A stretch of 64,000 nucleotides of DNA from Nocardioides glacieisoli (GTDB lineage: Bacteria; Actinomycetota; Actinomycetes; Propionibacteriales; Nocardioidaceae): positions 496,001 to 560,000 of the forward strand of contig NZ_SDWS01000001.1 of the NCBI RefSeq assembly GCF_004137245.1. The letters run 5' to 3'. Of this stretch, positions 1-64,000 are shown piece after piece; the stretch's first letter is position 1; each line of letters begins with the position of its first letter. Below the pieces are notes generated by a model, which was not told the origin of the DNA, ran no database searches, and was given only the letters and a program-made list of their open reading frames with translations. The translations under genes were made by a program, and so were the position numbers.

Positions 1-2
1 AG

Positions 3-557
3 GCCGACACCATCGACGAGCAGCTCGCCCAGTTCGAGGACGAGACCGGACTGGCGTTCCCCGAGGACGTCGAGACGCTCCTCGGCGAGGGCGTGACCAT
101 CTCGCTCGGCAGCGGCATCGACCCCGACGCGATCACCAACGGCGGCCCCGGCGAGATCCCGGCCGGCATCCGCATCAAGGGCGACGCCGGCGAGATCCAG
201 GCAGTGCTCGACAAGATCAGCGACCTGGCCGGCCCGGAGGCGGCTGAGTTCCTCCAGGTGACCGAGGGCGACGACTACGCCGTGATCGCGATGCAGGACG
301 ACTACCGCGGCAAGCTCGAGGCCAGCGGTGACCTCGGCGGCAGCAGTGACTACTCCGAGGTCGTCGAGGCCGACAACGCCCAGTCGGTGATGTACGTGAA
401 CTTCGACGCCGACGACGACTGGCTGGTCCGGGTCATGGGCGACGTGGGCGTCGACGACAAGGATGTCGACAACCTCGCCCCGCTGTCCGCGTTCGGCGTC
501 AGCGGGTGGGTCGACGGCGACGTCGTCCACGGCATGCTCAAGCTGACGACCGACTAG
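3..557 (+). CDS. DUF3352 family protein, C-terminal part
   Basis: This reading frame is open from the first bases of the window, so the gene begins upstream and only about 184 C-terminal residues are present. The visible part is acidic and rich in Gly and Asp, with segments such as VTISLGSG, a substrate-like GVSGWVDGD turn and an end at MLKLTTD. This resembles the C-terminus of DUF3352 proteins, which in actinobacteria are usually anchored by an N-terminal membrane segment and have no assigned biochemical role. The stop codon overlaps the stop of the convergent ybaK by 4 bp. The family call comes from memory of the pattern and is moderately secure; the function is unknown. Confidence 0.6.
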   Translation, partial: ADTIDEQLAQFEDETGLAFPEDVETLLGEGVTISLGSGIDPDAITNGGPGEIPAGIRIKGDAGEIQAVLDKISDLAGPEAAEFLQVTEGDDYAVIAMQDDYRGKLEASGDLGGSSDYSEVVEADNAQSVMYVNFDADDDWLVRVMGDVGVDDKDVDNLAPLSAFGVSGWVDGDVVHGMLKLTTD

Positions 558-1045
558 CGACCGATGGTGGCGGTCACCGCTCCGGTGGCCGCCACCAGGT
601 CGGCGGGTGCCAGCTCGAGGTCGAAGCCGCGCCTGCCGCCGGACACCAGGATCGTCGCGTGCTCGAGCGCGCTCGCGTCGAGCACGGTCGGATGGCTGCG
701 CTTCTGGCCGACGGGGGAGATCCCGCCGGCGACGTAGCCGGTGGCGCGCTCGGCGGCGGCGACCTCGGCCATCGCCGCCTTGCTCCCGCCCAGCGCCCGC
801 GCGAGGGCCTTCAGGTCGAGCTGGCCCGTCACCGGCACGATCCCGACGACGAGCGTGCCGTCGAGGGAGGCAAGCAGCGTCTTGAACACCCGGGCCGGGT
901 CGACGCCGAGCGCCTCGGCGGCCTCCGTGCCGTACGACGCCGCGCGGGGATCGTGCTCGTAGGACCGCACCTCGAAGGCGATGCCCGCGGCGGTCAGCGC
1001 GACCGTGGCCGGCGTACCGCCAGCGGCGCGCGTCTTCTTCGCCAA
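554..1045 (-). CDS. ybaK: Cys-tRNA(Pro)/Cys-tRNA(Cys) deacylase, YbaK/EbsC family
   Basis: The 163-residue protein has the usual length and layout of YbaK, a trans-acting editing enzyme that hydrolyses Cys wrongly attached to tRNA(Pro). The segment VFKTLLA contains the conserved lysine of the active site. It is followed by the family-typical VVGIVPVTGQLDLKAL and the G-x-SP-G-QK-R-P-x-x-LD pattern (GGISPVGQKRSHPTVLDAS). The start appears to be TTG. It lies only 15 nt after the stop of the upstream Lon-domain gene on the same strand, so the two are probably cotranscribed. Its stop codon overlaps the convergent DUF3352 gene by 4 bp. The family assignment is confident; exact tRNA preference cannot be read from the sequence. 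Confidence 0.88.
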   Translation of the reverse strand: MAKKTRAAGGTPATVALTAAGIAFEVRSYEHDPRAASYGTEAAEALGVDPARVFKTLLASLDGTLVVGIVPVTGQLDLKALARALGGSKAAMAEVAAAERATGYVAGGISPVGQKRSHPTVLDASALEHATILVSGGRRGFDLELAPADLVAATGAVTATIGR

Positions 1046-1060
1046 TCAGAGCACCTCGGC

Positions 1061-1726
1061 TCAGTTCGGCGACCAGGCCGTGCGCGCGACCTGGGTGGCC
1101 GGGAGCGAGGGGATCACGTTGATCGCGCGCAGCTCCTCGGTCAGCAGCCGGGTGACCAGCTCGAGGCGCTCGGTGGCGTCGCTCGCCTCCAGCAGCGACT
1201 GGCGCTCCGCCATCGGGAGCGGCGTCAGGGCCGACAGCGTCCACGCGAGGTAGTCGGGGTCGCGGGGGAGGGTGCCGCTGAACGGGTCTCCCTGCAGCTC
1301 GGTCATCGCGACCCGGAACGCCGTGAAGGTGGCGCGCGCCTTGTCGAGCACCTCGCCCGGCACCTCGACCTCGGGCTCCGGCAGCACCGCGACGACGCCG
1401 TGCGGGAACTCCGCGCCCCGCTGCATCTCCTCGAGCATCAGCCGCTCGCGGGCGACGGCCACGATGTCGAAGGTGCCGTCGTCACGACGGTCGACCTCGG
1501 TGAGCTGGAGCAGGCACCCGACCCGGTAGACCGACTGCGCGCCGTGCTCGCCCACCTCGTACCCCTCACGGATCGCGACGGTGCCGAAGACGCGCTGGGC
1601 CGGGTCGTCCTCCTCCAGGAGGTGCCGGACCAGCATCCGGTAGCGGTCCTCGAAGACGTGCAGCGGCACGCTCATCCCCGGGAACACCACGGTGCTCAGC
1701 GGGAACATCGGCAGCTGGTCACTCAC
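1061..1726 (-). CDS. LON peptidase substrate-binding domain protein
   Basis: The protein has 221 residues and consists of a stand-alone Lon N-terminal (LAN, PUA-like) domain, opening with MFPLSTVVFPGMSVPLHVFEDRYR, the signature start of this family. Such proteins lack the AAA and protease domains of full Lon and have no firmly established role. Substrate or protein binding is assumed by homology. A GTG start (MSDQLP...) is preferred. The gene faces away from hisD, with about 77 bp between the two start codons, and precedes ybaK in an apparent two-gene unit. Confidence 0.82.
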   Translation of the reverse strand: MSDQLPMFPLSTVVFPGMSVPLHVFEDRYRMLVRHLLEEDDPAQRVFGTVAIREGYEVGEHGAQSVYRVGCLLQLTEVDRRDDGTFDIVAVARERLMLEEMQRGAEFPHGVVAVLPEPEVEVPGEVLDKARATFTAFRVAMTELQGDPFSGTLPRDPDYLAWTLSALTPLPMAERQSLLEASDATERLELVTRLLTEELRAINVIPSLPATQVARTAWSPN

Positions 1727-1791
1727 GTGACCTACCTAACCACCCGCGTCCACGGTGCACCCGCGACTCGGGAGCGACCCGCCGGGGAACC

Positions 1792-1797
1792 TAGACT
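1792..1797 (+). promoter_or_regulatory. -10 element of leaderless hisD promoter
   Basis: TAGACT lies exactly 6 nt upstream of the hisD ATG, which leaves no room for a ribosome-binding site. The spacing puts the transcription start at the start codon. No convincing -35 element is seen. Confidence 0.6.
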
Positions 1798-1803
1798 CGA
1801 CCC

Positions 1804-3111
1804 ATGTCCATGATCCGCCGCATCGACCTGCGGGGCGCCGATCCGGCGTCCGTCGACTATCGCGCGAGCGTGCCGCGCGCCGAGTTCGACGTCGAGGCCG
1901 CGACGCATCAGGTGCAGCCGATCATCGACGCCGTCCGGACCCGCGGGGTCGAGGCGATCGTCGAGCTGTCGGCCCGTTTCGACGGGGTGGACCGCGAGGA
2001 CATCACCGTGCCGCGCGAGGCGCTCCAGACCGCACTCGCCGAGCTCGACCCCGCCGTGCGCGCGGCGCTCGAGGAGTCCGTGCGCCGCCTGCGCGCCACC
2101 TGCGAGGCCGAGCTCGAGCACGACGTGACGACCGCGGTCGCACCCGGCGCGACCGTGACGCACCGCAAGGTGGCGATCGACCGCGTCGGGCTCTACGTCC
2201 CCGGTGGGCTCGCCCCGCTGGTGAGCAGCGTCGTGATGAACGTCGTGCCCGCGCAAGTCGCGGGGGTCCGTTCGATCGCGCTCGCCAGCCCGCCGCAGAA
2301 GAACCGCGAGGGACTGCCCGAGCCCACGATCATGGCCGCGTGCGCGCTCCTCGGGGTCGACGAGGTCTACGCCGTCGGCGGCGCACAGGCGATCGCGATG
2401 TTCGCCCACGGTGCGGGTCCGTGCCGTCCGGTCGACCTGGTCACCGGTCCCGGCAACATCTACGTCGCCGCGGCGAAGCGGCTCGTGCGCGGAGTGGTCG
2501 GCATCGACTCCGAGGCCGGCACGACCGAGATCGCGATCCTCGCGGACGACTCCGCCGACGCCGCCTTCGTGGCCGCTGACCTGATCAGCCAGGCCGAGCA
2601 CGACCCGATGGCCGCCTCCGTGCTGGTGACCGACTCGCTAGCCCTGGCCGACGCCACCGAGGCCGAGCTCGACAAGCAGGTCTTCGCGACCCGCCACACC
2701 GAGCGGATCCGGACGGCCCTCGGCGGTCAGCAGTCCGCGATCGTGCTGGTCGACGACATCGACCAGGGGGTGCAGGTGGTCGACGCCTACGCCGCCGAGC
2801 ACCTCGAGATCCAGACACGCGACGCCGCAGCCGTCGCTGCCCGCATCCGCAACGCCGGTGCGATCTTCGTCGGACCCTGGGCGCCGGTGTCGCTCGGCGA
2901 CTACTCCGCCGGCTCCAACCACGTGCTCCCGACGGGAGGCTGCGCCTGTCACTCCAGTGGCCTGTCGGTCCGCGCGTTCACCCGGTCGATGCACGTCGTC
3001 GACTACTCGCAGGCCGCGCTCGCCGAGGTCGCCGACCACGTGGTCACGCTGGCCGAGGCCGAGGACCTGCCGGGCCACGGCCAGGCCGTCTCCGTCCGGT
3101 TCGATCGGTGA
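1804..3111 (+). CDS. hisD: Histidinol dehydrogenase
   Basis: HisD carries out the last two steps of histidine synthesis, oxidising L-histidinol to L-histidine with two NAD+ on a zinc site. The 435-residue length is normal for the family. Diagnostic stretches are [19 protein letters not shown] near residue 125, [14 protein letters not shown], the metal-ligand region ISQAEHDP, and [18 protein letters not shown] near the C-terminus. It opens the cluster hisD-hisC-hisB-hisH: its TGA stop overlaps the GTG start of hisC by 4 bp (GTGA), implying translational coupling. Expression seems to start from a leaderless promoter (TAGACT, 6 nt before ATG). Confidence 0.97.
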
Positions 3112-4241
3112 GCACCCCGTTCCCCCCGCTGCGTGACGAGCTGCGGGGGATCGAGCCCTACGGTGCACCCCAGATGTCGCACGACGCGGCGCCGGTGCAG
3201 CTCAACGTCAACGAGAACCCCTACGCACCGTCCGAGGCACTTGCCTCGTCGCTGTCGGAGGCGATCTCGGAGGTGGCCCTCGAGCTCAACCGCTACCCCG
3301 ACCGCGAGTTCGTCGCGCTGCGCGAACAGCTCGCGGGCTACCTCAACACGTCGGGCGGCAGCGGCATCACCACCGACATGGTCTGGGCGGCCAACGGGTC
3401 CAACGAGGTGATGCAGCAGCTGCTGCAGGCCTTCGGCGGCCCGGGGCGAACCGCGCTCAGCTTCGCGCCGACGTACTCGATGTATCCGGAGTACGCCCGC
3501 AACACCCTCACCGAGTGGGTGGTGGGCCACCGCGAGGACGACTTCGGGCTCGACGTCGACGCCGCCCGGGAGCTCGTCGAGGAGCGGCGGCCGAGCATCG
3601 TGCTGCTGCCCAGCCCCAACAACCCGACGGGCACGGCCCTGCCTCCCGAGGCGGTGTCCGTGCTGTGCGAGGCGGTCGGCGACGACGGCCTGCTGGTGGT
3701 CGACGAGGCCTACGGCGAGTTCCGCCGCTCGGGCATGCCGAGCGCCCTCGAGATGCTGCCGCGGCACCGCAACCTCGTGGTCACCCGCACGATGAGCAAG
3801 GCCTTCGCCCTCGCCGGCGCGCGGCTCGGCTACCTGGCCGCCGACCCGGCTGTCTGCGACGCCCTGCGGATCGTGCGGCTGCCCTACCACCTCTCCGCGA
3901 CGACGCAGGCGACCGCGAGCGTCGCCCTGTCGTACGTCGACGAGCTGCTGGCGCACGTCGACGACCTGCGGGTCGAGCGCGACGCCACCGTGGCCTGGCT
4001 CCGCGAGCAGGGTCACGAGGTGGCCGACTCGGACGCCAACTTCGTCCTCTTCGGCCGGTTCGCCGACCGGCACGCGGTCTGGCAGGGTCTGGTCGACCGC
4101 GGTGTGCTGATCCGCGAGACCGGGCCGGACGGCTGGCTGCGGGTCTCGGTCGGCACCGCGGATGAGATGGCGGCGTTCCGCGTTGCGCTCATGGAGACAA
4201 TGAAGACCCAGCAGGTCATCGGAACAGAGGAGCGGGCATGA
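3108..4241 (+). CDS. hisC: Histidinol-phosphate aminotransferase
   Basis: This is a fold-type I PLP aminotransferase of 377 residues that converts imidazole-acetol phosphate plus glutamate to histidinol phosphate. Family marks include [10 protein letters not shown] near the N-terminus, [13 protein letters not shown] (the NNPTG loop contacting PLP), VVDEAYGEF, and [17 protein letters not shown] with the Schiff-base lysine. The GTG start overlaps the hisD stop, and its stop overlaps the hisB ATG (ATGA). Position between hisD and hisB supports the substrate assignment over other class II aminotransferases. Confidence 0.96.
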
Positions 4242-4846
4242 GCCGCACGGCGCGGATCGAGCGCACGACCAAGGAGTCCCAGGTCAAGGTCGAGGTCGAC
4301 CTCGACGGCACCGGGCGCTCCGACGTGTCCACGGGCGTCGGGTTCTACGACCACATGCTCGACGCCTTCGCGCGTCACTCGCTCACCGACCTCGTCGTGC
4401 ACACCAACGGCGACACGCACATCGATGCCCACCACTCCGTCGAGGACACCGCGATCGTCCTCGGCCAGGCACTGCGCGAGGCGCTGGGGGACAAGTCCGG
4501 CATCCGTCGCTTCGGCGACGCCACCGTGCCGCTCGACGAGGCGCTGGTCCAGGCCGTCGTCGACGTCTCCGGTCGCCCCTACTGCGTGCACACGGGTGAG
4601 CCCGAGGGCCAGGTCTACGCCGCCATCGGCGGCTCCGGCGTGCTCTACGCGGGCTCGCTGACCCAGCACGTCTTCGAGTCGATCGCCCAGCACGGCCACT
4701 TCGGGCTGCACGTCCGCGTGCTCGCCGGCCGCGACCCGCACCACATCGTGGAGGCGCAGTTCAAGGCATTCGCGCGCGCGTTCCGCGACGCCGTCGCGAT
4801 CGACCCGCGCGAGACGGGCGTGCCGTCCACCAAGGGCTCCCTGTGA
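4238..4846 (+). CDS. hisB: Imidazoleglycerol-phosphate dehydratase
   Basis: The 202-residue protein is a monofunctional HisB that dehydrates imidazole glycerol phosphate to imidazole acetol phosphate using manganese. The duplicated metal-binding motifs are visible as [11 protein letters not shown] and [14 protein letters not shown]. The N-terminus reads [22 protein letters not shown], typical of the family. It lacks the N-terminal histidinol-phosphatase domain of enterobacterial HisB, so that activity must come from another protein; the inositol-monophosphatase-family gene at 58.1 kb is a candidate. It overlaps hisC and hisH by 4 bp on each side. Confidence 0.97.
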
Positions 4847-5490
4847 CCGGTGCGCCGGGTCCTGACGTCGTCGTCCTCGACTACGGCTCAGGCAACCTGC
4901 GCTCCGTCGTGCGCGCGGTCGAGCGCGCCGGTGCGTCGGTCACCCTGACGTCCGACTTCGACACCGCGCTCGCCGCCGACGGCCTCGTCGTGCCCGGGGT
5001 CGGGGCGTACGCCGCCTGCATGCAGGGGCTGCGCGCGATCAAGGGGGAGCGCATCATCGGCCGCCGCCTGGCGGGCGGGCGCCCCGTGCTCGGCATCTGC
5101 GTCGGGATGCAGATCCTGTTCAGCGGCGGCGTCGAGCACGGCGTCGAGACCGACGGCTGCGACGAGTGGCCCGGGCTGGTCACGCGACTCGAGGCCGACG
5201 TGGTGCCGCACATGGGCTGGAACACCGTCGAGGTGTCCGAGGGCACCCGGATCTTCGCCGGGATCGAGGACGAGCGCTTCTACTTCGTTCACTCCTACGC
5301 CGCGCGCAGCTGGGACCTCGACACCAACGACCGCACCCGCGCGCCGCTCGTCACGTGGGCCGAGCACGGTGGCGACCGCTTCGTCGCGGCCGTCGAGAAC
5401 GGTCCGTTGACCGCGACCCAGTTCCACCCGGAGAAGTCCGGCGACGCGGGCGCAGCCCTGTTGCGCAACTGGGTGGCCTCGCTGGCCTGA
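4843..5490 (+). CDS. hisH: Imidazole glycerol phosphate synthase, glutaminase subunit
   Basis: HisH (215 residues) releases ammonia from glutamine and passes it to HisF. The class I glutamine amidotransferase triad is visible: the nucleophile in [12 protein letters not shown] and the His/Glu pair in [12 protein letters not shown]. The N-terminus [14 protein letters not shown] is typical. A GTG start overlaps the hisB stop. Its synthase partner HisF is encoded 3.6 kb downstream, so the two halves of one enzyme lie in separate blocks of the his cluster here. Confidence 0.96.
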
Positions 5491-5527
5491 CGCAGCCCCG
5501 GCTCGTCGGCACTGGGAGGATGGACGC

Positions 5528-5971
5528 GTGCCCGACTGGCCGGTCCTCCCGCTCTACGCCTTCCTCGTGGTCGTCGCGTTCGGCCGCGCAGGCGCGACCT
5601 ATGCCGTCGGGCGCGCGGCGCGGGGCGTGGCCGGTCAGCGCTGGCAGCTCGACGCAGCCTGGCTGCGGCGCGGGGAGGACGTCGTACGCCGGTTCGGCGC
5701 ACCTGCGGTGACGCTGTGCTTCCTGACCGTGGGCGTCCAGACCGCGGTCAACCTCGCTGCCGGGACGCTCCGGATTCCGCTGCGCCGCTACGTGCCCGCC
5801 CTGTTCGTCGGCGCCCTGCTGTGGGCGGGGGTCTACCTGACGGTGGGGATCGCCGTCGTGGAGACCTTCTGGGGGAGCCGCCGACCGTGGCTGCTGCTCG
5901 TCGTGCTCGCTGCGGTCGGGCTCACGGCCGTCGCCGTACGGCACCTGCTGCGACGCCGGGTGACCGGCTGA
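5528..5971 (+). CDS. Small DedA/VTT-like membrane protein
   Basis: This 147-residue protein has about four predicted membrane segments (near residues 8-25, 55-72, 83-105 and 117-137). The middle part, FGAPAVTLCFLTVGVQT followed by GTLRIPLRRYVPALFVGALLW, resembles the VTT/SNARE-associated region of DedA proteins (a re-entrant loop followed by a basic RIPxRRY turn). It is shorter than a full DedA protein of about 200 residues. A GTG start is supported by GGAGGA seven bases upstream. The substrate is unknown; DedA relatives handle lipid carriers. It sits 37 bp after hisH on the same strand. Confidence 0.6.
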   Translation: MPDWPVLPLYAFLVVVAFGRAGATYAVGRAARGVAGQRWQLDAAWLRRGEDVVRRFGAPAVTLCFLTVGVQTAVNLAAGTLRIPLRRYVPALFVGALLWAGVYLTVGIAVVETFWGSRRPWLLLVVLAAVGLTAVAVRHLLRRRVTG

Positions 5972-6024
5972 CGGTGGTGCAGACCTGTGCCGCAACTGGG
6001 TCGCCAGCCGACCTGCCCGAGGGT

Positions 6025-6030
6025 TAATTT
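6025..6030 (+). promoter_or_regulatory. -10 element of leaderless hemerythrin-gene promoter
   Basis: TAATTT ends 6 nt before the ATG at 6037. This matches the spacing at other leaderless genes in the window and argues for that ATG rather than the internal ATG at 6055. Confidence 0.55.
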
Positions 6031-6036
6031 CTGGGC

Positions 6037-6669
6037 ATGACGGGGACCCTGAGCATGAACCAGATCATCCATGCGGCCGTGCGCCGCGACGTGGCGCGGA
6101 CCGGGCAGGCGCTGCGCCGGCTCCGCGAGGGCGACGCCGGGCGTGCTCGCGAGATCCAGACGGCGTGGCGCAACCTGGTGCGCGAGCTGACCCACCACCA
6201 CGAGGCCGAGGACGAGCTGCTCTGGCCGTTCCTCCAGTCGCGCGGGGTCGAGCTCTCGTTGCTCGAGGAGATGGAGGCCGAGCACGTCGCGATGAAGACG
6301 GCGCTGGCGTCGGTCGGCGCGAGCCTGGAGTCGCTCGTGGCTGCGCCGACCGCTGCCAACGCGACCGCCGCCGCCGACGAGGTCGACCGCGCCGAGGTCG
6401 TGATCAACGGCCACCTCGACCACGAGGAGCGCGACGTCGAGGCGCCGATGGGCCACCTCGAGGACGACCCCGAGTTCAAGGAGCTCGCCAAGAAGCTCCG
6501 TCCGGCCAGCATCGTCGACGCCGCCAACGCGCTGGCCTGGATGGACGACGGCGCCGGCGTGCGGGAGCGTACGGCCCTCCGCTCCAACATCCCCGGCCCG
6601 GTCGTCGCGGTGCTCACCAAGGTCGTCGCCCGCCGCTACCAGCGCGAGGTCGCCCCGGTCTGGCGCTAG
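6037..6669 (+). CDS. Hemerythrin HHE-domain protein
   Basis: The 210-residue protein is a predicted four-helix HHE cation-binding (hemerythrin-like) domain, expected to bind a di-iron centre and sense or bind oxygen species. Candidate ligands are His/Glu pairs in IIHAAVRRDV, ELTHHHEAEDELLWPFL, EMEAEHVAMK and NGHLDHEERDVEAPM, spaced as in the family. No membrane segment or signal peptide is seen, so it is cytoplasmic. It sits between the two his blocks, and its stop overlaps the convergent SRPBCC gene by 4 bp. Individual ligands are inferred, not proven. Confidence 0.8.
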   Translation: MTGTLSMNQIIHAAVRRDVARTGQALRRLREGDAGRAREIQTAWRNLVRELTHHHEAEDELLWPFLQSRGVELSLLEEMEAEHVAMKTALASVGASLESLVAAPTAANATAAADEVDRAEVVINGHLDHEERDVEAPMGHLEDDPEFKELAKKLRPASIVDAANALAWMDDGAGVRERTALRSNIPGPVVAVLTKVVARRYQREVAPVWR

Positions 6670-7169
6670 TCGCGCTGGTCGGCCTCCGCCAGTCGCTTCA
6701 GGTTGAGCAGCTGCTTGCGGGCCATCACCAGGTCGCCGACGGACACCGCGGGCGCCAGCCAGCGGTGCGCGCCCATGACGACCTTGAGGACGAGCCGCGT
6801 CGTGCCCGCGTCCTGCGGGAGGACGGCGTACGACAGGTGGGCGCCCATGATGCGCGCGGTGAGCTCGCGCCCCGGGTCGGCCGCGACCACCCGACCCTGG
6901 TCGCGACCGACGGCCCGGGTGAACGGGTCGCCGACCGCCGGTTCCGCCACATCGCGCAGCTCGGGTGGCGAGCGACGGCCGAGGTTGTCGACCAGGTCGT
7001 AGGAGTACGGCGCGATCCGCAGCTGTCGCACCCGCGCCCACACGTGGGCAGCGTCGGCCTCGACGCCCACCCCTCGCCACGCCTCCAGCGTCGGCCTCGG
7101 TACGACGTCGTCGCACCCGTAGCGGCGCGTCACCTCGGCGTCGCTCACGCCCCACCGGTCGCCGATCAC
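6666..7169 (-). CDS. SRPBCC-fold protein
   Basis: The protein resembles actinobacterial SRPBCC (polyketide cyclase/START-like) small-ligand binders: VEADAAHVWARVRQLRIAPYSYDLVDNLGRRSPPEL near the N-terminus and a C-terminal helix ending in KQLLNLKRLAE. The start is uncertain. The frame is open to an ATG at 7283, but residues before VIGDRWGVSDAEV are Arg-rich and unlike a folded domain, so the GTG at 7169 (about 167 residues) is chosen. Its weakness is that the AGGGG immediately upstream has no spacing. The ligand is unknown. It converges on the hemerythrin gene with a 4-bp overlap and lies downstream of the P-loop kinase gene. Confidence 0.6.
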   Translation of the reverse strand: MIGDRWGVSDAEVTRRYGCDDVVPRPTLEAWRGVGVEADAAHVWARVRQLRIAPYSYDLVDNLGRRSPPELRDVAEPAVGDPFTRAVGRDQGRVVAADPGRELTARIMGAHLSYAVLPQDAGTTRLVLKVVMGAHRWLAPAVSVGDLVMARKQLLNLKRLAEADQRD

Positions 7170-7283
7170 CCCCTCATCGTTGCACCCACCGACGAACAAC
7201 GGACCGAACGATGTGACGGCGTCCGCCCTCAGGCGTGATCGGCGCACGTCCCGCCTCGTTCGGTCCGTCGGTCGGTCCGGCAC

Positions 7284-7838
7284 TCAGTCCGAGACCGCGG
7301 GCGGCCAGCGGTGTGCCCGCCAGTCGTCCCACGTCCCGAACCCGGCCGGTGGTTCGTCGACCGGCTCGCTCCCGTCGACCTCTCCGGGTGTCGGGACCTG
7401 CATCACGTCGACCCAGCCGTCGAGCTCCTCGTCGGAGATCTCCCACGTGGTGTGGGGCTGGTCGAGCCAGCGCCGGTCGAGTCGTCTCCTCATCTCGTCG
7501 CGAGGCGCCGCGAGGTAGCGCAGCTCCACGAGCGCGCCGCGATCGGCCGAGGCCTGACGGAGCGCCGAGCGCTCGTCGCGACCCCACAGGCCGAAGTCGA
7601 TGACCACGCTGACGCCCAGCTCCAGGGCACGCAGTCCGATCTCGACCAGCCGCCCCTCGATCACGTCCGAGCCGGACGACGGGTTCTCGTCGCCGTAGAG
7701 CGCCTTCATCCACTCGTCCTTGGAGAGACGGAGCGCGGCGTGCTCGACCTCGAGGAGCCGGGCAGCAGTCGTCTTCCCCGTGGCGGGCAACCCCACCATG
7801 AGGAACAGCGTCGGTCGGTCCATCGTCATCGTCCTCAA
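7284..7838 (-). CDS. P-loop ATPase/kinase (AAA_33-like)
   Basis: This is a small P-loop protein of 184 residues. Walker A is GLPATGKTT near residue 18. SKDEWMKALYG follows at the position where zeta-toxin-like and nucleoside/sugar kinases bind substrate, and a basic lid region (DEMRRRLDRRWLDQP) comes later. Proteins of this kind phosphorylate small molecules or tRNA ligands, and the substrate cannot be read from sequence. The start ATG at 7838 (MRTMTMDRPTLF) may be replaced by the ATG three codons later. It is divergent from hisA with about 92 bp between start codons. Confidence 0.7.
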   Translation of the reverse strand: MRTMTMDRPTLFLMVGLPATGKTTAARLLEVEHAALRLSKDEWMKALYGDENPSSGSDVIEGRLVEIGLRALELGVSVVIDFGLWGRDERSALRQASADRGALVELRYLAAPRDEMRRRLDRRWLDQPHTTWEISDEELDGWVDVMQVPTPGEVDGSEPVDEPPAGFGTWDDWRAHRWPPAVSD

Positions 7839-7918
7839 CCCCTTCTCAGAGATCGAAGTGGATCATGGCCGCTGTCTCGCCGGACCACCGCGACCGCGGA
7901 GTCAGGATGCACCGCTCC

Positions 7919-7924
7919 TAGGAT
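7919..7924 (+). promoter_or_regulatory. -10 element of leaderless hisA promoter
   Basis: TAGGAT ends 6 nt before the hisA ATG, so hisA-nudix-hisF is likely transcribed from its own leaderless promoter, separate from hisDCBH. Confidence 0.6.
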
Positions 7925-7930
7925 CGACCC

Positions 7931-8677
7931 ATGCCCAGCACTCCCGAGCAGCCCTACCTCGAGCTCCTGCCCGCCGTCGACATCAAGGGTGGTCAGGCCG
8001 TCCAGCTGGTGCAGGGCGTGGACGGGTCCGAGAAGCGCTTCGGCGACCCGATCGAGGCGGCGCTGCGCTGGCAGGAGGCGGGCGCGGAGTGGATCCACCT
8101 CGTCGACCTGGACGCGGCGTTCGGGCACGGGCACAACCGCGAGCTGCAGGCGAAGATCGTCGGCACGCTCGACATCCAGGTCGAGATGAGCGGCGGGATC
8201 CGCGACGACGAGTCGCTCGAGGCCGCCATGGCCGCGGGCTGTCGCCGGGTCAACATCGGCACCGCTGCGCTCGAGCAGCCCGAGTGGTGCGCGCAGGCGA
8301 TCGCGACGTTCGGCGACCGCGTGGCCGTCGGCCTCGACGTCAGGGGTACGACGCTCGCCGCGCGCGGCTGGACCCGCGAGGGCGGCGATCTCTACGAGAC
8401 GCTCGCGCGCCTCGACGGCGAGGGCTGTGCGCGCTACGTCGTCACCGACGTCAACAAGGACGGCATGCTCCAGGGTCCGAACCTCCAGCTGCTGCGCGAC
8501 GTCTGCGCGGCGACCGACCGGCCCGTCGTCGCCAGCGGCGGCGTCACCACCCTCGACGACATCCGCGCCCTGATGGGCCTCGTCGGCGAGGGCGTCGAGG
8601 GCGCGATCGCGGGCACGGCGCTCTACGAGGGACGGTTCTCGCTCGAGGACGCCCTCGCCCTCACCAGGGGCGCCTGA
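7931..8677 (+). CDS. hisA: ProFAR isomerase, probable bifunctional HisA/TrpF (PriA)
   Basis: HisA is a (beta/alpha)8-barrel isomerase that opens the phosphoribosyl ring of ProFAR to PRFAR in histidine synthesis. The 248-residue sequence has the typical [18 protein letters not shown] start with the first catalytic Asp, [10 protein letters not shown], and [13 protein letters not shown] with the second catalytic Asp. In many actinobacteria this gene (priA) also supplies phosphoribosylanthranilate isomerase (TrpF) activity. That is an inference here, because no trp gene lies in the window. The gene is followed 2 bp later by the Nudix gene and then by hisF. Confidence 0.94.
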
Positions 8678-8679
8678 GG

Positions 8680-9117
8680 ATGGAGTTCTTCGAGTACCAC
8701 ACCCGGCTGGCGGCGTACGTCCTGATGGTCGACGACCAGGAGCGCGCGCTGCTCGCGTGGTGGAACGGCGAGGGGCACAGCGACCCCGAGTGGTCCCTGC
8801 CCGGCGGTGGGATCGACTACGACGAGTCCATCCTCGACGGTGTGGTCCGCGAGGTGTTCGAGGAGACCGGCTACCACGTCGAGCCGGGCGCGCTGCTGGC
8901 CGAGCACCACTTCACGGCGCAGGGGCGGACCTTCGACGGCCCGTTCAGGTCGCAGCGGTTCGTCTTCGAGGCGACCATCACCGGTGGCGAGCTCGGGACG
9001 ACCGAGGTCGACGGCTCGACGGACTATGCGCAGTGGGTGCCGCTCGCCGACCTCGAGGGCCAGCCGCGCTCGGAGATCGTCGACATCGCGCTCGCAGCAA
9101 GGGAGGCGAAGAAGTGA
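8680..9117 (+). CDS. Nudix hydrolase between hisA and hisF
   Basis: The 145-residue protein carries a complete Nudix box, [24 protein letters not shown] (pattern GX5EX7REUXEEXGU, with D in place of the first Glu), near residues 46-69. Nudix enzymes hydrolyse a nucleoside diphosphate linked to another group. The gene starts 2 bp after the hisA stop and its stop overlaps the hisF GTG by 4 bp, so it is translated as part of a hisA-nudix-hisF unit. A house-cleaning role on damaged or surplus nucleotides is likelier than a pathway step, but the placement is suggestive. The substrate is unknown. Confidence 0.85.
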
Positions 9118-9875
9118 GCCTCGCGATCCGCGTCATCCCATGCCTCGACGTCGACGGCGGGCGCGTCGTCAAGGGCGTGAACTTCCAGGAGCTCCGCGAC
9201 GCCGGTGACCCCGTCGAGCTGGCCCGGCTCTACGACGCCGAGGGCGCCGACGAGCTGACCTTCCTCGACATCTCCGCCTCCTTCGAGGGCCGCGCGACCA
9301 CCATGGAGGTGGTCAGCCGCTGCGCCGAGGAGGTCTTCATCCCACTCACCGTCGGCGGTGGCGTCAGCAGCGTCGACGACGTCGACCGGCTGCTGCGTGC
9401 GGGCGCCGACAAGGTCGCGGTCAACACCGCCGCCATCCACCGACCCGAGCTGGTCGCCGAGGTCGCCGACCGGTTCGGCAACCAGGTGCTCGTGCTGAGC
9501 GTGGACGCCCGCAGGGCCGACCGGACCGACAGCGGCTTCGAGGTCACCACCCACGGCGGCCGCAAGAGCGCCGGGCTCGACGCGATCGCGTGGGCCGTGA
9601 AGGCGGCTGAGCTCGGCGCCGGCGAGATCCTGCTCAACGCGATGGACGCCGACGGCACGACCGACGGCTTCGACCTCGAGCTGATCCGGGCCGTGCGCCG
9701 CGAGGTGAGCATCCCGGTCATCGCGAGCGGGGGAGCCGGTGCGGTCGAGCACTTCCCACCCGCGGTCGAGGCCGGCGCGGACGCCGTGCTCGCGGCGACC
9801 GTGTTCCACTTCGGCACGCTCAGCATCGGCGATGTCAAGGCCGGTCTGTCCACGGCCGGTCATCCCGTCCGCTGA
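9114..9875 (+). CDS. hisF: Imidazole glycerol phosphate synthase, cyclase subunit
   Basis: HisF (253 residues) uses ammonia from HisH to convert PRFAR into imidazole glycerol phosphate and AICAR. The barrel is recognisable from [15 protein letters not shown] with the catalytic Asp, [19 protein letters not shown] with the second Asp region, [13 protein letters not shown] and [13 protein letters not shown]. The GTG start is set by the 4-bp GTGA overlap with the preceding Nudix gene. No further his gene follows; a transporter gene begins 27 bp downstream with its own promoter-like element. Confidence 0.97.
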
Positions 9876-9890
9876 CGCTGGGCGGAGTCG

Positions 9891-9896
9891 TAGGAT
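9891..9896 (+). promoter_or_regulatory. -10 element of leaderless ABC-importer promoter
   Basis: TAGGAT ends 6 nt before the ATG of the substrate-binding lipoprotein gene. It lies directly after hisF and suggests an independent transcript for the importer. Confidence 0.6.
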
Positions 9897-9902
9897 TCCG
9901 CC

Positions 9903-10799
9903 ATGCTGAAGACCTCCCGGCCCCTCGCCGTCGCTGCGCTCGCGACCGCGGCGCTCGTGCTCACCGCCTGTGCCCCGACCGACGAGGCCGAGCCGGACAC
10001 GGCCACCGAGACCGACACGTCGGCGGAGTCCGAGGCGCCGGCCGCCGACGAGTGCACCCCCGACACGATGGAGACGGTCGCCGACGGGACCCTCACCATC
10101 GCCACCGACGACCCGGCCTACGAGCCCTGGTTCGTCGACAACGACCCGACCAACGGCCAGGGCTACGAGTCCGCGGTGGCCTACGCCATCGCCGAGCAGC
10201 TCGGCTACACCTCCGACCAGGTCACCTGGGTGACGGTGCCGTTCAACAAGGTCGTCCAGCCCGGCCCGAAGGACTTCGACTTCGACGTCAACCAGGTCTC
10301 CATCACCGAGGCCCGCCGCAAGGCCGTCGACTTCTCGTCCGGCTACTACGACGTCGTCCAGACCGTCATCACCAACAAGGGCAGCTCGATCGACGGCATC
10401 ACCAGCGTCGCCGACCTCGCCGACGCCAAGCTGGGCGCCCAGGTCGGCACCACGAGCTACACCGCGATCACCGACCAGATCCAGCCGTCGCAGGACCCGG
10501 CGGTCTTCGACACCAACGACCAGGCCGTCCAGGCGCTCAACAACGGCCAGATCGACGGCATCGTCGTGGACCTGCCCACCGCGTTCTTCATGACCGCCGT
10601 GCAGCTCGACGACGGTGTGATCGTCGGCCAGCTGCCCCTCCCTGGCGGTGAGCCAGAGCAGTTCGGCGCCGTGCTCGGCCTGGACAGCCCCCTGACCGAC
10701 TGCATCTCCGGCGCCGTCGACGCCCTGCGCGAGGACGGCATCCTCGACCAGATCAACCAGGAGTGGCTGGCCCAGCAGGGCGCTCCCGAGCTGTCCTGA
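9903..10799 (+). CDS. Amino-acid ABC transporter substrate-binding lipoprotein
   Basis: The 298-residue protein starts with a lipoprotein signal peptide: a hydrophobic stretch from residue 8 followed by the lipobox L-T-A-C with the lipidated Cys23. An acidic Thr/Glu/Asp-rich linker then leads to a periplasmic-binding-protein type 2 domain (from LTIATDDPAYEPWF onward), as in polar amino-acid binders of the GlnH/HisJ class. QVSITEARRKAVDFSSGYYDVVQ is the family-typical hinge segment. It delivers ligand to the permease encoded next, whose ATG overlaps this gene's TGA. The position after hisF hints at histidine or another polar amino acid, which is not proven. Confidence 0.9.
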   Translation: MLKTSRPLAVAALATAALVLTACAPTDEAEPDTATETDTSAESEAPAADECTPDTMETVADGTLTIATDDPAYEPWFVDNDPTNGQGYESAVAYAIAEQLGYTSDQVTWVTVPFNKVVQPGPKDFDFDVNQVSITEARRKAVDFSSGYYDVVQTVITNKGSSIDGITSVADLADAKLGAQVGTTSYTAITDQIQPSQDPAVFDTNDQAVQALNNGQIDGIVVDLPTAFFMTAVQLDDGVIVGQLPLPGGEPEQFGAVLGLDSPLTDCISGAVDALREDGILDQINQEWLAQQGAPELS

Positions 10800-11683
10800 T
10801 GTCCGACCGGGTGGCCCCGGCGGCCACTGAGGACACGCAGGACTGGCAGCCGTCCGACGTCCAGCGCGACCGTGACGAGTGGCGCCGGCGTCGTACGCTG
10901 CGCAGCGCCGTCATCGCGGTGGGCAGCACGCTGCTGCTTCTCGGCGCCGTCGGCGGCGGGGTCGTCAGCTCGCCTGGCTGGGACCGGGTCCAGGAGACCT
11001 ACTTCAGCTGGGACAAGGCGGTCTCGTCGTTCCCTGCCGTGCTCGAGGGGCTCTGGCTCAACATCCGGGTGATGGCGATCTGCTGGGTGCTGATCCTGCT
11101 GCTGAGCCTCACCGTCGCCATCGTGCGCACCCTGCGCGGCCCGGTGGCGTTCCCGCTCCGCCTGCTCGGCACGGCGTACGTCGACGTGTTCCGCGGCCTC
11201 CCGCTGCTGCTGGTCATCTTCCTGCTCGGGTTCGGCGGCCCCGCGCTGCGCCTCCAGGGACTGCCGACCTCGCCGCTGTTCTGGGGCTGCTCGGCGCTGG
11301 TCCTGTCCTACTCGGCCTACGTCGCCGAAGTGTTCCGCGCCGGCATCGAGTCCGTGCACCCCAGCCAGCGGCTGGCGGGCCGGTCGCTCGGGCTGTCCTA
11401 CGGTCAGACCTTGCGCCACGTCGTGCTCCCGCAGGCCTGGCGCCGGGTGATCCCGCCCCTGATGAACGACCTGGTCTCGCTCCAGAAGGACTCCGGCCTG
11501 ATCGCGGTCCTCGGCGTGACAGACGCGATCCGCAAGGCGCAGATCGAGACGTCGCTCGACTTCAACTACACGCCGTACGTCGTCGCGGGCGTCCTGTTCT
11601 GCTGCCTGACCATCCCGATGGCGCGGCTCACCGACCGCTACGCCCGCAAGAAGGGCTACCACGGGGCGGGGGGAGTGCTGTGA
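10799..11683 (+). CDS. Amino-acid ABC transporter permease
   Basis: This HisM/GlnP-type permease of 294 residues has a long cytoplasmic N-terminus (about 40 residues, charged), one extra helix, then the family core with TAYVDVFRGLPLLLVIFLL and the cytoplasmic coupling loop EAA-like segment GIESVHPSQRLAGRSLGLSYGQTLRHVVLPQAWRR. The ATG start overlaps the TGA of the binding-protein gene and its stop overlaps the GTG of the ATPase gene. Binding protein, permease and ATPase thus form a translationally coupled importer operon. Confidence 0.9.
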   Translation: MSDRVAPAATEDTQDWQPSDVQRDRDEWRRRRTLRSAVIAVGSTLLLLGAVGGGVVSSPGWDRVQETYFSWDKAVSSFPAVLEGLWLNIRVMAICWVLILLLSLTVAIVRTLRGPVAFPLRLLGTAYVDVFRGLPLLLVIFLLGFGGPALRLQGLPTSPLFWGCSALVLSYSAYVAEVFRAGIESVHPSQRLAGRSLGLSYGQTLRHVVLPQAWRRVIPPLMNDLVSLQKDSGLIAVLGVTDAIRKAQIETSLDFNYTPYVVAGVLFCCLTIPMARLTDRYARKKGYHGAGGVL

Positions 11684-12414
11684 GCGAATTGTTGCGACTC
11701 GACGGCGTCCGCAAGTGCTTCGGTGACCACGTCGTGCTGCGCGACGTCGACCTGACCATCGAGCCCGGCCAGTGCGTCGTGCTCATCGGCGCGTCCGGCT
11801 CGGGGAAGTCGACCCTCCTGCGCTGCGTCAACCTCCTCGAGGTCGTCGACGACGGGGTCATCACCTTCGACAGCCGCGACATCACCGACCCGCGGGTCGA
11901 CGGCGACGAGGTGCGCTCGCGGATGGGGATGGTCTTCCAGGCCTACAACCTCTTCCCCCACCTCGACGTCATCGGCAACGTCACCCTCGCGCTGCGCCTC
12001 GTGCACGGCGTCGCCGCCGAGGAGGCCAGGTCGCGCGGGCTCGCCATGCTGGACCGGGTGGGCCTGGCCGAGAAGGCGCAGGCCCGGCCCGACGACCTGT
12101 CCGGCGGCCAGCAGCAGCGGGTCGCGATCGCGCGGGCCCTCGTGGCCAACCCCCGTCTGATGCTGCTCGACGAGGTCACCAGCGCGCTCGACCCCGAGCT
12201 CGTCGGCGAGGTCCTCGACCTGCTCACCGAGCTCAAGGGCGAGGGCGTCACGATGCTCCTCAACACCCATGAGATGGGCTTCGCTCGCGACGTGGCCGAC
12301 CAGGTCTGCTTCCTCCACGACGGCCGGATCCACGAGCGCGGGACCCCCGAGCAGGTCCTCGGCGACCCCCGCGAGGAGCGGACGCGAACCTTCCTCTCCC
12401 GGATCAGGGCGTGA
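11680..12414 (+). CDS. Amino-acid ABC transporter ATP-binding protein
   Basis: The 244-residue ATPase contains all expected motifs: Walker A GASGSGKST, Q-loop FQAYNLFPHL, signature LSGGQQQR, Walker B LMLLDEVTSALD and H-loop NTHEMGF. FNLFPH/YNLFPH and THEMGFARDVAD are typical of the polar amino-acid uptake (HisP/GlnQ) group. The GTG start is fixed by the 4-bp overlap with the permease stop. It energises the importer formed with the two preceding gene products. Confidence 0.93.
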   Translation: MSELLRLDGVRKCFGDHVVLRDVDLTIEPGQCVVLIGASGSGKSTLLRCVNLLEVVDDGVITFDSRDITDPRVDGDEVRSRMGMVFQAYNLFPHLDVIGNVTLALRLVHGVAAEEARSRGLAMLDRVGLAEKAQARPDDLSGGQQQRVAIARALVANPRLMLLDEVTSALDPELVGEVLDLLTELKGEGVTMLLNTHEMGFARDVADQVCFLHDGRIHERGTPEQVLGDPREERTRTFLSRIRA

Positions 12415-12450
12415 GCACCGACTGATTGGGCCGCTGTTGGTGGCAGGGCA

Positions 12451-12456
12451 TAGCCT
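12451..12456 (+). promoter_or_regulatory. -10 element of leaderless ABC-exporter promoter
   Basis: TAGCCT ends 6 nt before the GTG start at 12463. No ribosome-binding site is present. Confidence 0.6.
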
Positions 12457-12462
12457 CGCTGG

Positions 12463-14277
12463 GTGACAGAAGAAGCGGACCCGAAGGGCACCACCACTGC
12501 CGACGGGTTCCGCGTCCTGTGGGTCGGAGTCAAGCGTGAGCCCACCGTCTTCACCATTGCGACGCTCGGCGCCGTGCTGTTCGGCGTCCTCACGGTCGCC
12601 GACGCGTGGGTGCTCGGCTGGTCCACCCAGCACGTCCTGATCCCCGCGTTCGAGACCGGCGAGATCGGCACCGACCTGCTGGTCTGGGTCTTCGTGCTGT
12701 TCATGTCGGTGGCGATCCTGCGCGCGATCGGCATCGTCGCGCGCCGCCTCGGCGGCGGGATCATGTACTACCGGATGCAGTCACACACGCGGCGTGGCGT
12801 CACCCGGCAGTACCTCGCCCTTCCGATGGAGTGGCACCAGCGCCACCCCACCGGCCAGCTCCTCTCCAACGCCTACTCCGACGTCGAGGCGGCTTGGTCT
12901 CCGATCATGCCGCTGCCGATGGCGCTCGGCACCGTCGTGATGATGGTCGTCGCGGTCGTGCAGATGTTCATCGCCGACGTGGTGATGGCCATCGTCGGGC
13001 TGCTGGTCTTCCCGGCCGTGGTCGTCGCCAACCTGCTCTACCAGCGCTACGCCTCGCCCTTGATGACGCGGGCGCAGGGGCTGCGCGCCGAGGTCAGCGA
13101 GATCGCGCACGAGTCCTTCGACGGCGCGATGGTCGTCAAGACCCTCGGCCGCGAGACGGAGGAGACGGACCGTTTCCGCGCCAAGGCGCAGGAGCTGCGC
13201 GACGTCAACATCCGCGCCGGCCGCATCCGCGCGATCTTCGACCCCGCGCTCGCCAGCCTGCCCGGCCTCGGGGTCCTCGTCGTCCTCGCGGTCGGGGTCT
13301 CCCGCGTCACCACCGGTGCCACGACCGCCGGCGACGTGGTCACGGTCGCCTACCTCCTCACCATCGTCTCCTTCCCGATCCGGGCCATCGGCTGGCTCCT
13401 CGGCGAGTTCCCGCGCTCGGTCGTCGGCTACCGCCGCGCCAAGGCGGTCCTCGACGCCACCGGCGCCATGCCCTACGGCCCCGACGAGCTGCCCCGCACC
13501 GAAGCGGGTGCGCTGCTGCAGGTCGAGGACCTCCACTACTCCTACGACCCCGACAACCCGCTGCTGCGCGGCCTCGACCTCGAGGTCCGGCCCGGTCGCA
13601 CCGTCGCGCTCGTGGGTGCCACCGCGTCGGGCAAGAGCACGCTCACCAGCCTGCTGAGCCGGCTCGTGGACCCGGACGCGGGCGCGATCCGGCTCGACGG
13701 CCGCGACCTGCGCACCCTGCGCAAGGGCGAGCTGCCGCGCGACGTCGCGCTGGTGCCCCAGACCGCGTTCATGTTCGACGACACCGTCCGCGGCAACGTC
13801 ACCCTCGGTGCGGACGTCCCCGACGAGGAGGTCTGGAGCGCGCTGCGGACCTCGCAGGCCGACGGCTTCGTCGCGGCCCTCCCCGACGGGCTCGACACCA
13901 AGCTGGGGGAGCGCGGCACGTCGCTCTCCGGCGGCCAGCGCCAGCGGTTGTCGCTCGCCCGCGCGCTCGTACGCCGTCCGCGCCTGCTGATCCTCGACGA
14001 CGCCACCTCCGCCGTCGACCCCGAGGTGGAGGCGCGGATCCTCGCCTCGCTGCGCGACGACGTCCACGGCGCCGCGGCCTCGCTGCTCGTCGTGGCCTAC
14101 CGCAAGGCCACTATCTCGCTCGCCGACGAGGTCGCCCACCTCGAGGCCGGCCGCATCGTCGGGCGCGGCACCCACGCCGAGCTGCTGGAGTCCAGCCCGT
14201 CCTACGCCCACCTGGTCAACGCCTACGAGGTCGAGCCCGAGGGCACCTCGGTCGACGCCGGAAGGGACAACGCATGA
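12463..14277 (+). CDS. ABC exporter half-transporter with degenerate ATP-site residues
   Basis: This 604-residue half-transporter has about six membrane helices in the first 330 residues and a C-terminal nucleotide-binding domain. Walker A is GATASGKST (385-393) and the signature LSGGQ is intact (488-492). Walker B ends in Asp-Asp (D512-D513) where the second position is normally the catalytic Glu, and the H-loop His is replaced by Tyr546 (VVAYRKAT). These are marks of the degenerate-site subunit of a heterodimeric exporter. Its partner is the next gene, whose ATG overlaps this stop. Expression is probably leaderless from a GTG start. The substrate is unknown. Confidence 0.9.
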   Translation: MTEEADPKGTTTADGFRVLWVGVKREPTVFTIATLGAVLFGVLTVADAWVLGWSTQHVLIPAFETGEIGTDLLVWVFVLFMSVAILRAIGIVARRLGGGIMYYRMQSHTRRGVTRQYLALPMEWHQRHPTGQLLSNAYSDVEAAWSPIMPLPMALGTVVMMVVAVVQMFIADVVMAIVGLLVFPAVVVANLLYQRYASPLMTRAQGLRAEVSEIAHESFDGAMVVKTLGRETEETDRFRAKAQELRDVNIRAGRIRAIFDPALASLPGLGVLVVLAVGVSRVTTGATTAGDVVTVAYLLTIVSFPIRAIGWLLGEFPRSVVGYRRAKAVLDATGAMPYGPDELPRTEAGALLQVEDLHYSYDPDNPLLRGLDLEVRPGRTVALVGATASGKSTLTSLLSRLVDPDAGAIRLDGRDLRTLRKGELPRDVALVPQTAFMFDDTVRGNVTLGADVPDEEVWSALRTSQADGFVAALPDGLDTKLGERGTSLSGGQRQRLSLARALVRRPRLLILDDATSAVDPEVEARILASLRDDVHGAAASLLVVAYRKATISLADEVAHLEAGRIVGRGTHAELLESSPSYAHLVNAYEVEPEGTSVDAGRDNA

Positions 14278-16088
14278 GCACCACGGCCCCGACCGCGGCC
14301 TCCGGCACCAAGATGGACTCCGGCGAGGAGATCGGCGCGATCGCGACGATCCGCCTCGGCATGAAGTACTCGCCCGAGCTCCGCGAGGGCCTCGGCCTCA
14401 CGCTCGTGTACGCGATCATCGCCTCGTGCGGGCAGATCGTCGTCCCGATCGCCGTGCAGCAGACGCTCGACCGCGGCCTCAACGCCCCGGGCGGCCCGCG
14501 CCTCGACTACGTCGCGTGGATGGGCGTGCTGGCGGCCGTCGCGATCGGCCTCACCAGCTGGGCGTCCTACGCCATGACGAGGCGGCTCTTCACCACCTCC
14601 GAGCACGGCCTCGCCACGCTGCGCACCAAGGCGTTCCGACACGTGCACGACCTGCCGCTGCTCACCCAGAACACCGAGCGCCGCGGTGCGCTCGTCTCCC
14701 GCGTCACGACCGACGTCGACCAGGTCAGCCAGTTCCTCGTCTTCGGCGGCCTGATCTTCGTGGTCAGCATCGGGCAGATGCTGGTCGCGACCGTGCTGAT
14801 GATCGTCTACAGCTGGGAGCTGGCGGCCGTCGTGTGGCTCGCCTTCCTGCCGCTCTTCCTGTCGATCCGCTGGTTCCAGAAGAAGCTGTCGGCCGCCTAC
14901 ACCGTCGTACGCCACCAGGTGGGCGTGCTGCTCGGCGCCATCTCCGAGCCCGTCGTCGGCGCGGCTGTCGTCCGGTCCTACGGCGTCGAGGACCGCACCC
15001 AGGCGCGCATCGACACCGCGATCCAGGACTGGCAGAACGCCTACACGCACGCCCAGACCTACACGGTCACCTCGTTCTCGCTCGGCGGCCTGTCGGCCGG
15101 CCTGGCCAACGCCGGCGTCCTCATCATCGGCGTGCTGCTCGGCTTCACCGGCGACATGACGCCCGGCAAGGTCCTGGCGTTCGCGTTCCTCGTGACGCTG
15201 TTCGTCGGCCCCGTGCAGATGGGCACGCAGATCCTCACCGACGCCCAGAACGCCATCTCCAGCTGGCGCCGCGTGCTCGGGATCCTCGAGACCCCGGCCG
15301 ACCTGGTCGACCCCGGCCCCGACGGCGAGGTGCTGCCGCGCGGCCCGATCGACGTCCGGTTCGCCGACGTGACGTTCTCCTACCCCGACGGCCCGCCGGT
15401 GCTGCGCGAGGTCGACCTCGCGATCGAGGCCGGCACCCGCGTCGCGATCGTGGGCGAGACCGGCTCGGGCAAGTCGACCTTCGCCAAGCTGCTCACCCGC
15501 CTGATGGACCCGGTCGACGGAGCGGTGCTCCTCGACGGGGTCGACGTACGCCGCATCGAGCCGCGCTCGCTGCGGCGCAGCGTGGTGCTGGTGCCGCAGG
15601 AGGGCTTCCTCTTCGACGACACCATCGCAGCCAACGTCCGCTACGGCCGCCTCGAGGCGACCGAGGGCGAGATCCGTGAGTCGGCGGTCCAGCTCGGCGT
15701 CGACGAGTGGCTCGACGCCCTGCCGCGCGGTCTGCACACGCAGGTCGGTCAGCGGGGGGAGTCGCTCTCAGCGGGGGAGCGGCAGCTCGTGGCGCTGCTG
15801 CGCGCCCACCTCGCCGACCCCGACCTGCTCGTGCTCGACGAGGCGACCAGCGCGGTGGACCCTGCGCTGGAGATGCAGATCGGGCGGGCGCTCGAGCGCC
15901 TGATGCAGTCGCGTACATCGGTGACGATCGCGCACCGGCTCTCGACGGCCGAGGGGGCCGACGAGGTCATCGTCGTCGACAAGGGACGTGTCGTGCAGCG
16001 CGGGCCGCACTCGGTCCTGGTGACCCAGGAGGGCAGCGTCTACGCGGGACTGCACGCGAGCTGGATCGCCCAGCACTCGCAGGTGTAG
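14274..16088 (+). CDS. ABC exporter half-transporter, catalytic-site partner
   Basis: This 604-residue partner has six predicted membrane helices followed by a nucleotide-binding domain with Walker A GETGSGKST (394-402), Walker [13 protein letters not shown] with catalytic Glu523 and H-loop His554 (TIAHR), all intact. Its signature is LSAGE (498-502) instead of LSGGQ. Combined with the preceding gene, site 1 (first subunit Walker A/B, H-loop plus this LSAGE) is degenerate and site 2 (this Walker A/B, H-loop plus the first subunit's LSGGQ) is canonical. Heterodimeric multidrug/lipid exporters are built this way. The start is fixed by the ATGA overlap. Confidence 0.92.
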   Translation: MSTTAPTAASGTKMDSGEEIGAIATIRLGMKYSPELREGLGLTLVYAIIASCGQIVVPIAVQQTLDRGLNAPGGPRLDYVAWMGVLAAVAIGLTSWASYAMTRRLFTTSEHGLATLRTKAFRHVHDLPLLTQNTERRGALVSRVTTDVDQVSQFLVFGGLIFVVSIGQMLVATVLMIVYSWELAAVVWLAFLPLFLSIRWFQKKLSAAYTVVRHQVGVLLGAISEPVVGAAVVRSYGVEDRTQARIDTAIQDWQNAYTHAQTYTVTSFSLGGLSAGLANAGVLIIGVLLGFTGDMTPGKVLAFAFLVTLFVGPVQMGTQILTDAQNAISSWRRVLGILETPADLVDPGPDGEVLPRGPIDVRFADVTFSYPDGPPVLREVDLAIEAGTRVAIVGETGSGKSTFAKLLTRLMDPVDGAVLLDGVDVRRIEPRSLRRSVVLVPQEGFLFDDTIAANVRYGRLEATEGEIRESAVQLGVDEWLDALPRGLHTQVGQRGESLSAGERQLVALLRAHLADPDLLVLDEATSAVDPALEMQIGRALERLMQSRTSVTIAHRLSTAEGADEVIVVDKGRVVQRGPHSVLVTQEGSVYAGLHASWIAQHSQV

Positions 16089-16105
16089 CCGGATCAGGCC
16101 ACGGG

Positions 16106-16537
16106 TCAGGCCAGAACCTGATTGATCAGCATGTCCACGTCGAAGAAGTCCGACTCGGTGCCCGGCGCGACGACCGCGGCGGAACGCGCGAGGAAGTCCT
16201 GGACGTCGGCGGCACTGGCGTGCAGCACGAGGTGACCGTCGGGTGAGCTGAGCTCGATGCTGACCATCGCGCGCCCGGTGAGGCTGAGTGCCGGGGAGAC
16301 GTGCACGTCGCCGTCGCCGGCTGGGCCCGCCACGCCGCGGATGAGCAGGTCGCGGCCGAAGGTCCACACGAGGTCGCCCTCGGGCGTCACGAACGTCATG
16401 GCCACGGCGAAGGGGTCGGTGCTGCGGTAGCCGAGCACCGTCGCGATCTCGTGTCGGATGCCGCGCTCGTCCGTGCACTCCACGGTCATGTCGCACGTCA
16501 CATCGGCCAGCGTGTGACCGCCACCAGACATGTTCAT
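16106..16537 (-). CDS. SsgA-family sporulation/cell-division regulator
   Basis: The 143-residue protein matches the SsgA-like (SALP) family, which in Streptomyces helps control septum placement and spore-wall synthesis and in non-sporulating actinobacteria probably acts in cell division. Family features are GYRSTDPFAVAMTF, WTFGRDLLIRGV, GDGDVHVSP and the C-terminal E-S-D-F-F-D-V-D segment. The start ATG at 16537 has AAGGAG upstream; a second ATG two codons later is possible. The 5' region holds a small hairpin (GACGGC at 16592-16597 paired with GCCGTC at 16604-16609). It is divergent from the next gene across 207 bp. Confidence 0.87.
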   Translation of the reverse strand: MNMSGGGHTLADVTCDMTVECTDERGIRHEIATVLGYRSTDPFAVAMTFVTPEGDLVWTFGRDLLIRGVAGPAGDGDVHVSPALSLTGRAMVSIELSSPDGHLVLHASAADVQDFLARSAAVVAPGTESDFFDVDMLINQVLA

Positions 16538-16731
16538 CGCTGCTCCTTGAGGAAGGTGCCCGTACGCGGTTCCCGGGCTCGGTGCTCATGAGACGGCATC
16601 TGCGCCGTCCCGTGATGCGAAACCCGCAAAAATGACCCGGACCGGTCCAGACCTGTTCTTGAGGATCACTCATGACGAACTTGGAGAAACGTTCGTGTTT
16701 CCTTGGACCATATCGGGCTGGGGCGGCCGGG

Positions 16732-16737
16732 TAGGTT
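16732..16737 (+). promoter_or_regulatory. -10 element of leaderless promoter
   Basis: TAGGTT ends 7 nt before the ATG at 16745. It lies inside a short inverted repeat, GGGTAG-GTTT-CTACCC (16729-16744), which may simply reflect the -10 context. Confidence 0.45.
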
Positions 16738-16744
16738 TCTACCC

Positions 16745-17236
16745 ATGACGGGGGCAGCCAAGCGGATCGTTCTCGAGACCCTCGGTTGGGTCCTGCTGCT
16801 CCTCGGGATCGCGGCGATCTTCCTGCCGGGTCCCGGGCTGCTCGGGATCTTCGCCGGGCTCGCGCTGCTGTCCCAGCAGTACGACTGGGCCGAGAAGCGC
16901 GTCGAGCCCGTCCGGCTGCGCGCGATGCTCGGCGCGGCCGAGGGCGTCGAGACCGTCCCACGCATCGTCGCCTCGTGCCTGGGTGCCGTCGCGCTCGCCG
17001 GCTTCGGCGTGCTGTGGATCATGAAGCCGCCGGCGCCCGCCTGGTGGCCGGTCTCCGAGACGTGGTGGCTCCCGGGCGGCATCTGGACCGGCGTCACCCA
17101 GGTCGCGTCCGCGTTCATCGCGATCGGGCTCATCGTCTACAGCTACCACCGCTTCCACGGTGACCCCGACGCTGCCGACGACCTGCGCCGGCAGATCAAG
17201 GACCGCAAGACGGACAAGGTCTCCAGCGACGACTGA
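16745..17236 (+). CDS. PGPGW/TIGR02611-type membrane protein
   Basis: The 163-residue protein has an N-terminal pair of membrane helices bracketing IFLPGPGLLGIFAGLALL, the hallmark of the PGPGW (TIGR02611) family of actinobacterial membrane proteins. A third and fourth hydrophobic segment follow (about residues 75-92 and 115-138), with a charged tail ending in KTDKVSSDD. No function is established for the family. The ATG at 16745 is chosen because TAGGTT lies 7 nt upstream. It is the last gene before the tRNA used by the mobile element. Confidence 0.72.
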   Translation: MTGAAKRIVLETLGWVLLLLGIAAIFLPGPGLLGIFAGLALLSQQYDWAEKRVEPVRLRAMLGAAEGVETVPRIVASCLGAVALAGFGVLWIMKPPAPAWWPVSETWWLPGGIWTGVTQVASAFIAIGLIVYSYHRFHGDPDAADDLRRQIKDRKTDKVSSDD

Positions 17237-17292
17237 CAGTCCCACCCGGATTGTCGACCCGCTCCGAGCATGGGATATCGTTCCCGCGTCCC

Positions 17293-17364
17293 GGGCGATT
17301 GGCGCAGTGGTAGCGCGCTTCGTTCACACCGAAGAGGTCACTGGTTCGAACCCAGTATCGCCCA
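17293..17364 (+). tRNA. tRNA-Val (anticodon CAC)
   Basis: A full cloverleaf of 72 nt can be folded by eye. The acceptor stem GGGCGAT pairs with ATCGCCC, the D-arm is GCGC...GCGC, the anticodon stem CTTCG/CGAAG encloses the loop TTCACAC (anticodon CAC, valine), and the T-arm is ACTGG-TTCGAAC-CCAGT. The CCA end is not encoded beyond ACC. The last 20 nt, from the TTCGAA loop to the discriminator, form part of a 22-bp repeat found again at 27289. The 3' half of this tRNA was therefore supplied by the inserted element, leaving a functional gene. Confidence 0.96.
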
Positions 17365-17366
17365 CC
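17345..17366 (+). repeat. attL: 22-bp direct repeat in tRNA-Val 3' end
   Basis: The 22 bp beginning TTCGAACCCAGTATCGCC and ending CCACC are identical to 27289-27310. The copy covers the T-loop to the discriminator of tRNA-Val plus two bases. It marks the left junction of the integrated element. Confidence 0.92.
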
Positions 17367-17382
17367 CGAGAAACCCCAGGTC

Positions 17383-17404
17383 AGAGGCCCTTTCGAGGGC
17401 CTCT
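17383..17404 (+). terminator. Element-borne terminator behind the rebuilt tRNA-Val
   Basis: AGAGGCCC and GGGCCTCT form an 8-bp stem around the loop TTTCGA, followed by TTTCC. It lies 19 bp after the tRNA and inside the element, so it appears to substitute for the original tRNA terminator now stranded at 27321-27348. Confidence 0.7.
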
Positions 17405-17413
17405 TTCCATGTC

Positions 17414-17434
17414 ACGTGCAACATACGTGCAACA
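17414..17434 (+). repeat. Paired arm-type integrase sites, left end
   Basis: ACGTGCAACA occurs twice, at 17414-17423 and 17425-17434, spaced 11 bp apart (one helical turn). The same GTGCAACA unit is duplicated at the right end (27151-27170), as expected for arm-binding sites of a lambda-type integrase. Confidence 0.65.
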
Positions 17435-17530
17435 AACTCACCGCTGGTTCCGGCCACAACGGCCCCAGGTGTTGGTCGTTGCGCGTTGGTTCGGTCACCG
17501 CTCGTCACGATCAGAACCGCTTTCCCGCCC

Positions 17531-17728
17531 TCAGCATCGCGCTGATGGGATCTGCCGAGGCGCGGCTTCCAGGTCCTCGAGCTTGATCCGGATGGCCCGC
17601 TTGCCACAGCGGTACGCCGGGAGGGTGCCGGCAGCGATCCAGCGCCGGATCGTCTTCACCGAGACCGACATGGCCTCGGCCGCCTCCTCGAGGCTGAGGT
17701 AGACCGGGATGACGCGTCGCTCAGTCAT
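17531..17728 (-). CDS. Small helix-turn-helix protein, probable excisionase
   Basis: This is a 65-residue MerR-like/excisionase helix-turn-helix protein (MTERRVIPVYLSLEEAAEAMSVSVKTIRRWIAAGTLPAYRCG...), a type that binds DNA near att sites and directs excision. The start is taken at the ATG at 17728, which overlaps the end of the upstream HTH gene by 8 bp; upstream in-frame codons would add only Arg-rich residues. Its location about 100 bp from the left arm repeats fits a recombination-directionality role. Whether this protein or its upstream neighbour is the true Xis cannot be told. Confidence 0.75.
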   Translation of the reverse strand: MTERRVIPVYLSLEEAAEAMSVSVKTIRRWIAAGTLPAYRCGKRAIRIKLEDLEAAPRQIPSARC

Positions 17729-17963
17729 CGGATCGCCCCTCCGCGCGCGGGTCGGTGGCGCAGGCAAGGAAGCGGCGGGCCGCGGCGACGGTGATGTAGA
17801 GGCGGCCGATGCCTTGGAAGCGGGTCCAGCGCGGGCCGACGCCGCGCTGGCGCCAGTCGCGGGCGGTGCGCTGGGGTGTGCGGATGAGGTCGCAGAACTC
17901 CTCGAACAGGATCAGGTTGTTGTCGTCCCAGTCGTCCGGGATGCCGATGGGTGTCACCATCAC
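17721..17963 (-). CDS. Small DNA-binding protein of the element
   Basis: The 80-residue protein contains a predicted helix-turn-helix (FEEFCDLIRTPQRTARDWRQRGVGPRWTRFQGIGRLYITVAAARRFL) in the AlpA/MerR-like style of element-encoded regulators and excisionases. The tryptophan-rich wing resembles proteins that precede xis in actinobacterial integrative elements. It overlaps the next HTH gene by 8 bp and is probably its operon partner. A start ATG duplicated as MM leaves one codon of uncertainty. Confidence 0.7.
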   Translation of the reverse strand: MMVTPIGIPDDWDDNNLILFEEFCDLIRTPQRTARDWRQRGVGPRWTRFQGIGRLYITVAAARRFLACATDPRAEGRSDD

Positions 17964-18129
17964 GTTTCCTCTCGCCGTGGCCGCCGACCGATTCAGCGAC
18001 CTGCCCGGAGAAGCAACAGCGCGCTCGGCGGGCGGACATCAGTTGGCCATTCCTGTCGAGATCGGCTTCTCCCTGGTCTCCTAGGTCGCGTTGGGTCCTC
18101 CGAGCGATCATCTGGAGGCAGGAGCTTGG

Positions 18130-20892
18130 TCACCGACCGATCCCGCGCGAAGTCTTTGGAGGTGCCGGGATCGGCTCGGGCCGGCGCCGAGCAACGTCTC
18201 GTAAGGCCGCGGCCTGCACGCCAGTGGGACGTGCCGGCGCACTCGGTCCGTACCGGTCGAGGTCGCCCGCGGCCCTCTGCGCGGCGTGGCTTGGCCCGAG
18301 GTCGGCACGGTCGCGGCTGAAGACCTCGACCCATTGGCTGCGAGCGTCGTCGACGGACTCCGCGACGAGATGGGCGGTGTTGTGGTGACGTCCCCGGGTC
18401 ATGGCGACGTACGCCGAGGCCGCGCCGGTCGTCTCACCGAGCGCGAAGTGGGCAGAGGCGACGGTCTCGCCCTGGGCTCCGTAGACGGTGGTGGTGAACG
18501 CGAGCTCGACGTGCTCGCGCACGTACTCGGCGGGCAGCGCGCGTTCACCGGCGCGGCCGGTGACGAGCAGGCTGCCGTCCTCCCCGATCCCGGCCACAAT
18601 CCAGGTGTCACGGTTGGCGACCGCGAGGTCGCGGTCGTTGCGTCGGGTGGCGACCCGGTCGCCGAGACCGATCCGCTCGCCACGACGCGTGATCGGCTCA
18701 CCAGCCCGTTCACCAGCCCGTTCACCAGGGCGCTCACCAGACTGCTCACCGGGTGACGCGCCCGCGCCGTGGCGGCGGTCGCGGATGGCTGCGTTGAGCG
18801 CACTGACCTGGTCGCGGGTGTCGGCGATAACGAGCTGGTCACCATCACCGGCGCGGCCATCAGCACGGGCGGCGCCGATGGCGGCTAGGGCTGCGGTGCG
18901 TTCCACCTCGCTGGCATGCAGGACGATCTGGCCGCGCTCGAGGAGGTCGTCGAAGACCTCACCAGGGCGCTCACCACTGCGCATCAGCAGGCTGAAGTCG
19001 GCGTACGCGGGATCACTGAACCGGTGGACCGCCTCGAGCTCGTGGTGTCCTGCGGGGGACACCCAACGTGCGGCGAGGTCGAGGACACCGCCGCGACCAA
19101 CAGCTGGGAGCTGGTAGCGGTCGCCGAGGAGCGCGACCGTCGCGTGCGCTCGGTCGGCGATGGCGAACAGCGCGCGGGCGGTGTCCTGGTCGAGCATCCC
19201 GGCCTCGTCGACAAGGAGGACGTCACCGGCGAGCAACCGTGCGCGGGCCTCGGGCGCGGCCTCGGTCTGCGACCAATGGCCGTCCTCGTCCCAGCGATAG
19301 CCGTGCTGGTGGATGAGCCAGGCGGCGGAGAACGCGTCGGCGCCGACCTGCTGACGTGCCGCTTGGGCGGCCTTGAGGGTCGGGGTGACGACCACGAGCC
19401 GGCGGTCGGCGTCGTCGAGTACGTCGCGTGCGGAGGCCAAGGTCGTGGTCTTGCCGGTGCCGGCAGCGCCTTCGATCACCAGCAGACCAGCATCGCCGGC
19501 CAGCGCCGCGACCACACGCCGCTGTGCAGGGTCGAGGTGGTCGATGCTGCGGAGTCGGACCCCCTCGGTCCCCGGTCGTTCCGCGCGGGCGGCGATGCTC
19601 TGAAGCAGGTCCGCTTCGACGGCGAGGACCCGGTCGGACGTCAGGCTGCGGACGTGCTCGGGGACGTCACCTCGGTCCAGCAATGGCACGCACCGGGTCC
19701 GCGCACGCTCGGCGATGTCTTCGACCAGCTCGTGCCGGACGCCTCGTTCGGCCACGACCCCGACGGAGGCGATCAGCCGTTCGGCCTCGCCACGGATGTC
19801 GGCTGCGTTCCACGCCGACCGCTTGGCGCCGAGCCGGGTCAGCACGAGGTCAGCGGCGACGTCCCTGTTGAGTCGTCCGATCTGGAGGCCCGGCTCTGTC
19901 GCCAAGTGGGTTGGTGGGGTCGGCGGGGCGAAGCCGAGAGCACGCAGCTCGTCGTTCCACGCAACGACGAGGCCGGCGCCGCTGCAGGGCACGACCTTGT
20001 CGGGCCGCGCGTCCGCCCACGCACGTCGGTCCCAAGTACGCCGCAGTTGCGGGCCGGGCTCCTGGCCGGGATGCTCGGCTCTCCAGTCGGCCTCGTACCG
20101 GTCGACGTTGCCGTTGATCTGCGCGGCGCGCTGGCTGAACCCTCCCGCGTACGACGCGAGCTGCTCGATCTCGCCGGCCTCATCGAGCGTGTAGCCACGC
20201 GCGGCAAGGGCCCCCCGGAACTCGGGGTCGCACATCACGGCCGCGTGCCCGATCCCGTTGAGCGCCTCGATGCTGTCGACGACACCGACCGAGTGCAGCC
20301 CACGCCACGCACCGCGCGCGAACACGCGCGCGTTGAACTGCAGGTGGAGGTGGCGATGCGGGTCACCCGCCCGCGACGTGTAGTGACGCACGACAGCCGC
20401 CTCGAGCTTCTCCACCGGGACCTGCACCTGCCGGCCGCGCGGGCCGACCCGCGTGGTGGCGTGCGCGGCCACCCACCCGATCACCTCACCAGCGGCCCGA
20501 TCCATCGCCGCGTCATAGGCCGTCGCGACATCGGGGTGAAGTGCGGCGGCGAGCGACCAGGACTTCGGCCCGTTCACCACGACCTCGACGAACCGCAACG
20601 CACGGGGGTCGTCACGCAGACGACCCCTCGGCGTCCCAGTGTCGGCGTCGTGGCCGGCGACCCACCGCTCGTAGGCGTCCCCGTCCAGCGTCCCCCCCTG
20701 CTGGACTGCCAGAACACCGCGTCCCCCCGCTGGGAGACCTCTGGCGACGTATCGCTCGGCCACCCCGGTGCCCTCGGCGAGGTAGTAGTCGTCGACACGC
20801 GAGCGGTCCGTCTCCATGTACGAGCGCGCGGCGGACGCTGCGCCGCGGTAGAACTTCACCCCACCGCGCATCGCCTCGTCACCGCCCGTCAC
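18130..20892 (-). CDS. MobF-family relaxase-helicase
   Basis: The 920-residue protein has an N-terminal TrwC-type relaxase domain (about 1-300) and a RecD2/UvrD-like helicase domain (about 450-830). The tyrosine pair Y36-Y37 in DDYYLAEGTG and the metal-binding histidines H179/H181/H183 in DPHRHLHLQ are the expected catalytic residues. Walker A is GAAGTGKTT (K481), with LLVDEAGML as Walker B and TTTVYGAQGETV / AYVAMTRGR as later helicase motifs. It should nick the transfer origin and lead the strand during conjugation. A Gly-Glu-rich tandem segment lies near residues 710-730. No partner T4SS genes are present. Confidence 0.93.
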   Translation of the reverse strand: MTGGDEAMRGGVKFYRGAASAARSYMETDRSRVDDYYLAEGTGVAERYVARGLPAGGRGVLAVQQGGTLDGDAYERWVAGHDADTGTPRGRLRDDPRALRFVEVVVNGPKSWSLAAALHPDVATAYDAAMDRAAGEVIGWVAAHATTRVGPRGRQVQVPVEKLEAAVVRHYTSRAGDPHRHLHLQFNARVFARGAWRGLHSVGVVDSIEALNGIGHAAVMCDPEFRGALAARGYTLDEAGEIEQLASYAGGFSQRAAQINGNVDRYEADWRAEHPGQEPGPQLRRTWDRRAWADARPDKVVPCSGAGLVVAWNDELRALGFAPPTPPTHLATEPGLQIGRLNRDVAADLVLTRLGAKRSAWNAADIRGEAERLIASVGVVAERGVRHELVEDIAERARTRCVPLLDRGDVPEHVRSLTSDRVLAVEADLLQSIAARAERPGTEGVRLRSIDHLDPAQRRVVAALAGDAGLLVIEGAAGTGKTTTLASARDVLDDADRRLVVVTPTLKAAQAARQQVGADAFSAAWLIHQHGYRWDEDGHWSQTEAAPEARARLLAGDVLLVDEAGMLDQDTARALFAIADRAHATVALLGDRYQLPAVGRGGVLDLAARWVSPAGHHELEAVHRFSDPAYADFSLLMRSGERPGEVFDDLLERGQIVLHASEVERTAALAAIGAARADGRAGDGDQLVIADTRDQVSALNAAIRDRRHGAGASPGEQSGERPGERAGERAGEPITRRGERIGLGDRVATRRNDRDLAVANRDTWIVAGIGEDGSLLVTGRAGERALPAEYVREHVELAFTTTVYGAQGETVASAHFALGETTGAASAYVAMTRGRHHNTAHLVAESVDDARSQWVEVFSRDRADLGPSHAAQRAAGDLDRYGPSAPARPTGVQAAALRDVARRRPEPIPAPPKTSRGIGR
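18697..18756 (-). repeat. Five 12-bp tandem repeats inside the relaxase gene
   Basis: Five head-to-tail 12-bp units of the form YTCACCAGNNYG run in frame (18697-18756) and encode a GERxGERxGE-type linker in the relaxase C-terminal part. The last units are diverged. The repeat length keeps the reading frame, so copy number can vary without a frameshift. Confidence 0.8.
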
Positions 20893-20921
20893 TACTCGTC
20901 ACCTAGCCTTGAAATGACGCT

Positions 20922-20945
20922 CGGTCCGCCCCGAGGGGCGGACCG
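20922..20945. repeat. Perfect inverted repeat, candidate oriT element
   Basis: CGGTCCGCCCC (20922-20932) and its exact complement GGGGCGGACCG (20935-20945) are separated by 2 bp. It lies 29 bp upstream of the relaxase start. Hairpins next to the nic site are typical of MobF transfer origins. No T-run follows on either strand, which speaks against a simple terminator. Confidence 0.5.
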
Positions 20946-21281
20946 ATCTACGGACCTTCGTAGCATGCGTGCCGCTCGGTTTTGAAGGCTTTCGAGTGGG
21001 TGCGGCGGTGCGGAATCCGGGTCCGTCACTGAACGTCAATCGAGCTGTCGCGCTGCAGGAGGCGCCGACGACTTCGGGTGGTGTGGCTGGATCGGCGTGG
21101 CCGTCGTAGCGTCATCGACCTTGGCCTCGTCGGCCAACTTGGCGCGACGATGCGGGCGCTCCTCCGGACCGTTTTGGCGGCGTCCGGCTGTATCGGTGAG
21201 CAACCGACCTAAACCCAACCCGGCACCCGGTTCGCCGGCCGGAAGCTGATGCGTCCGCCGCCCATCGACACGATTGTGTTA

Positions 21282-21293
21282 CCGGATCTGCCG
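21282..21293 (-). repeat. Cargo-gap motif copy 1
   Basis: This is an exact inverted copy of CGGCAGATCCGG. The match to copy 5 at 25012 extends to 17 bp (TCATCGGCAGATCCGGT). It lies about 90 bp before the lipoprotein gene. Confidence 0.7.
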
Positions 21294-21383
21294 ATGAGCG
21301 CGTACCCGTTGGCTAGTGTCAGTCCTCGGGAGCCATAAGACGCCACCGTTCGTCCTACCGTCTTACTGCCGAAGCGAGGTGTC

Positions 21384-21815
21384 ATGCCCTTTCGAATCGC
21401 ACTGTGTGCAGTTCTCGTATGCGTGGCATCGGCAGGCTGCACCAGCCAGCGGGACTCGGGACACGTCGACGGCTCTTCAGAGAGCGGGGCGACGGCGACC
21501 CAGACTGCTCGTGCGCTCCCGTCCGAATGCACGCCGTTGCTCCGGTTCAAAGGAGTCGTCTATCAAGGGCTGGGCTACACCAACCAGGTTGGCGAGAAGA
21601 TCGGGAGGGCTCGGGAGGCTGAGTGTCTCGACGTGACCGGCGAAGGTCCTCGCTTCACCCGAGGGCCATCCAAGGTCCGCGTGAGCGTCGTGCGCGGCTA
21701 TTCCCCCGCCGCCGTCCTCGCGGCCTCCGTCAGCAACTCCATGTACAGCGTGTACGTCGCCGACACAGTGCTCCCAGCGGAACGCGAAGCCATCGTTCGC
21801 GATCTCGCTAAGTAA
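21384..21815 (+). CDS. Cargo lipoprotein, DUF6281-like
   Basis: The 143-residue protein begins with a lipoprotein signal peptide: charged MPFR, a hydrophobic core and the lipobox A-S-A-G-C (lipidated Cys19). A mature domain follows with CTPLLRFKGVVYQGLGYTN and AVLAASVSNSMYSVYVADTV, a pattern recalled from actinobacterial DUF6281 lipoproteins of unknown role. GAGGT lies 6 to 10 bases before the ATG. It is the first cargo gene, flanked on both sides by CGGCAGATCCGG-type motifs. The antisense frame overlapping it is rejected because it lacks a signal or domain. Confidence 0.65.
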   Translation: MPFRIALCAVLVCVASAGCTSQRDSGHVDGSSESGATATQTARALPSECTPLLRFKGVVYQGLGYTNQVGEKIGRAREAECLDVTGEGPRFTRGPSKVRVSVVRGYSPAAVLAASVSNSMYSVYVADTVLPAEREAIVRDLAK

Positions 21816-21873
21816 CTCGTCGAGCCAACAGGGTGTGGTCCAACCGAAGCAAGCAGCCCTTCGCTCAAACGCA

Positions 21874-21884
21874 CGGATCTGCCG
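21874..21884 (-). repeat. Cargo-gap motif copy 2
   Basis: CGGATCTGCCG matches 11 of the 12 motif bases in inverted orientation, and the match continues into CGAG as in copy 4. It lies in the 110-bp gap before the UPF0158 gene. Confidence 0.65.
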
Positions 21885-21925
21885 CGAGTAGTGCGCGGGA
21901 CGGCAGCGATGAGAAGAATGCCGTC

Positions 21926-22660
21926 ATGTCCCAGCGAGAGCGGCTACGAGAGTTTCGCGCTGCCGTGTTCACGGCGGATGGAGAGGCGCTGGTGTCGCTG
22001 CTCCGCGCGGGTCCCTGGCCAGGTCACGCGCTCGAGTTGATCGGTGATGGGCTCCTCGCGGCGCTGGCTCAGAACGTCGGTGGAGCGCGCGAGCTGGCTG
22101 AGCGGTGCGTGACCGATTTGCGCGAGAGGGACTGGGAGGGCGATGAGGATCTGGTTGCCGCGTTGACGGCGAGACTGGGGGCTGGGCCGGCCCCGTTGTT
22201 GAGGAGCCTGCCGGTCGATCTCGACGAACTCGTTGATGTGCTCGAGGGAGATGCGGTCGCGGGAGGCGGCCGAATTGATCTTCACACCGGCGAGGTGTGG
22301 CCCGAGGCGGTGTTTGAGTACGGGCTCGAGAGCGAGGAGGAAGGGGAAGGTGAGGACCTCGACGACGGCGAACGCTGGCTGTGGGTCGTCAGCGAAGGCT
22401 CACGCGCTGGCTATCGCGATATGGAGTTGTTCGTCGGCGGGGTCGCCGAACCAGACCTCGCCGACCGACTGGCGCGGACGTTGAAGGGCCGGGGCTCGTT
22501 CCGCCGTTTCAGAGACGAGCTGTCACGCTGGCCCGGCCTTCAAGATCGCTGGTACGTGTACTCCGCGGAACGGCGGCGGGGACGCGCCCGAGCCTGGCTC
22601 GCCGCCGAAGGCTTCGCCCCGGCAGCGCCGGCCGCCGACGGTGCTCAGAAGGCGACCTGA
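21926..22660 (+). CDS. UPF0158 family protein
   Basis: The start at ATG 21926 gives 244 residues. The C-terminal half matches UPF0158: GGRIDLHTGEVWPEAVFEY, a variable acidic stretch (ESEEEGEGEDLDDGE), WLWVVSEGSRAGYRDMELFV, LKGRGSFRRFRDEL and the WYVYSAERRRGRARAWL ending. The N-terminal half is helical and Leu/Ala-rich. The role of the family is unknown. Codon choice is less GC-biased than in the flanking chromosome, fitting recent acquisition. Motif copies 2 and 3 lie in the gaps on either side of the gene. Confidence 0.75.
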   Translation: MSQRERLREFRAAVFTADGEALVSLLRAGPWPGHALELIGDGLLAALAQNVGGARELAERCVTDLRERDWEGDEDLVAALTARLGAGPAPLLRSLPVDLDELVDVLEGDAVAGGGRIDLHTGEVWPEAVFEYGLESEEEGEGEDLDDGERWLWVVSEGSRAGYRDMELFVGGVAEPDLADRLARTLKGRGSFRRFRDELSRWPGLQDRWYVYSAERRRGRARAWLAAEGFAPAAPAADGAQKAT

Positions 22661-22682
22661 TCGCGGCAGCCCTCGCGCATCG

Positions 22683-22694
22683 CGGCAGATCCGG
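22683..22694 (+). repeat. Cargo-gap motif copy 3
   Basis: This is an exact CGGCAGATCCGG preceded by CG. A partial copy (CGCGGCAG) lies 19 bp upstream. It sits in the 95-bp gap between the UPF0158 and secreted-protein genes. Confidence 0.7.
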
Positions 22695-22755
22695 ACGATG
22701 GGGGCTGGAACGTTTTCCCTACGTCGCGAGTCGAAGTCGTGTGAGACTCGCCGAC

Positions 22756-23283
22756 ATGTACCCCTATCGGGTGGCGGCTTTGCTGTTGTGCGCTTGGACG
22801 CTCAGCATGCTTGGTGCGCCCCCGGCCGCCGCATCGTGCGCGACTGCCCCTGGCCCATCGCCATATGCGTTTCTGGGAACGGTCATCGCAACCAGCCAAG
22901 GTGATCGAGTAGTGCAGGTTGTGACAGATGGTGGTGCGACCGTCACTGTTCTGGGAACGACAGGTAGGTCCGACAACGCTTTTACTTCAGTGGATCGTCG
23001 CTATGCGTTGGGCGGTAGGTACGAGTTCCACCCGCTCAACGATGAGTCGCCGTACTCCGACAACTCGTGTACCGCGACCCGACAACTGAGCGGCCCTTCG
23101 TTGTCCGCTATCCCTCCCCAGGTCAACAAGGGAGTGCTTCCTGCGTGGCTACCGGTCGACGAGCAGGCTGGTCCGCTGGGTTACCTGCTCTTCTTCGGAC
23201 CCATCGCGCTCGGCCTCGGCGTTCTGATTGTCGGGCTGCGTAGGCTCGTCCGCAGGCAGCGCACTGCGTCGCGTACCTCCTGA
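22756..23283 (+). CDS. Cargo exported protein with C-terminal membrane anchor
   Basis: The 175-residue protein has a signal peptide (MYPYRVAALLLCAWTLSMLGAPPAAA, cleavage likely after AAA), an extracellular domain with two cysteines that could pair (ASCATAP and DNSCTATRQ), and one C-terminal membrane helix (LGYLLFFGPIALGLGVLIVGL) followed by a short basic tail. This is a type I membrane topology. I do not recognise the domain; it resembles hypothetical exported actinobacterial proteins. A GTG 15 bases upstream (22741) is an alternative start. Confidence 0.65.
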   Translation: MYPYRVAALLLCAWTLSMLGAPPAAASCATAPGPSPYAFLGTVIATSQGDRVVQVVTDGGATVTVLGTTGRSDNAFTSVDRRYALGGRYEFHPLNDESPYSDNSCTATRQLSGPSLSAIPPQVNKGVLPAWLPVDEQAGPLGYLLFFGPIALGLGVLIVGLRRLVRRQRTASRTS

Positions 23284-23310
23284 CAGCAAGCCGTGCGCGC
23301 AACTCTCTGC

Positions 23311-23356
23311 GCCCGGATCTCGGCAGACCCCCGCACAACTCGCGGCAGATCCGGGC
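23311..23356 (+). repeat. Cargo-gap motif copy 4 within an inverted pair
   Basis: An exact CGGCAGATCCGG lies at 23343-23354. Ten bases upstream-facing, GCCCGGATCT (23311-23320), are the exact complement of AGATCCGGGC (23347-23356), so the two could form a hairpin with a 26-nt loop. A weaker copy (CGGCAAATACGGGCG) follows at about 23377. Confidence 0.65.
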
Positions 23357-23552
23357 GAGCGTAGCCGCCCTCAACGCGGCAAATACGGGCGCCCCGAGAG
23401 ACCATCGACATGCGGGGACTAGATGTGGCGCCGTTGTTTCGGGACGGGGTTCCGGTCCTGGAGCCGGTACCTCAGTCGGGACTTGATGACAACCGATCCG
23501 CCTCTTCTGCGTATTTGTGTGTGACAGCATCGGTACGAACTCAGGAGCAGCG

Positions 23553-24392
23553 ATGGACCTCATGGACCGTTTCGAGAAGGCCACGTCGGGTGGTCCTGAG
23601 CATCGGGCGATCGAGGACAGGCTGGCCGTTGGCCGCCGTGCCAGCGCACGACGCAGGGCAAGCCTCGCCGCCGGGGCAACGGCCGCCGTACTAACTGCCG
23701 CCGGTGTCGTCTGGGCCGTCCAGCCCGGCGTCGACTCGGTTTCTGGCAAGGACATCGTCGCGTCCGACGCAGGCAGCGTTGAGCGCGACTCTGGGGCACC
23801 GGAGTCGCCCACGAGCACGCCGTCCCCTCCGACCGCCCTGTTCCGCTACGACCTCGACACCGCCGCGCTTGAGGTGGCCGACGGTGTCACCATCGTGCGA
23901 CAGGTCGAGAACCCGGTCCCTCACAAGGACGTCACGTCTGCGGCCGCCGTGGTGGACTACAGGGGCGAGCGCAGGTGGGTCATGGCAGCCGTCGTCCGCG
24001 GGCGGTCGGGCTGGGGATCCGACATAGAGGCGACCTCGTCCCGGAACTTTGGGCAGTGGGTGCATGAACTCACGGTTCTGAACACGGCGCAGATGTTCAG
24101 CGACGGCTCATCCGACGGCGACTGGGTCACGCTGGACAGCGACGGCGGTCTGACGGCTCAGAATGGGGCCACCGTCGTGGAGCAATCCACTCCGGCGAGG
24201 ATCGACCAGGCACCCGCTGATGTGCCCAGCGCAGTTGGCACGATCGACGTTGACGGGGCGCTGTTGTGCGTGGTCGCTCGGATGCTTCCTGGTGAGGACG
24301 TCGACATCACCTACTTGGCAGAGTCCGAGCACCAGGGTTGCGGAGAAGCCGTACCAGGCATCGACTACCCGGGCGCTCCGGCAACCTCATGA
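23553..24392 (+). CDS. Single-pass membrane protein coupled to sigma factor, possible anti-sigma
   Basis: The start at ATG 23553 has AGGAG upstream and gives 279 residues. About 35 cytoplasmic residues (Arg-rich) lead into one membrane helix (ASLAAGATAAVLTAAGVVWAV), a Pro/Ser/Thr linker (SPTSTPSPPTA), and an extracellular domain of about 200 residues that I do not recognise. The stop overlaps the ATG of a SigE-family sigma gene (ATGA). By context it may hold that sigma factor at the membrane, but no zinc-binding anti-sigma HxxxCxxC motif is visible and the cytoplasmic part is short. Function is therefore inferred from neighbourhood only. Confidence 0.6.
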   Translation: MDLMDRFEKATSGGPEHRAIEDRLAVGRRASARRRASLAAGATAAVLTAAGVVWAVQPGVDSVSGKDIVASDAGSVERDSGAPESPTSTPSPPTALFRYDLDTAALEVADGVTIVRQVENPVPHKDVTSAAAVVDYRGERRWVMAAVVRGRSGWGSDIEATSSRNFGQWVHELTVLNTAQMFSDGSSDGDWVTLDSDGGLTAQNGATVVEQSTPARIDQAPADVPSAVGTIDVDGALLCVVARMLPGEDVDITYLAESEHQGCGEAVPGIDYPGAPATS

Positions 24393-24937
24393 GGCGAGCA
24401 GAACGCGAAGCGGCCTACTCGGCATTCGTCCTGTCCAGACAGGACCACCTCCGACGCATCGCATACGCCCTGTGTGGCAACTGGCACGACGCCGACGACC
24501 TGCTTCAAGTCGCGTTGACAAGGCTCTACACGGCGTGGCCACGCATCTCCTCTGACGGGAACCCCGAGGCCTACGTGCGCACCATCTTGATGCGAGCAAA
24601 CGTCGATAACCACCGCCTGCGGGGCCGTCGTGTTCGCACGGCGCGCCTCGATGCAGCCGGTGACCCAGCCGCGCTGGCTGGGTTGCCCGTTGACGAGCGC
24701 GACGCGCTCATCGAGGCCGTTCAGCGGCTCCCGGAGATGCAGCGCAAGGTCATCGTGCTGCGGCACTGGCTCGGCTTTGACGTGCACGAGACAGCCCGCG
24801 AACTGAACATCTCTGACGGCACGGTCAAAAGCCACTCATCACGCGGCCTGGCGGCGTTGCGGGCTCGGCTCGACGCCGAGTCCGACGAGGAGGAGCAACC
24901 CACGGGCGCCGTAGGCCACCAGGCACAACGAGCGTGA
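24389..24937 (+). CDS. SigE-family ECF RNA polymerase sigma factor
   Basis: The 182-residue protein has region 2 (AYSAFVLSRQDHLRRIAYALCGNWHDADDLLQVALTRLYTAW) and region 4 (LPEMQRKVIVLRHWLGFDVHETARELNISDGTVKSHSSRGLAALR) of ECF sigma factors. The Streptomyces SigE-like subgroup is suggested by the WHDADDLLQVALTRLY segment. The start ATG overlaps the stop of the membrane-protein gene, so the two are translated together. Carriage on a mobile element suggests it controls cargo or host genes, perhaps via promoters near the repeated CGGCAGATCCGG motifs; that link is speculative. Confidence 0.87.
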   Translation: MRRAEREAAYSAFVLSRQDHLRRIAYALCGNWHDADDLLQVALTRLYTAWPRISSDGNPEAYVRTILMRANVDNHRLRGRRVRTARLDAAGDPAALAGLPVDERDALIEAVQRLPEMQRKVIVLRHWLGFDVHETARELNISDGTVKSHSSRGLAALRARLDAESDEEEQPTGAVGHQAQRA

Positions 24938-25011
24938 CCACAAGGGCCATACGGCAACAGCGGCGGTGTCGTCGCAACATGCCATTCTCAATAAGCAGCG
25001 CAACCGGTCAT

Positions 25012-25023
25012 CGGCAGATCCGG
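25012..25023 (+). repeat. Cargo-gap motif copy 5
   Basis: This is an exact CGGCAGATCCGG, flanked by AACCGG (upstream) and CCGGTT (overlapping its end), which are inverted relative to each other. It lies in the gap between the sigma gene and the second recombinase. Confidence 0.7.
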
Positions 25024-25108
25024 TTGATCCAGAGAAGCTCTTCACGACAACACGTGGAGCGGAGCACTTCTATTGACGGACGTGCAGGCGCGGTCACGTC
25101 GTAGATGT

Positions 25109-26020
25109 ATGGACACCGACACGCTCCCCGTACTGATCGACGCTGATGACCCCATGCTGCGCCTCGCCGTCGCCGCCCACCTAGCCCGCTACAAGGGACG
25201 CACCCGCGCCCACACCGCCTCCGACCTCAACGCCTACCTGCGTTGGTGCGTCGAACATGACCTCATGCCACTGCAAGCGCAGCGAAGTCATATCGAGCTC
25301 TATCTACGCTGGCTTCAAGAAGTGCGACGTCTGCAGCCCTCGACAGTCTCCCGGCGCCTTTCCGTGCTCGCCACGTTCTATCGAACCTGCGTCATCGACC
25401 AGGTGCTCGAGCACTCACCGGCCGAGTACGTCCGACGCCCTCACGTGCCGCAACAGTCGCCCACGCTCGGCCTCAGCCATCTGCAGTTCGAGGCCATGCT
25501 CACCGCAGGACGCGACTCCGCCAACCCCAACGACTTCGCCCTCGTCGCCATGCTCGGTCTACTTGGCTTGAGGATCTTTGAAGCTACCGGCTCGAAGATC
25601 CAGGCGCTTGGCGAAGCTCGTGGCCATCGCGTGCTCACCGTTCATGGAAAGGGCGACAAGACGGCCCAAGTCCCGCTGCCACCGGCTGTTGCCCGCGCCA
25701 TCGACCGAGCGATCGATGAGCGCCAAGACGGTCCGATCCTCCTCAACCGAGATGGCCGACGGATGGACCGGCACGCCGCCACCCGAAGGCTACGAGTCCT
25801 AGCCAGGTCCGCGGGTGTCACCACCGCTCGGATGCACCCACACATGCTGCGCCACACCTTCGTGACCACGATGCTCGACGCCGGCGTTGACCTGCGCGAC
25901 GTCCAGATCGCCGCTCGCCACGCCGACCCGCGCACCACGATGCGCTACGACCGCGCGCGCAACAACCTCGATCGTCACCCGAACTACATCTTGGCGGCAT
26001 TCATGGCGTCAGCGACATGA
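25109..26020 (+). CDS. Tyrosine recombinase (second recombinase of the element)
   Basis: The 303-residue protein from ATG 25109 has a SAM-like core-binding domain (about 20-115) and a catalytic domain with all expected residues: Arg in LLGLRIFEA, Lys in VHGKGDKTA, His-x-x-Arg in HMLRHTF, His in ARHADPRTT and the nucleophile Tyr in TMRYDRAR. It resembles a group of similar actinobacterial recombinases that I recall. It is not the tRNA integrase, which lies next to attR on the other strand. The two genes converge with 10 bp between stops. It may act on different sites, possibly the repeated cargo motifs. Confidence 0.88.
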   Translation: MDTDTLPVLIDADDPMLRLAVAAHLARYKGRTRAHTASDLNAYLRWCVEHDLMPLQAQRSHIELYLRWLQEVRRLQPSTVSRRLSVLATFYRTCVIDQVLEHSPAEYVRRPHVPQQSPTLGLSHLQFEAMLTAGRDSANPNDFALVAMLGLLGLRIFEATGSKIQALGEARGHRVLTVHGKGDKTAQVPLPPAVARAIDRAIDERQDGPILLNRDGRRMDRHAATRRLRVLARSAGVTTARMHPHMLRHTFVTTMLDAGVDLRDVQIAARHADPRTTMRYDRARNNLDRHPNYILAAFMASAT

Positions 26021-26030
26021 GAGCCCACCC

Positions 26031-27134
26031 TCATGACGGAGTCCTCGTCACCAAGTCTGAGAGCGCTTCGGCGATGACCTTGTCGCGGTTCTGAGCCGCG
26101 TGTTGATAGCGCAGCGCTGCGCCTGCGGTGGAGTGCCCGAGCCGCGCCATGAGCTCGGCGAGCGTGGCGCCTGTACTGGCGGCCAGGACCGCCCCTGTGT
26201 GGCGGAGGTCGTGGAAGCGGAGGTCGGGTCTTCCTGCTTCGTCACGGGCCTTGTAGAAGACCTTGTAGAGCGTGGCGGGTGCCAGGTGTTTGGTCGGGTC
26301 TCCGGCAGCGGGGAAGAGAAGTCCTTCGCGGCCTCCGGTGATGTTGCCGGCCAAGTGTGCTTTCACTGCGGGCAGCAGGTGCGGCGGGATCGTGACGTCT
26401 CGTGTGCCCGCGTCTGACTTCGGAGTGCCGACAATGAACTGTCCATCGACTCGCACCACTGCGCGACGGATCTTCACCACACCGCCGGTGAGGTCGACGT
26501 CGTGTCGGCGTAGCTCGGTGATCTCCCCGAACCGGAGGCCACACCAGGCGGCGAGCAGCACCATCAGTCGGTAGCGCTCCGGCATGGCCTGGGCGAGTGC
26601 TTCGAGTTCGGGCAGAGTCGCGGGCTCGATCTGCTTGGCACGCTTGACATTTCCGGCACCGCGGATGTGGCACGGGTTGTGAGTGATGAGACGACGCTGC
26701 ACGGCGTCTCCAAGAATGGTCCGCAGCAGCCCATAGGCGTGCGCTCGAGACGTCGGGGTCGAGTCCCCGAGCCGGTAGTACCAGTCGTCGACGAGGTCGG
26801 CGGTGATGTGCTTGAGCGCTATGTCGCCGAAGGTGGGCAGCAGCTTGGCGTCGAGGATCTTTCGGTAGTGGTAGCGGCTGCGGGGTTTGAGAGTGCGGTT
26901 CGTCAGCCAGCGTTCGGCGTGCTCCCCGAACGTGATCGGCGGCTTGGTCGTGGGCGGGGTCCAGTCCTCACTGTTGATCTCACGACGTCGGTCCGTGAGC
27001 CAGCCCTCGGCATCCTCAGCCGTCTCGAAGGTGACTGGCGCCTTGTGTCGGAGCGTGTCGGGGCCGAGATAGGAGGCCTGCCAACGTCCGGACGGGAGCT
27101 TCCGGATAGCTCCGAAACCGCGCCTGCGTGCCAT
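26031..27134 (-). CDS. Site-specific tyrosine integrase of the element
   Basis: The 367-residue integrase has an N-terminal AP2-like arm-binding segment (RKLPSGRWQASYLGPD), a core-binding domain (about 65-160) and the catalytic residues Arg in CGLRFGEI, Lys in TPKSDAGTRD, His-x-x-Arg in HDLRHTG, His in LGHST and Tyr in ALRYQHAA. The start is taken at ATG 27134 (MARRRGFGAI) because CAGGG precedes it. The longer frame to 27200 would run through the arm-type repeats at 27151-27170. Its place beside attR and the repeats just upstream suggest it binds there and may limit its own expression. Confidence 0.93.
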   Translation of the reverse strand: MARRRGFGAIRKLPSGRWQASYLGPDTLRHKAPVTFETAEDAEGWLTDRRREINSEDWTPPTTKPPITFGEHAERWLTNRTLKPRSRYHYRKILDAKLLPTFGDIALKHITADLVDDWYYRLGDSTPTSRAHAYGLLRTILGDAVQRRLITHNPCHIRGAGNVKRAKQIEPATLPELEALAQAMPERYRLMVLLAAWCGLRFGEITELRRHDVDLTGGVVKIRRAVVRVDGQFIVGTPKSDAGTRDVTIPPHLLPAVKAHLAGNITGGREGLLFPAAGDPTKHLAPATLYKVFYKARDEAGRPDLRFHDLRHTGAVLAASTGATLAELMARLGHSTAGAALRYQHAAQNRDKVIAEALSDLVTRTPS

Positions 27135-27150
27135 CCCTGATTTCCCCTCG

Positions 27151-27170
27151 CGTGCAACAACGTGCAACAA
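27151..27170 (+). repeat. Paired arm-type integrase sites, right end
   Basis: CGTGCAACAA occurs as a perfect tandem pair (27151-27160, 27161-27170) 17 bp upstream of the integrase start codon. It matches the pair at 17414-17434. Confidence 0.65.
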
Positions 27171-27259
27171 GGATGGCAGAAAGTGTCCGCTTGCGTCCAC
27201 GTCGAGAGGCGATACAAAGCCCCATTACCGCAGGTCAGCGCCCTATTGGCCACTTCTGT

Positions 27260-27286
27260 CCAGTATCGCCGCTGCCCGGGCAATAG
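27260..27286 (+). repeat. Partial tRNA-Val-like remnant beside attR
   Basis: CCAGTATCGCC (27260-27270) equals the tRNA-Val 3' stem region, and CCCGGGCAATAG (27275-27286) matches 10 of 12 bases of the tRNA upstream/5' end (CCCGGGCGATTG). Both lie just left of attR and may be a scar of an earlier integration. Confidence 0.4.
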
Positions 27287-27288
27287 AA

Positions 27289-27310
27289 TTCGAACCCAGT
27301 ATCGCCCACC
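27289..27310 (+). repeat. attR: 22-bp direct repeat
   Basis: This is an identical copy of 17345-17366 (the tRNA-Val T-loop to ACC end) without the rest of a tRNA. It marks the right junction of the element. Chromosomal sequence resumes with the displaced tRNA terminator. Confidence 0.92.
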
Positions 27311-27320
27311 GAGGATGGTC

Positions 27321-27348
27321 AGAGCCGCGCTACAGGTAGCGCGGCTCT
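27321..27348 (+). terminator. Displaced original tRNA-Val terminator
   Basis: AGAGCCGCGCTA and TAGCGCGGCTCT form a perfect 12-bp stem around CAGG, followed by GTCGTTCTCC. Its position 10 bp after attR is where the tRNA terminator would be before integration. Confidence 0.75.
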
Positions 27349-27361
27349 GTCGTTCTCCAAC

Positions 27362-27383
27362 CGTCATCCCGCGTTCATCCGGG
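27362..27383 (+). promoter_or_regulatory. PHO-box-like direct repeat upstream of glpQ
   Basis: Two 11-nt units lie head to tail: CGTCATCCCGC (8 of 11 matches) and GTTCATCCGGG, which fits the streptomycete PhoP box unit G(G/T)TCAYYYR(G/C)G completely. They end 40 nt before the glpQ ATG. Confidence 0.5.
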
Positions 27384-27423
27384 CGACGGCCCCTCGCTGC
27401 GGCGGCGCGGTGGGCTCTCGGGC

Positions 27424-28527
27424 ATGACCTCTCGGACCTCGCTCGTCGCCACGAGCGCCACCCTCGCCCTCGCTGGCTCCCTCACCTCCCTCACCGCCCT
27501 GACCTCGGCGCCGGCCACCGCCGCTCCGGCACCCCTTGCGGTGCCCTCGCTCGTCGAGCCGATCCTGATCGGCCACCGCGGCGCCTCCGGCTACCGGCCC
27601 GAGCACACGCTGGCGGCCTACGAGCTCGCCATCGAGCAGGGCGCCGACTACATCGAGCCCGACCTCGTCTCGACCAGGGACGGCGTCCTCGTCGCCCGTC
27701 ACGAGAACGAGATCGGCGGCACCACCGACGTCGCCGACCACCCCGAGTTCGCCGACCGTCGCACCACGAAGACCATCGACGGCCGGTCCGTGACCGGCTG
27801 GTTCACCGAGGACTTCACCTACAAGGAGCTCCGCACGCTGCGCGCCGAGGAGCGGCTGCCGCAGGTGCGCCCCGACAACACGGCGTACGACGGCCAGGAG
27901 CGCATCCCCACCCTCGACGAGGTCATCAAGCTGGCCCGCCGCGAGGGCGTGGGCATCTACCCCGAGACCAAGCACCCGACCTACTTCGACTCGATCGGCC
28001 TGTCGCTCGAGGAGCCGCTCGTCGCGGCGCTCGAGAAGCGGCACTGGGACGACGCCGACGACCCGGTGATCATCCAGTCCTTCGAGACCGCCAACCTCCG
28101 CGACCTCGACACCATGGTCGACGTACCGCTCGCACAGCTGGTGGACGCCAGCGGCAAGCCCTACGACTTCACCGCCGCCGGTGACCCCCGCACCTACACC
28201 GACCTGCTCACCCCGGCCGGCCTGGCCTGGATCGCGACCTACGCCGAGGGTGTCGGCGTGAACAAGGACCGCGTCCTCCCGCGCACCGGGGGAGCGACCA
28301 CCGTGCCGAGCGCCGTGGTCGGCGACGCCCACGAGCAGGGCCTGATCGTCCACGTCTGGACGCTGCGCCGTGAGAACCAGTTCATGGCGACGAACTTCCG
28401 GATCGGCACCGACCCCAACGCCCCCGGCGACCTCGCGGCCGAGGCTCGCGCCTTCCTCGACGCAGGAGTGGACGGGATCTTCAGCGACAACCCGGACCTC
28501 GTGGCCCAGGTGCTCGACGCAGGCTGA
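27424..28527 (+). CDS. glpQ: Secreted glycerophosphodiester phosphodiesterase
   Basis: The 367-residue enzyme starts with a Sec/Tat-like signal peptide (MTSRTSLVATSATLALAGSL... with cleavage likely near AAPAP at about residue 36). The GDPD barrel follows: ILIGHRGASGYRPEHTLAAYELAI with the catalytic His-Arg, DYIEPDLVSTRDGVLVARHE with metal ligands, GIYPETKHPTYF and VHVWTLRRENQFM near the end. It cleaves glycerophosphodiesters outside the membrane to glycerol-3-phosphate and an alcohol, a phosphate-scavenging activity. The PHO-box-like repeat upstream agrees with control by PhoP. The element's right end lies only about 115 bp upstream. Confidence 0.93.
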   Translation: MTSRTSLVATSATLALAGSLTSLTALTSAPATAAPAPLAVPSLVEPILIGHRGASGYRPEHTLAAYELAIEQGADYIEPDLVSTRDGVLVARHENEIGGTTDVADHPEFADRRTTKTIDGRSVTGWFTEDFTYKELRTLRAEERLPQVRPDNTAYDGQERIPTLDEVIKLARREGVGIYPETKHPTYFDSIGLSLEEPLVAALEKRHWDDADDPVIIQSFETANLRDLDTMVDVPLAQLVDASGKPYDFTAAGDPRTYTDLLTPAGLAWIATYAEGVGVNKDRVLPRTGGATTVPSAVVGDAHEQGLIVHVWTLRRENQFMATNFRIGTDPNAPGDLAAEARAFLDAGVDGIFSDNPDLVAQVLDAG

Positions 28528-28581
28528 CGGGGCGCCCGGATCGTCACGCGCGCCGGACGCTCGTCGACGTCGCGAGGGCGG

Positions 28582-28911
28582 TCAGGACCAGCCGCTGACC
28601 CTGCGCTGCTGGGGCACGCGGGGGCGGGAGCCGGCCTCCGCGTGCGAGGCACGCGGCCCGCGTGCGAGAAGGGCGTGCGTGGGGTCGTGGTCCACCCACA
28701 CGGCGTGCGAGCGGTGGCACCGACGGTCCTGGTGCGGGCACCGCGTGCTGCACGCGGTCTGCCACGTCACCGTGCGGCTACCGGGCAGGGTGGCCAGGGT
28801 GCCGGGGACGTAGAGCTCCGGGTCGTGGTCGAGCGAGGCGATCACGTCGCGCTCGATCGCGGCGGACGCGGGGCTCGCGCTGGCGTGGGCGTTGTGCGGT
28901 GTGCGGGGCAC
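28582..28911 (-). CDS. Small Cys/His-rich protein of unknown function
   Basis: The GTG start at 28911 is chosen because GAGAGGA lies four to five bases upstream, giving 109 residues; the ATG at 28932 would add seven. The sequence has a helical N-terminal part (SAAIERDVIASLDHDPELYVPGTLATLPGSRTV) and a cluster CSTRCPHQDRRCHRSH that could bind a metal. The C-terminus is Arg/Pro-rich. I recognise no family. A SigB-type promoter sequence lies at 28963-28987, 50 bp upstream, which supports a real stress-related gene. It lies downstream of the PP2C phosphatase gene on the same strand. Confidence 0.55.
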   Translation of the reverse strand: MPRTPHNAHASASPASAAIERDVIASLDHDPELYVPGTLATLPGSRTVTWQTACSTRCPHQDRRCHRSHAVWVDHDPTHALLARGPRASHAEAGSRPRVPQQRRVSGWS

Positions 28912-28962
28912 GACTTCCTCTCGTGGATGCATGGACTGCCGACCCGAGCCAGCACGTCCCAC

Positions 28963-28987
28963 GTACCCACGCCCACTCGCTGTAAAC
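28963..28987 (-). promoter_or_regulatory. SigB/SigF-type promoter
   Basis: On the minus strand GTTT (28987-28984) and GGGTAC (28968-28963) are separated by 15 nt, close to the general-stress sigma consensus GTTT-N14-17-GGGTAY of mycobacteria and streptomycetes. It faces the small Cys-rich gene and lies just past the stop of the phosphatase gene. Confidence 0.55.
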
Positions 28988-29013
28988 GTCCGTTCACCCA
29001 AAAGGTGGAAAGT

Positions 29014-31149
29014 TCAAGCAACCGTCTCGGGGTTCCACCGCACGACGAGGAGCGCCACGTCGTCCTCCGGCTGGTCGCCGATCATCTGCGCGAGCAGCCG
29101 GTCGCAGAGCACCTCGAGGTCGGCGGTGCCGGGCTCCAGCTCGCGCAGCAGCTCCTCGAGGGCCTTGATGCCCTGCCCGACGTCGCGCCCACGACGCTCG
29201 ACCAGTCCATCGGTGTAGAAGAGCAGGGTCGAGCCCGGCTCGAGGAACGCAGCGCGCTCGGCTCGCTTCGTCTCGGGGTCGAGCCCCAGCAGGAGGTCGT
29301 TGTCCTCCACGTCGGCCAGCCTCGTGACCACGCCGTCCGGGCCCACGAGCATGGCGGGCGGGTGGCCCGCGTGCGCCCAGCGCAGCACGACCTCCTCGCC
29401 GGCGGCCGCCCCGGGGCGCGGGTGGTGCTCGAGCCGCGCCACGACCGCGGTCGCGGTGGTCTCCAGGCGCAGCGACTCCATCACGTGGTCGACCCCGGAC
29501 AGCACCGCCGCGGGGGAGTAGCCGCTGTGCACGGCGATGCCGCGGAGCAGCCCGCGCACCTGGCCCATGGCGGCCGCTGCCTCGACGTCGTGGCCCACGA
29601 CGTCACCGACGACGACCACGACGTCGTTGTTGCCCGGCCCGCGGTTCTGCTGGAGGAAAGCGTCGTACCAGTCACCGCCGATCCGCGCCGCGTCGCTGGC
29701 CGGGGAGTAGCGGGTGACGACCTCGAGGTGGGGGGTCTGCGGCGGGTCGGTCAGCATGCTCCGCTGCAAGGCCTCGGCCACGTCACGCTGCTCCTCGTAG
29801 AGCCGCGCGTTGTCGAGGGCCAGACCGGCGCGGACGCCGATGTCCTCGAGCAGCGAGGCATCGTCCGCGGTGAAGGCCCTCCTGTTCCCGCCGCGGAAGG
29901 CGGTGACCACACCCACCGTGCGTCCGCGCGCTCGCAGGGGCACGGCGACGGCAGACTCCGGATCGAGCTCGCGCAACCGGTCGCGAGCTGCCCCCTCGCG
30001 CAGCACTGCGGCGACCTTGTCGGTGGCACCGGACTCCATGAGGACGGTCGTCATGTCGCGGATCGCCCGCGCCAGGTAGGACTCGTCGGTCATCGCGCGC
30101 AGGCGCAGCGAGGCGTACTGCTCGACGGTCTCGTGCATCGCGGGGTCGGCATGCGCCCACCCCGCGTCGGTGAGCCCACGGCGCCAGTCGGTGGCGTGCG
30201 GGTCGTCGACGAGCGTGACCAGGCACCAGTCCGCGAGGGACGGGACGAGGAGGGTCGCCAGCAGGCTCACACCCTCGGTCGGGTCCAGCGTGCCGGTGAG
30301 GCCCTCCGAGACCGACGCGAGCAGGGCGAGTCGGTCGGCCGAGCGGGACAGCGCGTCCTGCGCCTCGCGGCGGTCGCTGATGTCGACGAAGTAGACCGCG
30401 AGACCCTCGGGTGACGGCCAGGCCCGCACCTCGTACCACCCGTCGAGCGGTGGCGGGTAGTAGGCCTCGAACGACACCGGGCGCCCCGTGGCGACGGCAG
30501 AGCGGTAGTTCACCTCGAACTCGCTGCCGATCGCTGCCGGGAACTCCTCCCACACGGACCGTCCGACCAGGTGAGCGCGACCGGCGCCCAGGAGGCGCTC
30601 GGCCTCGGAGTTGACGTAGGTGAAACGCCACTCGGCATCGAGCTGGTAGAAGGCCGACGACATCGACTCGAGGACCCGACCGATGCGGGCCTCGCCCTCG
30701 TGCACCTCGGTGGTGTCGTACGCCGCGCCCACCAGGCGCACGGCAGGCCCGCCCTCGGTCTCGGCGAAGGCCCGCCCGCGGGCCTCGATCCACCTCACGC
30801 CACCCTCGGGCCGCACGACGCGGTACTCGGCGACGTAGTCACCGCAGGTGGCGATCGCGAGCCCGGCAGCAGCGGTCACGCGGGCCAGGTCGTCGGGGTG
30901 GACGCACGCGTTGAAGGCCTCGATGGTGCCGCCGAACGACGACTCGTCGAGACCGAAGAGCTCGAGCAGCCGCTCGTCCCAGCGCAGGCGACCGCTGACC
31001 AGGTCCCAGACGAAGGCGCCGACCCCCGCCGCGTCGATGGCGAGGCGCAGGGCGACGCGGTCGCTCTCCTCGTCCAGCGCAGCGGTCATCTCGACGGGCT
31101 CCCTCTGGGCGGGTACGCCGATCGCGGACGGGGCACCGATCTCCGACAC
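29014..31149 (-). CDS. PAS-PAS-GAF-PP2C (SpoIIE-type) serine phosphatase
   Basis: The 711-residue cytoplasmic protein has two PAS domains (about 31-150 and 155-270), a GAF domain (about 285-450) and a C-terminal PP2C/SpoIIE phosphatase domain (about 475-708). Metal-binding motifs are visible as RIGGDWYDAF, VVVGDVVGHDVEAA, LRWAHAGHPPAML, LFYTDGLVERRG and DDVALLVVRW. Proteins of this build dephosphorylate anti-anti-sigma factors (RsbU/RsbP role) in response to signals sensed by PAS/GAF. No anti-sigma or antagonist gene is adjacent, but the SigB-type promoter just downstream points to the general stress circuit. Confidence 0.92.
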   Translation of the reverse strand: MSEIGAPSAIGVPAQREPVEMTAALDEESDRVALRLAIDAAGVGAFVWDLVSGRLRWDERLLELFGLDESSFGGTIEAFNACVHPDDLARVTAAAGLAIATCGDYVAEYRVVRPEGGVRWIEARGRAFAETEGGPAVRLVGAAYDTTEVHEGEARIGRVLESMSSAFYQLDAEWRFTYVNSEAERLLGAGRAHLVGRSVWEEFPAAIGSEFEVNYRSAVATGRPVSFEAYYPPPLDGWYEVRAWPSPEGLAVYFVDISDRREAQDALSRSADRLALLASVSEGLTGTLDPTEGVSLLATLLVPSLADWCLVTLVDDPHATDWRRGLTDAGWAHADPAMHETVEQYASLRLRAMTDESYLARAIRDMTTVLMESGATDKVAAVLREGAARDRLRELDPESAVAVPLRARGRTVGVVTAFRGGNRRAFTADDASLLEDIGVRAGLALDNARLYEEQRDVAEALQRSMLTDPPQTPHLEVVTRYSPASDAARIGGDWYDAFLQQNRGPGNNDVVVVVGDVVGHDVEAAAAMGQVRGLLRGIAVHSGYSPAAVLSGVDHVMESLRLETTATAVVARLEHHPRPGAAAGEEVVLRWAHAGHPPAMLVGPDGVVTRLADVEDNDLLLGLDPETKRAERAAFLEPGSTLLFYTDGLVERRGRDVGQGIKALEELLRELEPGTADLEVLCDRLLAQMIGDQPEDDVALLVVRWNPETVA

Positions 31150-31272
31150 GCGTGCTCCTCTGCACTGGTCAGGCCCACCCGTGGTCTCCGGGCGTGCCCT
31201 TGGCCGCAGGGTGTCACAGGTCCGCGTCCAGCGCTTGTAGAACGTGGAAAGGTCCAGTCAGGTCCTTCACCC

Positions 31273-31848
31273 CTACGGCTGGGCGGCCGGAGGCAGGTCC
31301 GCGACCAGGCCCTCCGGAGCGCCGAGCGGGTCCTCCGGCAGCTGGGCGACCTGCTCACGGCACCACACCGACACGACGCGCGTGCCGTCCAGCACACCTG
31401 CCCGGAACTCGCTCCACGGCACCCAGGCGACCGAGTCCACCTCCGACGGGTCCGGATCGACCCGGTCCCGCGTGGAACCGACGAACACGGGGCACATCTC
31501 GTTCTCCACCACGCCGTCCTGCTCGGCGCGGTAGCGGAACGACGGCAGCACCAGCCGGAGGTCGTCGACGTCCACCCCGAGCTCCTGGCGCACCCGGCGT
31601 CGGGCGGCATCGGCGAGGTCCTCGCCCGGCGCGGGGTGCCCGCAGCAGCTGTTGGTCCACACGCCCGCAAAGGTCCGCTTCGTGAGGGCGCGCCGGGTGA
31701 CGAGCACGTTCCCCTCGGAGTCGAAGAGGTAGGTGGAGAACGCCAGGTGCAGCGGCGTCTCGCTGTGGTGGACCCCTGCCTTGTCGGCCGTGCCGACGGC
31801 CCGCCCGGCCTCGTCGAGGAGGACCACGAGCTCCCTGGCGGTGCTCAT
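31273..31848 (-). CDS. idi: Isopentenyl-diphosphate isomerase, type 1
   Basis: Idi (191 residues from ATG 31848) interconverts IPP and DMAPP and so feeds the prenyl synthase CrtE. The Nudix-fold type 1 enzyme is recognised by TRRALTKRTFAGVWTNSCCGHPAPGED with the catalytic Cys, the metal-binding His residues and the ENEMCPVFVG segment with the catalytic Glu. Its ATG overlaps the stop of the upstream FAD oxidoreductase gene, making it the last of fifteen coupled genes. In-frame codons further upstream lie inside the neighbour gene and are not used. Confidence 0.95.
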   Translation of the reverse strand: MSTARELVVLLDEAGRAVGTADKAGVHHSETPLHLAFSTYLFDSEGNVLVTRRALTKRTFAGVWTNSCCGHPAPGEDLADAARRRVRQELGVDVDDLRLVLPSFRYRAEQDGVVENEMCPVFVGSTRDRVDPDPSEVDSVAWVPWSEFRAGVLDGTRVVSVWCREQVAQLPEDPLGAPEGLVADLPPAAQP

Positions 31849-32891
31849 GCAGCACCCCCTGCGGGACGGGCGAGCTGGTTGACGGCCGCGCCGAAGACCC
31901 GCGGCAGCCGCGACGCGGCGGGGACGAGCGCACGACGTACGACGGGTCGCGCGGTCGCCTGCAGCAGCGCGTGCGTGAGCAGCTCGTGCCGCCACCCCAG
32001 CCGTCGTGCCCGTCCGTCGTAGAGGTCCGGGCGGTCCGCGGCGAGGCACGCCACTGCCGCCCGCGCCTGGGCGAGCCCGAGGGCGATGCCCTCACCGGTC
32101 AGGGCGTCGACGTAGCCGGCGGCGTCGCCGACCAGCAGCACCCGCCCGGCCGATCGTGACCGGGACCGCTGTCGCAGCGGGCCCGCGCCCATGACGCGGG
32201 TCCGGGTCCCGGTGAGCCGCTCGGCAAGGGCGGGGAAGTCGGCGATCAGGTCGTCGAAGCGGGCGCCCGCGTCGCCGAGCACCGCGACCCCGACGAGGTC
32301 GTCGTCGACGGGCGTGACGTAGGCCTCGGCCCGCGACGACCAGTGCACCTCGACGTAGGACGTCCAGGGCGCCTGCTCGACGTGGCAGCGCTGGCCGAAC
32401 CGTCGGCGCGACCCGTCCTTGGCGGGCGCGTCGAGGCCGAGCAGGCGGCGTACGGGTGAGTGCAGCCCGTCGGCCGCGACGAGGTAGCGGGCCGGCTCGC
32501 CGTCCACGAGCACGTGGTCGCCCACGTCCTGCACGTCCTCCACCGCTCGCTGCTCGACCGGGATCCCGGCCTCGGCCACGGCGCTCACGAGGGCGTCGTG
32601 CAGGACCGTGCGTCGCACGCCTCGGCCCGGCCCGGCGGCGAATCGCGCGGTGGCACCTGCGCCCGTGCCGTCGGCGGAGAGGTAGTGGATCCCCGCGAGC
32701 GGGCGGCCGTGCGGGTGCACGCCCAGCGCCGCCAGCTCGGCGACGGCACCGGGCATCAGACCCTCGCCGCACGCCTTGTCGATCGCGCCGGCGCGCGGCT
32801 CGCGGACGACGACGGACAGTCCGACGCGGTGTGCGTGCAGGGCCGCGACGAGCCCGACCGGGCCGCCGCCGGCGACGACGAGGTCATGCAT
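31845..32891 (-). CDS. FAD-dependent oxidoreductase, SrsC-like by context
   Basis: This 348-residue flavoprotein of the PHBH/geranylgeranyl-reductase superfamily has VAGGGPVGLVAALHA for dinucleotide binding, DKACGEGLMPGAV, VAADGLHSPVRRLLG and [22 protein letters not shown] for FAD. In Streptomyces srsABC operons a type III PKS, an ICMT-like methyltransferase and a flavoprotein hydroxylase are adjacent in that order, exactly as here. A role as a monooxygenase hydroxylating a phenolic lipid to a (hydro)quinone is therefore favoured. A prenyl reductase role is the alternative, though the operon has a better candidate for that. It overlaps the ICMT gene by 8 bp and idi by 4 bp. Confidence 0.75.
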   Translation of the reverse strand: MHDLVVAGGGPVGLVAALHAHRVGLSVVVREPRAGAIDKACGEGLMPGAVAELAALGVHPHGRPLAGIHYLSADGTGAGATARFAAGPGRGVRRTVLHDALVSAVAEAGIPVEQRAVEDVQDVGDHVLVDGEPARYLVAADGLHSPVRRLLGLDAPAKDGSRRRFGQRCHVEQAPWTSYVEVHWSSRAEAYVTPVDDDLVGVAVLGDAGARFDDLIADFPALAERLTGTRTRVMGAGPLRQRSRSRSAGRVLLVGDAAGYVDALTGEGIALGLAQARAAVACLAADRPDLYDGRARRLGWRHELLTHALLQATARPVVRRALVPAASRLPRVFGAAVNQLARPAGGAA

Positions 32892-33423
32892 CGGAGGTCT
32901 CCTGCTGGGGGAGCGTGGCGAGGGCGGCGTCCTCGGTCCGGATCCGCACCGCGAGCAGCCCGGCGTTGAGGATCGTGAAGACGACTGCGGTGATCCAGGC
33001 CGCGTGCACGAGCGGGAGCGCGACGCCCTCGATCACCACGGCGACGTAGTTGGGGTGCCGCAGGAGGCGGTAGGGGCCGGAGGTGACCGGGGCGAGGCCG
33101 GGCACGATGATCACGCGGGTGTTCCACCGCCGCCCGAGCGTCGCGATGCACCACCAGCGCAGCGCCTGCGAGGCGACCACGAGGGCGAGCATCGACCAGG
33201 CCAGCACCGACGGCACGTCGGGTCGGCGCACCCACGCCTCGACGAGCGCCCCGACGAGCAGCGCGGTGTGGAGCACGACCATGAAGGGGAAGTGGCCGAG
33301 CCCGCTCTCGACGCCGCCTCGATCGCGGCTCCACGCGGCGTTGCGGACCGAGACGACGAGCTCGGCGACGCGCTCGAGACCGACGAGCGCGACGAGGACG
33401 GTGAAGGCCAGGAGCGTGGTCAT
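32884..33423 (-). CDS. ICMT-type membrane methyltransferase, SrsB-like by context
   Basis: The 179-residue integral membrane protein has about four to five helices and the isoprenylcysteine methyltransferase C-terminal signature, [29 protein letters not shown], where R-H-P-N-Y is part of the SAM/substrate site. In bacteria these proteins methylate small lipophilic hydroxyl groups. The SrsB methyltransferase of streptomycete phenolic-lipid operons is the closest contextual match. The ATG at 33423 overlaps the stop of the type III PKS gene (ATGA). Confidence 0.82.
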
Positions 33424-34475
33424 GCGTCGGCCCTCAGCAGCACGATCTCGGAGCAGAAGCCCGGCCCCATCGCGAGCAGCACGCCGTGGCTTCCCGGCTC
33501 GGGCGGGCGTTGGGCGAGGGTGTCCTCGAGGACGTGGAGGACCGAGACCGACGACAGGTTGCCGACCCGCGCCAGCGAGTCCCAGGTCAGCTGCAGGGCC
33601 TCGCGGGGCACCTCGAGGGCGGCCTGCAGGGCCTCGATGACCTTGGGGCCTCCGGGGTGGCAGACCCACCAGCCGATGTCGTCGCGCGTGAGGTCGTGGT
33701 CGGCGAGGAAGGCGTCGACGTCGCCGCGGATGAAGAGCTCGACGAGGTTCGGCACCTCGGCGTCGAGGACGATCCGCAGGCCGGAGCCCGCCACGTCGAA
33801 GCCCATCGTGCGCTCGCTGTCGGGGTAGAGCCGGCTGCGCGAGTCGAGGACCTGCACCGTGCCGCCGTGCCGGGCGTCGCCCACGGCCACCACGGCCGAG
33901 GCCCCGTCGCCGAAGAGGCCGCTCGCCACCAGGTTGGGCACGGACGTGTCGTCGCGCTGCAGGGTGAGCGAGCACAGCTCGACCGCGACCAGCACCGCGG
34001 TGTGGTCGGGGTGGCCGAGCAGGTAGTCGTGCACGCGGGCGATCCCGGCGGCACCGGCCACGCACCCGAGGCCGACCAGCGGCATCCGGCGTACGTCCTC
34101 GCGCAGCCCGACCACTCCGGCGATCCGGGCGTCGAGGGACGGCACGGCCAGCCCGGTGACCGTCGCGGTGACGATGAGGTCGACGTCGGACGGGGTGAGG
34201 TCGGCGGCCTTCAGTGCGTCGACCAGCGCCTGCGCGCCGAGCTCGACGGCGTGCTCGATGAAGAGGTCGTTGGCGTGGCCGAAGTCGCCGAGCGTCGCGT
34301 AGTCGGCGAGCGGCAGCACCGTGTGCCGCCGCTCGACGCCGGAGTTGCGGTGGAACCTCCTCAGCAGCGCGTGGTCGAGGCTCCGCTCGGAGATCACGGA
34401 CGTGAAGGCCTCGGTGATCTCGGCCTGGGGGTAGGAGTGCGCGGGCAGGGCGCTGCGCGCGGCCAGGATCCTCAT
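33420..34475 (-). CDS. Type III polyketide synthase
   Basis: The 351-residue protein is a chalcone-synthase-like homodimeric ketosynthase. The catalytic triad can be placed at Cys138 ([11 protein letters not shown]), His273 (VCHPGGPK) and Asn306 (RVGNLSSVS), and the C-terminal [11 protein letters not shown] loop is present. Such enzymes condense malonyl units on an acyl starter to resorcinols, pyrones or naphthalene products. The downstream methyltransferase and flavoprotein point to an alkylresorcinol-type product. The upstream UbiA and prenyl reductase genes raise the possibility that the ring is also prenylated. The product cannot be read from the sequence. Confidence 0.92.
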
Positions 34476-35656
34476 GCGGGTGTCCTTGCGGGTCGGGGTC
34501 GGGGGAGCGGGACCAGGCTGCGGGTCAGCCCGGCCACCAGGCGGGAGTCGATGCGGCCTCCGCCGAGGCCGATCTCGACGAGGGTGTCGAAGACGTGCCG
34601 GTCACGACCGGCGGCGCGGATGCCGGCGTCGACGACGCGCGGGGACTGCGCGAGCCGGGAGGCCGCCCAGGTGTGGCGCAGGTGTGCGCCGAGGAGCGAC
34701 CGCACCACGTGCCGGTGGCGCGCGCCGGCGGCCTCGGGGCGACCGAGCGCGACCGCTCGAGCGGCGGTGCGACCGGCGGCGATCCCGGTGGCGACGGCGT
34801 AGTAGATGCCCTCGCCGGTCATCGGGTTCACCAGCCCGGCGGCGTCGCCGACCAGGAGGACGGGTCCGTCGGGCTGGTCCCAGCGCCAGCTGCTCAGCGG
34901 CAGGTGGTGCCCGCGCCAGTCGCTGCCGGTGCTGGCGGCCCCGGGCACGAGCTGCTCGAGCTGGTCGAGGAGGAGCCGGCGGCTGGGAGGACGGGTGCCG
35001 GACCGCTCCGTGGGCAGCAGCTCGCCGTAGCCGACGTTGGCGAGGCCGTCGCCGCGGTCGAAGGCCCAGGCGTACGACGTGTGCGTGCGGTCGCCGAAGC
35101 GGATGACCTGGCGGCCGCGCACGGCGTCGGTGACGGGCGCGTAGCCGCGGATGGCGATGGCTCGCCGGTCCCGGCGCCTGCCGAGGAGCGCCTGCCGCAC
35201 GAGGGAGTGGGCACCATCTGCGCCGACCACCACAGCGGCGCGAAGGTCACCGGAGACCACCGGACCCGTGTCGTCGACCGTGACCGACGTGACGCGGTGG
35301 CGGCGCAGGACGGCTCCCGCGGCCACGGCGTGCTCGACGAGGCGCGCGTCGAGGACCCGGCGCGGCACGACCCAGGCGTCGCGCCGCATCGGCCCGGCGA
35401 CGGCCACGTCGCCGTGGGCGAGCTCGAGGTCGCGCAGGGGCGTCCAGCCGTCGACGACGTCGGCGGCACCGACCTCGGCGAGGGCGTCGACCGCGTGCGG
35501 GGCGATGCCGTCGCCGCACGACTTGTCGCGGGGGAAGTCGCTGCGGTCGAGCAGCAGCACGCGCAGCGACGGGTCCTCGGTCAGTGCGCCGAGTGCGGCG
35601 CTGGCGCCGGCCGGCCCGGCTCCGACGACCACCAGGTCCCAGGTCTCGTCGGTCAT
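34472..35656 (-). CDS. Geranylgeranyl reductase family flavoprotein
   Basis: The 394-residue protein (ATG 35656) has the N-terminal FAD-binding [17 protein letters not shown], the family-specific [21 protein letters not shown] and [17 protein letters not shown], and [21 protein letters not shown]. These mark the geranylgeranyl reductase family, which saturates double bonds of prenyl chains attached to lipids or quinones. Its ATG overlaps the UbiA stop and its own stop overlaps the type III PKS start by 4 bp, placing prenyl transfer, prenyl reduction and polyketide synthesis side by side. The substrate is inferred from context. Confidence 0.85.
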
Positions 35657-36480
35657 CGCGCCACCACCAGGAGGGTCGCGTCGAGGAGAGCGATGGCGAT
35701 CGCGGCCAGGAAGGGCCGCCGGCCGGAGCCGCGGACCACGACGAGCGCGAGCGCCAGGGTGACGACCGCGGCCACGCCAGCCGGGACCGGCGGGACCGAG
35801 GCGCCCGCCAGCACGACGGCGGTCGCGGCCACGAGCACCGCTGCGGCCACCGGGGCGATCCAGCGGGGACCGAGCCGGTGCGGCAGGCCACGGACGCCGG
35901 TCGCCGCGTCGGCGTCGAGGTCGGGCAGCACGTTGAGCAGGTGCGCGCCCACGCCGAGCAGCGCGGCACCGACCGGCCACCACCACGGCGGCGCCGCGTC
36001 GTCGGCGTACGACACCACGGCCGTCAGGCCGCCGAAGCTCGCGGCGTAGGGAGCCCACGACCATGCGGTGGACTTGAGGCCGAGGTTGTAGGCCCACGCC
36101 GACGCGACGCAGCCGAGGTGGATGAGTCCGGGGAGCAGCCCGAGGGCGAGCGAGAGAACGACGCAGGCGACGACGGCGGCCACACAGGCGCCGCGCACGA
36201 CGCCGAGCGACGCCTCGCCGGTCGCGAGGGGCTTGTCGGCGCGTCCCGCGCGCCGGTCGCGGCCCACGTCGACGAGGTCGTTGCTCCAGCCGACGGACAG
36301 CTGGCCGGCGAGCACCGCCGCGACGACGAGGAGGGTCGTCCCGGCATCGAGGCCCTGGGCGGTTGCCAGCAGGCCGGACAGCACCGTGACCGCGAGCGCC
36401 GGCCCGGCATGCGCGGCATGCACGAGACCCCGGACGGCAGGTCCGGTGGTTCCGCGGCCGTGCGAGAGCTCGGTGCTCAC
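35653..36480 (-). CDS. UbiA-family prenyltransferase
   Basis: The 275-residue membrane protein has about eight helices and the two aspartate-rich prenyl-diphosphate motifs of the UbiA family, NDLVDVGRDRRAGR (NDxxDxxxD) and LPDLDADAATG (DxDxD). It should attach a polyprenyl chain, probably the C20 chain made by CrtE, to an acceptor. In C50-carotenoid pathways a UbiA protein (CrtEb) elongates lycopene. Here the reductase and PKS neighbours favour an aromatic acceptor, but both remain open. A GTG start at 36480 is set by overlap with the PAP2 stop. Confidence 0.87.
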   Translation of the reverse strand: MSTELSHGRGTTGPAVRGLVHAAHAGPALAVTVLSGLLATAQGLDAGTTLLVVAAVLAGQLSVGWSNDLVDVGRDRRAGRADKPLATGEASLGVVRGACVAAVVACVVLSLALGLLPGLIHLGCVASAWAYNLGLKSTAWSWAPYAASFGGLTAVVSYADDAAPPWWWPVGAALLGVGAHLLNVLPDLDADAATGVRGLPHRLGPRWIAPVAAAVLVAATAVVLAGASVPPVPAGVAAVVTLALALVVVRGSGRRPFLAAIAIALLDATLLVVAR

Positions 36481-37340
36481 GGGGCCTCCTCGGTGAGGCC
36501 CGGCACGGACCTCTTCCCGCGACCGTACCCACCGGGCCGTGTGGCAACGGCGACGAGGACCGCGAGGACGGCGACCGCCCAGCCCGCGAGGACGTCGACG
36601 ACGTAGTGCTCGCCCGTGTGGACGAGCGTCAGCCCCATCGCGAGGGCGTACGCCGACAGCGCGAGGCGGACGGCCGGTGAGACGGACGGCCAGAGGAAGA
36701 GGGCGACGAGGAGGGCCGCGCCGGCGTGGAGCGAGGGCATCGCGGCCACCGGGTTGCTGCCCGCCTGTCCGGCCTCGGTGAGCCGGCCGACGACGTCGAG
36801 GTGCAGCAGGTCCCACCCGACGTGCGAGGTGCGGGCGACCTCGCCGATGTCGCCGCGCTGCGAGGCGAGCCACGGGGGTGCGGCGGGGTAGACGACGTAG
36901 CCGGTGATGCCGACGACCGACATCGTCAGGGCGGCGACCACCCACTCCCGGAACCGGTCGCGGACCGCGAACCACACGACGGCCGTGACGAGGGGGATCA
37001 CCACGAAGTGCGTGACGTAGACGAGCGCCGCGACCGCGTCCCACCAGTGGGGTGCGCCGTCGGACAGTCGGGCCTGCAGCCAGACGGTGGGGACGACGCC
37101 GAAGAGTCCCTCGTCGGCCCGCGCGGGGCCGAGGACGTGGAGCGGTGCCCCGACCCGGTTGGTGTCCTCGCCGTCGCCGGTGCCGAGTGGGGCGGTGATC
37201 CAGTGCGCGATCCCGTAGGCGACGAGGATCACGCTGAGCGGCGACCAGGCGATGAGAAGCTGGGCGATCGGCCCGTGCCGCGAGTCCTCGGCGGGCGGCG
37301 ACGCCAGGTCGGTCCGTGGTCGGGTCGCCTCGGTCGTCAT
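36477..37340 (-). CDS. PAP2-superfamily membrane phosphatase or transferase
   Basis: The 287-residue protein has about six membrane helices and PAP2 motifs MPSLHAGAALL (active-site SxH) and HTGEHYVVDVLAGW. The stretch GITGYVVYPAAPPWLA is typical of the AUR1/inositol-phosphorylceramide-synthase-like branch. It may dephosphorylate a lipid phosphate or diphosphate or transfer a polar head group. In this operon a prenyl diphosphate or an acyl donor lipid is a possible substrate, which is guesswork. ATG 37340 overlaps the upstream stop by 4 bp. Confidence 0.8.
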   Translation of the reverse strand: MTTEATRPRTDLASPPAEDSRHGPIAQLLIAWSPLSVILVAYGIAHWITAPLGTGDGEDTNRVGAPLHVLGPARADEGLFGVVPTVWLQARLSDGAPHWWDAVAALVYVTHFVVIPLVTAVVWFAVRDRFREWVVAALTMSVVGITGYVVYPAAPPWLASQRGDIGEVARTSHVGWDLLHLDVVGRLTEAGQAGSNPVAAMPSLHAGAALLVALFLWPSVSPAVRLALSAYALAMGLTLVHTGEHYVVDVLAGWAVAVLAVLVAVATRPGGYGRGKRSVPGLTEEAP

Positions 37341-37834
37341 CGGAGGCTCCCGCGGCGCTCGAGTCGATCGATCAGTGGCAGCGTCCGGAACCGGTTGTAG
37401 CGCTGGATGGCGATGAAGGGCACGTTGACCAGTACCCCGTAGGCCACCAGCAGGACGGCCGCGACCGGCGGGTTCCACAGCACGAAGAGCGGCGCGCAGG
37501 CCATCGCCCACCAGTGGGTGAGCTCGGCGCGCCGCGTCTCGCGCACGAAGATCCGCAGGCCCTCGACGTCGCGTGCGGGCAGCTCACGCTTGCTGACCCC
37601 GCCCTCGAAGAGGGCGCCGGCCTCGGGCAGCCGGTCCTTCCAGCGGTGGATGCGGAGCCGGCGGCGGTACCACCCGCCGCCCGCCTCGAAGCGGCGCCCG
37701 CGCAGCAGCGGGCCGTCGCGGTCGAGCCGGTGGTCGCTGACGCGGTGGGCGGCGTAGCCCGTCACGGCGTGGAAGAACCCCCAAGCGAGGACGTCGACGA
37801 CGATGGTCAACCACGGCGGCATGACGTACCCCAT
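37337..37834 (-). CDS. CrtO-like glycosyl-carotenoid acyltransferase
   Basis: The 165-residue membrane protein has three to four helices and the sequence IHRWKDRLPEAGALFEGGVSKREL followed by FIAIQRYNRFRT. This is the pattern I recall for glycosyl-4,4'-diaponeurosporenoate acyltransferase (CrtO of staphyloxanthin synthesis) and its actinobacterial relatives. It would esterify a carotenoid-bound sugar with a fatty acid. Its position after a CrtQ-like glycosyltransferase supports this. The ATG at 37834 overlaps the upstream stop by one base (ATGA pattern). Confidence 0.75.
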   Translation of the reverse strand: MGYVMPPWLTIVVDVLAWGFFHAVTGYAAHRVSDHRLDRDGPLLRGRRFEAGGGWYRRRLRIHRWKDRLPEAGALFEGGVSKRELPARDVEGLRIFVRETRRAELTHWWAMACAPLFVLWNPPVAAVLLVAYGVLVNVPFIAIQRYNRFRTLPLIDRLERRGSLR

Positions 37835-38976
37835 CAGGCCGCCTCCCGGGTCGTGCGGTCGCGCCGCAGGTCGACCGGTCGACCGCGCCAGCTCACCGAG
37901 CGGCGTACGACCGTCAGCAGCACCGAGCGCGCGAAGACCAGGTCGAAGGCGAGCAGGGGGAGCGGGAACAGCGCCCAGGCCCACCACCGGAAGGACCCCG
38001 CCGTACGCAGCACGGAGCGCAGCTGCAGGGCCGCCACGAGCCACGCCGCCACCCAGATGACCGTCGAGGTCCCAGCCCTCCCGCTGAACGCGTCGACGAC
38101 GGCACCCAGGGTCCCGAGCGCGACGACGTGGTGGGCGCAGACCCACAGCACGGTCGCGAGCGACGCGAGTGGGTTCGCCGCTGACGCACCCGAGGCGATG
38201 TTCTTGCTCCACCCGGACACCAGCTGCGCGGCGCCGCCCGGGTAGCTGCGCATGGAGACCACGTCGGTGCCGACGAAGGAGGTCACCGGCAGGCCCGCCA
38301 GGTCGTAGGCCCGCGCGAGCTGGACGTCGTCGAGTATCTCGCCGCGCACGGCGCGGTGGCCGCCGACCAGCTCGTAGTCGGCGCGCGAGGTGAGCAGGCA
38401 CGGCCCGAAGGCCATCGGCCGCCGCGCGCGGCGTCCGGTGAAGGCGGCACTGGCCATGAGTGCGACGGCGTTGAAGTAGGCCGACGCCTGCTCGTAGGTC
38501 CGGACGACCCGGTGGTGCGGCTGCACCGAGACCAGCCCGCCGTGCTGGTGGTGGGCGGCCTGCAGGCGCCCCAGGGCGTCCGGCGCGAGCACGGTGTCGG
38601 CGTCGAGGAAGAGCAAGAGGTCGCCGGTCGTGGCCTCGGCGCCGGTGTGGCACGCCCAGGCCTTGCCGGTCCAGCCCTCCGGGCGCGACCGGGCGGCGAC
38701 CACGCGCACACCCGCGGCAGCCGCGACGGCCGCGGTCCGGTCGGACGAGTCGTCGTCGACGACCACGACCTCGACCGCCACCTCGCCCTCCGACTGCGAC
38801 CCGAGCGAGGCCAGGAGTGCCGGCAGGGTCCTCTCCTCGTCGCGGGCAGGCACCACCACCGAGACCGTGCGTCCCTGTCCTGGTGCCGTGGGCGGCAGCG
38901 TCCGGATGTCGCGCAGCAGCCACAGCGGCACGCATCCGGCCACGAGCAGCACGACGGCCAGCACCAGGTCAGGCAC
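37834..38976 (-). CDS. GT2 glycosyltransferase, CrtQ-like
   Basis: The 380-residue enzyme has one N-terminal membrane helix, a family 2 glycosyltransferase domain (VSVVVPARDEERTLPALLASL, VVVVDDDSSDRTAAVA, LLLFLDADTVLAPDAL with the DxD-type motif, DDVQLARAYDLAGLPV) and about four C-terminal membrane helices. The layout is that of 4,4'-diaponeurosporenoate glycosyltransferase CrtQ and similar carotenoid glucosyltransferases. It would add a sugar to a carotenoid hydroxylated by the neighbouring P450. It overlaps the P450 gene by 8 bp. Confidence 0.8.
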   Translation of the reverse strand: MPDLVLAVVLLVAGCVPLWLLRDIRTLPPTAPGQGRTVSVVVPARDEERTLPALLASLGSQSEGEVAVEVVVVDDDSSDRTAAVAAAAGVRVVAARSRPEGWTGKAWACHTGAEATTGDLLLFLDADTVLAPDALGRLQAAHHQHGGLVSVQPHHRVVRTYEQASAYFNAVALMASAAFTGRRARRPMAFGPCLLTSRADYELVGGHRAVRGEILDDVQLARAYDLAGLPVTSFVGTDVVSMRSYPGGAAQLVSGWSKNIASGASAANPLASLATVLWVCAHHVVALGTLGAVVDAFSGRAGTSTVIWVAAWLVAALQLRSVLRTAGSFRWWAWALFPLPLLAFDLVFARSVLLTVVRRSVSWRGRPVDLRRDRTTREAA

Positions 38977-40360
38977 GGCGACCTCCGGACACCGGGAGCG
39001 GCGTGAGCTCGAGGTGCATCCCGCCGCGCGGGTGGACGGCCACCTGGGCCTCGGGGTCGGGTCGGCGCCAGCCCGCCGGGAGCCCGACGTGGTGCGTGGC
39101 GAGGAGCCGGTCGAGCACGACGGCCATCTCGCCGAGGGCGAGCTCGCGACCGATGCAGAGCCGCGGACCCTGGCCGAACGGGAGGTACGCCGTCCGGCCG
39201 GCGCCGGTCTCGAGGAACCGCTCCGGCCGGAACTCCTCGGGGTCGGACCACACGTCCGGCCTGCGGTGGACGAGCCACGGGCTGATGATCGCCAGCGTGC
39301 CGGCCGGGACCTCGACGCCGCCCAGCACGTCGTCGCGGTCCGAGCGTCGCGAGACCACCCAGGCCGGGGGGAACAGCCGCAGTGCTTCGTCGATGACCGC
39401 CCGGGTCCAGGGGATGCGGTCGCGGTGGTCGAGCAGGGAGACCGGTCCGGGCAGCGTTGCCAGCTCGTCGCGGACCCGCTCCTGCGCGTCGCGGTCCTCG
39501 GCGAGGAGCATGAGGGTCCAGGTGAGCGAGGCGGCGACGGTCTCGTGGCCGGCGATCACCATCGTGACGAGCTCGTCGCGGACCTCCCTGTCGGTGAGGC
39601 CGCTGTCGAGGAGCAGGCCGAGGAGGTCGTCGCCGTGCGGGACGGCACCGGGCGCCGACGGTCGCGCGCGCCGCTCCGCCATCAGCTGGGCGGTGACGGT
39701 GTCGAGGCGTCGCCGTGCCGATCGGAGTCGGAGGTTGGTCCGCGTCGGTGCCCACTCGGCCGTCGGCAGGATCGAGCGCCCGAGCCGGACCACGATCTCG
39801 GCAGCCTGGCTGCTGGCGTGCAACAGGTCGTCGGCATGGCCGCCGAGGTCCGCGGAGAACAGCGCCCGCCCGACGGCGTCGAGCCCGATCCGGTGCATGA
39901 GGGACGCGACGTCGACGACGCCCGGGCCGTCGGTCGGGAGCGTCGTGCGCATCGCGTCGTCGGCGGCGGAGCGCACGCGGCCGCTCACCGCGGTGAGCCG
40001 CTCGTGGTGGAACGCGGGCGCGGCCAGCCGACGGTGCTCGATCCAGTTCGGCTCGGCCGAGGCCAGCAGTCCGGGGCCGGTCACCCGCCCGAGGGCGGCG
40101 TACTGCACCGTGCTCTTGCCCCAGTGGCGTGCCCCGGTCTGCAGGACCTGCCGCACGTCGTCGGGGTCGTTGACGAGGAGCGCCGGCGAGCCGGGCACGG
40201 GGAACGAGACCAGGTCGCCGTAGCGCCGCTGCACCTGCCCGAGGAAGGTGAGCGGGTCGCGGCGCACGGACCGGAAGACGCGCGCCATGTCGGTCGACGT
40301 CGGACCCGGTACGCCGATCTCGGTGGGCTGCATCGCCTGCAGCCGCTCGGTGATGGTCAT
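38969..40360 (-). CDS. Cytochrome P450 of the carotenoid operon
   Basis: The 463-residue P450 has the I-helix VIAGHETVAASLTW, the ExxR motif in DEALRLFPP, an aromatic-Arg segment EEFRPERFL and the heme-binding loop FGQGPRLCIGREL with the Cys ligand. The general look is that of the CYP175/CYP102-like bacterial group, which includes a beta-carotene 3-hydroxylase in Thermus. Placed directly after crtYc/crtYd and before a glycosyltransferase, it most likely hydroxylates the cyclised carotenoid end group. The ATG at 40360 overlaps the stop of crtYd. The redox partners are not encoded nearby. Confidence 0.88.
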   Translation of the reverse strand: MTITERLQAMQPTEIGVPGPTSTDMARVFRSVRRDPLTFLGQVQRRYGDLVSFPVPGSPALLVNDPDDVRQVLQTGARHWGKSTVQYAALGRVTGPGLLASAEPNWIEHRRLAAPAFHHERLTAVSGRVRSAADDAMRTTLPTDGPGVVDVASLMHRIGLDAVGRALFSADLGGHADDLLHASSQAAEIVVRLGRSILPTAEWAPTRTNLRLRSARRRLDTVTAQLMAERRARPSAPGAVPHGDDLLGLLLDSGLTDREVRDELVTMVIAGHETVAASLTWTLMLLAEDRDAQERVRDELATLPGPVSLLDHRDRIPWTRAVIDEALRLFPPAWVVSRRSDRDDVLGGVEVPAGTLAIISPWLVHRRPDVWSDPEEFRPERFLETGAGRTAYLPFGQGPRLCIGRELALGEMAVVLDRLLATHHVGLPAGWRRPDPEAQVAVHPRGGMHLELTPLPVSGGRRA

Positions 40361-40695
40361 GCGGCATCCCCGCGGGCGCGGTTGCGCCCCAGCCACGTCC
40401 ACGCCACGCAGGACAGCAGGACCAGCCCGAAGCCGAAGAGCAGGTCCTCGACCGGCGCGTAGAGCAGGCGCCACTCGCCGACGGCGACGACCCGGTCGTT
40501 GCCGAGGATGGTCGCGGGGTCGTACTGCACGATGCGCCGACCGGTCAGCCAGCCGTTGGTGAGCAGCTGGAAGAACACGATGATCGCGTAGGCGGACCAC
40601 CAGTCGCGGGTGCTGGTGACCCGGGTGCGGGCCACCCACCGGTCGACCACGACGGCGACCAGCACGCCCAGCACGGCGAGCGAGGTGTAGGTCAT
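40357..40695 (-). CDS. crtYd: Lycopene cyclase subunit CrtYd
   Basis: The 112-residue protein has three membrane helices and the lycopene cyclase domain motif LLYAPVEDLLFGFGLVLL (PxE[ED]xxF). Actinobacteria build their lycopene beta-cyclase from two such small subunits, and the partner CrtYc is encoded immediately upstream with a 4-bp overlap. The split pair can also carry C50 cyclase activity in some species. The assignment to d rather than c rests on gene order and the shorter TM pattern. Confidence 0.87.
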   Translation of the reverse strand: MTYTSLAVLGVLVAVVVDRWVARTRVTSTRDWWSAYAIIVFFQLLTNGWLTGRRIVQYDPATILGNDRVVAVGEWRLLYAPVEDLLFGFGLVLLSCVAWTWLGRNRARGDAA

Positions 40696-41018
40696 CGGTC
40701 CGCCACCCGGCGTCGGACGACCTTGACCGCCTCGAACGTCAGCACCGACACGACGGGGATGACGACGAAGAAGGCGACCTCCTCGAGCGGTATCCCGGCG
40801 ACGCGCGGCGGGAGCGTCTGCTCGGCGTCGAACCGCCAGTGGCCTGCGTGGGTCGCGTAGAGGTCCCACAGCAGGAACGGGGTGCCGGCCAGGAGGACGG
40901 TGAGGAGGAGCCGGCGCGGCTGGCGCAGCACGTCGAGTCGGAACGCGGGCACGAGCGGGAGGGTGCCGGCCAGGCAGAACGCCAGCATGGCGACGTAGGA
41001 CCAGTGCAGCAGGGTCAT
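40692..41018 (-). CDS. crtYc: Lycopene cyclase subunit CrtYc
   Basis: The 108-residue protein has three membrane helices and the motif RVAGIPLEEVAFFVVIPV (PxEExxFF), the hallmark of one half of the heterodimeric actinobacterial lycopene cyclase. The gene starts at ATG 41018, overlapping the crtI stop (ATGA), and its stop overlaps the crtYd start. Both halves are needed for cyclisation of lycopene ends. Confidence 0.88.
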   Translation of the reverse strand: MTLLHWSYVAMLAFCLAGTLPLVPAFRLDVLRQPRRLLLTVLLAGTPFLLWDLYATHAGHWRFDAEQTLPPRVAGIPLEEVAFFVVIPVVSVLTFEAVKVVRRRVADR

Positions 41019-42568
41019 CCACCCACCGGCCCGGAGGTGCGGTCGCCGGACAGGCGCTTGAGGACGAGCTCCGCACTGATCAGGCACATCGGCAGGCCGA
41101 CGCCCGGGATCGTCGTGGAGCCGGCGTAGAGCAGGCCGTCGACCTTGCTCGAGGCGTTGCCGGGACGCAGGAATGCGCTCTGTCGCAGGGTGTGCTCCAG
41201 CCCGAGGGCGCCGCCGCGCCACGAGTGGTAGCGCGTGGCGAAGTCCTGCGGACCGATGGTGTGGCGGACCCGGATCCGGTCGCGCAGGTCGGGCACGTCG
41301 GCCCACGCCGCGACCAGGTCGATCGCTGCGTCCGCGGTGCGCTCGACCAGGTCGTCGCCGTTGCCGTCGTCGCCGCCGGTGCCGATCGAGGTGTCGGCGG
41401 GCACTGGAACGAGGACGAACAGGTTCTCCGAGCCGGGCGGGGCGACCGAGCTGTCGGTCTCGGACGGCTTGCAGACGTAGATCGACGCCGGGTCGGGCAC
41501 CCGGGCGTCGCGACCGAAGATGTCGCCGAAGTTCTGGCGCCAGTCGGCGGTGAAGAAGAGCGTGTGGTGTGCCAGCTGGGGCAGCTCGCCGTCGACGCCC
41601 AGCATCGCGAGCACCGCGCCCGGACCGGGGGAGCGGCGGCGCCACGAGCGCTCGGGGTGGGTCTGCAGGTGATCGGGGAGCAGCGCGGTCTCGAGGTGGT
41701 GGAGGTCCGCGGCCCCGACGACGACGTCGGCATCGAGCGTGGTGGCGGTGCCGTGCCGGTCGACGTGCCGCACGCCCGAGACCCGGGGGCGACCGCGTCG
41801 CGCGGCGTGAGTCGTGATCGTGGTGACCTCGGCGCCCGTGTGCAGCCGCGCCCCGTGCTTCTCGGCCAGCAGCGCGATCGCCTCGACCAGGCGGGTGAAG
41901 CCGCCCTGCGGGTAGAGCACCCGGTCGCCGAGGTCGAGCCGGCTCATCAGGTGGTAGATGCTCGGTGCCCGGCTCGGCGACGACCCGAGGAAGACGGCGG
42001 GGTAGCCGAGGACCTGCTGGATCCGGCGGTCGGAGAACGACGCGGCGACGTGCTTCTCCAGCGAGCGGGTGAGCAGCCGGCCCAGGGACGGAGCACGGCG
42101 TACGACGTCGGCGCCGAGCAGCGAGGTGGGCGAGTCGAAGCTGTTGTAGAGGAAGCGGCGGAGCGCGACGTCGTAGGTGTCCTCGGCCGAGGCGAGGTAG
42201 GTGTCGAACCGGTCACCCGCGCCCGGCTCGATCGACTCGAAGAGGGCGCGGTTGTGCGCGCGGTCGGGGCGGAGGTCCACCGGGTCGGGGTGGCCCTCGA
42301 AGAAGACGCGGTAGCTGGGGTCGAGCACCCGGAGGTCGAGCTCGGCCTCGGCCGAGGTGCCCAGGAGGTCGAAGAAGTGCTCGAAGACCTCGGGCATGAG
42401 GTACCACGACGCGCCGGTGTCGAAGCGGAAGCCGTCGCGCTCGACGCTGCCGACCCGGCCGCCGACCTCGTCGTTCTTCTCGAGGAGGTCGACGCTGTGG
42501 CCGCGCGACGCCAGGAGCGCGGCGGTGGCGAGTCCGGCGATGCCACCACCGACGACCACCACCTTCAC
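41015..42568 (-). CDS. crtI: Phytoene desaturase
   Basis: CrtI (517 residues from a GTG start) dehydrogenates phytoene to lycopene with FAD. It begins VVVVGGGIAGLATAALLA, continues with LEKNDEVGGRVGSVERDGFRFDTGASWYLMPEVF and ends with LLYAGSTTIPGVGLPMCLISAELV, all characteristic of the bacterial CrtI family. It follows crtB with a 4-bp overlap (GTGA) and precedes crtYc. Confidence 0.95.
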   Translation of the reverse strand: MKVVVVGGGIAGLATAALLASRGHSVDLLEKNDEVGGRVGSVERDGFRFDTGASWYLMPEVFEHFFDLLGTSAEAELDLRVLDPSYRVFFEGHPDPVDLRPDRAHNRALFESIEPGAGDRFDTYLASAEDTYDVALRRFLYNSFDSPTSLLGADVVRRAPSLGRLLTRSLEKHVAASFSDRRIQQVLGYPAVFLGSSPSRAPSIYHLMSRLDLGDRVLYPQGGFTRLVEAIALLAEKHGARLHTGAEVTTITTHAARRGRPRVSGVRHVDRHGTATTLDADVVVGAADLHHLETALLPDHLQTHPERSWRRRSPGPGAVLAMLGVDGELPQLAHHTLFFTADWRQNFGDIFGRDARVPDPASIYVCKPSETDSSVAPPGSENLFVLVPVPADTSIGTGGDDGNGDDLVERTADAAIDLVAAWADVPDLRDRIRVRHTIGPQDFATRYHSWRGGALGLEHTLRQSAFLRPGNASSKVDGLLYAGSTTIPGVGLPMCLISAELVLKRLSGDRTSGPVGG

Positions 42569-43452
42569 GAGCCGCTCCCGCGCAGCGCTCCGGCGGCGAT
42601 CCGCAGCTTGACCCCCGTGGGCACGCGCACCCGGGTGCGGCGGATCTCCACTGCGGAGGTCCGGCGCAGGCGGCAGGCCAGCTCGCCGAACGTGCCGTGG
42701 GCGGCGTGCACCGCCCGGCGGCTGCTCGTCGGGAGGGCGGGCACGACCACGGCGGCGGCGGCGAGGTCGGCGTCGATGTCGTCGAGGATGCGGTCGCGGT
42801 CGGCGTCGCAGAACCGGTCGACGTCCAGGCCGGGGAAGTAGTCGCGGCGCAGGACGTCGTGGTCGTCGGCCAGGTCGCGCACGAAGTTGAGCTTCTGGAA
42901 GGCCGCACCGAGGCTTCGGGCACCGGGTGCGAGCCGGTCGTAGGTGTCCGCGCGGTCGCGGGGGCCGTCCGGCGCGGCGACGAAGGCGCGCAGGCACATC
43001 AGCCCGACCACCTCGGCCGACCCGAAGACGTACGCCTCGAAGCTGGCAGGGGTGTGCTCGGTGGTGTCGAGGTCCATCCTCATGGACGCGAAGAACGGCG
43101 CGACGATCTCGTCGGTGATGCCGACGGCCTGCGCGGTGCGGGCGAAGGCGTGCACGACGAGGTTGCCGCTGTAGCCGGTGCGGATCGCGTGCCGGACGTC
43201 GTCCTCCAGCCAGTCGAGCATGGTGGCCCGGGCCGCGCGGGGGAGGGCGGGATCGGGGTTGTCGACGATCTCGTCGGCGACCCGCACGAGTGCGTAGATG
43301 TTGCGCACCTGCGTGCGCACCGGCTCGCCGAGCAGGCGCGAGGCGAGGCCGAAGGAGCTGGAGTACTCCCGGATGACGACGGCGGAGCTGGCCTCGGACA
43401 CCGCGTCGTAGAGGGTGGTGCCGGTGACCGCCCGGGTCAGGTGGAGGTTCAT
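42565..43452 (-). CDS. crtB: Phytoene synthase
   Basis: The 295-residue squalene/phytoene synthase joins two GGPP molecules head to head. The two Asp-rich motifs are visible as VRVADEIVDNP and VRDLADDHDVLRRDYFPGLDVD. The N-terminal segment YSSSFGLASRLL and YALVRVADEIVD are typical of CrtB. The ATG at 43452 overlaps the crtE stop and the gene's stop overlaps the GTG of crtI. Confidence 0.95.
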   Translation of the reverse strand: MNLHLTRAVTGTTLYDAVSEASSAVVIREYSSSFGLASRLLGEPVRTQVRNIYALVRVADEIVDNPDPALPRAARATMLDWLEDDVRHAIRTGYSGNLVVHAFARTAQAVGITDEIVAPFFASMRMDLDTTEHTPASFEAYVFGSAEVVGLMCLRAFVAAPDGPRDRADTYDRLAPGARSLGAAFQKLNFVRDLADDHDVLRRDYFPGLDVDRFCDADRDRILDDIDADLAAAAVVVPALPTSSRRAVHAAHGTFGELACRLRRTSAVEIRRTRVRVPTGVKLRIAAGALRGSGS

Positions 43453-44489
43453 GCCGCGACCTCGCGCCCGTCGACGACCGTCAGTCGCCGGACGGTGACG
43501 GCCTCGAGGAGGTCGAGGGAGATGCCCAGCTCGGCGACACCCGAGCGGGCCAGGGCCAGGTGCTGCTCCGCGAGCTCCTCCACGAAGGCGCGTGACCCGG
43601 ATACGGTGAGCAGCGCCCGGACCTCGTCAAGCTCGTCGTCACCGAGCTCGTGGCCGAGGTGGCCGCTGATCTCGTCCCACTGGGGGGTCGACCGCGCATG
43701 GACGATGAGGGGCGTCTGCTTGCGGGTGCGCAGGTCGCACGTCGCGCTCTTGCCGGAACGGTCGGGATCGCCGAAGACGCCGATCAGGTCGTCCACCAGC
43801 TGGAACGCCACGCCCATGGCCCGGCCCAGGTCGCCGAGCCGCGCCGTCGTCGCCGCGTCGGCGCCCGCCAGCACCGCCCCGGCCTGCAGCGGCAGGGCGA
43901 AGGAGTAGGCGCTGGTCTTGTGCTCCTCCATGGTCAGGCTCTCGGCGAGCGACACGGGCCCGCGGTCGAGGGTGAGGCGCACGTCGGCGAGCTCGCCCGC
44001 GGCAGTGGTGTGCAGGGCGGAGTCGAAGAGGTCGAGCAGGCGTCGTACGACGTCGGGTTGCGCCCCGCACAGGGCGACCGCGCGGACCGCTGCTGCCAGG
44101 GCGAGGTCGCCCGCGAGGATGGCGGCCGTGAGCCCGTAGGCAGCTCCGTCGTCCGTGGCGCCGAGCGCCCGTCCCCGCGCGCGGAACGTGCCGCTCACGT
44201 TGGGCCGGCCCCGTCGCAGGTGGTCGTCGTCGATCACGTCGTCATGGATGACGAAGGCCGTGTGGAGCAGCTCGACGGCGGCGCCGACCTCCGCAGCGGC
44301 GTCGGGGCTCGTGCCGCCGAGGGCGTCGTGCGTGGAGATGACCAGTGCGGGCCGGAAGCGTTTCCCGCCCTCGGTGGCCTCGACCAGGGCATCCCAAAGG
44401 AAGGCGTGGTGGGGGTCGATCGTCGCCGCACGGGCGCGACCGTTGTCGAGCAGGCGCCGCAGCGCGGCGTCCGTACCTGTCGAGATCAT
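43449..44489 (-). CDS. crtE: Geranylgeranyl diphosphate synthase (polyprenyl synthetase)
   Basis: The 346-residue trans-prenyltransferase has the first Asp-rich motif in FVIHDDVIDDDHLRRGRPN and the second in FQLVDDLIGVFGDPDRSGK, plus GKRFRPALV. It supplies the C20 diphosphate for phytoene synthesis and probably for the UbiA enzyme in the same operon. A strong GAGGAGG precedes the ATG at 44489, so this first gene of the operon has a normal leader, unlike many genes in the window. A palindrome and a TAGATT -10-like element lie in the 88-bp gap shared with the divergent MerR-DICT gene. Confidence 0.92.
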   Translation of the reverse strand: MISTGTDAALRRLLDNGRARAATIDPHHAFLWDALVEATEGGKRFRPALVISTHDALGGTSPDAAAEVGAAVELLHTAFVIHDDVIDDDHLRRGRPNVSGTFRARGRALGATDDGAAYGLTAAILAGDLALAAAVRAVALCGAQPDVVRRLLDLFDSALHTTAAGELADVRLTLDRGPVSLAESLTMEEHKTSAYSFALPLQAGAVLAGADAATTARLGDLGRAMGVAFQLVDDLIGVFGDPDRSGKSATCDLRTRKQTPLIVHARSTPQWDEISGHLGHELGDDELDEVRALLTVSGSRAFVEELAEQHLALARSGVAELGISLDLLEAVTVRRLTVVDGREVAA

Positions 44490-44525
44490 TCGTCCCCCTC
44501 CTCACGGGTGCACCTGTCCCGAGTC

Positions 44526-44544
44526 AATCTATGCAAGACTTGCA
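44526..44544. promoter_or_regulatory. crtE promoter/operator region
   Basis: The palindrome TGCAAG-A-CTTGCA (44532-44544) directly abuts TAGATT (44531-44526 on the minus strand), a -10-like element for crtE. It therefore falls in the -10/-35 spacer, where MerR-family regulators bind. The regulator gene starts 34 bp away on the other strand. Confidence 0.55.
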
Positions 44545-44577
44545 ACTATATCTAGACATCATGCATAGGAGTCATCG

Positions 44578-45423
44578 GTGTCCACGTCGCACGCACCCCT
44601 CACCATCGGTGAGCTCGCCCGTCGTACCGGTGTACCCACTACGACGCTGCGCAGCTGGGAATCCCGCTACGGATTTCCGCGACCCGTGCGCCAGGCCGAC
44701 GGGGGCCACCGGCGCTACGCGGAGTCGGAGGTGCGCGCCGTGCTCGACGTGCTGGAGCGGCGGAGCTCGGGGCTCTCCCTCCCCGCGGCCGTGCAGCGCG
44801 TCGTCGACGGGCCGGCTCGGTCGGGCTCGGTCTTCGCAGAGATCCGCCGCCGGCACCCCGTCCTGGCGCCGCAGGTGCTCACGCGACCCACCCTGGTCGC
44901 GATGAGCTGGGCGATCGAGGACGAGTGCTGTGCCCGGGCCGCGGAGCCGCTCCTCTTCGGCGGGTTCCAGCGCGAGACCTTCCTGCGCGGGTCGCACGAC
45001 CGCTGGCGCGAGCTGGCCCGCACGGCCCGCCACGCCGTCGTCTTCGCGGACTTCGCCGATCCCGCACCCCTCGAGCCGGGCGAGCCCGTCGAGGTGGCCC
45101 TGCCCCGCGACGCCCAGCTCAACCGCGAGTGGCTCGTCATCTGCGACTCGCCCGACCTGCCCGCCTTCCTCACCGCCGTCGAGCGCCCCGGCCAGGACGC
45201 GTTCTCAGCTGACCGCCGCTTCGAGGCGATGTGGTCCGTCGACCCCGTGGTGGTCCGCGACGCCAGCCGGTTGGCCGCGGCCCTCGCCGACCGCTACCGC
45301 CCGGACTGGCGGCAGAGGGCGCCCGACCTGCCCGACGCGGACCCCGTGGCGGGCTCGGCCGACCTCCACCGGGCGTCGGCGCTCTTCGACCGCATGGTCG
45401 GCTACCTCGACGCGGCCCGCTGA
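44578..45423 (+). CDS. MerR-family regulator with DICT sensory domain
   Basis: The 281-residue protein has an N-terminal MerR helix-turn-helix (LTIGELARRTGVPTTTLRSWESRYGFPRPVRQADGGHRRY) and a C-terminal part with AMSWAIEDECCARAAEPLLFGGFQRE, the start of a DICT sensory domain. DICT domains occur in light- or signal-responsive regulators. AGGAG lies six bases before the GTG start. It is divergent from the crtE operon and is its likely regulator, analogous in position to LitR of other actinobacterial carotenoid clusters, though it lacks a B12-binding domain. The signal is unknown. Confidence 0.85.
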   Translation: MSTSHAPLTIGELARRTGVPTTTLRSWESRYGFPRPVRQADGGHRRYAESEVRAVLDVLERRSSGLSLPAAVQRVVDGPARSGSVFAEIRRRHPVLAPQVLTRPTLVAMSWAIEDECCARAAEPLLFGGFQRETFLRGSHDRWRELARTARHAVVFADFADPAPLEPGEPVEVALPRDAQLNREWLVICDSPDLPAFLTAVERPGQDAFSADRRFEAMWSVDPVVVRDASRLAAALADRYRPDWRQRAPDLPDADPVAGSADLHRASALFDRMVGYLDAAR

Positions 45424-45446
45424 CAGGTCGGTCCGGCCCGCCGCCC

Positions 45447-45452
45447 TAGCCT
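45447..45452 (+). promoter_or_regulatory. -10 element of leaderless ABC transporter promoter
   Basis: TAGCCT ends 6 nt before the GTG at 45459. It lies just after the stop of the MerR-DICT gene. Confidence 0.55.
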
Positions 45453-45458
45453 CTACCC

Positions 45459-47264
45459 GTGCCAGCAGCCTCCCCCGCCGACCGCCCGACCGTCCAGCCG
45501 CTGCGTGAGCTCTGGCGCCGCTACGACGCCTACCGCGCGCGGTTCGTCGGCGCCGTCGTCGCCTCGACGATCAACAAGGTCGCCGATGTCGTGCCGGAGC
45601 TGCTGATCGGCGCGGCGGTGGACGTCGTCGTGCGCGGTGACGGCTCCTTCGTCGGCGAGGTGCTCGGCGTCGAGTCGCGCTTCGCCCAGCTGGGCTGGCT
45701 CGCCGTCATCAACGCCGTCGTGTGGGTGGTCGAGTCGCTCAGCCAGTACGTCGCCAGCGTGCTGTGGCGCGGCCTGGCCCAGGGCGTGGAGCACGACCTG
45801 CGCGTCGAGGCCTACGACCACGTCCAGCACCTCGACCTGGGCTGGCACGAGAGCCGACCCGCCGGGTCGACGCTCGCCACGCTCAACGACGACGTCAACC
45901 AGCTCGAGCGCTTCCTCGACGTCGGTGCGCCGGCAATCCTGCAGACCGCGCTCAACGTGCTGCTCGTCGGGGCCGTCTTCGCCGCGGCGTCGACGCAGCT
46001 GCTCGTGCTGGCGTTCCTGCCGATCCCGCTGATCGTGATCGGCTCGCTCGTCTTCCAGCGTCGGCTCGAGCCGCTCTACGACCGTGTACGGGTCGCGGTC
46101 TCCGACCTGTCGAGCACCCTGTCGGTCAACATCTCCGGCATCGCGACGATCAAGGCGTTCACCGCCGAGGACCGTGAGCGCGACCGGGTGTCGGCGGTCT
46201 CGCAGGCCTACCGAGAGGCCAACACCGAGGCGATCCGCTCGTCGGCCGCCTTCGTGCCGCTCGTGCGGATGGCGATCCTCGCCGGCTTCACCTGCACCCT
46301 GCTCCTCGGCGGGTGGGCGACCCTGCGCGGCGACCTCCAGGTCGGCCTCTACTCCGTGCTGGTCTTCATGACCCAGCGACTCCTGTGGCCGCTGACCGAG
46401 GTCGCCGAGGTCCTCGACCTCTACCAGCGCGGCCGCGCCTCCGCCGCGCGCATCCTCGCCCTCCTCGACATCCCGGTCACCGTGCCGGCCGGGGCCACGG
46501 CACTCGAGCGACCCGTGGCGGGGCGCGTCGAGCTGCGCGGCGTGCGTTCCGGCTACGCCGACGGCCCGGACGTCCTCCACGGCATCGACCTCGTCGTCCC
46601 GGCGGGCGAGACGCACGCGATCGTGGGCTCCACCGGCTCGGGCAAGTCCTCGCTGCTGCGCCTGGTGCTGCGCTTCGACGACCCGCGTGACGGGCACGTG
46701 CTCTTCGACGGCCAGGACGTCCGCGACCTCGACTGGGACTCGCTGCGCGGATCGATGGGCTACGTCGCCCAGGACGTCTTCATGTTCGCGGGCTCCGTGG
46801 CCGACAACATCGCCTACGGCCGGCCCGGCGCGACCCGGGACGAGGTCCGCGCCGCAGCCGAGTCAGCGGCCGCGCTCGACTTCATCGACGAGATGCCGCA
46901 GGGCCTCGACACGTGGGTCGGCGAGCGGGGCGTGACGCTGTCGGGCGGCCAGCGGCAGCGGCTCGCCCTGGCCCGCGCGCTGCTGCGCGACCCCGCCGTC
47001 CTCGTCCTCGACGAGGCGACCAGCGCGGTCGACAACGAGACCGAGGCGGCCATCCAGCGCTCCCTGCGCCGCGCCACCGCGCAGCGCACCGCGATCGTCG
47101 TCGCCCACCGGCTCTCGACCGTGCGGCACGCGCACCGGATCTGGGTGCTCGACGCCGGCCGCGTCATCGAGGCCGGCACGCACGACGAGCTGATCGCCGG
47201 CGACGGCGCGTACGCCGCCCTCTGGCGCGTGCAGACGGGGGAGCAGGAGCCCGCCGGTCACTGA
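45459..47264 (+). CDS. ABC exporter (fused permease-ATPase)
   Basis: The 601-residue half-transporter has six membrane helices (about 30-330) and a nucleotide-binding domain with every canonical element: Walker [11 protein letters not shown]-loop VAQDVFMF, signature LSGGQRQR, Walker [13 protein letters not shown] and H-loop VVAHRLST. It would work as a homodimer, unlike the asymmetric pair at 12.5-16.1 kb. The GTG start has TAGCCT six bases upstream. Its stop overlaps the convergent glycosyltransferase gene by 7 bp. The substrate is unknown. Confidence 0.92.
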
Positions 47265-48082
47265 CCGGCGGCGCCCGGCGGGACGGCGAGCCACTCGCCG
47301 TCGTCGCCGCGGGAGACCAGGCCCCGCTGCTCGAACGCCTCGAGCCACCCGAGCATCGGCGTCGTGCCCCACCGTCGGCGGTAGATCTCGGCGTTGCGCA
47401 CGATGTCGTCGACGTGCTCGACCGGCGGCCGCGACACCGGGTGCCACTGGTGGTAGGCCCGGGCGTCCCCGACCCAGCCGAGGTCGAGGGCGGAGTTCGC
47501 GATCGTGCGGGCGAAGTCGGTGTCCTCGCCGCCGTAGCCGACGTAGTCCTCGCAGAAGCCGCCGATGCGGCGCCACGCGTCCACCGAGCACGCGAACGAC
47601 AGCGACCAGAAGAGGTCCGGGTCGGCGCCCCTGATCCGGACGCCGAAGCCGGGCGCCGGCCGGGCCGGGTGGGGGGAGTCGAGGGCGGTCAGCGTCGCGA
47701 GGTCGTAACCGCCGGGAGGGGGTCGCTCGAGGTAGGTGACCGGTCCCGACCAGACGGTCCGCGGCTCGTCGCGCACCACGTCGGCGTACGCCGCGACGAG
47801 ACCGGGATCGACGAGGCAGTCCACGTCGAGGAAGACCAGCACGTCGGCACCACGAGCGATCGCGACCTCGGCCCCACGGTTGCGGGCGGCGGCGATCGGG
47901 AGGCCCAGCGGGTCGGCGGGCAGCGACGTCGCGCACCAGTCGGCGGCCGCGACGACCGGGTCGTCGACCGCGACGACGACGTGGTGGTCGGGCGCGCACG
48001 ACGACAGGGCCAGCGAAGCGCGCTGCCGGGCCAGGTGGTCGTGCCGGTCGTGGACGACCGTCACCACAGCGGTGCCCGTCAT
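47258..48082 (-). CDS. GT2/galactosyltransferase-type glycosyltransferase
   Basis: The 274-residue protein has an N-terminal GT-A fold (VVTVVHDRHDHLARQRASL, LPIAAARNRGAEVA, VLVFLDVDCLVDPGLV with the DxD metal site) and a C-terminal galactosyltransferase-like segment (FACSVDAWRRIGGFCEDYVGYGGEDTDFARTI). It transfers a sugar from a nucleotide donor to an unidentified acceptor. It is the last of four glycosyltransferase genes joined by overlapping start/stop codons. The ATG at 48082 overlaps the upstream stop. Confidence 0.83.
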   Translation of the reverse strand: MTGTAVVTVVHDRHDHLARQRASLALSSCAPDHHVVVAVDDPVVAAADWCATSLPADPLGLPIAAARNRGAEVAIARGADVLVFLDVDCLVDPGLVAAYADVVRDEPRTVWSGPVTYLERPPPGGYDLATLTALDSPHPARPAPGFGVRIRGADPDLFWSLSFACSVDAWRRIGGFCEDYVGYGGEDTDFARTIANSALDLGWVGDARAYHQWHPVSRPPVEHVDDIVRNAEIYRRRWGTTPMLGWLEAFEQRGLVSRGDDGEWLAVPPGAAGQ

Positions 48083-49080
48083 GCCGCGCGGTCGCGGTTG
48101 TCGACGACGCCGCTCACGACCCCGGCGAGCCGGGTCGGGGCACCGCCGTCGCACCAGGCGGCCCAGCCCTCGCCGTCGAGGAGGCGGGCCTGGTCGAGCA
48201 GGTCTCCCCAACCGGTCGCGGGGACCGCGTCCACCACGACGGCCGGCCACCCGTCGGCCAGGACCGAGGCGGTGACGTGCTGCTCGTCGAAGGGCCGGTC
48301 CGCGGGCACCACGACGGCCGGCACCCGCAGGGCGGCCACCTCCGCGAGCGAGTTCTGGCCCGGGTGCAGCACGGCGACGTCCGCGGTGGCCAGCACTGCT
48401 GCGGGGTCCGCGTGCCAGGTGCCCAGCGTCCGGCTCAGCACGGTCCAGTCCCAGCCCGGGGTCTGTGTGCGGGCGCGGTCGATCGAGGCCCGGGTGAAGC
48501 CGTCGCCACCGGTCCCGGCCAGCAGCACCGCGTGCGGACGGCGTCCGGAGGGCCGTCGCGGCCCCCGGGCGACGGCGAACCTCGAGACCGCACCGATCGC
48601 GTGCACCTCCCGGTCGAGGCCGGGGAGCATGCGGTCCGTCCAGCCGGCCGGCCAGGCACCGACGACCGCCGTGGCGGTGCCGAAGCCCAGCGCGTGCGCC
48701 GGGTCCGTACGCCGTCCTGGTGCCGTCATCGCCACGACCGGGACGCCGTGCAGGCGGGCCAGCAGGCACACCTCGACCGACTGGTCGACGACCATCGCCG
48801 ACGGCGCGTGGTCCTCGATCCAGGCGGAGATGGCCGCCATCCGGCCACGCAGCCCGGCATCGCCGAGCGGGACCCAGTGCAGCAGGCCCCGCGCGGTCAC
48901 GTCGGCCCCGACGTAGCCGGGAGCGCTGTCGTCGCGCGGGAGCTGCACCCACGGACCGGTCCACACGTCAGGTCGGGGGAGGGAGGAGAAGCCGGTCACC
49001 TGGTCAGGCAGGTGCGGCGCGACGGTGATCGCCCGGTGGAGGTGGCCGTTGCCGTGGTGGTGGACGTAGTAGCCGATCAC
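48079..49080 (-). CDS. GT-B glycosyltransferase, MurG/GT28-like
   Basis: The 333-residue protein starts at GTG 49080 with IGYYVHHHGNGHLHRAI, the glycine-rich N-terminal acceptor loop of the MurG/UGT-like GT-B fold. Its C-terminal donor half has LLAGTGGDGFTRASI and ADVAVLHPGQNSLAEVAALRVPAVVVPADRPFDEQHVTA, matching the GT28-type donor-binding region. The acceptor is unknown. It overlaps both neighbouring glycosyltransferase genes by 4 bp. Confidence 0.83.
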   Translation of the reverse strand: MIGYYVHHHGNGHLHRAITVAPHLPDQVTGFSSLPRPDVWTGPWVQLPRDDSAPGYVGADVTARGLLHWVPLGDAGLRGRMAAISAWIEDHAPSAMVVDQSVEVCLLARLHGVPVVAMTAPGRRTDPAHALGFGTATAVVGAWPAGWTDRMLPGLDREVHAIGAVSRFAVARGPRRPSGRRPHAVLLAGTGGDGFTRASIDRARTQTPGWDWTVLSRTLGTWHADPAAVLATADVAVLHPGQNSLAEVAALRVPAVVVPADRPFDEQHVTASVLADGWPAVVVDAVPATGWGDLLDQARLLDGEGWAAWCDGGAPTRLAGVVSGVVDNRDRAA

Positions 49081-50168
49081 GCGGCGAGCCGGCGGTCGAC
49101 GAGCTGGAGGTAGGTGTCCTCGTAACGGTCGACCATCCGCCCGAGCGAGAGCTCGGCCACCGCGTGCGCCCGGCAGGCAGCGCGGTCGAGCGACATCGCC
49201 TCCCGGGTCGCGCGGGCGAGGACGTCGACCTGGCCGGGCTCGGCCAGCCGTCCCGTGTCGGCCGACAGCACCTCGGGCAGGCCGCCGCGGGCGTAGGCCG
49301 CCACCGGAGTGCCGCACGACAGGGCCTCCGCGGCCACCAGGCCGTAGGGCTCGTCCCACGCGGGCGTGACGACGGCGACGCCCGCACTGCCGACCAGGCT
49401 CGCGAGCTCGGCCTGCGCGAGGTGTCCGGCGTACGTCGCCCCCGGACCGAGCAGCGGCTCGACCGACTCGCGGAAGTAGGTGGCGTCGAGGATCGGACCC
49501 GCGAGCACGATCGGCACCCCGGCCATGCGGGCGGCGAGAAGGGCGTGGTGCGGTGCCTTCTCCTCCACGATCCGCCCCGACCAGACGGCGGTCTCGCCGC
49601 CCGGACCGGCCGGCCACTGATCGACGTCGACCCCGTTGAGCACCACGGTGCTCTCGGTGATGGGCGCCCAGGATGCGGCAGTGTGCCGGGAGACCGACGC
49701 GAAGGAGCTGCTGCCGCCGTCCATCTGCACCGCCGACTCGAGCCACCACAGGGGAGGCGTGTGCAGGGTGGTGAGGACCGGCATCGGCAGCGAGCGCGCC
49801 ATCGCGACGGGGAGGTAGTGGAGGCTGTTGTTGTGGAGGACGTCGAACTCCGCACCGTCGCGGCCGCCCAGCTGGAGCATCAGCGAGAGGTAGGCGTGGT
49901 GCTCGGCCACCTCGACGGAGGGCGGTGCGTCGACGTCGTGGCGCCCGGCCCGGTCCGGCATCGCCTCGACGGCCAGCTCGACCGCGCCGAGGCCCGGGTC
50001 GGAGCCCGGGGCGGCGAAGACCGAGACCTCGTGCCCACGGCGGACCAGCTCGCTGGCGAGGTGCCAGGTCATCGACTCGAGCCCTCCGGTGAAGGGCTCT
50101 GCGATCGGAAAGCGGCAGTTGGCGACCAGACAGATCCGCAGTGGGTTTCCGGGAAGACGTACCGTCAC
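49077..50168 (-). CDS. GT4-family glycosyltransferase
   Basis: The 363-residue enzyme is a retaining GT-B glycosyltransferase. It has the N-terminal RICLVANCRFPIAEPFTGGLESMTWHLASELVRRGHEV and the C-terminal family 4 donor site VVTPAWDEPYGLVAAEALSCGTPVAAYARGGLPEVL with the E-x7-E pattern. The start is taken at GTG 50168, overlapping the upstream stop (GTGA). It could extend the same glycan as its three neighbours. Confidence 0.87.
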   Translation of the reverse strand: MTVRLPGNPLRICLVANCRFPIAEPFTGGLESMTWHLASELVRRGHEVSVFAAPGSDPGLGAVELAVEAMPDRAGRHDVDAPPSVEVAEHHAYLSLMLQLGGRDGAEFDVLHNNSLHYLPVAMARSLPMPVLTTLHTPPLWWLESAVQMDGGSSSFASVSRHTAASWAPITESTVVLNGVDVDQWPAGPGGETAVWSGRIVEEKAPHHALLAARMAGVPIVLAGPILDATYFRESVEPLLGPGATYAGHLAQAELASLVGSAGVAVVTPAWDEPYGLVAAEALSCGTPVAAYARGGLPEVLSADTGRLAEPGQVDVLARATREAMSLDRAACRAHAVAELSLGRMVDRYEDTYLQLVDRRLAA

Positions 50169-51280
50169 CTGCTCACCTCCCGGTAGAGATCCTCGTGGGC
50201 CCGCGCGACCGAGCGGCGTTGCTCGGTGCGCTCGTCGACGCTCGCGCCGTAGCGCGGTCGCTCGTCGTGCGCGCGCACGACCGCGTCGCGCAGGGATGCT
50301 GCGTCGAAGTCGTCGCCGTCGTTGGTGTAGCCCAGGATCGGTCCCTGGTCGGCGTAGTAACCGCAGCTCGGGGCGAGCACGGTCGTCTGCAGGTCGCGGC
50401 AGGCCTCGAGCCAGCCGGAGTGGGTGCCGAAGGTGTAGGGCAGCACCGACAGGTCGAGCGAGGCCAGGTAGCCCCACAGGTCCTCGTCGGAGAGGTAGTC
50501 GTGGACCTCCAGCTCGAGCCGCCCGGCCGCGGCCTCGCGGCGCAGCCAGGCCGAGAGCTCCGCGTCCCGACGGGCGCCGTCGTCGTCGAGGACGTCACGG
50601 TGGCAGTTGACCTGCAGCACCGCGTCGTCGAGGTCGGCCACGGTCTCCACGAGGGTCGGCAGGATCCGCATCGGGTCCATGTTGGCGCGCAGGCTCTTGA
50701 GGTGCAGGCCCACGCGGAACGGCCGCCGACGCCACCGCGGTCGCACCTCCAGCGCGCGCGAGATCGTCGGCAGGTCGACGACGTGCGGGTGGGGGACGAC
50801 CAATGGCGCACGGCCCCACCGCGACTCGATCTCGCGCGCCGCGCCCGGGGTCAACGTGACGAGGGCGTCGGCCGCACCCACCAGCACGTCGAGCTGCTCG
50901 TCGTGCAGCGCACGGTCGCGGTGGTGCGGGTTGCGCAGGTCGTGGACGGTGAACACGAAGGGCTTGCCGCGTCCGCGCAGGACCTTCGTCAGCTTCTCGA
51001 GGTCCTCGGGTCGCACGGCGTCGAAGCCGAAGTGCAGGTGGAACACGTCGAAGTCGGCCGTGCGCGCCCACTCGGGGTCGAGCATCACCGGCGGCCACCA
51101 GGTGGCGCCGGCCGGCCGGTCCGGGTTGGCCGGGTCCGGGTCGGGGAGGCGTACGACGCCGTCGCCGCCGAGCGGCGCGAGGTGGCGGACGTACACGTGC
51201 CCCGCGGGCACGGAAGCGATCGTCAGCGGCGTGGACCGGGGCGGAGCAGCGACCTGCTTCCGGGACTGGGCGATGGACAT
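50165..51280 (-). CDS. Glycosyltransferase (GT-B, GT4-like)
   Basis: The 371-residue protein is GT-B-like: FDVFHLHFGFDAVRPEDLEKL and KPFVFTVHDLRNPHH in the first half, and SLDLSVLPYTFGTHSGWLEACRDLQTTVLAPSCGYY in the donor half, where an E-x7-type element is replaced by GTHSGWLEACRDL. It heads the four-gene unit. The start ATG at 51280 is 76 bp from the divergent membrane-protein gene. The acceptor and donor are unknown. Confidence 0.78.
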   Translation of the reverse strand: MSIAQSRKQVAAPPRSTPLTIASVPAGHVYVRHLAPLGGDGVVRLPDPDPANPDRPAGATWWPPVMLDPEWARTADFDVFHLHFGFDAVRPEDLEKLTKVLRGRGKPFVFTVHDLRNPHHRDRALHDEQLDVLVGAADALVTLTPGAAREIESRWGRAPLVVPHPHVVDLPTISRALEVRPRWRRRPFRVGLHLKSLRANMDPMRILPTLVETVADLDDAVLQVNCHRDVLDDDGARRDAELSAWLRREAAAGRLELEVHDYLSDEDLWGYLASLDLSVLPYTFGTHSGWLEACRDLQTTVLAPSCGYYADQGPILGYTNDGDDFDAASLRDAVVRAHDERPRYGASVDERTEQRRSVARAHEDLYREVSR

Positions 51281-51344
51281 ACTGAGGCGTACCCCGGTTC
51301 ACTCAGCTTCACCGGTTCGTCCACCCGCCCGGGTGGGACCGGCC

Positions 51345-51350
51345 TAGCCT
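51345..51350 (+). promoter_or_regulatory. -10 element of leaderless promoter
   Basis: TAGCCT lies 6 nt before the GTG at 51357. This favours that codon over the in-frame GTG at 51351. Confidence 0.5.
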
Positions 51351-51356
51351 GTGCCG

Positions 51357-52349
51357 GTGCACGAACAGGTTCAGGAGGGCCGGACGGTCGTCGTCGATCG
51401 CGGCCTGCACCTGCGCCTGCGCACCGACATGACCGTCGACGTCGTGCGTCACGCGCGCGGCGTGCTCGCCGTCGGGGTGGCGGCCGTCGTGCTCGGGGTC
51501 GTGCTCGCTCGTCCGGTGACGGGCGTCGTCGTGGCCCTCGTCGTCGTTGTCGGCTGGGCCGTCCTCCGCTGGCTGCACCTCGGTCGCACCATGCGGCACG
51601 GTCTGGGCGTCGGGCAGTCGATCACCGTGGGCCACCGGCTCGACGGCGACCCGGCCGTGGTGGTCACGGACGCGACCGGCGAGGTGGAGCTGGGTCGCGG
51701 CTCGGTCCTCGTGGTCACGCGGTTCCGCTCGTACGTCACCGTCCACGGACGCCAGCTGTCGTTCGTCCTGCCGGCGGGGCTGCTGACGGAAGCGGAGATC
51801 GGGTTCCTCGAGGGTCACCTTGCGACGCCGGAGGGGGCTGAGTCCGCGCCGGAGCCGGCCAGTGCCCTGCCGCTCTCGCTGACCCTCACCGAGGACGTGA
51901 CGGCGCGGACGGGTGCCGCCATCGCCCGCGCCGTCACCCTGTCCGCGGACTCGATGATGCCGGTCGTCTCGGCTCTTGCGTTCCTCGCCGTCGGTGCCGC
52001 CGTCCGGTCGGGAGCGTGGCTCTCCGTCGGTGCCGTGATCGCCGTCGTGTGGGTGCTCACCACTCCGCGCGTGGCGCTCCGGGCACGGTCGGCGGTCCGC
52101 TCGGCCTACCCCCTCGGTCGCACCCTCCGTGCCGAGGTGACGGCCGACTCGATCACCACCGAGCTGGATGCGGTCGTCCTCGCCGTGCGGTGGGAGATGT
52201 ACGACGCCCGCCGGGTCACCGCGGACGCCGTGCTCCTCCGGCGCAAGGGACCCTTCCTGTCGCCCGACGTGTTCAGCGTCTATCCCCGCGACCTGTTCGA
52301 CGACGCCTCGATCAAGACGCTCACCGCGGCACTGCCCCGAGGCTTCTGA
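51357..52349 (+). CDS. Membrane protein, possibly YcxB-like
   Basis: The 330-residue protein has two pairs of membrane helices (about residues 30-62 and 190-222). A soluble segment lies between them (GRGSVLVVTRFRSYVTVHGRQLSFVLPAGLLTEAEI), and a C-terminal segment, SITTELDAVVLAVRWEMYDARRVTADAVLL...DVFSVYPRDLF, recalls the C-terminus of YcxB-type proteins. The repeat of a membrane pair plus PH-like domain suggests an internal duplication. No function is established. It precedes thrS on the same strand by about 100 bp. Confidence 0.55.
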   Translation: MHEQVQEGRTVVVDRGLHLRLRTDMTVDVVRHARGVLAVGVAAVVLGVVLARPVTGVVVALVVVVGWAVLRWLHLGRTMRHGLGVGQSITVGHRLDGDPAVVVTDATGEVELGRGSVLVVTRFRSYVTVHGRQLSFVLPAGLLTEAEIGFLEGHLATPEGAESAPEPASALPLSLTLTEDVTARTGAAIARAVTLSADSMMPVVSALAFLAVGAAVRSGAWLSVGAVIAVVWVLTTPRVALRARSAVRSAYPLGRTLRAEVTADSITTELDAVVLAVRWEMYDARRVTADAVLLRRKGPFLSPDVFSVYPRDLFDDASIKTLTAALPRGF

Positions 52350-52405
52350 GCGCTGGCACGTCCGAGCGCGGCGAAACCGGCGTGAGGACGGCCCGGTCCG
52401 GCCGA

Positions 52406-52411
52406 TAGGGT
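52406..52411 (+). promoter_or_regulatory. -10-like element upstream of thrS
   Basis: TAGGGT lies 37 nt before the thrS GTG, and AAGGAG precedes that start codon, so thrS has a short normal leader. No T-box structure is seen. Confidence 0.45.
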
Positions 52412-52448
52412 CGACGCGACATCCGTCCCACCCCGTCAAGGAGCTCCC

Positions 52449-54440
52449 GTGTCAGACATCCAGGTCGTCCGCATCCACGCAGACCAGCGTGCGGAGACCT
52501 CGGTGACGACGGGCACCAAGGCGTGGGAGCTGTTCCGCGACGACGCCGACGTGGTGGCCGCTCGCGTGGCCGGTCAGCTCAAGGACCTCGCCTACGAGCT
52601 CCATGACGGCGACGAGGTCGAGGCCGTGGCCATCGACAGCGCCGACGGCCGCGACATCCTGCGCCACTCGACCGCGCACGTGATGGCCCAGGCCGTGCAG
52701 CAGCTCTGGCCCGAGGCCAAGCTCGGCATCGGCCCGCCGATCGACAACGGGTTCTACTACGACTTCGACGTCGAGACCCCGTTCGTGCCGGAGGACCTCG
52801 TCAAGATCGAGTCCGCGATGCGCAAGATCATCAAGGAGAACCAGCGCTTCGAGCGCCGGGTCACCACCGATGCCGACGCGCTGACCGAGCTCAAGGACGA
52901 GCCCTACAAGATCGAGCTGATCGGCCTCAAGGGCGGATCGGGTGCCTCCGACACCGAGGGCGCCTCGGTCGAGGTGGGGGCCGGCGAGCTCACCATCTAC
53001 GACAACATCGGTCGCTCCGGCGAGGCCAAGTGGTCCGACCTCTGCCGCGGCCCGCACCTGCCGACCACCAAGCGGATCCCCGCGTTCAAGCTGATGCGCA
53101 GTGCGGCGGCCTACTGGCGCGGCGACGAGAAGAACAAGCAGCTCCAGCGCATCTACGGCACCGCCTGGGAGACCAAGGAGGCGCTCGAGGAGCACCTCCA
53201 CCGCCTCGAGGAGGCCGAGCGCCGCGACCACCGCAGGCTCGGCCGCGAGCTCGACCTGTTCTCCTTCCCCGACGAGATCGGCTCGGGCCTCCCGGTGTTC
53301 CACCCCCGCGGCGGAGTGATCAAGCGCGAGATGGAGGACTACGTCCGACTGCGCCACATCGAGGAGGGCTTCGAGTACGTCGGCACCCCCCACATCGCCA
53401 AGGAGGGGCTCTTCTACACGTCGGGTCACCTTCCCTACTACGGCGAGGGGATGTTCCCCGCCCTCGACGTCGACGGCATGGACTACCGCCTCAAGGCGAT
53501 GAACTGCCCGATGCACAACCTCATCTACCGCTCGCGGCAGCGCTCCTACCGCGAGCTGCCGCTGCGCTTGTTCGAGTTCGGCTCGGTCTACCGCCACGAG
53601 AAGTCCGGCGTCGTCCACGGCCTGACCCGGGTGCGTGGCTTCGCCCAGGACGACTCCCACTCCTACGTCACCCCCGAGCAGGCGCCGGGTGAGATCAAGC
53701 ACCTCCTCGACTTCTGCCTCGGACTCTTCCGCGACTTCGGGCTGAACGACTTCTACCTCGAGCTCTCGACCCGCGACGACTCCAAGCCGGACAAGTTCAT
53801 CGGGTCCGACGAGGACTGGGAGATGGCCACCGAGGTGCTGCGCAAGGTCTGCGAGGAGTCCGGGCTCGAGCTCGTGCCCGATCCCGGGGGGGCCGCCTAC
53901 TACGGCCCCAAGGTGTCGGTGCAGGCGCGCGACGCGATCGGGCGCACCTGGCAGATGTCGACCATCCAGTACGACTTCAACCAGCCGTCGGTCGACCGCT
54001 TCAACCTGGAGTACGTCGCCGCCGACGGCACCCGCCAGCAGCCGGTCATGATCCACTCCGCGAAGTTCGGCTCGATCGAGCGGTTCATCGGCGTCCTGGT
54101 CGAGCACTACGCCGGCGCGTTCCCGCCCTGGCTGGCACCCGTCCAGGTGCAGGGCATCCCGATCGCGGAGCGGCACAACGACTACCTCTTCGACATCGCC
54201 CGCACCATGAAGGCACAGGGGCTGCGCGTCGAGGTGGACGAGTCCGACGACCGGATGCAGAAGAAGATCCGCAACGCGCAGCTGCAGAAGGTGCCGTTCA
54301 TGCTGATCGCCGGTGACGACGACGTCGAGAAGGGCGCGGTCTCGTTCCGCTACCGCGACGGACGCCAGGACAACGGCGTGCCCGTCGCCGAGGCGATCGA
54401 GAGGGTGGCGGCAGCGGTCGCGTCCCGCGAGCAGGTCTGA
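52449..54440 (+). CDS. thrS: Threonyl-tRNA synthetase
   Basis: ThrRS (663 residues) charges tRNA(Thr). In order it has an N-terminal TGS domain (to about 75), the editing-type N2 domain with [12 protein letters not shown] (HxxxH), a class II catalytic core with [21 protein letters not shown] and MNCPMHN (zinc-ligand Cys), and a C-terminal anticodon-binding domain ([21 protein letters not shown]). Length and motifs are normal. A GTG start is preceded by AAGGAG. It is followed 5 bp later by a damaged aminotransferase gene. The thrS-HIT-pgsA-pdxS-pdxT-yebC order is that of Mycobacterium with extra genes inserted. Confidence 0.97.
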
Positions 54441-54445
54441 GCCTC

Positions 54446-55595
54446 GTGAGCGCCTCCGAGCGCCGCCCGGTCGTCGACCTCACCGACGAGGAGGCGCGCC
54501 GCGCGCTGCCGCTGAAGTGGGGCACGGTGCCCGACGACGTGATCCCCGCGTGGGTCGCGGAGATGGACTATGCAGTCGACCCGGTGGTGATGGAGGCCGT
54601 CCAGCGGGCGCTCGCCGTCGGCGTCACCGGCTACCCGCTCGACCACTACCCCGAGCTCGCCGAGGCCTACGTCGGCTGGGCCGGACGGCACTTCGGGTGG
54701 GCGCCGGAGGCCTCGGCGGTCCGCGCCGTCGTTGACGTGACGGCGGGCGTCCGCCTCGCGATCGACGTCCTCAGCGGGCCCGGCGGAGTGGTCTTCCCGA
54801 CGCCCGGCTACAACGCCCAGCACCGGCTGGCCGACATCACCGGTCGCGTCGAGCACCTGCTCGAGGTGCCGGCCTCGGCCGAGCGTGCCGAGATCGACCT
54901 CGACCGGCTCGACCGGCTCCTCGCCGACGGCGCGCAGACGCTGATCCTGAATCAGCCGCACAAGCCGTGCGTTCACCCGCGCCGAGCTGGAGGGGATCCG
55001 CGACGTCGTCCTCCGCCACGGCGCCCGCGTCGTGAGCGACGAGATCTTCGCCCCACTGGTGCTGCCCGGCGCGGAGCACGTCTCCTACCTCGCCATCGAC
55101 GGCACCCACGACCACGCGGTCGCGGTGGTCTCGGCGTCCAAGGCGTTCAACACCGCCGGCCTGAAGTGCGCCCAGCTCGTCGTGCCCTCAGGTGCCGACC
55201 GGGCCCGGCTCGACGCGGAGCCGATGTCGCGCAACGACTCCTACTCGGCCCTCGGCGTGGTCGCCGCGCTCGCGGCCTACGACCACGGTGACCCCTGGCT
55301 CGCCTCGCTGGTCGAGCGCCTCGACCAGCAGCGCAGCCTGCTCGGGTCACTGCTCGCCGAGCACCTGCCGGAGGTGCGGATGCGGCCGGTCGAGGCGACC
55401 TACCTCGCCTGGCTCGACGCCTCCGCCTACGGCCACGACGACGCGGCATGGGTTGCCCTCGAGCGCGGCCGGGTGCAGCTGAGTGACGGCGCGTCCTACG
55501 CGCCCGGCTCGACCGGGCACGTACGCCTCAACTTCGCCACCTCGCCCGAGCGGCTCACCGAGATCGTCGAACGGCTCGCGAAGGCCTGGACCTGA
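54446..55595 (+). pseudogene. MalY/PatB-type aminotransferase, frameshifted
   Basis: Two frames together encode one PLP enzyme of the MalY/PatB (cystathionine beta-lyase-like) group: residues up to LILNQPHKP are in one frame (54446 to about 54968), and AFTRAELEGIRDVVLRHGARVVSDEIFAPLVL onward in another (to 55595). The break falls at the conserved NPHNPxGRxFT loop, where three or so residues are missing, consistent with an 8-bp deletion between GC repeats (or a 1-bp insertion). The loop Asn is also changed to Lys. The PLP lysine region SASKAFNTAGLKCAQL and a normal C-terminus remain. Either a recent pseudogene or a sequence error. Confidence 0.8.
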
Positions 55596-55612
55596 GGCTC
55601 ACCGCCCGCTTC

Positions 55613-55658
55613 GACGTCATACGGACGGGACAAGCGCTTGCCCCGTCCGTATGACGTC
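55613..55658. terminator. 46-bp near-perfect palindrome, bidirectional terminator
   Basis: A 17-bp arm starting GACGTCATACGGACGG (55613-55629) pairs exactly with 55642-55658. The centre, ACAAGCGCTTGC, is itself nearly palindromic, leaving one A/C mismatch. It sits between the convergent ends of the aminotransferase and GNAT genes, as expected for a shared terminator. Confidence 0.65.
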
Positions 55659-55668
55659 CCGCGTGACC

Positions 55669-56145
55669 TCATCGTGTCTTGACGTACCTCCGGCAGGGCG
55701 ACGTGAACGTCAGTCCGCCGGCGGTGACCTCATAGGGCAGGTCACCGTCGTCGACCCAGCCCTGCTTCTCGTAGAAGCGGCGCGCGCGGGCGTTGCCGGC
55801 GACCACCGCGAGCCAGGCGGACTCGTGGCCTGCGGAGCCCACCTGCTGCTCGGCGACGCTGAGCAGCTCGGCTGCGAGGCCGCTGCCGCGGGCCGTGCGT
55901 CCGACGAAGACCTGCTCGACCTCGTCGCCGACGACCATCACGAACCCCAGCAGGTCCCCGGAGTCGGACACGGCCACCGTGGTGTCGGCGACCCGGGCCG
56001 GCGTGCGCTCGTGGAACGCCGCCAGCGTGCGCAGCTCGGTGAGCCCTTCGGGTACCCGCCCGGCGTGGCCGTCGTGCCAGCCCTCGTGCCAGAGATCGGC
56101 CACCGCGGCCATGTCGGCGTCGCCGGCCGGACGGATCGTGGTCAT
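55669..56145 (-). CDS. GNAT-family N-acetyltransferase
   Basis: The 158-residue protein has the GNAT fold: TTIRPAGDADMAAVADLWHEGW at the start, VEQVFVGRTARGSGLAAELLSVAEQQV with the acetyl-CoA-binding Q/RxxGxG/A pattern (RTARGSGLA), and AWLAVVAGNARARRFYEKQGW at the C-terminal part. The acceptor is unknown. TAGGGT lies 6 nt before the ATG on the minus strand, overlapping the -10 element of the divergent HIT transcript at CCTAGG. Confidence 0.85.
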   Translation of the reverse strand: MTTIRPAGDADMAAVADLWHEGWHDGHAGRVPEGLTELRTLAAFHERTPARVADTTVAVSDSGDLLGFVMVVGDEVEQVFVGRTARGSGLAAELLSVAEQQVGSAGHESAWLAVVAGNARARRFYEKQGWVDDGDLPYEVTAGGLTFTSPCRRYVKTR

Positions 56146-56151
56146 GCCCCC

Positions 56152-56161
56152 ACCCTAGGAT
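56152..56161. promoter_or_regulatory. Overlapping divergent -10 elements of two leaderless promoters
   Basis: ACCCTA (56152-56157, read TAGGGT on the minus strand) serves the GNAT gene with 6-nt spacing. TAGGAT (56156-56161) serves the HIT transcript, 7 nt before an ATG. The two hexamers share two bases within CCTAGG. Confidence 0.55.
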
Positions 56162-56168
56162 CGTGCGC

Positions 56169-56252
56169 ATGTGCGAGCGGAGCGAGCTCATCAGACAACA
56201 CAGTGCGACATGTGCCTCATGCGCGCACGGAGCGAAGCGAGTACGTGCATGA
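56169..56252 (+). CDS. Leaderless 27-codon upstream ORF coupled to the HIT gene
   Basis: The ATG at 56169 lies 7 nt after the TAGGAT -10 element and opens a 27-residue frame (start MCERSEL, end RVRA) whose TGA overlaps the ATG of the HIT gene (ATGA, 56249-56252). The peptide is basic with a CASC pair. It may be a leader ORF that admits ribosomes to the HIT start. The rival reading is that HIT itself starts at GTG 56171, nine bases after the -10, with 26 extra residues. Confidence 0.4.
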   Translation: MCERSELIRQHSATCASCAHGAKRVRA

Positions 56253-56770
56253 GCAAGGACGGTCTCGAGCGGATCTGGACGCCCCACCGGATGGCCTACG
56301 TCCGCACGGCCGTCGACGACGACGGCTGCCCGTTCTGTGCGATCCCGGGCCACCCCGACGACGAGTCGCTGGTCGTGGCGCGCGGTGGGTCGACGTACGC
56401 CGTCCTCAACCTGCACCCCTACAACCCCGGGCACCTGATGGTGCTGCCCTACCGCCACGTCGCCGACCTCACCGACCTCACCGCGGGCGAGGCCAGTGAG
56501 CTGATGACGATGACCCAGCAGGCGCTGCGGGCCATCCGCGCCGTCAGCAGCCCCCACTCCTTCAACGTCGGGCTCAACCTCGGGCGCTCGGCCGGTGGCT
56601 CGCTGGCCGACCACCTGCACCAGCACGTCGTACCGCGGTGGACGGGCGACGCCAACTTCATCACCGTCGTCGGCGGCACGAAGATGCTCCCGCAGCTGCT
56701 CGAGGACACCCGCCGGCTGCTCGCGGATGCGTGGCCCAGTGCAGGCTCGGAGGGTCAGCCGACGGGGTAG
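56249..56770 (+). CDS. HIT-domain protein, probable Ap4A phosphorylase/hydrolase
   Basis: The 173-residue protein (ATG 56249) has RIWTPHRMAYVRTA, PFCAIPGH, YPYNPGHL-like LHPYNPGHLMVLPYRHVADLTDL and the catalytic histidine triad HLHQHVVPRW (HxHxH). It corresponds to Mycobacterium Rv2613c, an Ap4A-phosphorylase-like HIT protein that also lies between thrS and the PI-phosphate synthase gene. The upstream region contains a mini-ORF overlapping the start. Its 3' end overlaps the convergent dehydrogenase gene by 16 bp. Confidence 0.88.
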   Translation: MSKDGLERIWTPHRMAYVRTAVDDDGCPFCAIPGHPDDESLVVARGGSTYAVLNLHPYNPGHLMVLPYRHVADLTDLTAGEASELMTMTQQALRAIRAVSSPHSFNVGLNLGRSAGGSLADHLHQHVVPRWTGDANFITVVGGTKMLPQLLEDTRRLLADAWPSAGSEGQPTG

Positions 56771-57894
56771 GGGTGCTCCGCCGACCGGCCCTGGAACGCC
56801 AGGATCGCCGGGTTGCACACACGTCCCGCGCGGATCTCGATCGCCCGGCTCAGCACCTCCGACGCGTCCCAGCTCGCGGGGCCGGAGAGGACGAGGTCGA
56901 CGAACGGCAGCAGCGCCTCGCTGTTCTCCCACGTGGCCGAGTTCCAGAGGTACGACGGGCTGTGGTCGACCGCGTAGTAGTGGACGCGACCGCCGACGGT
57001 GAACATCGGCTCGTCGAAGGTGGTCGGCACGGCCCAGGAGAAGCCCATGCCCTCGTCGCACGACACGTCGACGATCAGGCTGCCGTTGCGGAAGGCGGCC
57101 ACGTCCTCGGTCCGGAGGTAGGTCAGCGGCGCCGCCGTGTCCTGCAGCGTGCAGTTCACGACGATGTCGTTCTCCGCGAGGTAGGGCGCCAGCGGCTCGC
57201 GACCGCGGTCGGTGACGACACTGATGCCCTCGCCGTCGGGGTCGTGGTCCCACTGCCGGATCCGCACCGAGTGGATCGGCGAGCCGACGGCGGCCACCCC
57301 GCGCGTGGTGAGGACGGCGACGTCGCCGACGCCGTGTGCCTTGAGCGCCGTGACGGCCCCGCGCGCGGTGGCCCCGAAGCCGATCACGACAGCGCTCAGC
57401 CGGCGGCCGTAGTCGCCGGTGATCCCGACGAGCTCCATCGCCTGGAGCACCGAGCAGTAGCCGGCGAGCTCGTTGTTCTTGTGGAAGACGTGCAGCCCGA
57501 CGTGGCCGTCCGAGGTCCAGTGGTTCATCGCCTCGAAGGCGATCAGCGTCAGCTCACGGTCGATCGCGAGCTGGGTCATCTCGGGGTCCTGGACGCAGTG
57601 CGGCCAGCCCCAGAGGACCTGCCCGGTGTGCATCCGGGCGACGTCCTCGTGCTGCGGCTTGGGCAGCACCACGACGTCGGAGCCCTCGAGGATCTCCTCG
57701 CGCGTCGCGAAGCCCGCCACGTGCGGAGCGAGCTCCTCGTCCGAGACGCCGAAGCGACGGGCGTACCCGTGCTCGAGCGTGGTGCGCGCTGCGACCTCGG
57801 GCGCGAGGCGCGCGAGGTGGTCGGGATGGAGGGGGAGCCGGTGCTCGTTCTCCTTGGCCGACGTGCCGATCACACCGAGGCTGAGCAGGCTCAC
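56755..57894 (-). CDS. Alanine-dehydrogenase-like / N5-(carboxyethyl)ornithine synthase-like enzyme
   Basis: The 379-residue protein starts SLLSLGVIGTSAKENEHRLPLHPDHL and has VVIGFGATARGAVTALKAHG for NAD(P) binding and a late VHYYAVDHSPSYLWNSATWENSEALLPF. This layout matches the alanine dehydrogenase/PNT N-terminal family, particularly the branch annotated as N5-(carboxyethyl)ornithine synthase, which condenses pyruvate with ornithine or lysine. The exact substrate is uncertain. The GTG start overlaps the stop of a 45-residue Lys-rich gene, so the two are translated together. It converges on the HIT gene. Confidence 0.72.
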   Translation of the reverse strand: MSLLSLGVIGTSAKENEHRLPLHPDHLARLAPEVAARTTLEHGYARRFGVSDEELAPHVAGFATREEILEGSDVVVLPKPQHEDVARMHTGQVLWGWPHCVQDPEMTQLAIDRELTLIAFEAMNHWTSDGHVGLHVFHKNNELAGYCSVLQAMELVGITGDYGRRLSAVVIGFGATARGAVTALKAHGVGDVAVLTTRGVAAVGSPIHSVRIRQWDHDPDGEGISVVTDRGREPLAPYLAENDIVVNCTLQDTAAPLTYLRTEDVAAFRNGSLIVDVSCDEGMGFSWAVPTTFDEPMFTVGGRVHYYAVDHSPSYLWNSATWENSEALLPFVDLVLSGPASWDASEVLSRAIEIRAGRVCNPAILAFQGRSAEHPYPVG

Positions 57895-58028
57895 TTCTTC
57901 TTCGGCGGGAGGAACGTCTCGTCGGCGCCGCTCTTCCCGGCCGCCTTGGCGTGCTTGTCGGCACGCTTTTCCTTGATGGACTTGCCGGACTTCTTGGACA
58001 TGCCTTGCCGTGGCGACTTGTCGCTCAT
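57891..58028 (-). CDS. 45-residue lysine-rich small protein
   Basis: The ATG at 58028 is preceded by AAGGGAG at good spacing. The frame encodes 45 residues, beginning MSDKSPRQGMSKKSGKSIKE and ending LPPKKK, with about a third Lys/Arg. The TGA overlaps the GTG of the dehydrogenase gene (GTGA), the same coupling used in the window's known operons, which argues that it is translated. Such short basic proteins are common but unassigned in actinobacteria; nucleic-acid or ribosome contact is only a guess. Confidence 0.65.
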   Translation of the reverse strand: MSDKSPRQGMSKKSGKSIKEKRADKHAKAAGKSGADETFLPPKKK

Positions 58029-58086
58029 CGGGGCTCCCTTGTCGGAAGCCTGGGTGGCTCCGTCCGGCCACAGTACGCCCTCGGGC

Positions 58087-58092
58087 TAGCGT
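58087..58092 (+). promoter_or_regulatory. -10-like element of leaderless promoter
   Basis: TAGCGT ends 7 nt before the GTG of the inositol-monophosphatase-family gene. Confidence 0.45.
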
Positions 58093-58099
58093 GGCGTCC

Positions 58100-58873
58100 G
58101 TGGACGACTCCCGCCTGCTCGCCGATGCCGCCCTCGCCGCCGAGCTGGTGCGGGACGCCGCAGCGCTGGCCGCGCGGATCCGCGAGGGCGGGCTCGACGT
58201 CGAGCGGAAGACCAGTGGCTCCGACGTCGTCACCCAGGCCGACACGGCTGCCGAACGACTGATCGTCGAGCGGCTCGGCGCCGAGCGGCCCGACGACGCG
58301 ATCGTGGGTGAGGAGGGCACCTCACGACCCGGCACCTCGGGTCGGACGTGGGTGATCGACCCGGTCGACGGCACCTTCAACTTCACCCGCGGCAGCGACT
58401 GGTGGTGCTCGGCCCTGGCGCTCACCGACGAGGCCGACGTGCTCCTCGGCGCCGTGCACCACGCCGCCCAGCAGCGCACGTGGGTCGGTGGCCCCGACCT
58501 GCCCAGCACCTGCGACGGCGTCCGCCTCGCACCGCTGCCCGAGATCGCCCGCGAGGCGCGCTGCGCAGTGACCTACCTGCACCCGCCGTTCTACGGCGGG
58601 CCGGTGGGGGAGGCCTTCACCCGCGCGCTGGGCCAGGTGGGCACCCTGCGGATGCTCGGCTCCGGGACGATGGACTGCATGGCGATCGCCGGCGGTCAGT
58701 GGGACGTGCTCTTCCAGCACAGCGTCGCCGACTGGGACCGGCTCCCGGGTGCGGCGATCGTGCGGGGCGCCGGCGGCGACTCCGTCGTCGTACGAGCAGC
58801 AGGGGTGGACTGGACGCTCACCGGGGCGCTCGCCGCGGTGGCGGACGTCCGCGCCGCGCTGCTCGAGGAGTAG
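58100..58873 (+). CDS. Inositol-monophosphatase-family phosphatase, candidate HisN
   Basis: The 257-residue protein has the metal-binding motifs of the IMPase family: VGEEGTSR (Glu pair), WVIDPVDGTFNFTRG (WxIDPxDGTxNF) and SVADWDRLPGAAIVRGAGG (WDxxxGxxIVxxAGG). Substrates in this family include inositol phosphates, sugar bisphosphates, PAP and, in actinobacteria, histidinol phosphate (HisN). Two contextual readings exist: it could provide inositol for the PI-phosphate synthase encoded next, or the histidinol phosphatase missing from the monofunctional HisB of this window. The sequence does not decide. The GTG start is inferred from the TAGCGT element. Confidence 0.8.
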   Translation: MDDSRLLADAALAAELVRDAAALAARIREGGLDVERKTSGSDVVTQADTAAERLIVERLGAERPDDAIVGEEGTSRPGTSGRTWVIDPVDGTFNFTRGSDWWCSALALTDEADVLLGAVHHAAQQRTWVGGPDLPSTCDGVRLAPLPEIAREARCAVTYLHPPFYGGPVGEAFTRALGQVGTLRMLGSGTMDCMAIAGGQWDVLFQHSVADWDRLPGAAIVRGAGGDSVVVRAAGVDWTLTGALAAVADVRAALLEE

Positions 58874-58876
58874 CCT
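58871..58876 (+). promoter_or_regulatory. -10 element of leaderless PI-phosphate synthase promoter
   Basis: TAGCCT lies 6 nt before the GTG at 58883. Its TAG is also the stop codon of the preceding gene. Confidence 0.55.
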
Positions 58877-58882
58877 GCGCCC

Positions 58883-59506
58883 GTGCTCGACAGGTTCAAG
58901 CAGTTCTGGCAGGGCGTCATGCTCGCCCCGTTCATCAACCTCTTCATCCGGCTCGGCATCAGCCCCGACGTGGTGACGCTGGTGGGCACGCTGGGGGTGA
59001 GCTTCGGCGCGATCTTCTTCTTCGCCCAGGGCTGGGTCTGGCAGGGCGTCCTCTTCATCACCGCCTTCGTCTTCAGCGACCTCGTCGACGGCGCGATGGC
59101 CCGCAAGATGGGCCGCAAGGACGACTTCGGCGCGTTCCTCGACTCGACGCTCGACCGGGTGGCCGACGGGGCGCTCTTCGGAGGTCTGGCCCTGTTCTTC
59201 GCGTGGCACCAGGAGAGCCGCCTCTACCTTGCGCTGTGCCTCGTCATCCTGGTCATGGGCGCGGTGACGTCGTACGCCCGCGCGAAGGCCGACGTCCTCG
59301 GCTATGACGCCAAGGTCGGCATCGCGGAGCGTCCCGACCGGCTCGTCGGGATGCTCGTGCCGGCGTTCTTCGCCGACGTCCTCGACCTCTGGTGGCTGCT
59401 CCACATCGCCCTCTGGGCGCTGGCGGTCGCGGCCACCGTGACCGTCGCGCAGCGCATCTGGGTGGTCCGCCGCCAGGCCCTCGAGCGGGCGGCCTCGCAG
59501 CCCTGA
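58883..59506 (+). CDS. pgsA: Phosphatidylinositol-phosphate synthase (CDP-alcohol phosphatidyltransferase)
   Basis: The 207-residue membrane protein has about six helices and the complete CDP-alcohol phosphotransferase motif, [27 protein letters not shown] (DG-x2-AR-x8-G-x3-D-x3-D). Synteny with Mycobacterium pgsA1 (Rv2612c), which lies beside the HIT gene, supports phosphatidylinositol phosphate synthesis from CDP-diacylglycerol and inositol phosphate rather than phosphatidylglycerol phosphate synthesis. Unlike Mycobacterium, the downstream acyltransferase and pimA genes are absent here and pdxS follows directly. Confidence 0.85.
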
Positions 59507-59537
59507 TCCCGATGCATCCTTTCGGATGAGCCAGCAC

Positions 59538-59543
59538 TACGAT
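59538..59543 (+). promoter_or_regulatory. -10 element of leaderless pdxS promoter
   Basis: TACGAT ends 6 nt before ATG 59550. This makes that ATG the likely pdxS start rather than the in-frame ATG at 59526, which would lie upstream of the promoter. Confidence 0.6.
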
Positions 59544-59549
59544 CGGGGC

Positions 59550-60467
<918 letters not shown>

Positions 60468-60470
60468 TCC

Positions 60471-61586
60471 TCAGCGCACGGCGGCGGCGAGCACGGCAGC
60501 GGCCTTCCCGAAGCCGTACGACTCCGCGCCCACCTGTGCGGGTGCGCCGATGCGCACCACCATCGTGCGCGTCGTCGGGTCCACCAGCAGGACCTGGCCG
60601 CCGAAGCCGAGGGCGGCGAACACCTCCACCGGGGCCTCCGGCGCCAGCTGGCCGGTGACCTGCTCCACCGGCTGGCCCTGCGCGTCGACCGCGTCGGTCG
60701 CGCCTCGGAGCAGGCCGGGCCGGTTGAGCCACCAGAGGTAGCCGTAGGCCGCGTTGTGCACCGTCGACGACCGGCCGACGGCGCGCTCCACGAAGCTCGG
60801 GGCGAGGATCCGGCGGCCCTCGACCGTGCCGCGGCCCAGGTAGAGGTGGCCGAACCGCGCGAGGTCGAGGCAGGTGGTCTGCAGGCCGTAGAACACCGCC
60901 GCGTCGTCGGAGCGGTCGGTGATGAAGGACGTGTGCGTCATGCCGAGGGGCTCGAAGAGCCGCTCGCGGGCGAACCTCGCCACGCGCATCCCGGTCGCCT
61001 TCTCGAGCACCGCCTCGAGCACCTGGATGGCCGCGTTGTTGTAGGCCCACGCGCTGCCGGGGGCGTGCTGCTGGCTCAGCCCGATGGCGTACGTCGTGCG
61101 GCTCCTCGCGCGGAGCAGGTCGCCGTAGTCGCTCTGCAGCGACCAGAAGCGACCGCTGTCGTTGGAGATCAGGTTGCGCACCGTCACCGACTCCGACGGC
61201 GTGCCGCGCCACTGCGGGACGTAGCGCGAGACCCGGTCGTCGAGGCGCAGGTCGCCGTCGCGGATCGCGATGCCGACCAGCGTGCTGGTGACCGACTTGG
61301 TGATCGAGAAGACCTCGCGCGGGGTGTCGCGCTGCTGCTTCCAGTTCCACTCGCCGGCCACCTTGCCGTTGCGCACGACCGCGAAGCACGTGGAGCCGAG
61401 CCGCCTGGCCTCCGCCGCGCCGCGGTTGATCGCGGTGGCGCGCAGGCCCAGGCTCGACGGCGACGCGACCGTCCAGCCGTCGACCGTCCGGGCGCGGTCC
61501 AGCGCAGGTGTGGCGCTCGCGGCACCCGCGATAGGGCTGATCGTGAGGAGGGCGACGAGCAGGGCCGCGGAGCGGGGGAGCCTCAT
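60471..61586 (-). CDS. Secreted serine beta-lactamase-fold hydrolase
   Basis: The 371-residue protein has a signal peptide ([25 protein letters not shown], cleavage likely after ASA) and a class C beta-lactamase/DD-peptidase-like domain. The nucleophile motif is FSITKS (SxTK pattern), the Tyr motif is AWAYNNAA (YxN), and a C-terminal FGGQVLLVD strand stands near the usual KTG position. Such proteins include esterases and D-amino-acid peptidases; true beta-lactamase activity is not implied. It is inserted between pdxS and pdxT on the opposite strand, ending 4 bp after pdxS. A TAGGCT element lies 8 nt before its ATG. Confidence 0.85.
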
Positions 61587-61609
61587 GATCGGCGAGCCTA
61601 CGGCCGTCC

Positions 61610-61615
61610 TAGGAT
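61610..61615 (+). promoter_or_regulatory. -10 element of leaderless pdxT promoter
   Basis: TAGGAT lies 8 nt before the GTG start of pdxT. The divergent serine-hydrolase gene has TAGGCT 8 nt before its own start, so the two promoters are back to back. Confidence 0.5.
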
Positions 61616-61623
61616 CGGCGTCC

Positions 61624-62220
61624 GTGAACCCGACCATCGGCGTGCTGGCCCTGCAGGGCGACGTCCGCGAGCACCTGGCGGCCCTGCGGTCGCTGGGCGC
61701 CGACCCGATCTCCGTACGCCGTCCCGGCGAGCTCGCGGCCTGCGACGGCCTCGTGATCCCGGGCGGGGAGTCCACGACGATGGCCAAGCTCGCCACGATC
61801 TTCGACCTGCTGGAGCCGTTGCGTGACGCCGTACGAGCTGGCCTCCCGGCGTTCGGCACGTGCGCCGGCATGATCATGCTGGCCGACCGGATCGAGGACG
61901 GAGCGGCGGGCCAGGAGACCATCGGCGGCCTCCACATCACCGTGCGGCGCAACGCCTTCGGGCGCCAGGTCGACTCCTTCGAGGAGGACATCCACGTCGA
62001 CGGTCTGGCCGACCCGGTCCGCGCGGTCTTCATCCGCGCGCCGTGGGTCGAGGCGGTCGACGGCGACGTCGAGGTGCTGGCTCGGGTCGAGGACGGGCCT
62101 GCCGCGGGTAGGATCGTCGCGGTCCGTCAAGGCCCCCTGATGGCGACCTCGTTCCACCCGGAGGTCGGCAGCGACGACCGCGTCCACGGCATGTTCGTGG
62201 ACCTGGTGCGCTCGGCCTGA
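61624..62220 (+). CDS. pdxT: Pyridoxal 5'-phosphate synthase, glutaminase subunit
   Basis: PdxT (198 residues, GTG start) is the class I glutaminase partner of PdxS. It shows [38 protein letters not shown], the nucleophile Cys in [26 protein letters not shown] and the His-Glu pair in [11 protein letters not shown]. It has its own leaderless promoter and precedes yebC by 36 bp, matching the pdxT-yebC order of Mycobacterium. Confidence 0.96.
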
Positions 62221-62256
62221 CGACGTACACCACGACGACGAGAAGCAGAGGTACCG

Positions 62257-63042
62257 ATGTCCGGCCACTCCAAGTGGGCAACGACCAAGCACAAGAAGGC
62301 CGCGGTCGACGCCAAGCGCGGCAAGCTCTTCGCCAAGCTGATCAAGAACATCGAGGTCGCGGCGAAGCAGGGCGGCGGCGACCCCGCCGGCAACCCGACG
62401 CTCTACGACGCCATCCAGAAGGCGAAGAAGAACTCGGTCCCCAACAAGAACATCGACTCCGCGCTCAAGCGCGGCTCCGGTGCCGAGTCGGGCGGGGTCG
62501 ACTACAAGACGATCTCCTACGAGGTCTACGGCCCGCAGGGCGTCGCGATCCTGGTCGAGTGCCTCACCGACAACACCAACCGTGCCGCGATGGAGGTCCG
62601 CACCGCGGTGACCCGCAACGGCGGCACCATGGCCGACCCCGGCTCCGTCTCGCGGCTGTTCACCCGCAAGGGGATCGTCGTCGTGCCGAAGTCGCAGGAG
62701 CACGACGGCTCGGTCCGTGAGGTGTCCGAGGACGACGTCCTCGAGGCCACCCTCGACGCCGGCGCCGAGGAGGTCAGCGACCTCGACGACGTCTTCCAGG
62801 TGCAGAGCGAGGCCACCGATGTCGTCGCCGTCCGCACGGCCCTCCAGGACGCCGGCATCGACTACGACTCCGCCGATGTCGAGTTCGTGCCCAGCATGGA
62901 GATCCCCGTCGACGCCTCCGGCGCCGGCAAGGTGATGCACCTCGTCGACGCCCTCGAGGACCTCGACGACGTCCAGGACGTCTTCACCAACGTCGACGTC
63001 CCCGCCGACGTCCTCGCCGAGCTCGAGGCCGCCGACGCCTGA
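62257..63042 (+). CDS. yebC: YebC/PmpR-family DNA-binding regulator or translation factor
   Basis: The 261-residue protein begins [25 protein letters not shown], the near-universal YebC N-terminus, and continues with [32 protein letters not shown] and a three-domain layout typical of the family. YebC proteins have been described as transcription regulators and more recently as factors that help ribosomes through proline stretches. AGAGGT lies 5-6 bases upstream. In Mycobacterium ruvC-ruvA-ruvB follow; here an inverted repeat and an unrelated gene come next. Confidence 0.95.
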
Positions 63043-63072
63043 CGGGCCACCCGCCCGGCCCGCGCACCTCAC

Positions 63073-63152
63073 CCGCTGTAACGCCGGGTTAGTACTTGTA
63101 CCCATCCGGACATATCCAGGTCGGTACAGCTACTAACCCGGCGTTACAGCGG
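63073..63152. terminator. Perfect 22-bp inverted repeat after yebC
   Basis: The arm starting CCGCTGTAACGCCGGG (63073-63094) is repeated exactly in inverted orientation at 63131-63152, with a 36-nt spacer that itself contains GTACC/GGTAC pairing. It is longer and less GC-pure than a usual terminator hairpin, so a REP- or MITE-like element is an alternative. It separates yebC from the next gene. Confidence 0.6.
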
Positions 63153-63248
63153 CGGCGGGCGAACCACCAGCCGTCCACAGCAGCCCGCGTATCGCGCGAA
63201 TCCACAGGTGCTGGCCCAACAGCGGTCCATGCGTCGGTGGACATCTCG

Positions 63249-64000
63249 ATGCTCGGCCACATGTACCTGCCGACCATCGTGCTGATGAACTCCCAGCACG
63301 GACTCATCACCGCTCGTCAGTTGAGGACCGCCGGCCTCACCGGTAACGACGTCCGCGGCCTCGTCCGTGCCGGGAAGGTCCTCCGCGTTCGGCACGGGGT
63401 GTACGTCGACACTGACGCGTGGGAGGGCCTGGACCCGTTCCGGGAGCGGCCCGTGCTGCGGATGCGGGCAGCGCAGCTGAGCCTCACCTCGACGTCGTAC
63501 GCCTTCAGCCACGACTCGTCCTCGATCGTCCTCGGCCTGGGAGCCCCGGATCCACGGTCTGCCCTGGTCCACCTGAGCCGGACCAAGGTCCATGGCGACG
63601 CCGTCCGCGCCGGCGTGAAGCACCACCTCGCGCCGTACCTCCCCGGTGACGTGGAGGAAGTCGACGGCCTGCGCGTCCTCGACCGTCCGCGGACGGCGCT
63701 CGACATGGTGCGCGAGCACGGGCGCGCCCACGGGCTGGCCGCCTGCGACGCTGCGATGCGCCACGGCGTTACGCGCGAGGAGCTGTGGGAGAGGCTCGCG
63801 CGCATGAAGGACTGGCCGCACAGCCGCTGCATGAGGTGGTGCATCGAGCACGCCGAGCCGCTGGCGGAGACCTATCTCGAGTCCCTCGTCCGCGACTTCG
63901 TCCTCGAGCTCGGTATAGGCCGTCCCGAGCTCCAGTTCGGCCTGTCTGACGGCGTCACGACGGCCTTCGCCGACATGGTCGTCAAGCGACACTTCTTCGA
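63249..64000 (+). CDS. AbiEi-antitoxin-like N-terminus with DUF559-like endonuclease domain, truncated by window end
   Basis: The frame is open to the window end (about 250 residues, no stop). The N-terminal part MNSQHGLITARQLRTAGLTGNDVRGLVRAGKVLRVRHGVYV matches the winged-helix AbiEi antitoxin-type domain. The later part ETYLESLVRDFVLELGIGRPELQFGL...FADMVVKRHFF is the start of a DUF559/VSR-like endonuclease domain. Such two-domain proteins are common and often multicopy in Nocardioides-like genomes, with no proven role. The start could be ATG 63249, GTG 63237 or a later ATG. TCCACAG repeats lie upstream. Confidence 0.7.
   Translation, partial: MLGHMYLPTIVLMNSQHGLITARQLRTAGLTGNDVRGLVRAGKVLRVRHGVYVDTDAWEGLDPFRERPVLRMRAAQLSLTSTSYAFSHDSSSIVLGLGAPDPRSALVHLSRTKVHGDAVRAGVKHHLAPYLPGDVEEVDGLRVLDRPRTALDMVREHGRAHGLAACDAAMRHGVTREELWERLARMKDWPHSRCMRWCIEHAEPLAETYLESLVRDFVLELGIGRPELQFGLSDGVTTAFADMVVKRHFF

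What the first reader, a model, noticed from the sequence alone, without database searches (positions are those of the whole stretch)
31273..44489. Fifteen translationally coupled genes join carotenoid, prenyl-transfer and type III polyketide synthesis
From crtE to idi every neighbour overlaps by 1 to 8 bp with no visible internal promoter gap. The set contains GGPP synthase, phytoene synthase, desaturase and split cyclase, then P450, glycosyltransferase and acyltransferase, then PAP2, UbiA and geranylgeranyl reductase, then type III PKS, ICMT methyltransferase and FAD oxidoreductase (the srsABC order of streptomycete phenolic lipids), then Idi. A UbiA plus prenyl reductase beside a phenol-forming PKS predicts a methylated, possibly quinone-type aromatic lipid bearing a reduced C20 chain, made from the same GGPP pool as the carotenoid. 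One operon would then coat the membrane with two isoprenoid antioxidants.
Basis: partly seen in the sequence, partly recalled or inferred. Interest (0 to 1): 0.72.

Follow-up and report, generated by a model that had tools for sequence, protein, structure and literature searches.

The report
Carotenoid operon that captured lipid-quinol genes
In this bacterium a run of carotenoid-pigment genes also carries a five-gene set that is predicted to make a second membrane lipid, a quinol with an isoprenoid tail, so that one switch would likely control two lipids built from one shared precursor.

Summary
In detail: fifteen minus-strand genes, crtE to idi (44489-31273), with all 14 junctions overlapping by 1-8 bp. 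Relatives show that two separate units were joined. The carotenoid operon (crtE to PAP2) and the cassette UbiA-GGR-PKS III-ICMT-FAD each occur alone. They are fused in 13 of the 57 cassette-bearing genomes among 147 examined in the genus. A paired operator-like motif upstream of crtE occurs in 13 of 13 fused loci, 8 of 12 carotenoid-only loci, 0 of 58 non-fused cassette/UbiA loci, and once in this genome. UbiA goes with the polyketide cassette: the best 80 (of 249) UbiA loci of one named-genome scan all carry PKS-ICMT-FAD, including Streptomyces griseus. The cassette resembles the published agq cluster (alkyl-O-dihydrogeranyl-methoxyhydroquinones), so its chemistry is a known kind. New are its capture by a carotenoid operon and hints of a longer, reduced tail: a prenyl reductase, and two genomes where a crtE copy overlaps UbiA directly. 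Product, tail length, co-transcription and antioxidant role are untested.

The parts
43449..44489 (-). crtE, prenyl diphosphate (likely GGPP) synthase, 346 aa
   Evidence: PF00348 E 9e-50; DDxxxD motif at 83-88; chain length not shown
42565..43452 (-). crtB, phytoene synthase, 295 aa
   Evidence: PF00494 E 2e-33; the only PF00494 match in the genome
41015..42568 (-). crtI, phytoene desaturase family, 517 aa
   Evidence: TIGR02734 over its cut-off
40692..41018 (-). lycopene cyclase subunit (split cyclase, first half), 108 aa
   Evidence: PF18916, TIGR03462 over its cut-off
40357..40695 (-). lycopene cyclase subunit (split cyclase, second half), 112 aa
   Evidence: PF18916, TIGR03462 over its cut-off
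38969..40360 (-). cytochrome P450, predicted carotenoid ring hydroxylase, 463 aa
   Evidence: PF00067; among solved structures LUTEIN DEFICIENT 5 (E 1e-41) and CYP175A1 (E 3e-36) rank 2nd-4th, after an unnamed putative P450 (7wzl, E 1e-55); FGQGPRLCIG motif
37834..38976 (-). GT2 glycosyltransferase, predicted to act on the carotenoid, 380 aa
   Evidence: PF00535; NCBIfam HpnB/CruG below cut-off
37337..37834 (-). CrtO-type glycosyl-carotenoid acyltransferase, 165 aa
   Evidence: PF18927 E 4e-28; no NCBIfam match
36477..37340 (-). PAP2-superfamily membrane protein, last gene of the carotenoid part, 287 aa
   Evidence: PF14378 E 1e-30; present in 11 of 12 carotenoid-only loci and 0 of 44 non-fused cassette loci of the genus
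35653..36480 (-). UbiA-family prenyltransferase (predicted AgqD-like), 275 aa
   Evidence: PF01040 E 5e-20; NDxxDxxxD at 67-75 and DLDAD at 187-191; linkage to PKS-ICMT-FAD
34472..35656 (-). geranylgeranyl-reductase-family flavoprotein, 394 aa
   Evidence: TIGR02032 over its cut-off; YxWxF motif, also in 64 of 64 relatives scored
33420..34475 (-). type III polyketide synthase, 351 aa
   Evidence: PF00195/PF02797; Cys138, His273 and Asn306 contexts (GLGC, CHPGG, GNLSS); nearest solved chain Pks11 of M. tuberculosis, E 2e-123
32884..33423 (-). ICMT-type membrane methyltransferase, 179 aa
   Evidence: PF04140 E 2e-28; RHPNY motif
31845..32891 (-). FAD-dependent oxidoreductase, predicted ring hydroxylase (SrsC/AgqC position), 348 aa
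   Evidence: PF01494; GG-reductase superfamily below cut-off; lacks YxWxF, as do 165 of 165 relatives scored
31273..31848 (-). idi, isopentenyl-diphosphate isomerase, 191 aa
   Evidence: PRK03759 and TIGR02150 over their cut-offs
44578..45423 (+). divergent MerR-DICT regulator, 281 aa
   Evidence: PF13411 + PF10069; divergent from crtE in 13 of 13 fused loci and present in 7 of 12 carotenoid-only loci
44526..44558 (-). paired operator-like (or promoter) motif TGYMTAGRT-N14-TGCATAGRTT before crtE
   Evidence: only match in the genome at up to 2 mismatches, 0 in the reversed-pattern control; in 13 of 13 fused loci, 8 of 12 carotenoid-only loci, 0 of 58 and 0 of 97 others

Best explanation
The row of 15 overlapping genes is a Nocardioides-type carotenoid operon (crtE to PAP2) joined, ahead of idi, to a five-gene cassette (UbiA-GGR-PKS III-ICMT-FAD) that is predicted to make an agq/srs-like O-prenylated alkyl-methoxyhydroquinone, so that both lipids would likely draw on the same CrtE-made prenyl diphosphate under one promoter. 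Inferred steps, from the families: the PKS would extend a fatty acyl starter to an alkylresorcinol; ICMT would O-methylate it; the FAD enzyme would hydroxylate the ring to the methoxyhydroquinone; UbiA would attach a polyprenyl group; GGR would saturate part of the tail. In parallel CrtB/CrtI, the split cyclase, P450, GT2 and CrtO would give an acylated glycosyl-carotenoid. Shown: gene order and overlaps; the separate existence of both units in relatives; the single upstream motif; intact catalytic motifs. Not shown: co-transcription, substrates, tail length, products.
For: Order and overlaps, conserved in fused relatives: 165 of 182 junctions against 13.3% in the control. Families, motifs. 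Cassette without carotenoid genes: 44 of 57 cassette genomes of the genus; 19 of 20 PKS-centred loci fetched from the class search (the 20 best-ranked, of 83 genomes with a match); 80 of 80 named UbiA loci. Carotenoid operon without the cassette: 12 of 12 near loci fetched lack the PKS, 11 of 12 carry P450-GT2-CrtO-PAP2, and 5 of 12 have idi directly after PAP2 on the same strand. Motif before crtE: 13/13 fused, 8/12 carotenoid-only, 0/58, 0/97, one in the genome. Donor link: in G279 and G342 a second crtE, beside a complete carotenoid operon elsewhere in the genome, overlaps UbiA by 4 bp (ATGA). Chemistry by analogy: AgqA alkylresorcinols are 'subsequently prenylated and hydroxylated' (PMC10896814, passages); agqA-agqD orthologs are taken as diagnostic of alkyl-O-dihydrogeranyl-methoxyhydroquinones (PMC7692728, passages).
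Against: No product is known in this genus from my calls. The original agq paper is not held, and no A. missouriensis sequence was obtained, so orthology to Agq proteins was not tested directly. The nearest solved PKS is Pks11, an alpha-pyrone synthase. GGR is missing from 10 of 44 non-fused genus loci, 7 of these without a sequence end to excuse it, and from 78 of 80 named loci. UbiA relatives occur without PKS in 4 family loci not ended early enough to explain it with certainty (L045, L059-L061) and beside one carotenoid operon (L225). The carotenoid genes of fused loci do not form one clade (4 label changes, against 2 for the cassette), so the joining was not a simple single event. Strains with agq orthologs did not show the expected ions in one LC-MS study (PMC7692728).
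Confidence: 0.68

Rival explanations
1. Same cassette, short donor: UbiA attaches a C10 (geranyl) group as in the Actinoplanes product, drawn from the general isoprenoid pool; the joining to crtE is about regulation, not substrate.
For: The described agq products carry a dihydrogeranyl group (name and masses in PMC7692728). 42 of 44 non-fused genus loci have no crtE relative in the fetched stretch.
Against: crtE overlaps UbiA in G279 and G342, and a geranylgeranyl-reductase-family gene sits beside UbiA. Neither fixes the chain length.
Confidence: 0.27
2. The PKS-ICMT-FAD product stays unprenylated (alkylquinone as in srs, or alkylpyrone as for Pks11), and UbiA-GGR make a different reduced prenyl lipid.
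For: 5 of 20 class loci have PKS-ICMT-FAD with no UbiA relative in view; the nearest solved PKS is a pyrone synthase; 4 family loci have UbiA without PKS.
Against: 80 of 80 named UbiA loci carry the PKS set within 1.6 kb; published agq work links such a UbiA gene to prenylation of the PKS product (PMC10896814, PMC7692728, passages).
Confidence: 0.15
3. UbiA is a carotenoid enzyme (lycopene elongase of C50 carotenoids) placed at the end of the crt genes.
For: It lies in a carotenoid operon with a split cyclase, and one carotenoid-only relative (L225) has a UbiA relative nearby without PKS.
Against: 11 of 12 near carotenoid-only operons have no UbiA, and 41 of 44 non-fused cassette loci have UbiA but no crtB/crtI. 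30 cyclase-centred loci of the class gave no UbiA match better than E 0.6, though no confirmed elongase sequence was on hand for comparison.
Confidence: 0.04
4. The genes are only packed together: a strong internal promoter before UbiA makes two independent transcripts.
For: Both halves work as separate loci in relatives; high-GC promoters are not covered by the scan.
Against: PAP2 and UbiA overlap by 4 bp in 11 of 13 fused loci, leaving no intergenic gap.
Confidence: 0.12

Closest known systems
agqABCD cluster of Actinoplanes missouriensis (alkyl-O-dihydrogeranyl-methoxyhydroquinones; Awakawa et al. 2011, doi 10.1002/cbic.201000628, not held; known here from passages in PMC10896814, PMC7692728, PMC8698034 and from recall)
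   Same: Type III PKS, methyltransferase, hydroxylase and membrane prenyltransferase genes together; a methylated, hydroxylated, prenylated alkylresorcinol would be the product.
   Different: Here the set sits inside a carotenoid operon, has a GG-reductase-family gene within it and idi behind it, and likely a longer prenyl donor. Direct sequence comparison with Agq proteins was not possible.
srsABC of Streptomyces griseus (phenolic lipids; recalled, and named in PMC10896814)
   Same: PKS-ICMT-FAD in the same order; L207 from S. griseus NCTC13033 matches at 55, 65 and 54-55% identity.
   Different: In L207 a UbiA gene lies divergently beside the three genes, with no GGR and no carotenoid genes in the fetched 14.6 kb. 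That this locus is srsABC is inferred from order and from there being only two type III PKS matches in that genome.
Split-cyclase carotenoid operons of actinobacteria (crtE-B-I-Yc/Yd type)
   Same: crtE, crtB, crtI, two cyclase halves, tailoring genes.
   Different: P450, GT2, CrtO and PAP2 follow; in 13 genomes a polyketide cassette is built in before idi.
Tocopherol/plastoquinone-type pathways (UbiA-family prenyltransferase plus GG reductase plus methylated hydroquinone; recalled)
   Same: The combination of an aromatic prenyltransferase, a prenyl reductase and a methylated hydroquinone.
   Different: The ring would come from a type III PKS and not from homogentisate; in Agq the link is an ether (O-prenyl).

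Membership tests
agq-type alkyl-O-prenyl-methoxyhydroquinone cluster | Type III PKS, methyltransferase, flavin hydroxylase and UbiA-family prenyltransferase side by side | tested here: met
   UbiA, GGR, PKS, ICMT, FAD contiguous at 36480-31845
agq-type alkyl-O-prenyl-methoxyhydroquinone cluster | Proteins orthologous to AgqA-D of A. missouriensis | not tested
   no A. missouriensis sequence obtained; G358 was tried for its size but its contig is 8801664 bp and one search showed that group to be Microbispora
agq-type alkyl-O-prenyl-methoxyhydroquinone cluster | Product is an O-prenylated alkyl-methoxyhydroquinone | not testable with these tools
   needs lipid extraction and LC-MS/MS
srsABC-type phenolic lipid operon | PKS III - ICMT methyltransferase - FAD enzyme in that order, one strand | tested here: met
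   same order in L207
srsABC-type phenolic lipid operon | PKS makes alkylresorcinol and not alkylpyrone | tested here: inconclusive
   nearest solved chain is the pyrone synthase Pks11 (415 bits); the S. griseus PKS scores 406 bits; similarity does not decide
C50 carotenoid (lycopene elongase) cluster | UbiA gene goes with the cyclase genes | tested here: not met
   UbiA in 1 of 12 near carotenoid-only loci and 0 of 8 far ones; with the PKS and without crtB/crtI in 41 of 44 non-fused loci
Glycosylated, acylated carotenoid operon | crtE, crtB, crtI, cyclase, hydroxylase, glycosyltransferase, CrtO acyltransferase in one unit | tested here: met
   11 of 12 carotenoid-only relatives carry P450, GT2, CrtO and PAP2
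Glycosylated, acylated carotenoid operon | Pigment is a hydroxylated glycosyl ester | not testable with these tools
   needs pigment analysis
Functional aromatic UbiA prenyltransferase | Two Asp-rich motifs | tested here: met
   NDLVDVGRD and DLDAD in the window; NDxx[DN]xxxD in 158 of 159 and PDxxxD in 159 of 159 relatives scored

The most novel reading that the evidence does not exclude
One MerR-DICT switch, perhaps sensing light or redox, turns on a dual-shield operon: an acylated glycosyl-carotenoid plus a polyketide-built, vitamin-E-like lipid, an alkyl-methoxyhydroquinone bearing a reduced C20 geranylgeranyl tail, both fed by the same CrtE. The repeated or long-kept joining of the two units would mark them as parts of one membrane-protection programme.
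Probability: 0.27. Interest if true: 0.7.

Novelty: new variant of a known kind. Interest (0 to 1): 0.45.

Why it matters
agq/srs-type clusters are common in actinobacteria, but the role of their lipids is called enigmatic in print (PMC10896814, passage). Regulatory capture by a carotenoid operon is an independent clue to that role: stress protection of the membrane, sharing the prenyl pool. The natural set of fused, split and crtE-only loci in one genus makes both the role and the prenyl-donor question directly testable. It also gives a likely operator for MerR-DICT regulators of carotenoid genes.

Tried and rejected
Rejected: lycopene elongase for UbiA. Rejected: PAP2 as part of the polyketide cassette (0 of 44 non-fused genus loci). 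Rejected: UbiA as the genome's heme O synthase, since another UbiA-family gene scores over that model's cut-off; where menaquinone prenylation sits was not settled (L271 gave no NCBIfam match at 1e-10). Not decided: one capture with later splits, or several captures. The cassette tree needs 2 label changes (FUSED), the carotenoid tree 4, forced by starred branches; the module tree includes 57 rows and the carotenoid tree 25.

Literature: no paper on a carotenoid-plus-PKS III operon was found in searches (0, 4, 0, 0, 0 papers; the 4 were judged by title and abstract start; 12 papers; passages seen in 2). [quoted passage not shown] Most subscription papers are not held.


Full report
Observation. 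The row is as described. One search places 15 minus-strand genes from crtE (44489) to idi (31273), with overlaps of 4,4,4,4,4,8,1,4,4,4,4,4,8 and 4 bp. Pfam and NCBIfam give polyprenyl synthase, phytoene synthase, CrtI family, two lycopene cyclase domains, P450, GT2, CrtO acyltransferase, PAP2, UbiA, geranylgeranyl-reductase family, type III PKS, ICMT, FAD enzyme and isopentenyl-diphosphate isomerase. Catalytic motifs are present: PKS GLGC/CHPGG/GNLSS, UbiA NDLVDVGRD and DLDAD, GGR YAWAF, P450 FGQGPRLCIG (which motifs matter is recalled).

The genus. These names are inferences.

Two units. A search of 147 genomes of the genus found the PKS at E <= 1e-90 in 57. All 57 loci were examined: the window, 5 fetched earlier and 51 fetched. 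In 13 of 57 the carotenoid genes precede UbiA as in the window; in 44 they do not. Five of the 44 are cut upstream by a contig end or chromosome start (L094, L106, L117, L122, L127); for these the crtB search found crtB elsewhere (G273) or not at all (G224, G333, G346, G350), the last three genomes being only 77-87% complete. The crtB search found 58 of 147 genomes with a match, 7 of them weak (34-38% identity). Twenty crtB loci outside fused operons were fetched. The 12 near ones (L218-L229) hold crtE-crtB-crtI and both cyclase halves; 11 also hold P450-GT2-CrtO-PAP2; 7 have the MerR regulator; 5 have idi directly after PAP2 on the same strand; none has the PKS; one (L225) has a lone UbiA relative. 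The 8 far ones have neither P450, CrtO nor PAP2. So the fused operon equals the carotenoid unit with the cassette placed between PAP2 and idi, or joined with its own idi, since 33 of 44 non-fused cassettes also have idi in view.

The cassette is widespread and independent of carotenoids. Of 20 PKS-centred loci fetched from the class search (the best-ranked of 83 genomes with a match among 148), 20 have ICMT and FAD, 15 have a UbiA relative (one at only 34% identity), 9 have GGR and 1 has carotenoid genes. Of 20 UbiA loci fetched from the family search (39 of 61 genomes with a match), 14 have PKS-ICMT-FAD; 6 do not, two of which are visibly cut by a contig end (L053, L057), while L045 (8.1-kb contig), L059, L060 and L061 are not readily excused. 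Neighbours of the last three include pyridine nucleotide-disulphide oxidoreductases, sigma-70 region 4 proteins and ABC transporters (not every neighbour was scanned). In a scan of named genomes with a Microbispora UbiA alignment, the best 80 of 249 confirmed loci were returned, and 80 of 80 have PKS, ICMT and FAD with UbiA within 1.6 kb of the PKS; 0 of 80 have crtB or crtI, 2 of 80 have GGR. The query itself came from PKS-linked genes, so this is a test of that subfamily and not of all UbiA proteins.

Streptomyces griseus. L207 (NCTC13033) has PKS-ICMT-FAD at 55, 65 and 54-55% identity with a divergent UbiA gene at 53%. That genome has two type III PKS matches in all. I take the locus to be srsABC, by order; the names are recalled.

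Regulation. An 88-bp gap separates crtE from the divergent MerR-DICT gene. Comparing the gaps of fused and carotenoid-only loci showed a repeated element, written as TGYMTAGRT-N14-TGCATAGRTT. In the window's genome it occurs once at up to 2 mismatches, with no match of the reversed control pattern. A slightly looser form was found in 13 of 13 fused loci and 8 of 12 carotenoid-only loci, in 0 of 8 far carotenoid loci, 0 of 58 non-fused cassette loci (two of these, L045 and L053, show UbiA but no PKS, and several are cut upstream) and 0 of 97 other loci. The pattern was drawn from the fused and carotenoid-only loci, so its presence there is by construction; the informative parts are its uniqueness in the genome and its absence from cassette-only loci. 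Whether it is an operator or part of a promoter is open.

Prenyl donor. In G279 and G342 a crtE relative stands directly before UbiA, the crtE stop overlapping the UbiA ATG (ATGA) in both, while a complete carotenoid operon with its own crtE lies elsewhere in each genome. The two cassette-linked crtE genes form their own clade. This suggests that UbiA uses a CrtE product. It does not prove C20. These two are 2 of 44 non-fused loci; the others show no such gene in the fetched stretch except a weak polyprenyl synthase match in L134 on the other strand.

History. On the cassette tree the fused label needs 2 changes, on the carotenoid tree 4. One capture with later splitting, or more than one capture, or exchange of carotenoid genes between fused and separate operons would all fit. 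L084 (97% identical PKS, 69% identical UbiA, no carotenoid genes) points to recombination around the PKS.

Coupling. Over the 13 fused loci 165 of 182 junctions overlap, 13.3% in the displaced control. The PAP2-UbiA junction, where the units meet, overlaps by 4 bp in 11 of 13, by 20 bp in one (L085) and not at all in one (L107).

Product. By analogy with agq (passages in PMC10896814, PMC7692728, PMC4044012 and PMC8698034; the original paper is not held) the cassette is predicted to give an O-prenylated alkyl-methoxyhydroquinone. Masses given for the agq compounds in PMC7692728 are 486.41, 500.42, 556.49 and 570.50; by my formulas 486.41, 556.49 and 570.50 fit a C10H17 group with C15, C20 and C21 alkyl chains, so I could not reconcile the 'dihydro' state from masses alone. 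That study did not observe these ions in its four strains. For the carotenoid, P450 relatives among solved structures include LUT5 and CYP175A1, so a ring-hydroxylated, glycosylated and acylated carotenoid is predicted, similar to thermozeaxanthins (recalled).

Verdict. A real, lineage-specific operon that joins a known carotenoid unit to a known kind of prenylated phenolic lipid cassette. The kind of chemistry is known; the regulatory capture, the in-cassette GG reductase and the crtE-UbiA coupling make it a new variant.

Noticed in passing
window 17293-27310: The last 20 bp of a tRNA-Val gene (17293-17366) recur exactly at 27291; the stretch between has lower GC (0.65-0.68 in much of it) and two phage-integrase-family genes (25073-26020 +, 26031-27200 -): likely an integrative element of about 10 kb.
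   Followed up: partly
window 44490-44577: Gap between the MerR-DICT gene and crtE with a conserved paired element, one copy in the genome; DICT regulators of carotenoid operons gave no paper.
   Followed up: yes
window 29014-31149 (-): PAS-PAS-GAF-SpoIIE-type phosphatase gene just downstream of idi on the same strand, a possible stress-signalling neighbour.
   Followed up: no
L084 (G257): PKS 97% identical to the window's but UbiA only 69% and no carotenoid genes: a gradient of identity around the PKS that suggests recombination between fused and separate cassettes.
   Followed up: no
L225 12495-13274: Lone UbiA relative (58%) right after a carotenoid operon, with no PKS in the 18.8 kb: a decayed or re-purposed cassette remnant.
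   Followed up: partly
L059, L060, L061: UbiA relatives (47-52%) without PKS, among pyridine nucleotide-disulphide oxidoreductase, sigma-70 and ABC transporter genes: a second context of this UbiA family.
   Followed up: partly
L207 (Streptomyces griseus NCTC13033): A UbiA gene lies divergently beside the srsABC-like genes, so srs phenolic lipids may also be prenylated.
   Followed up: no
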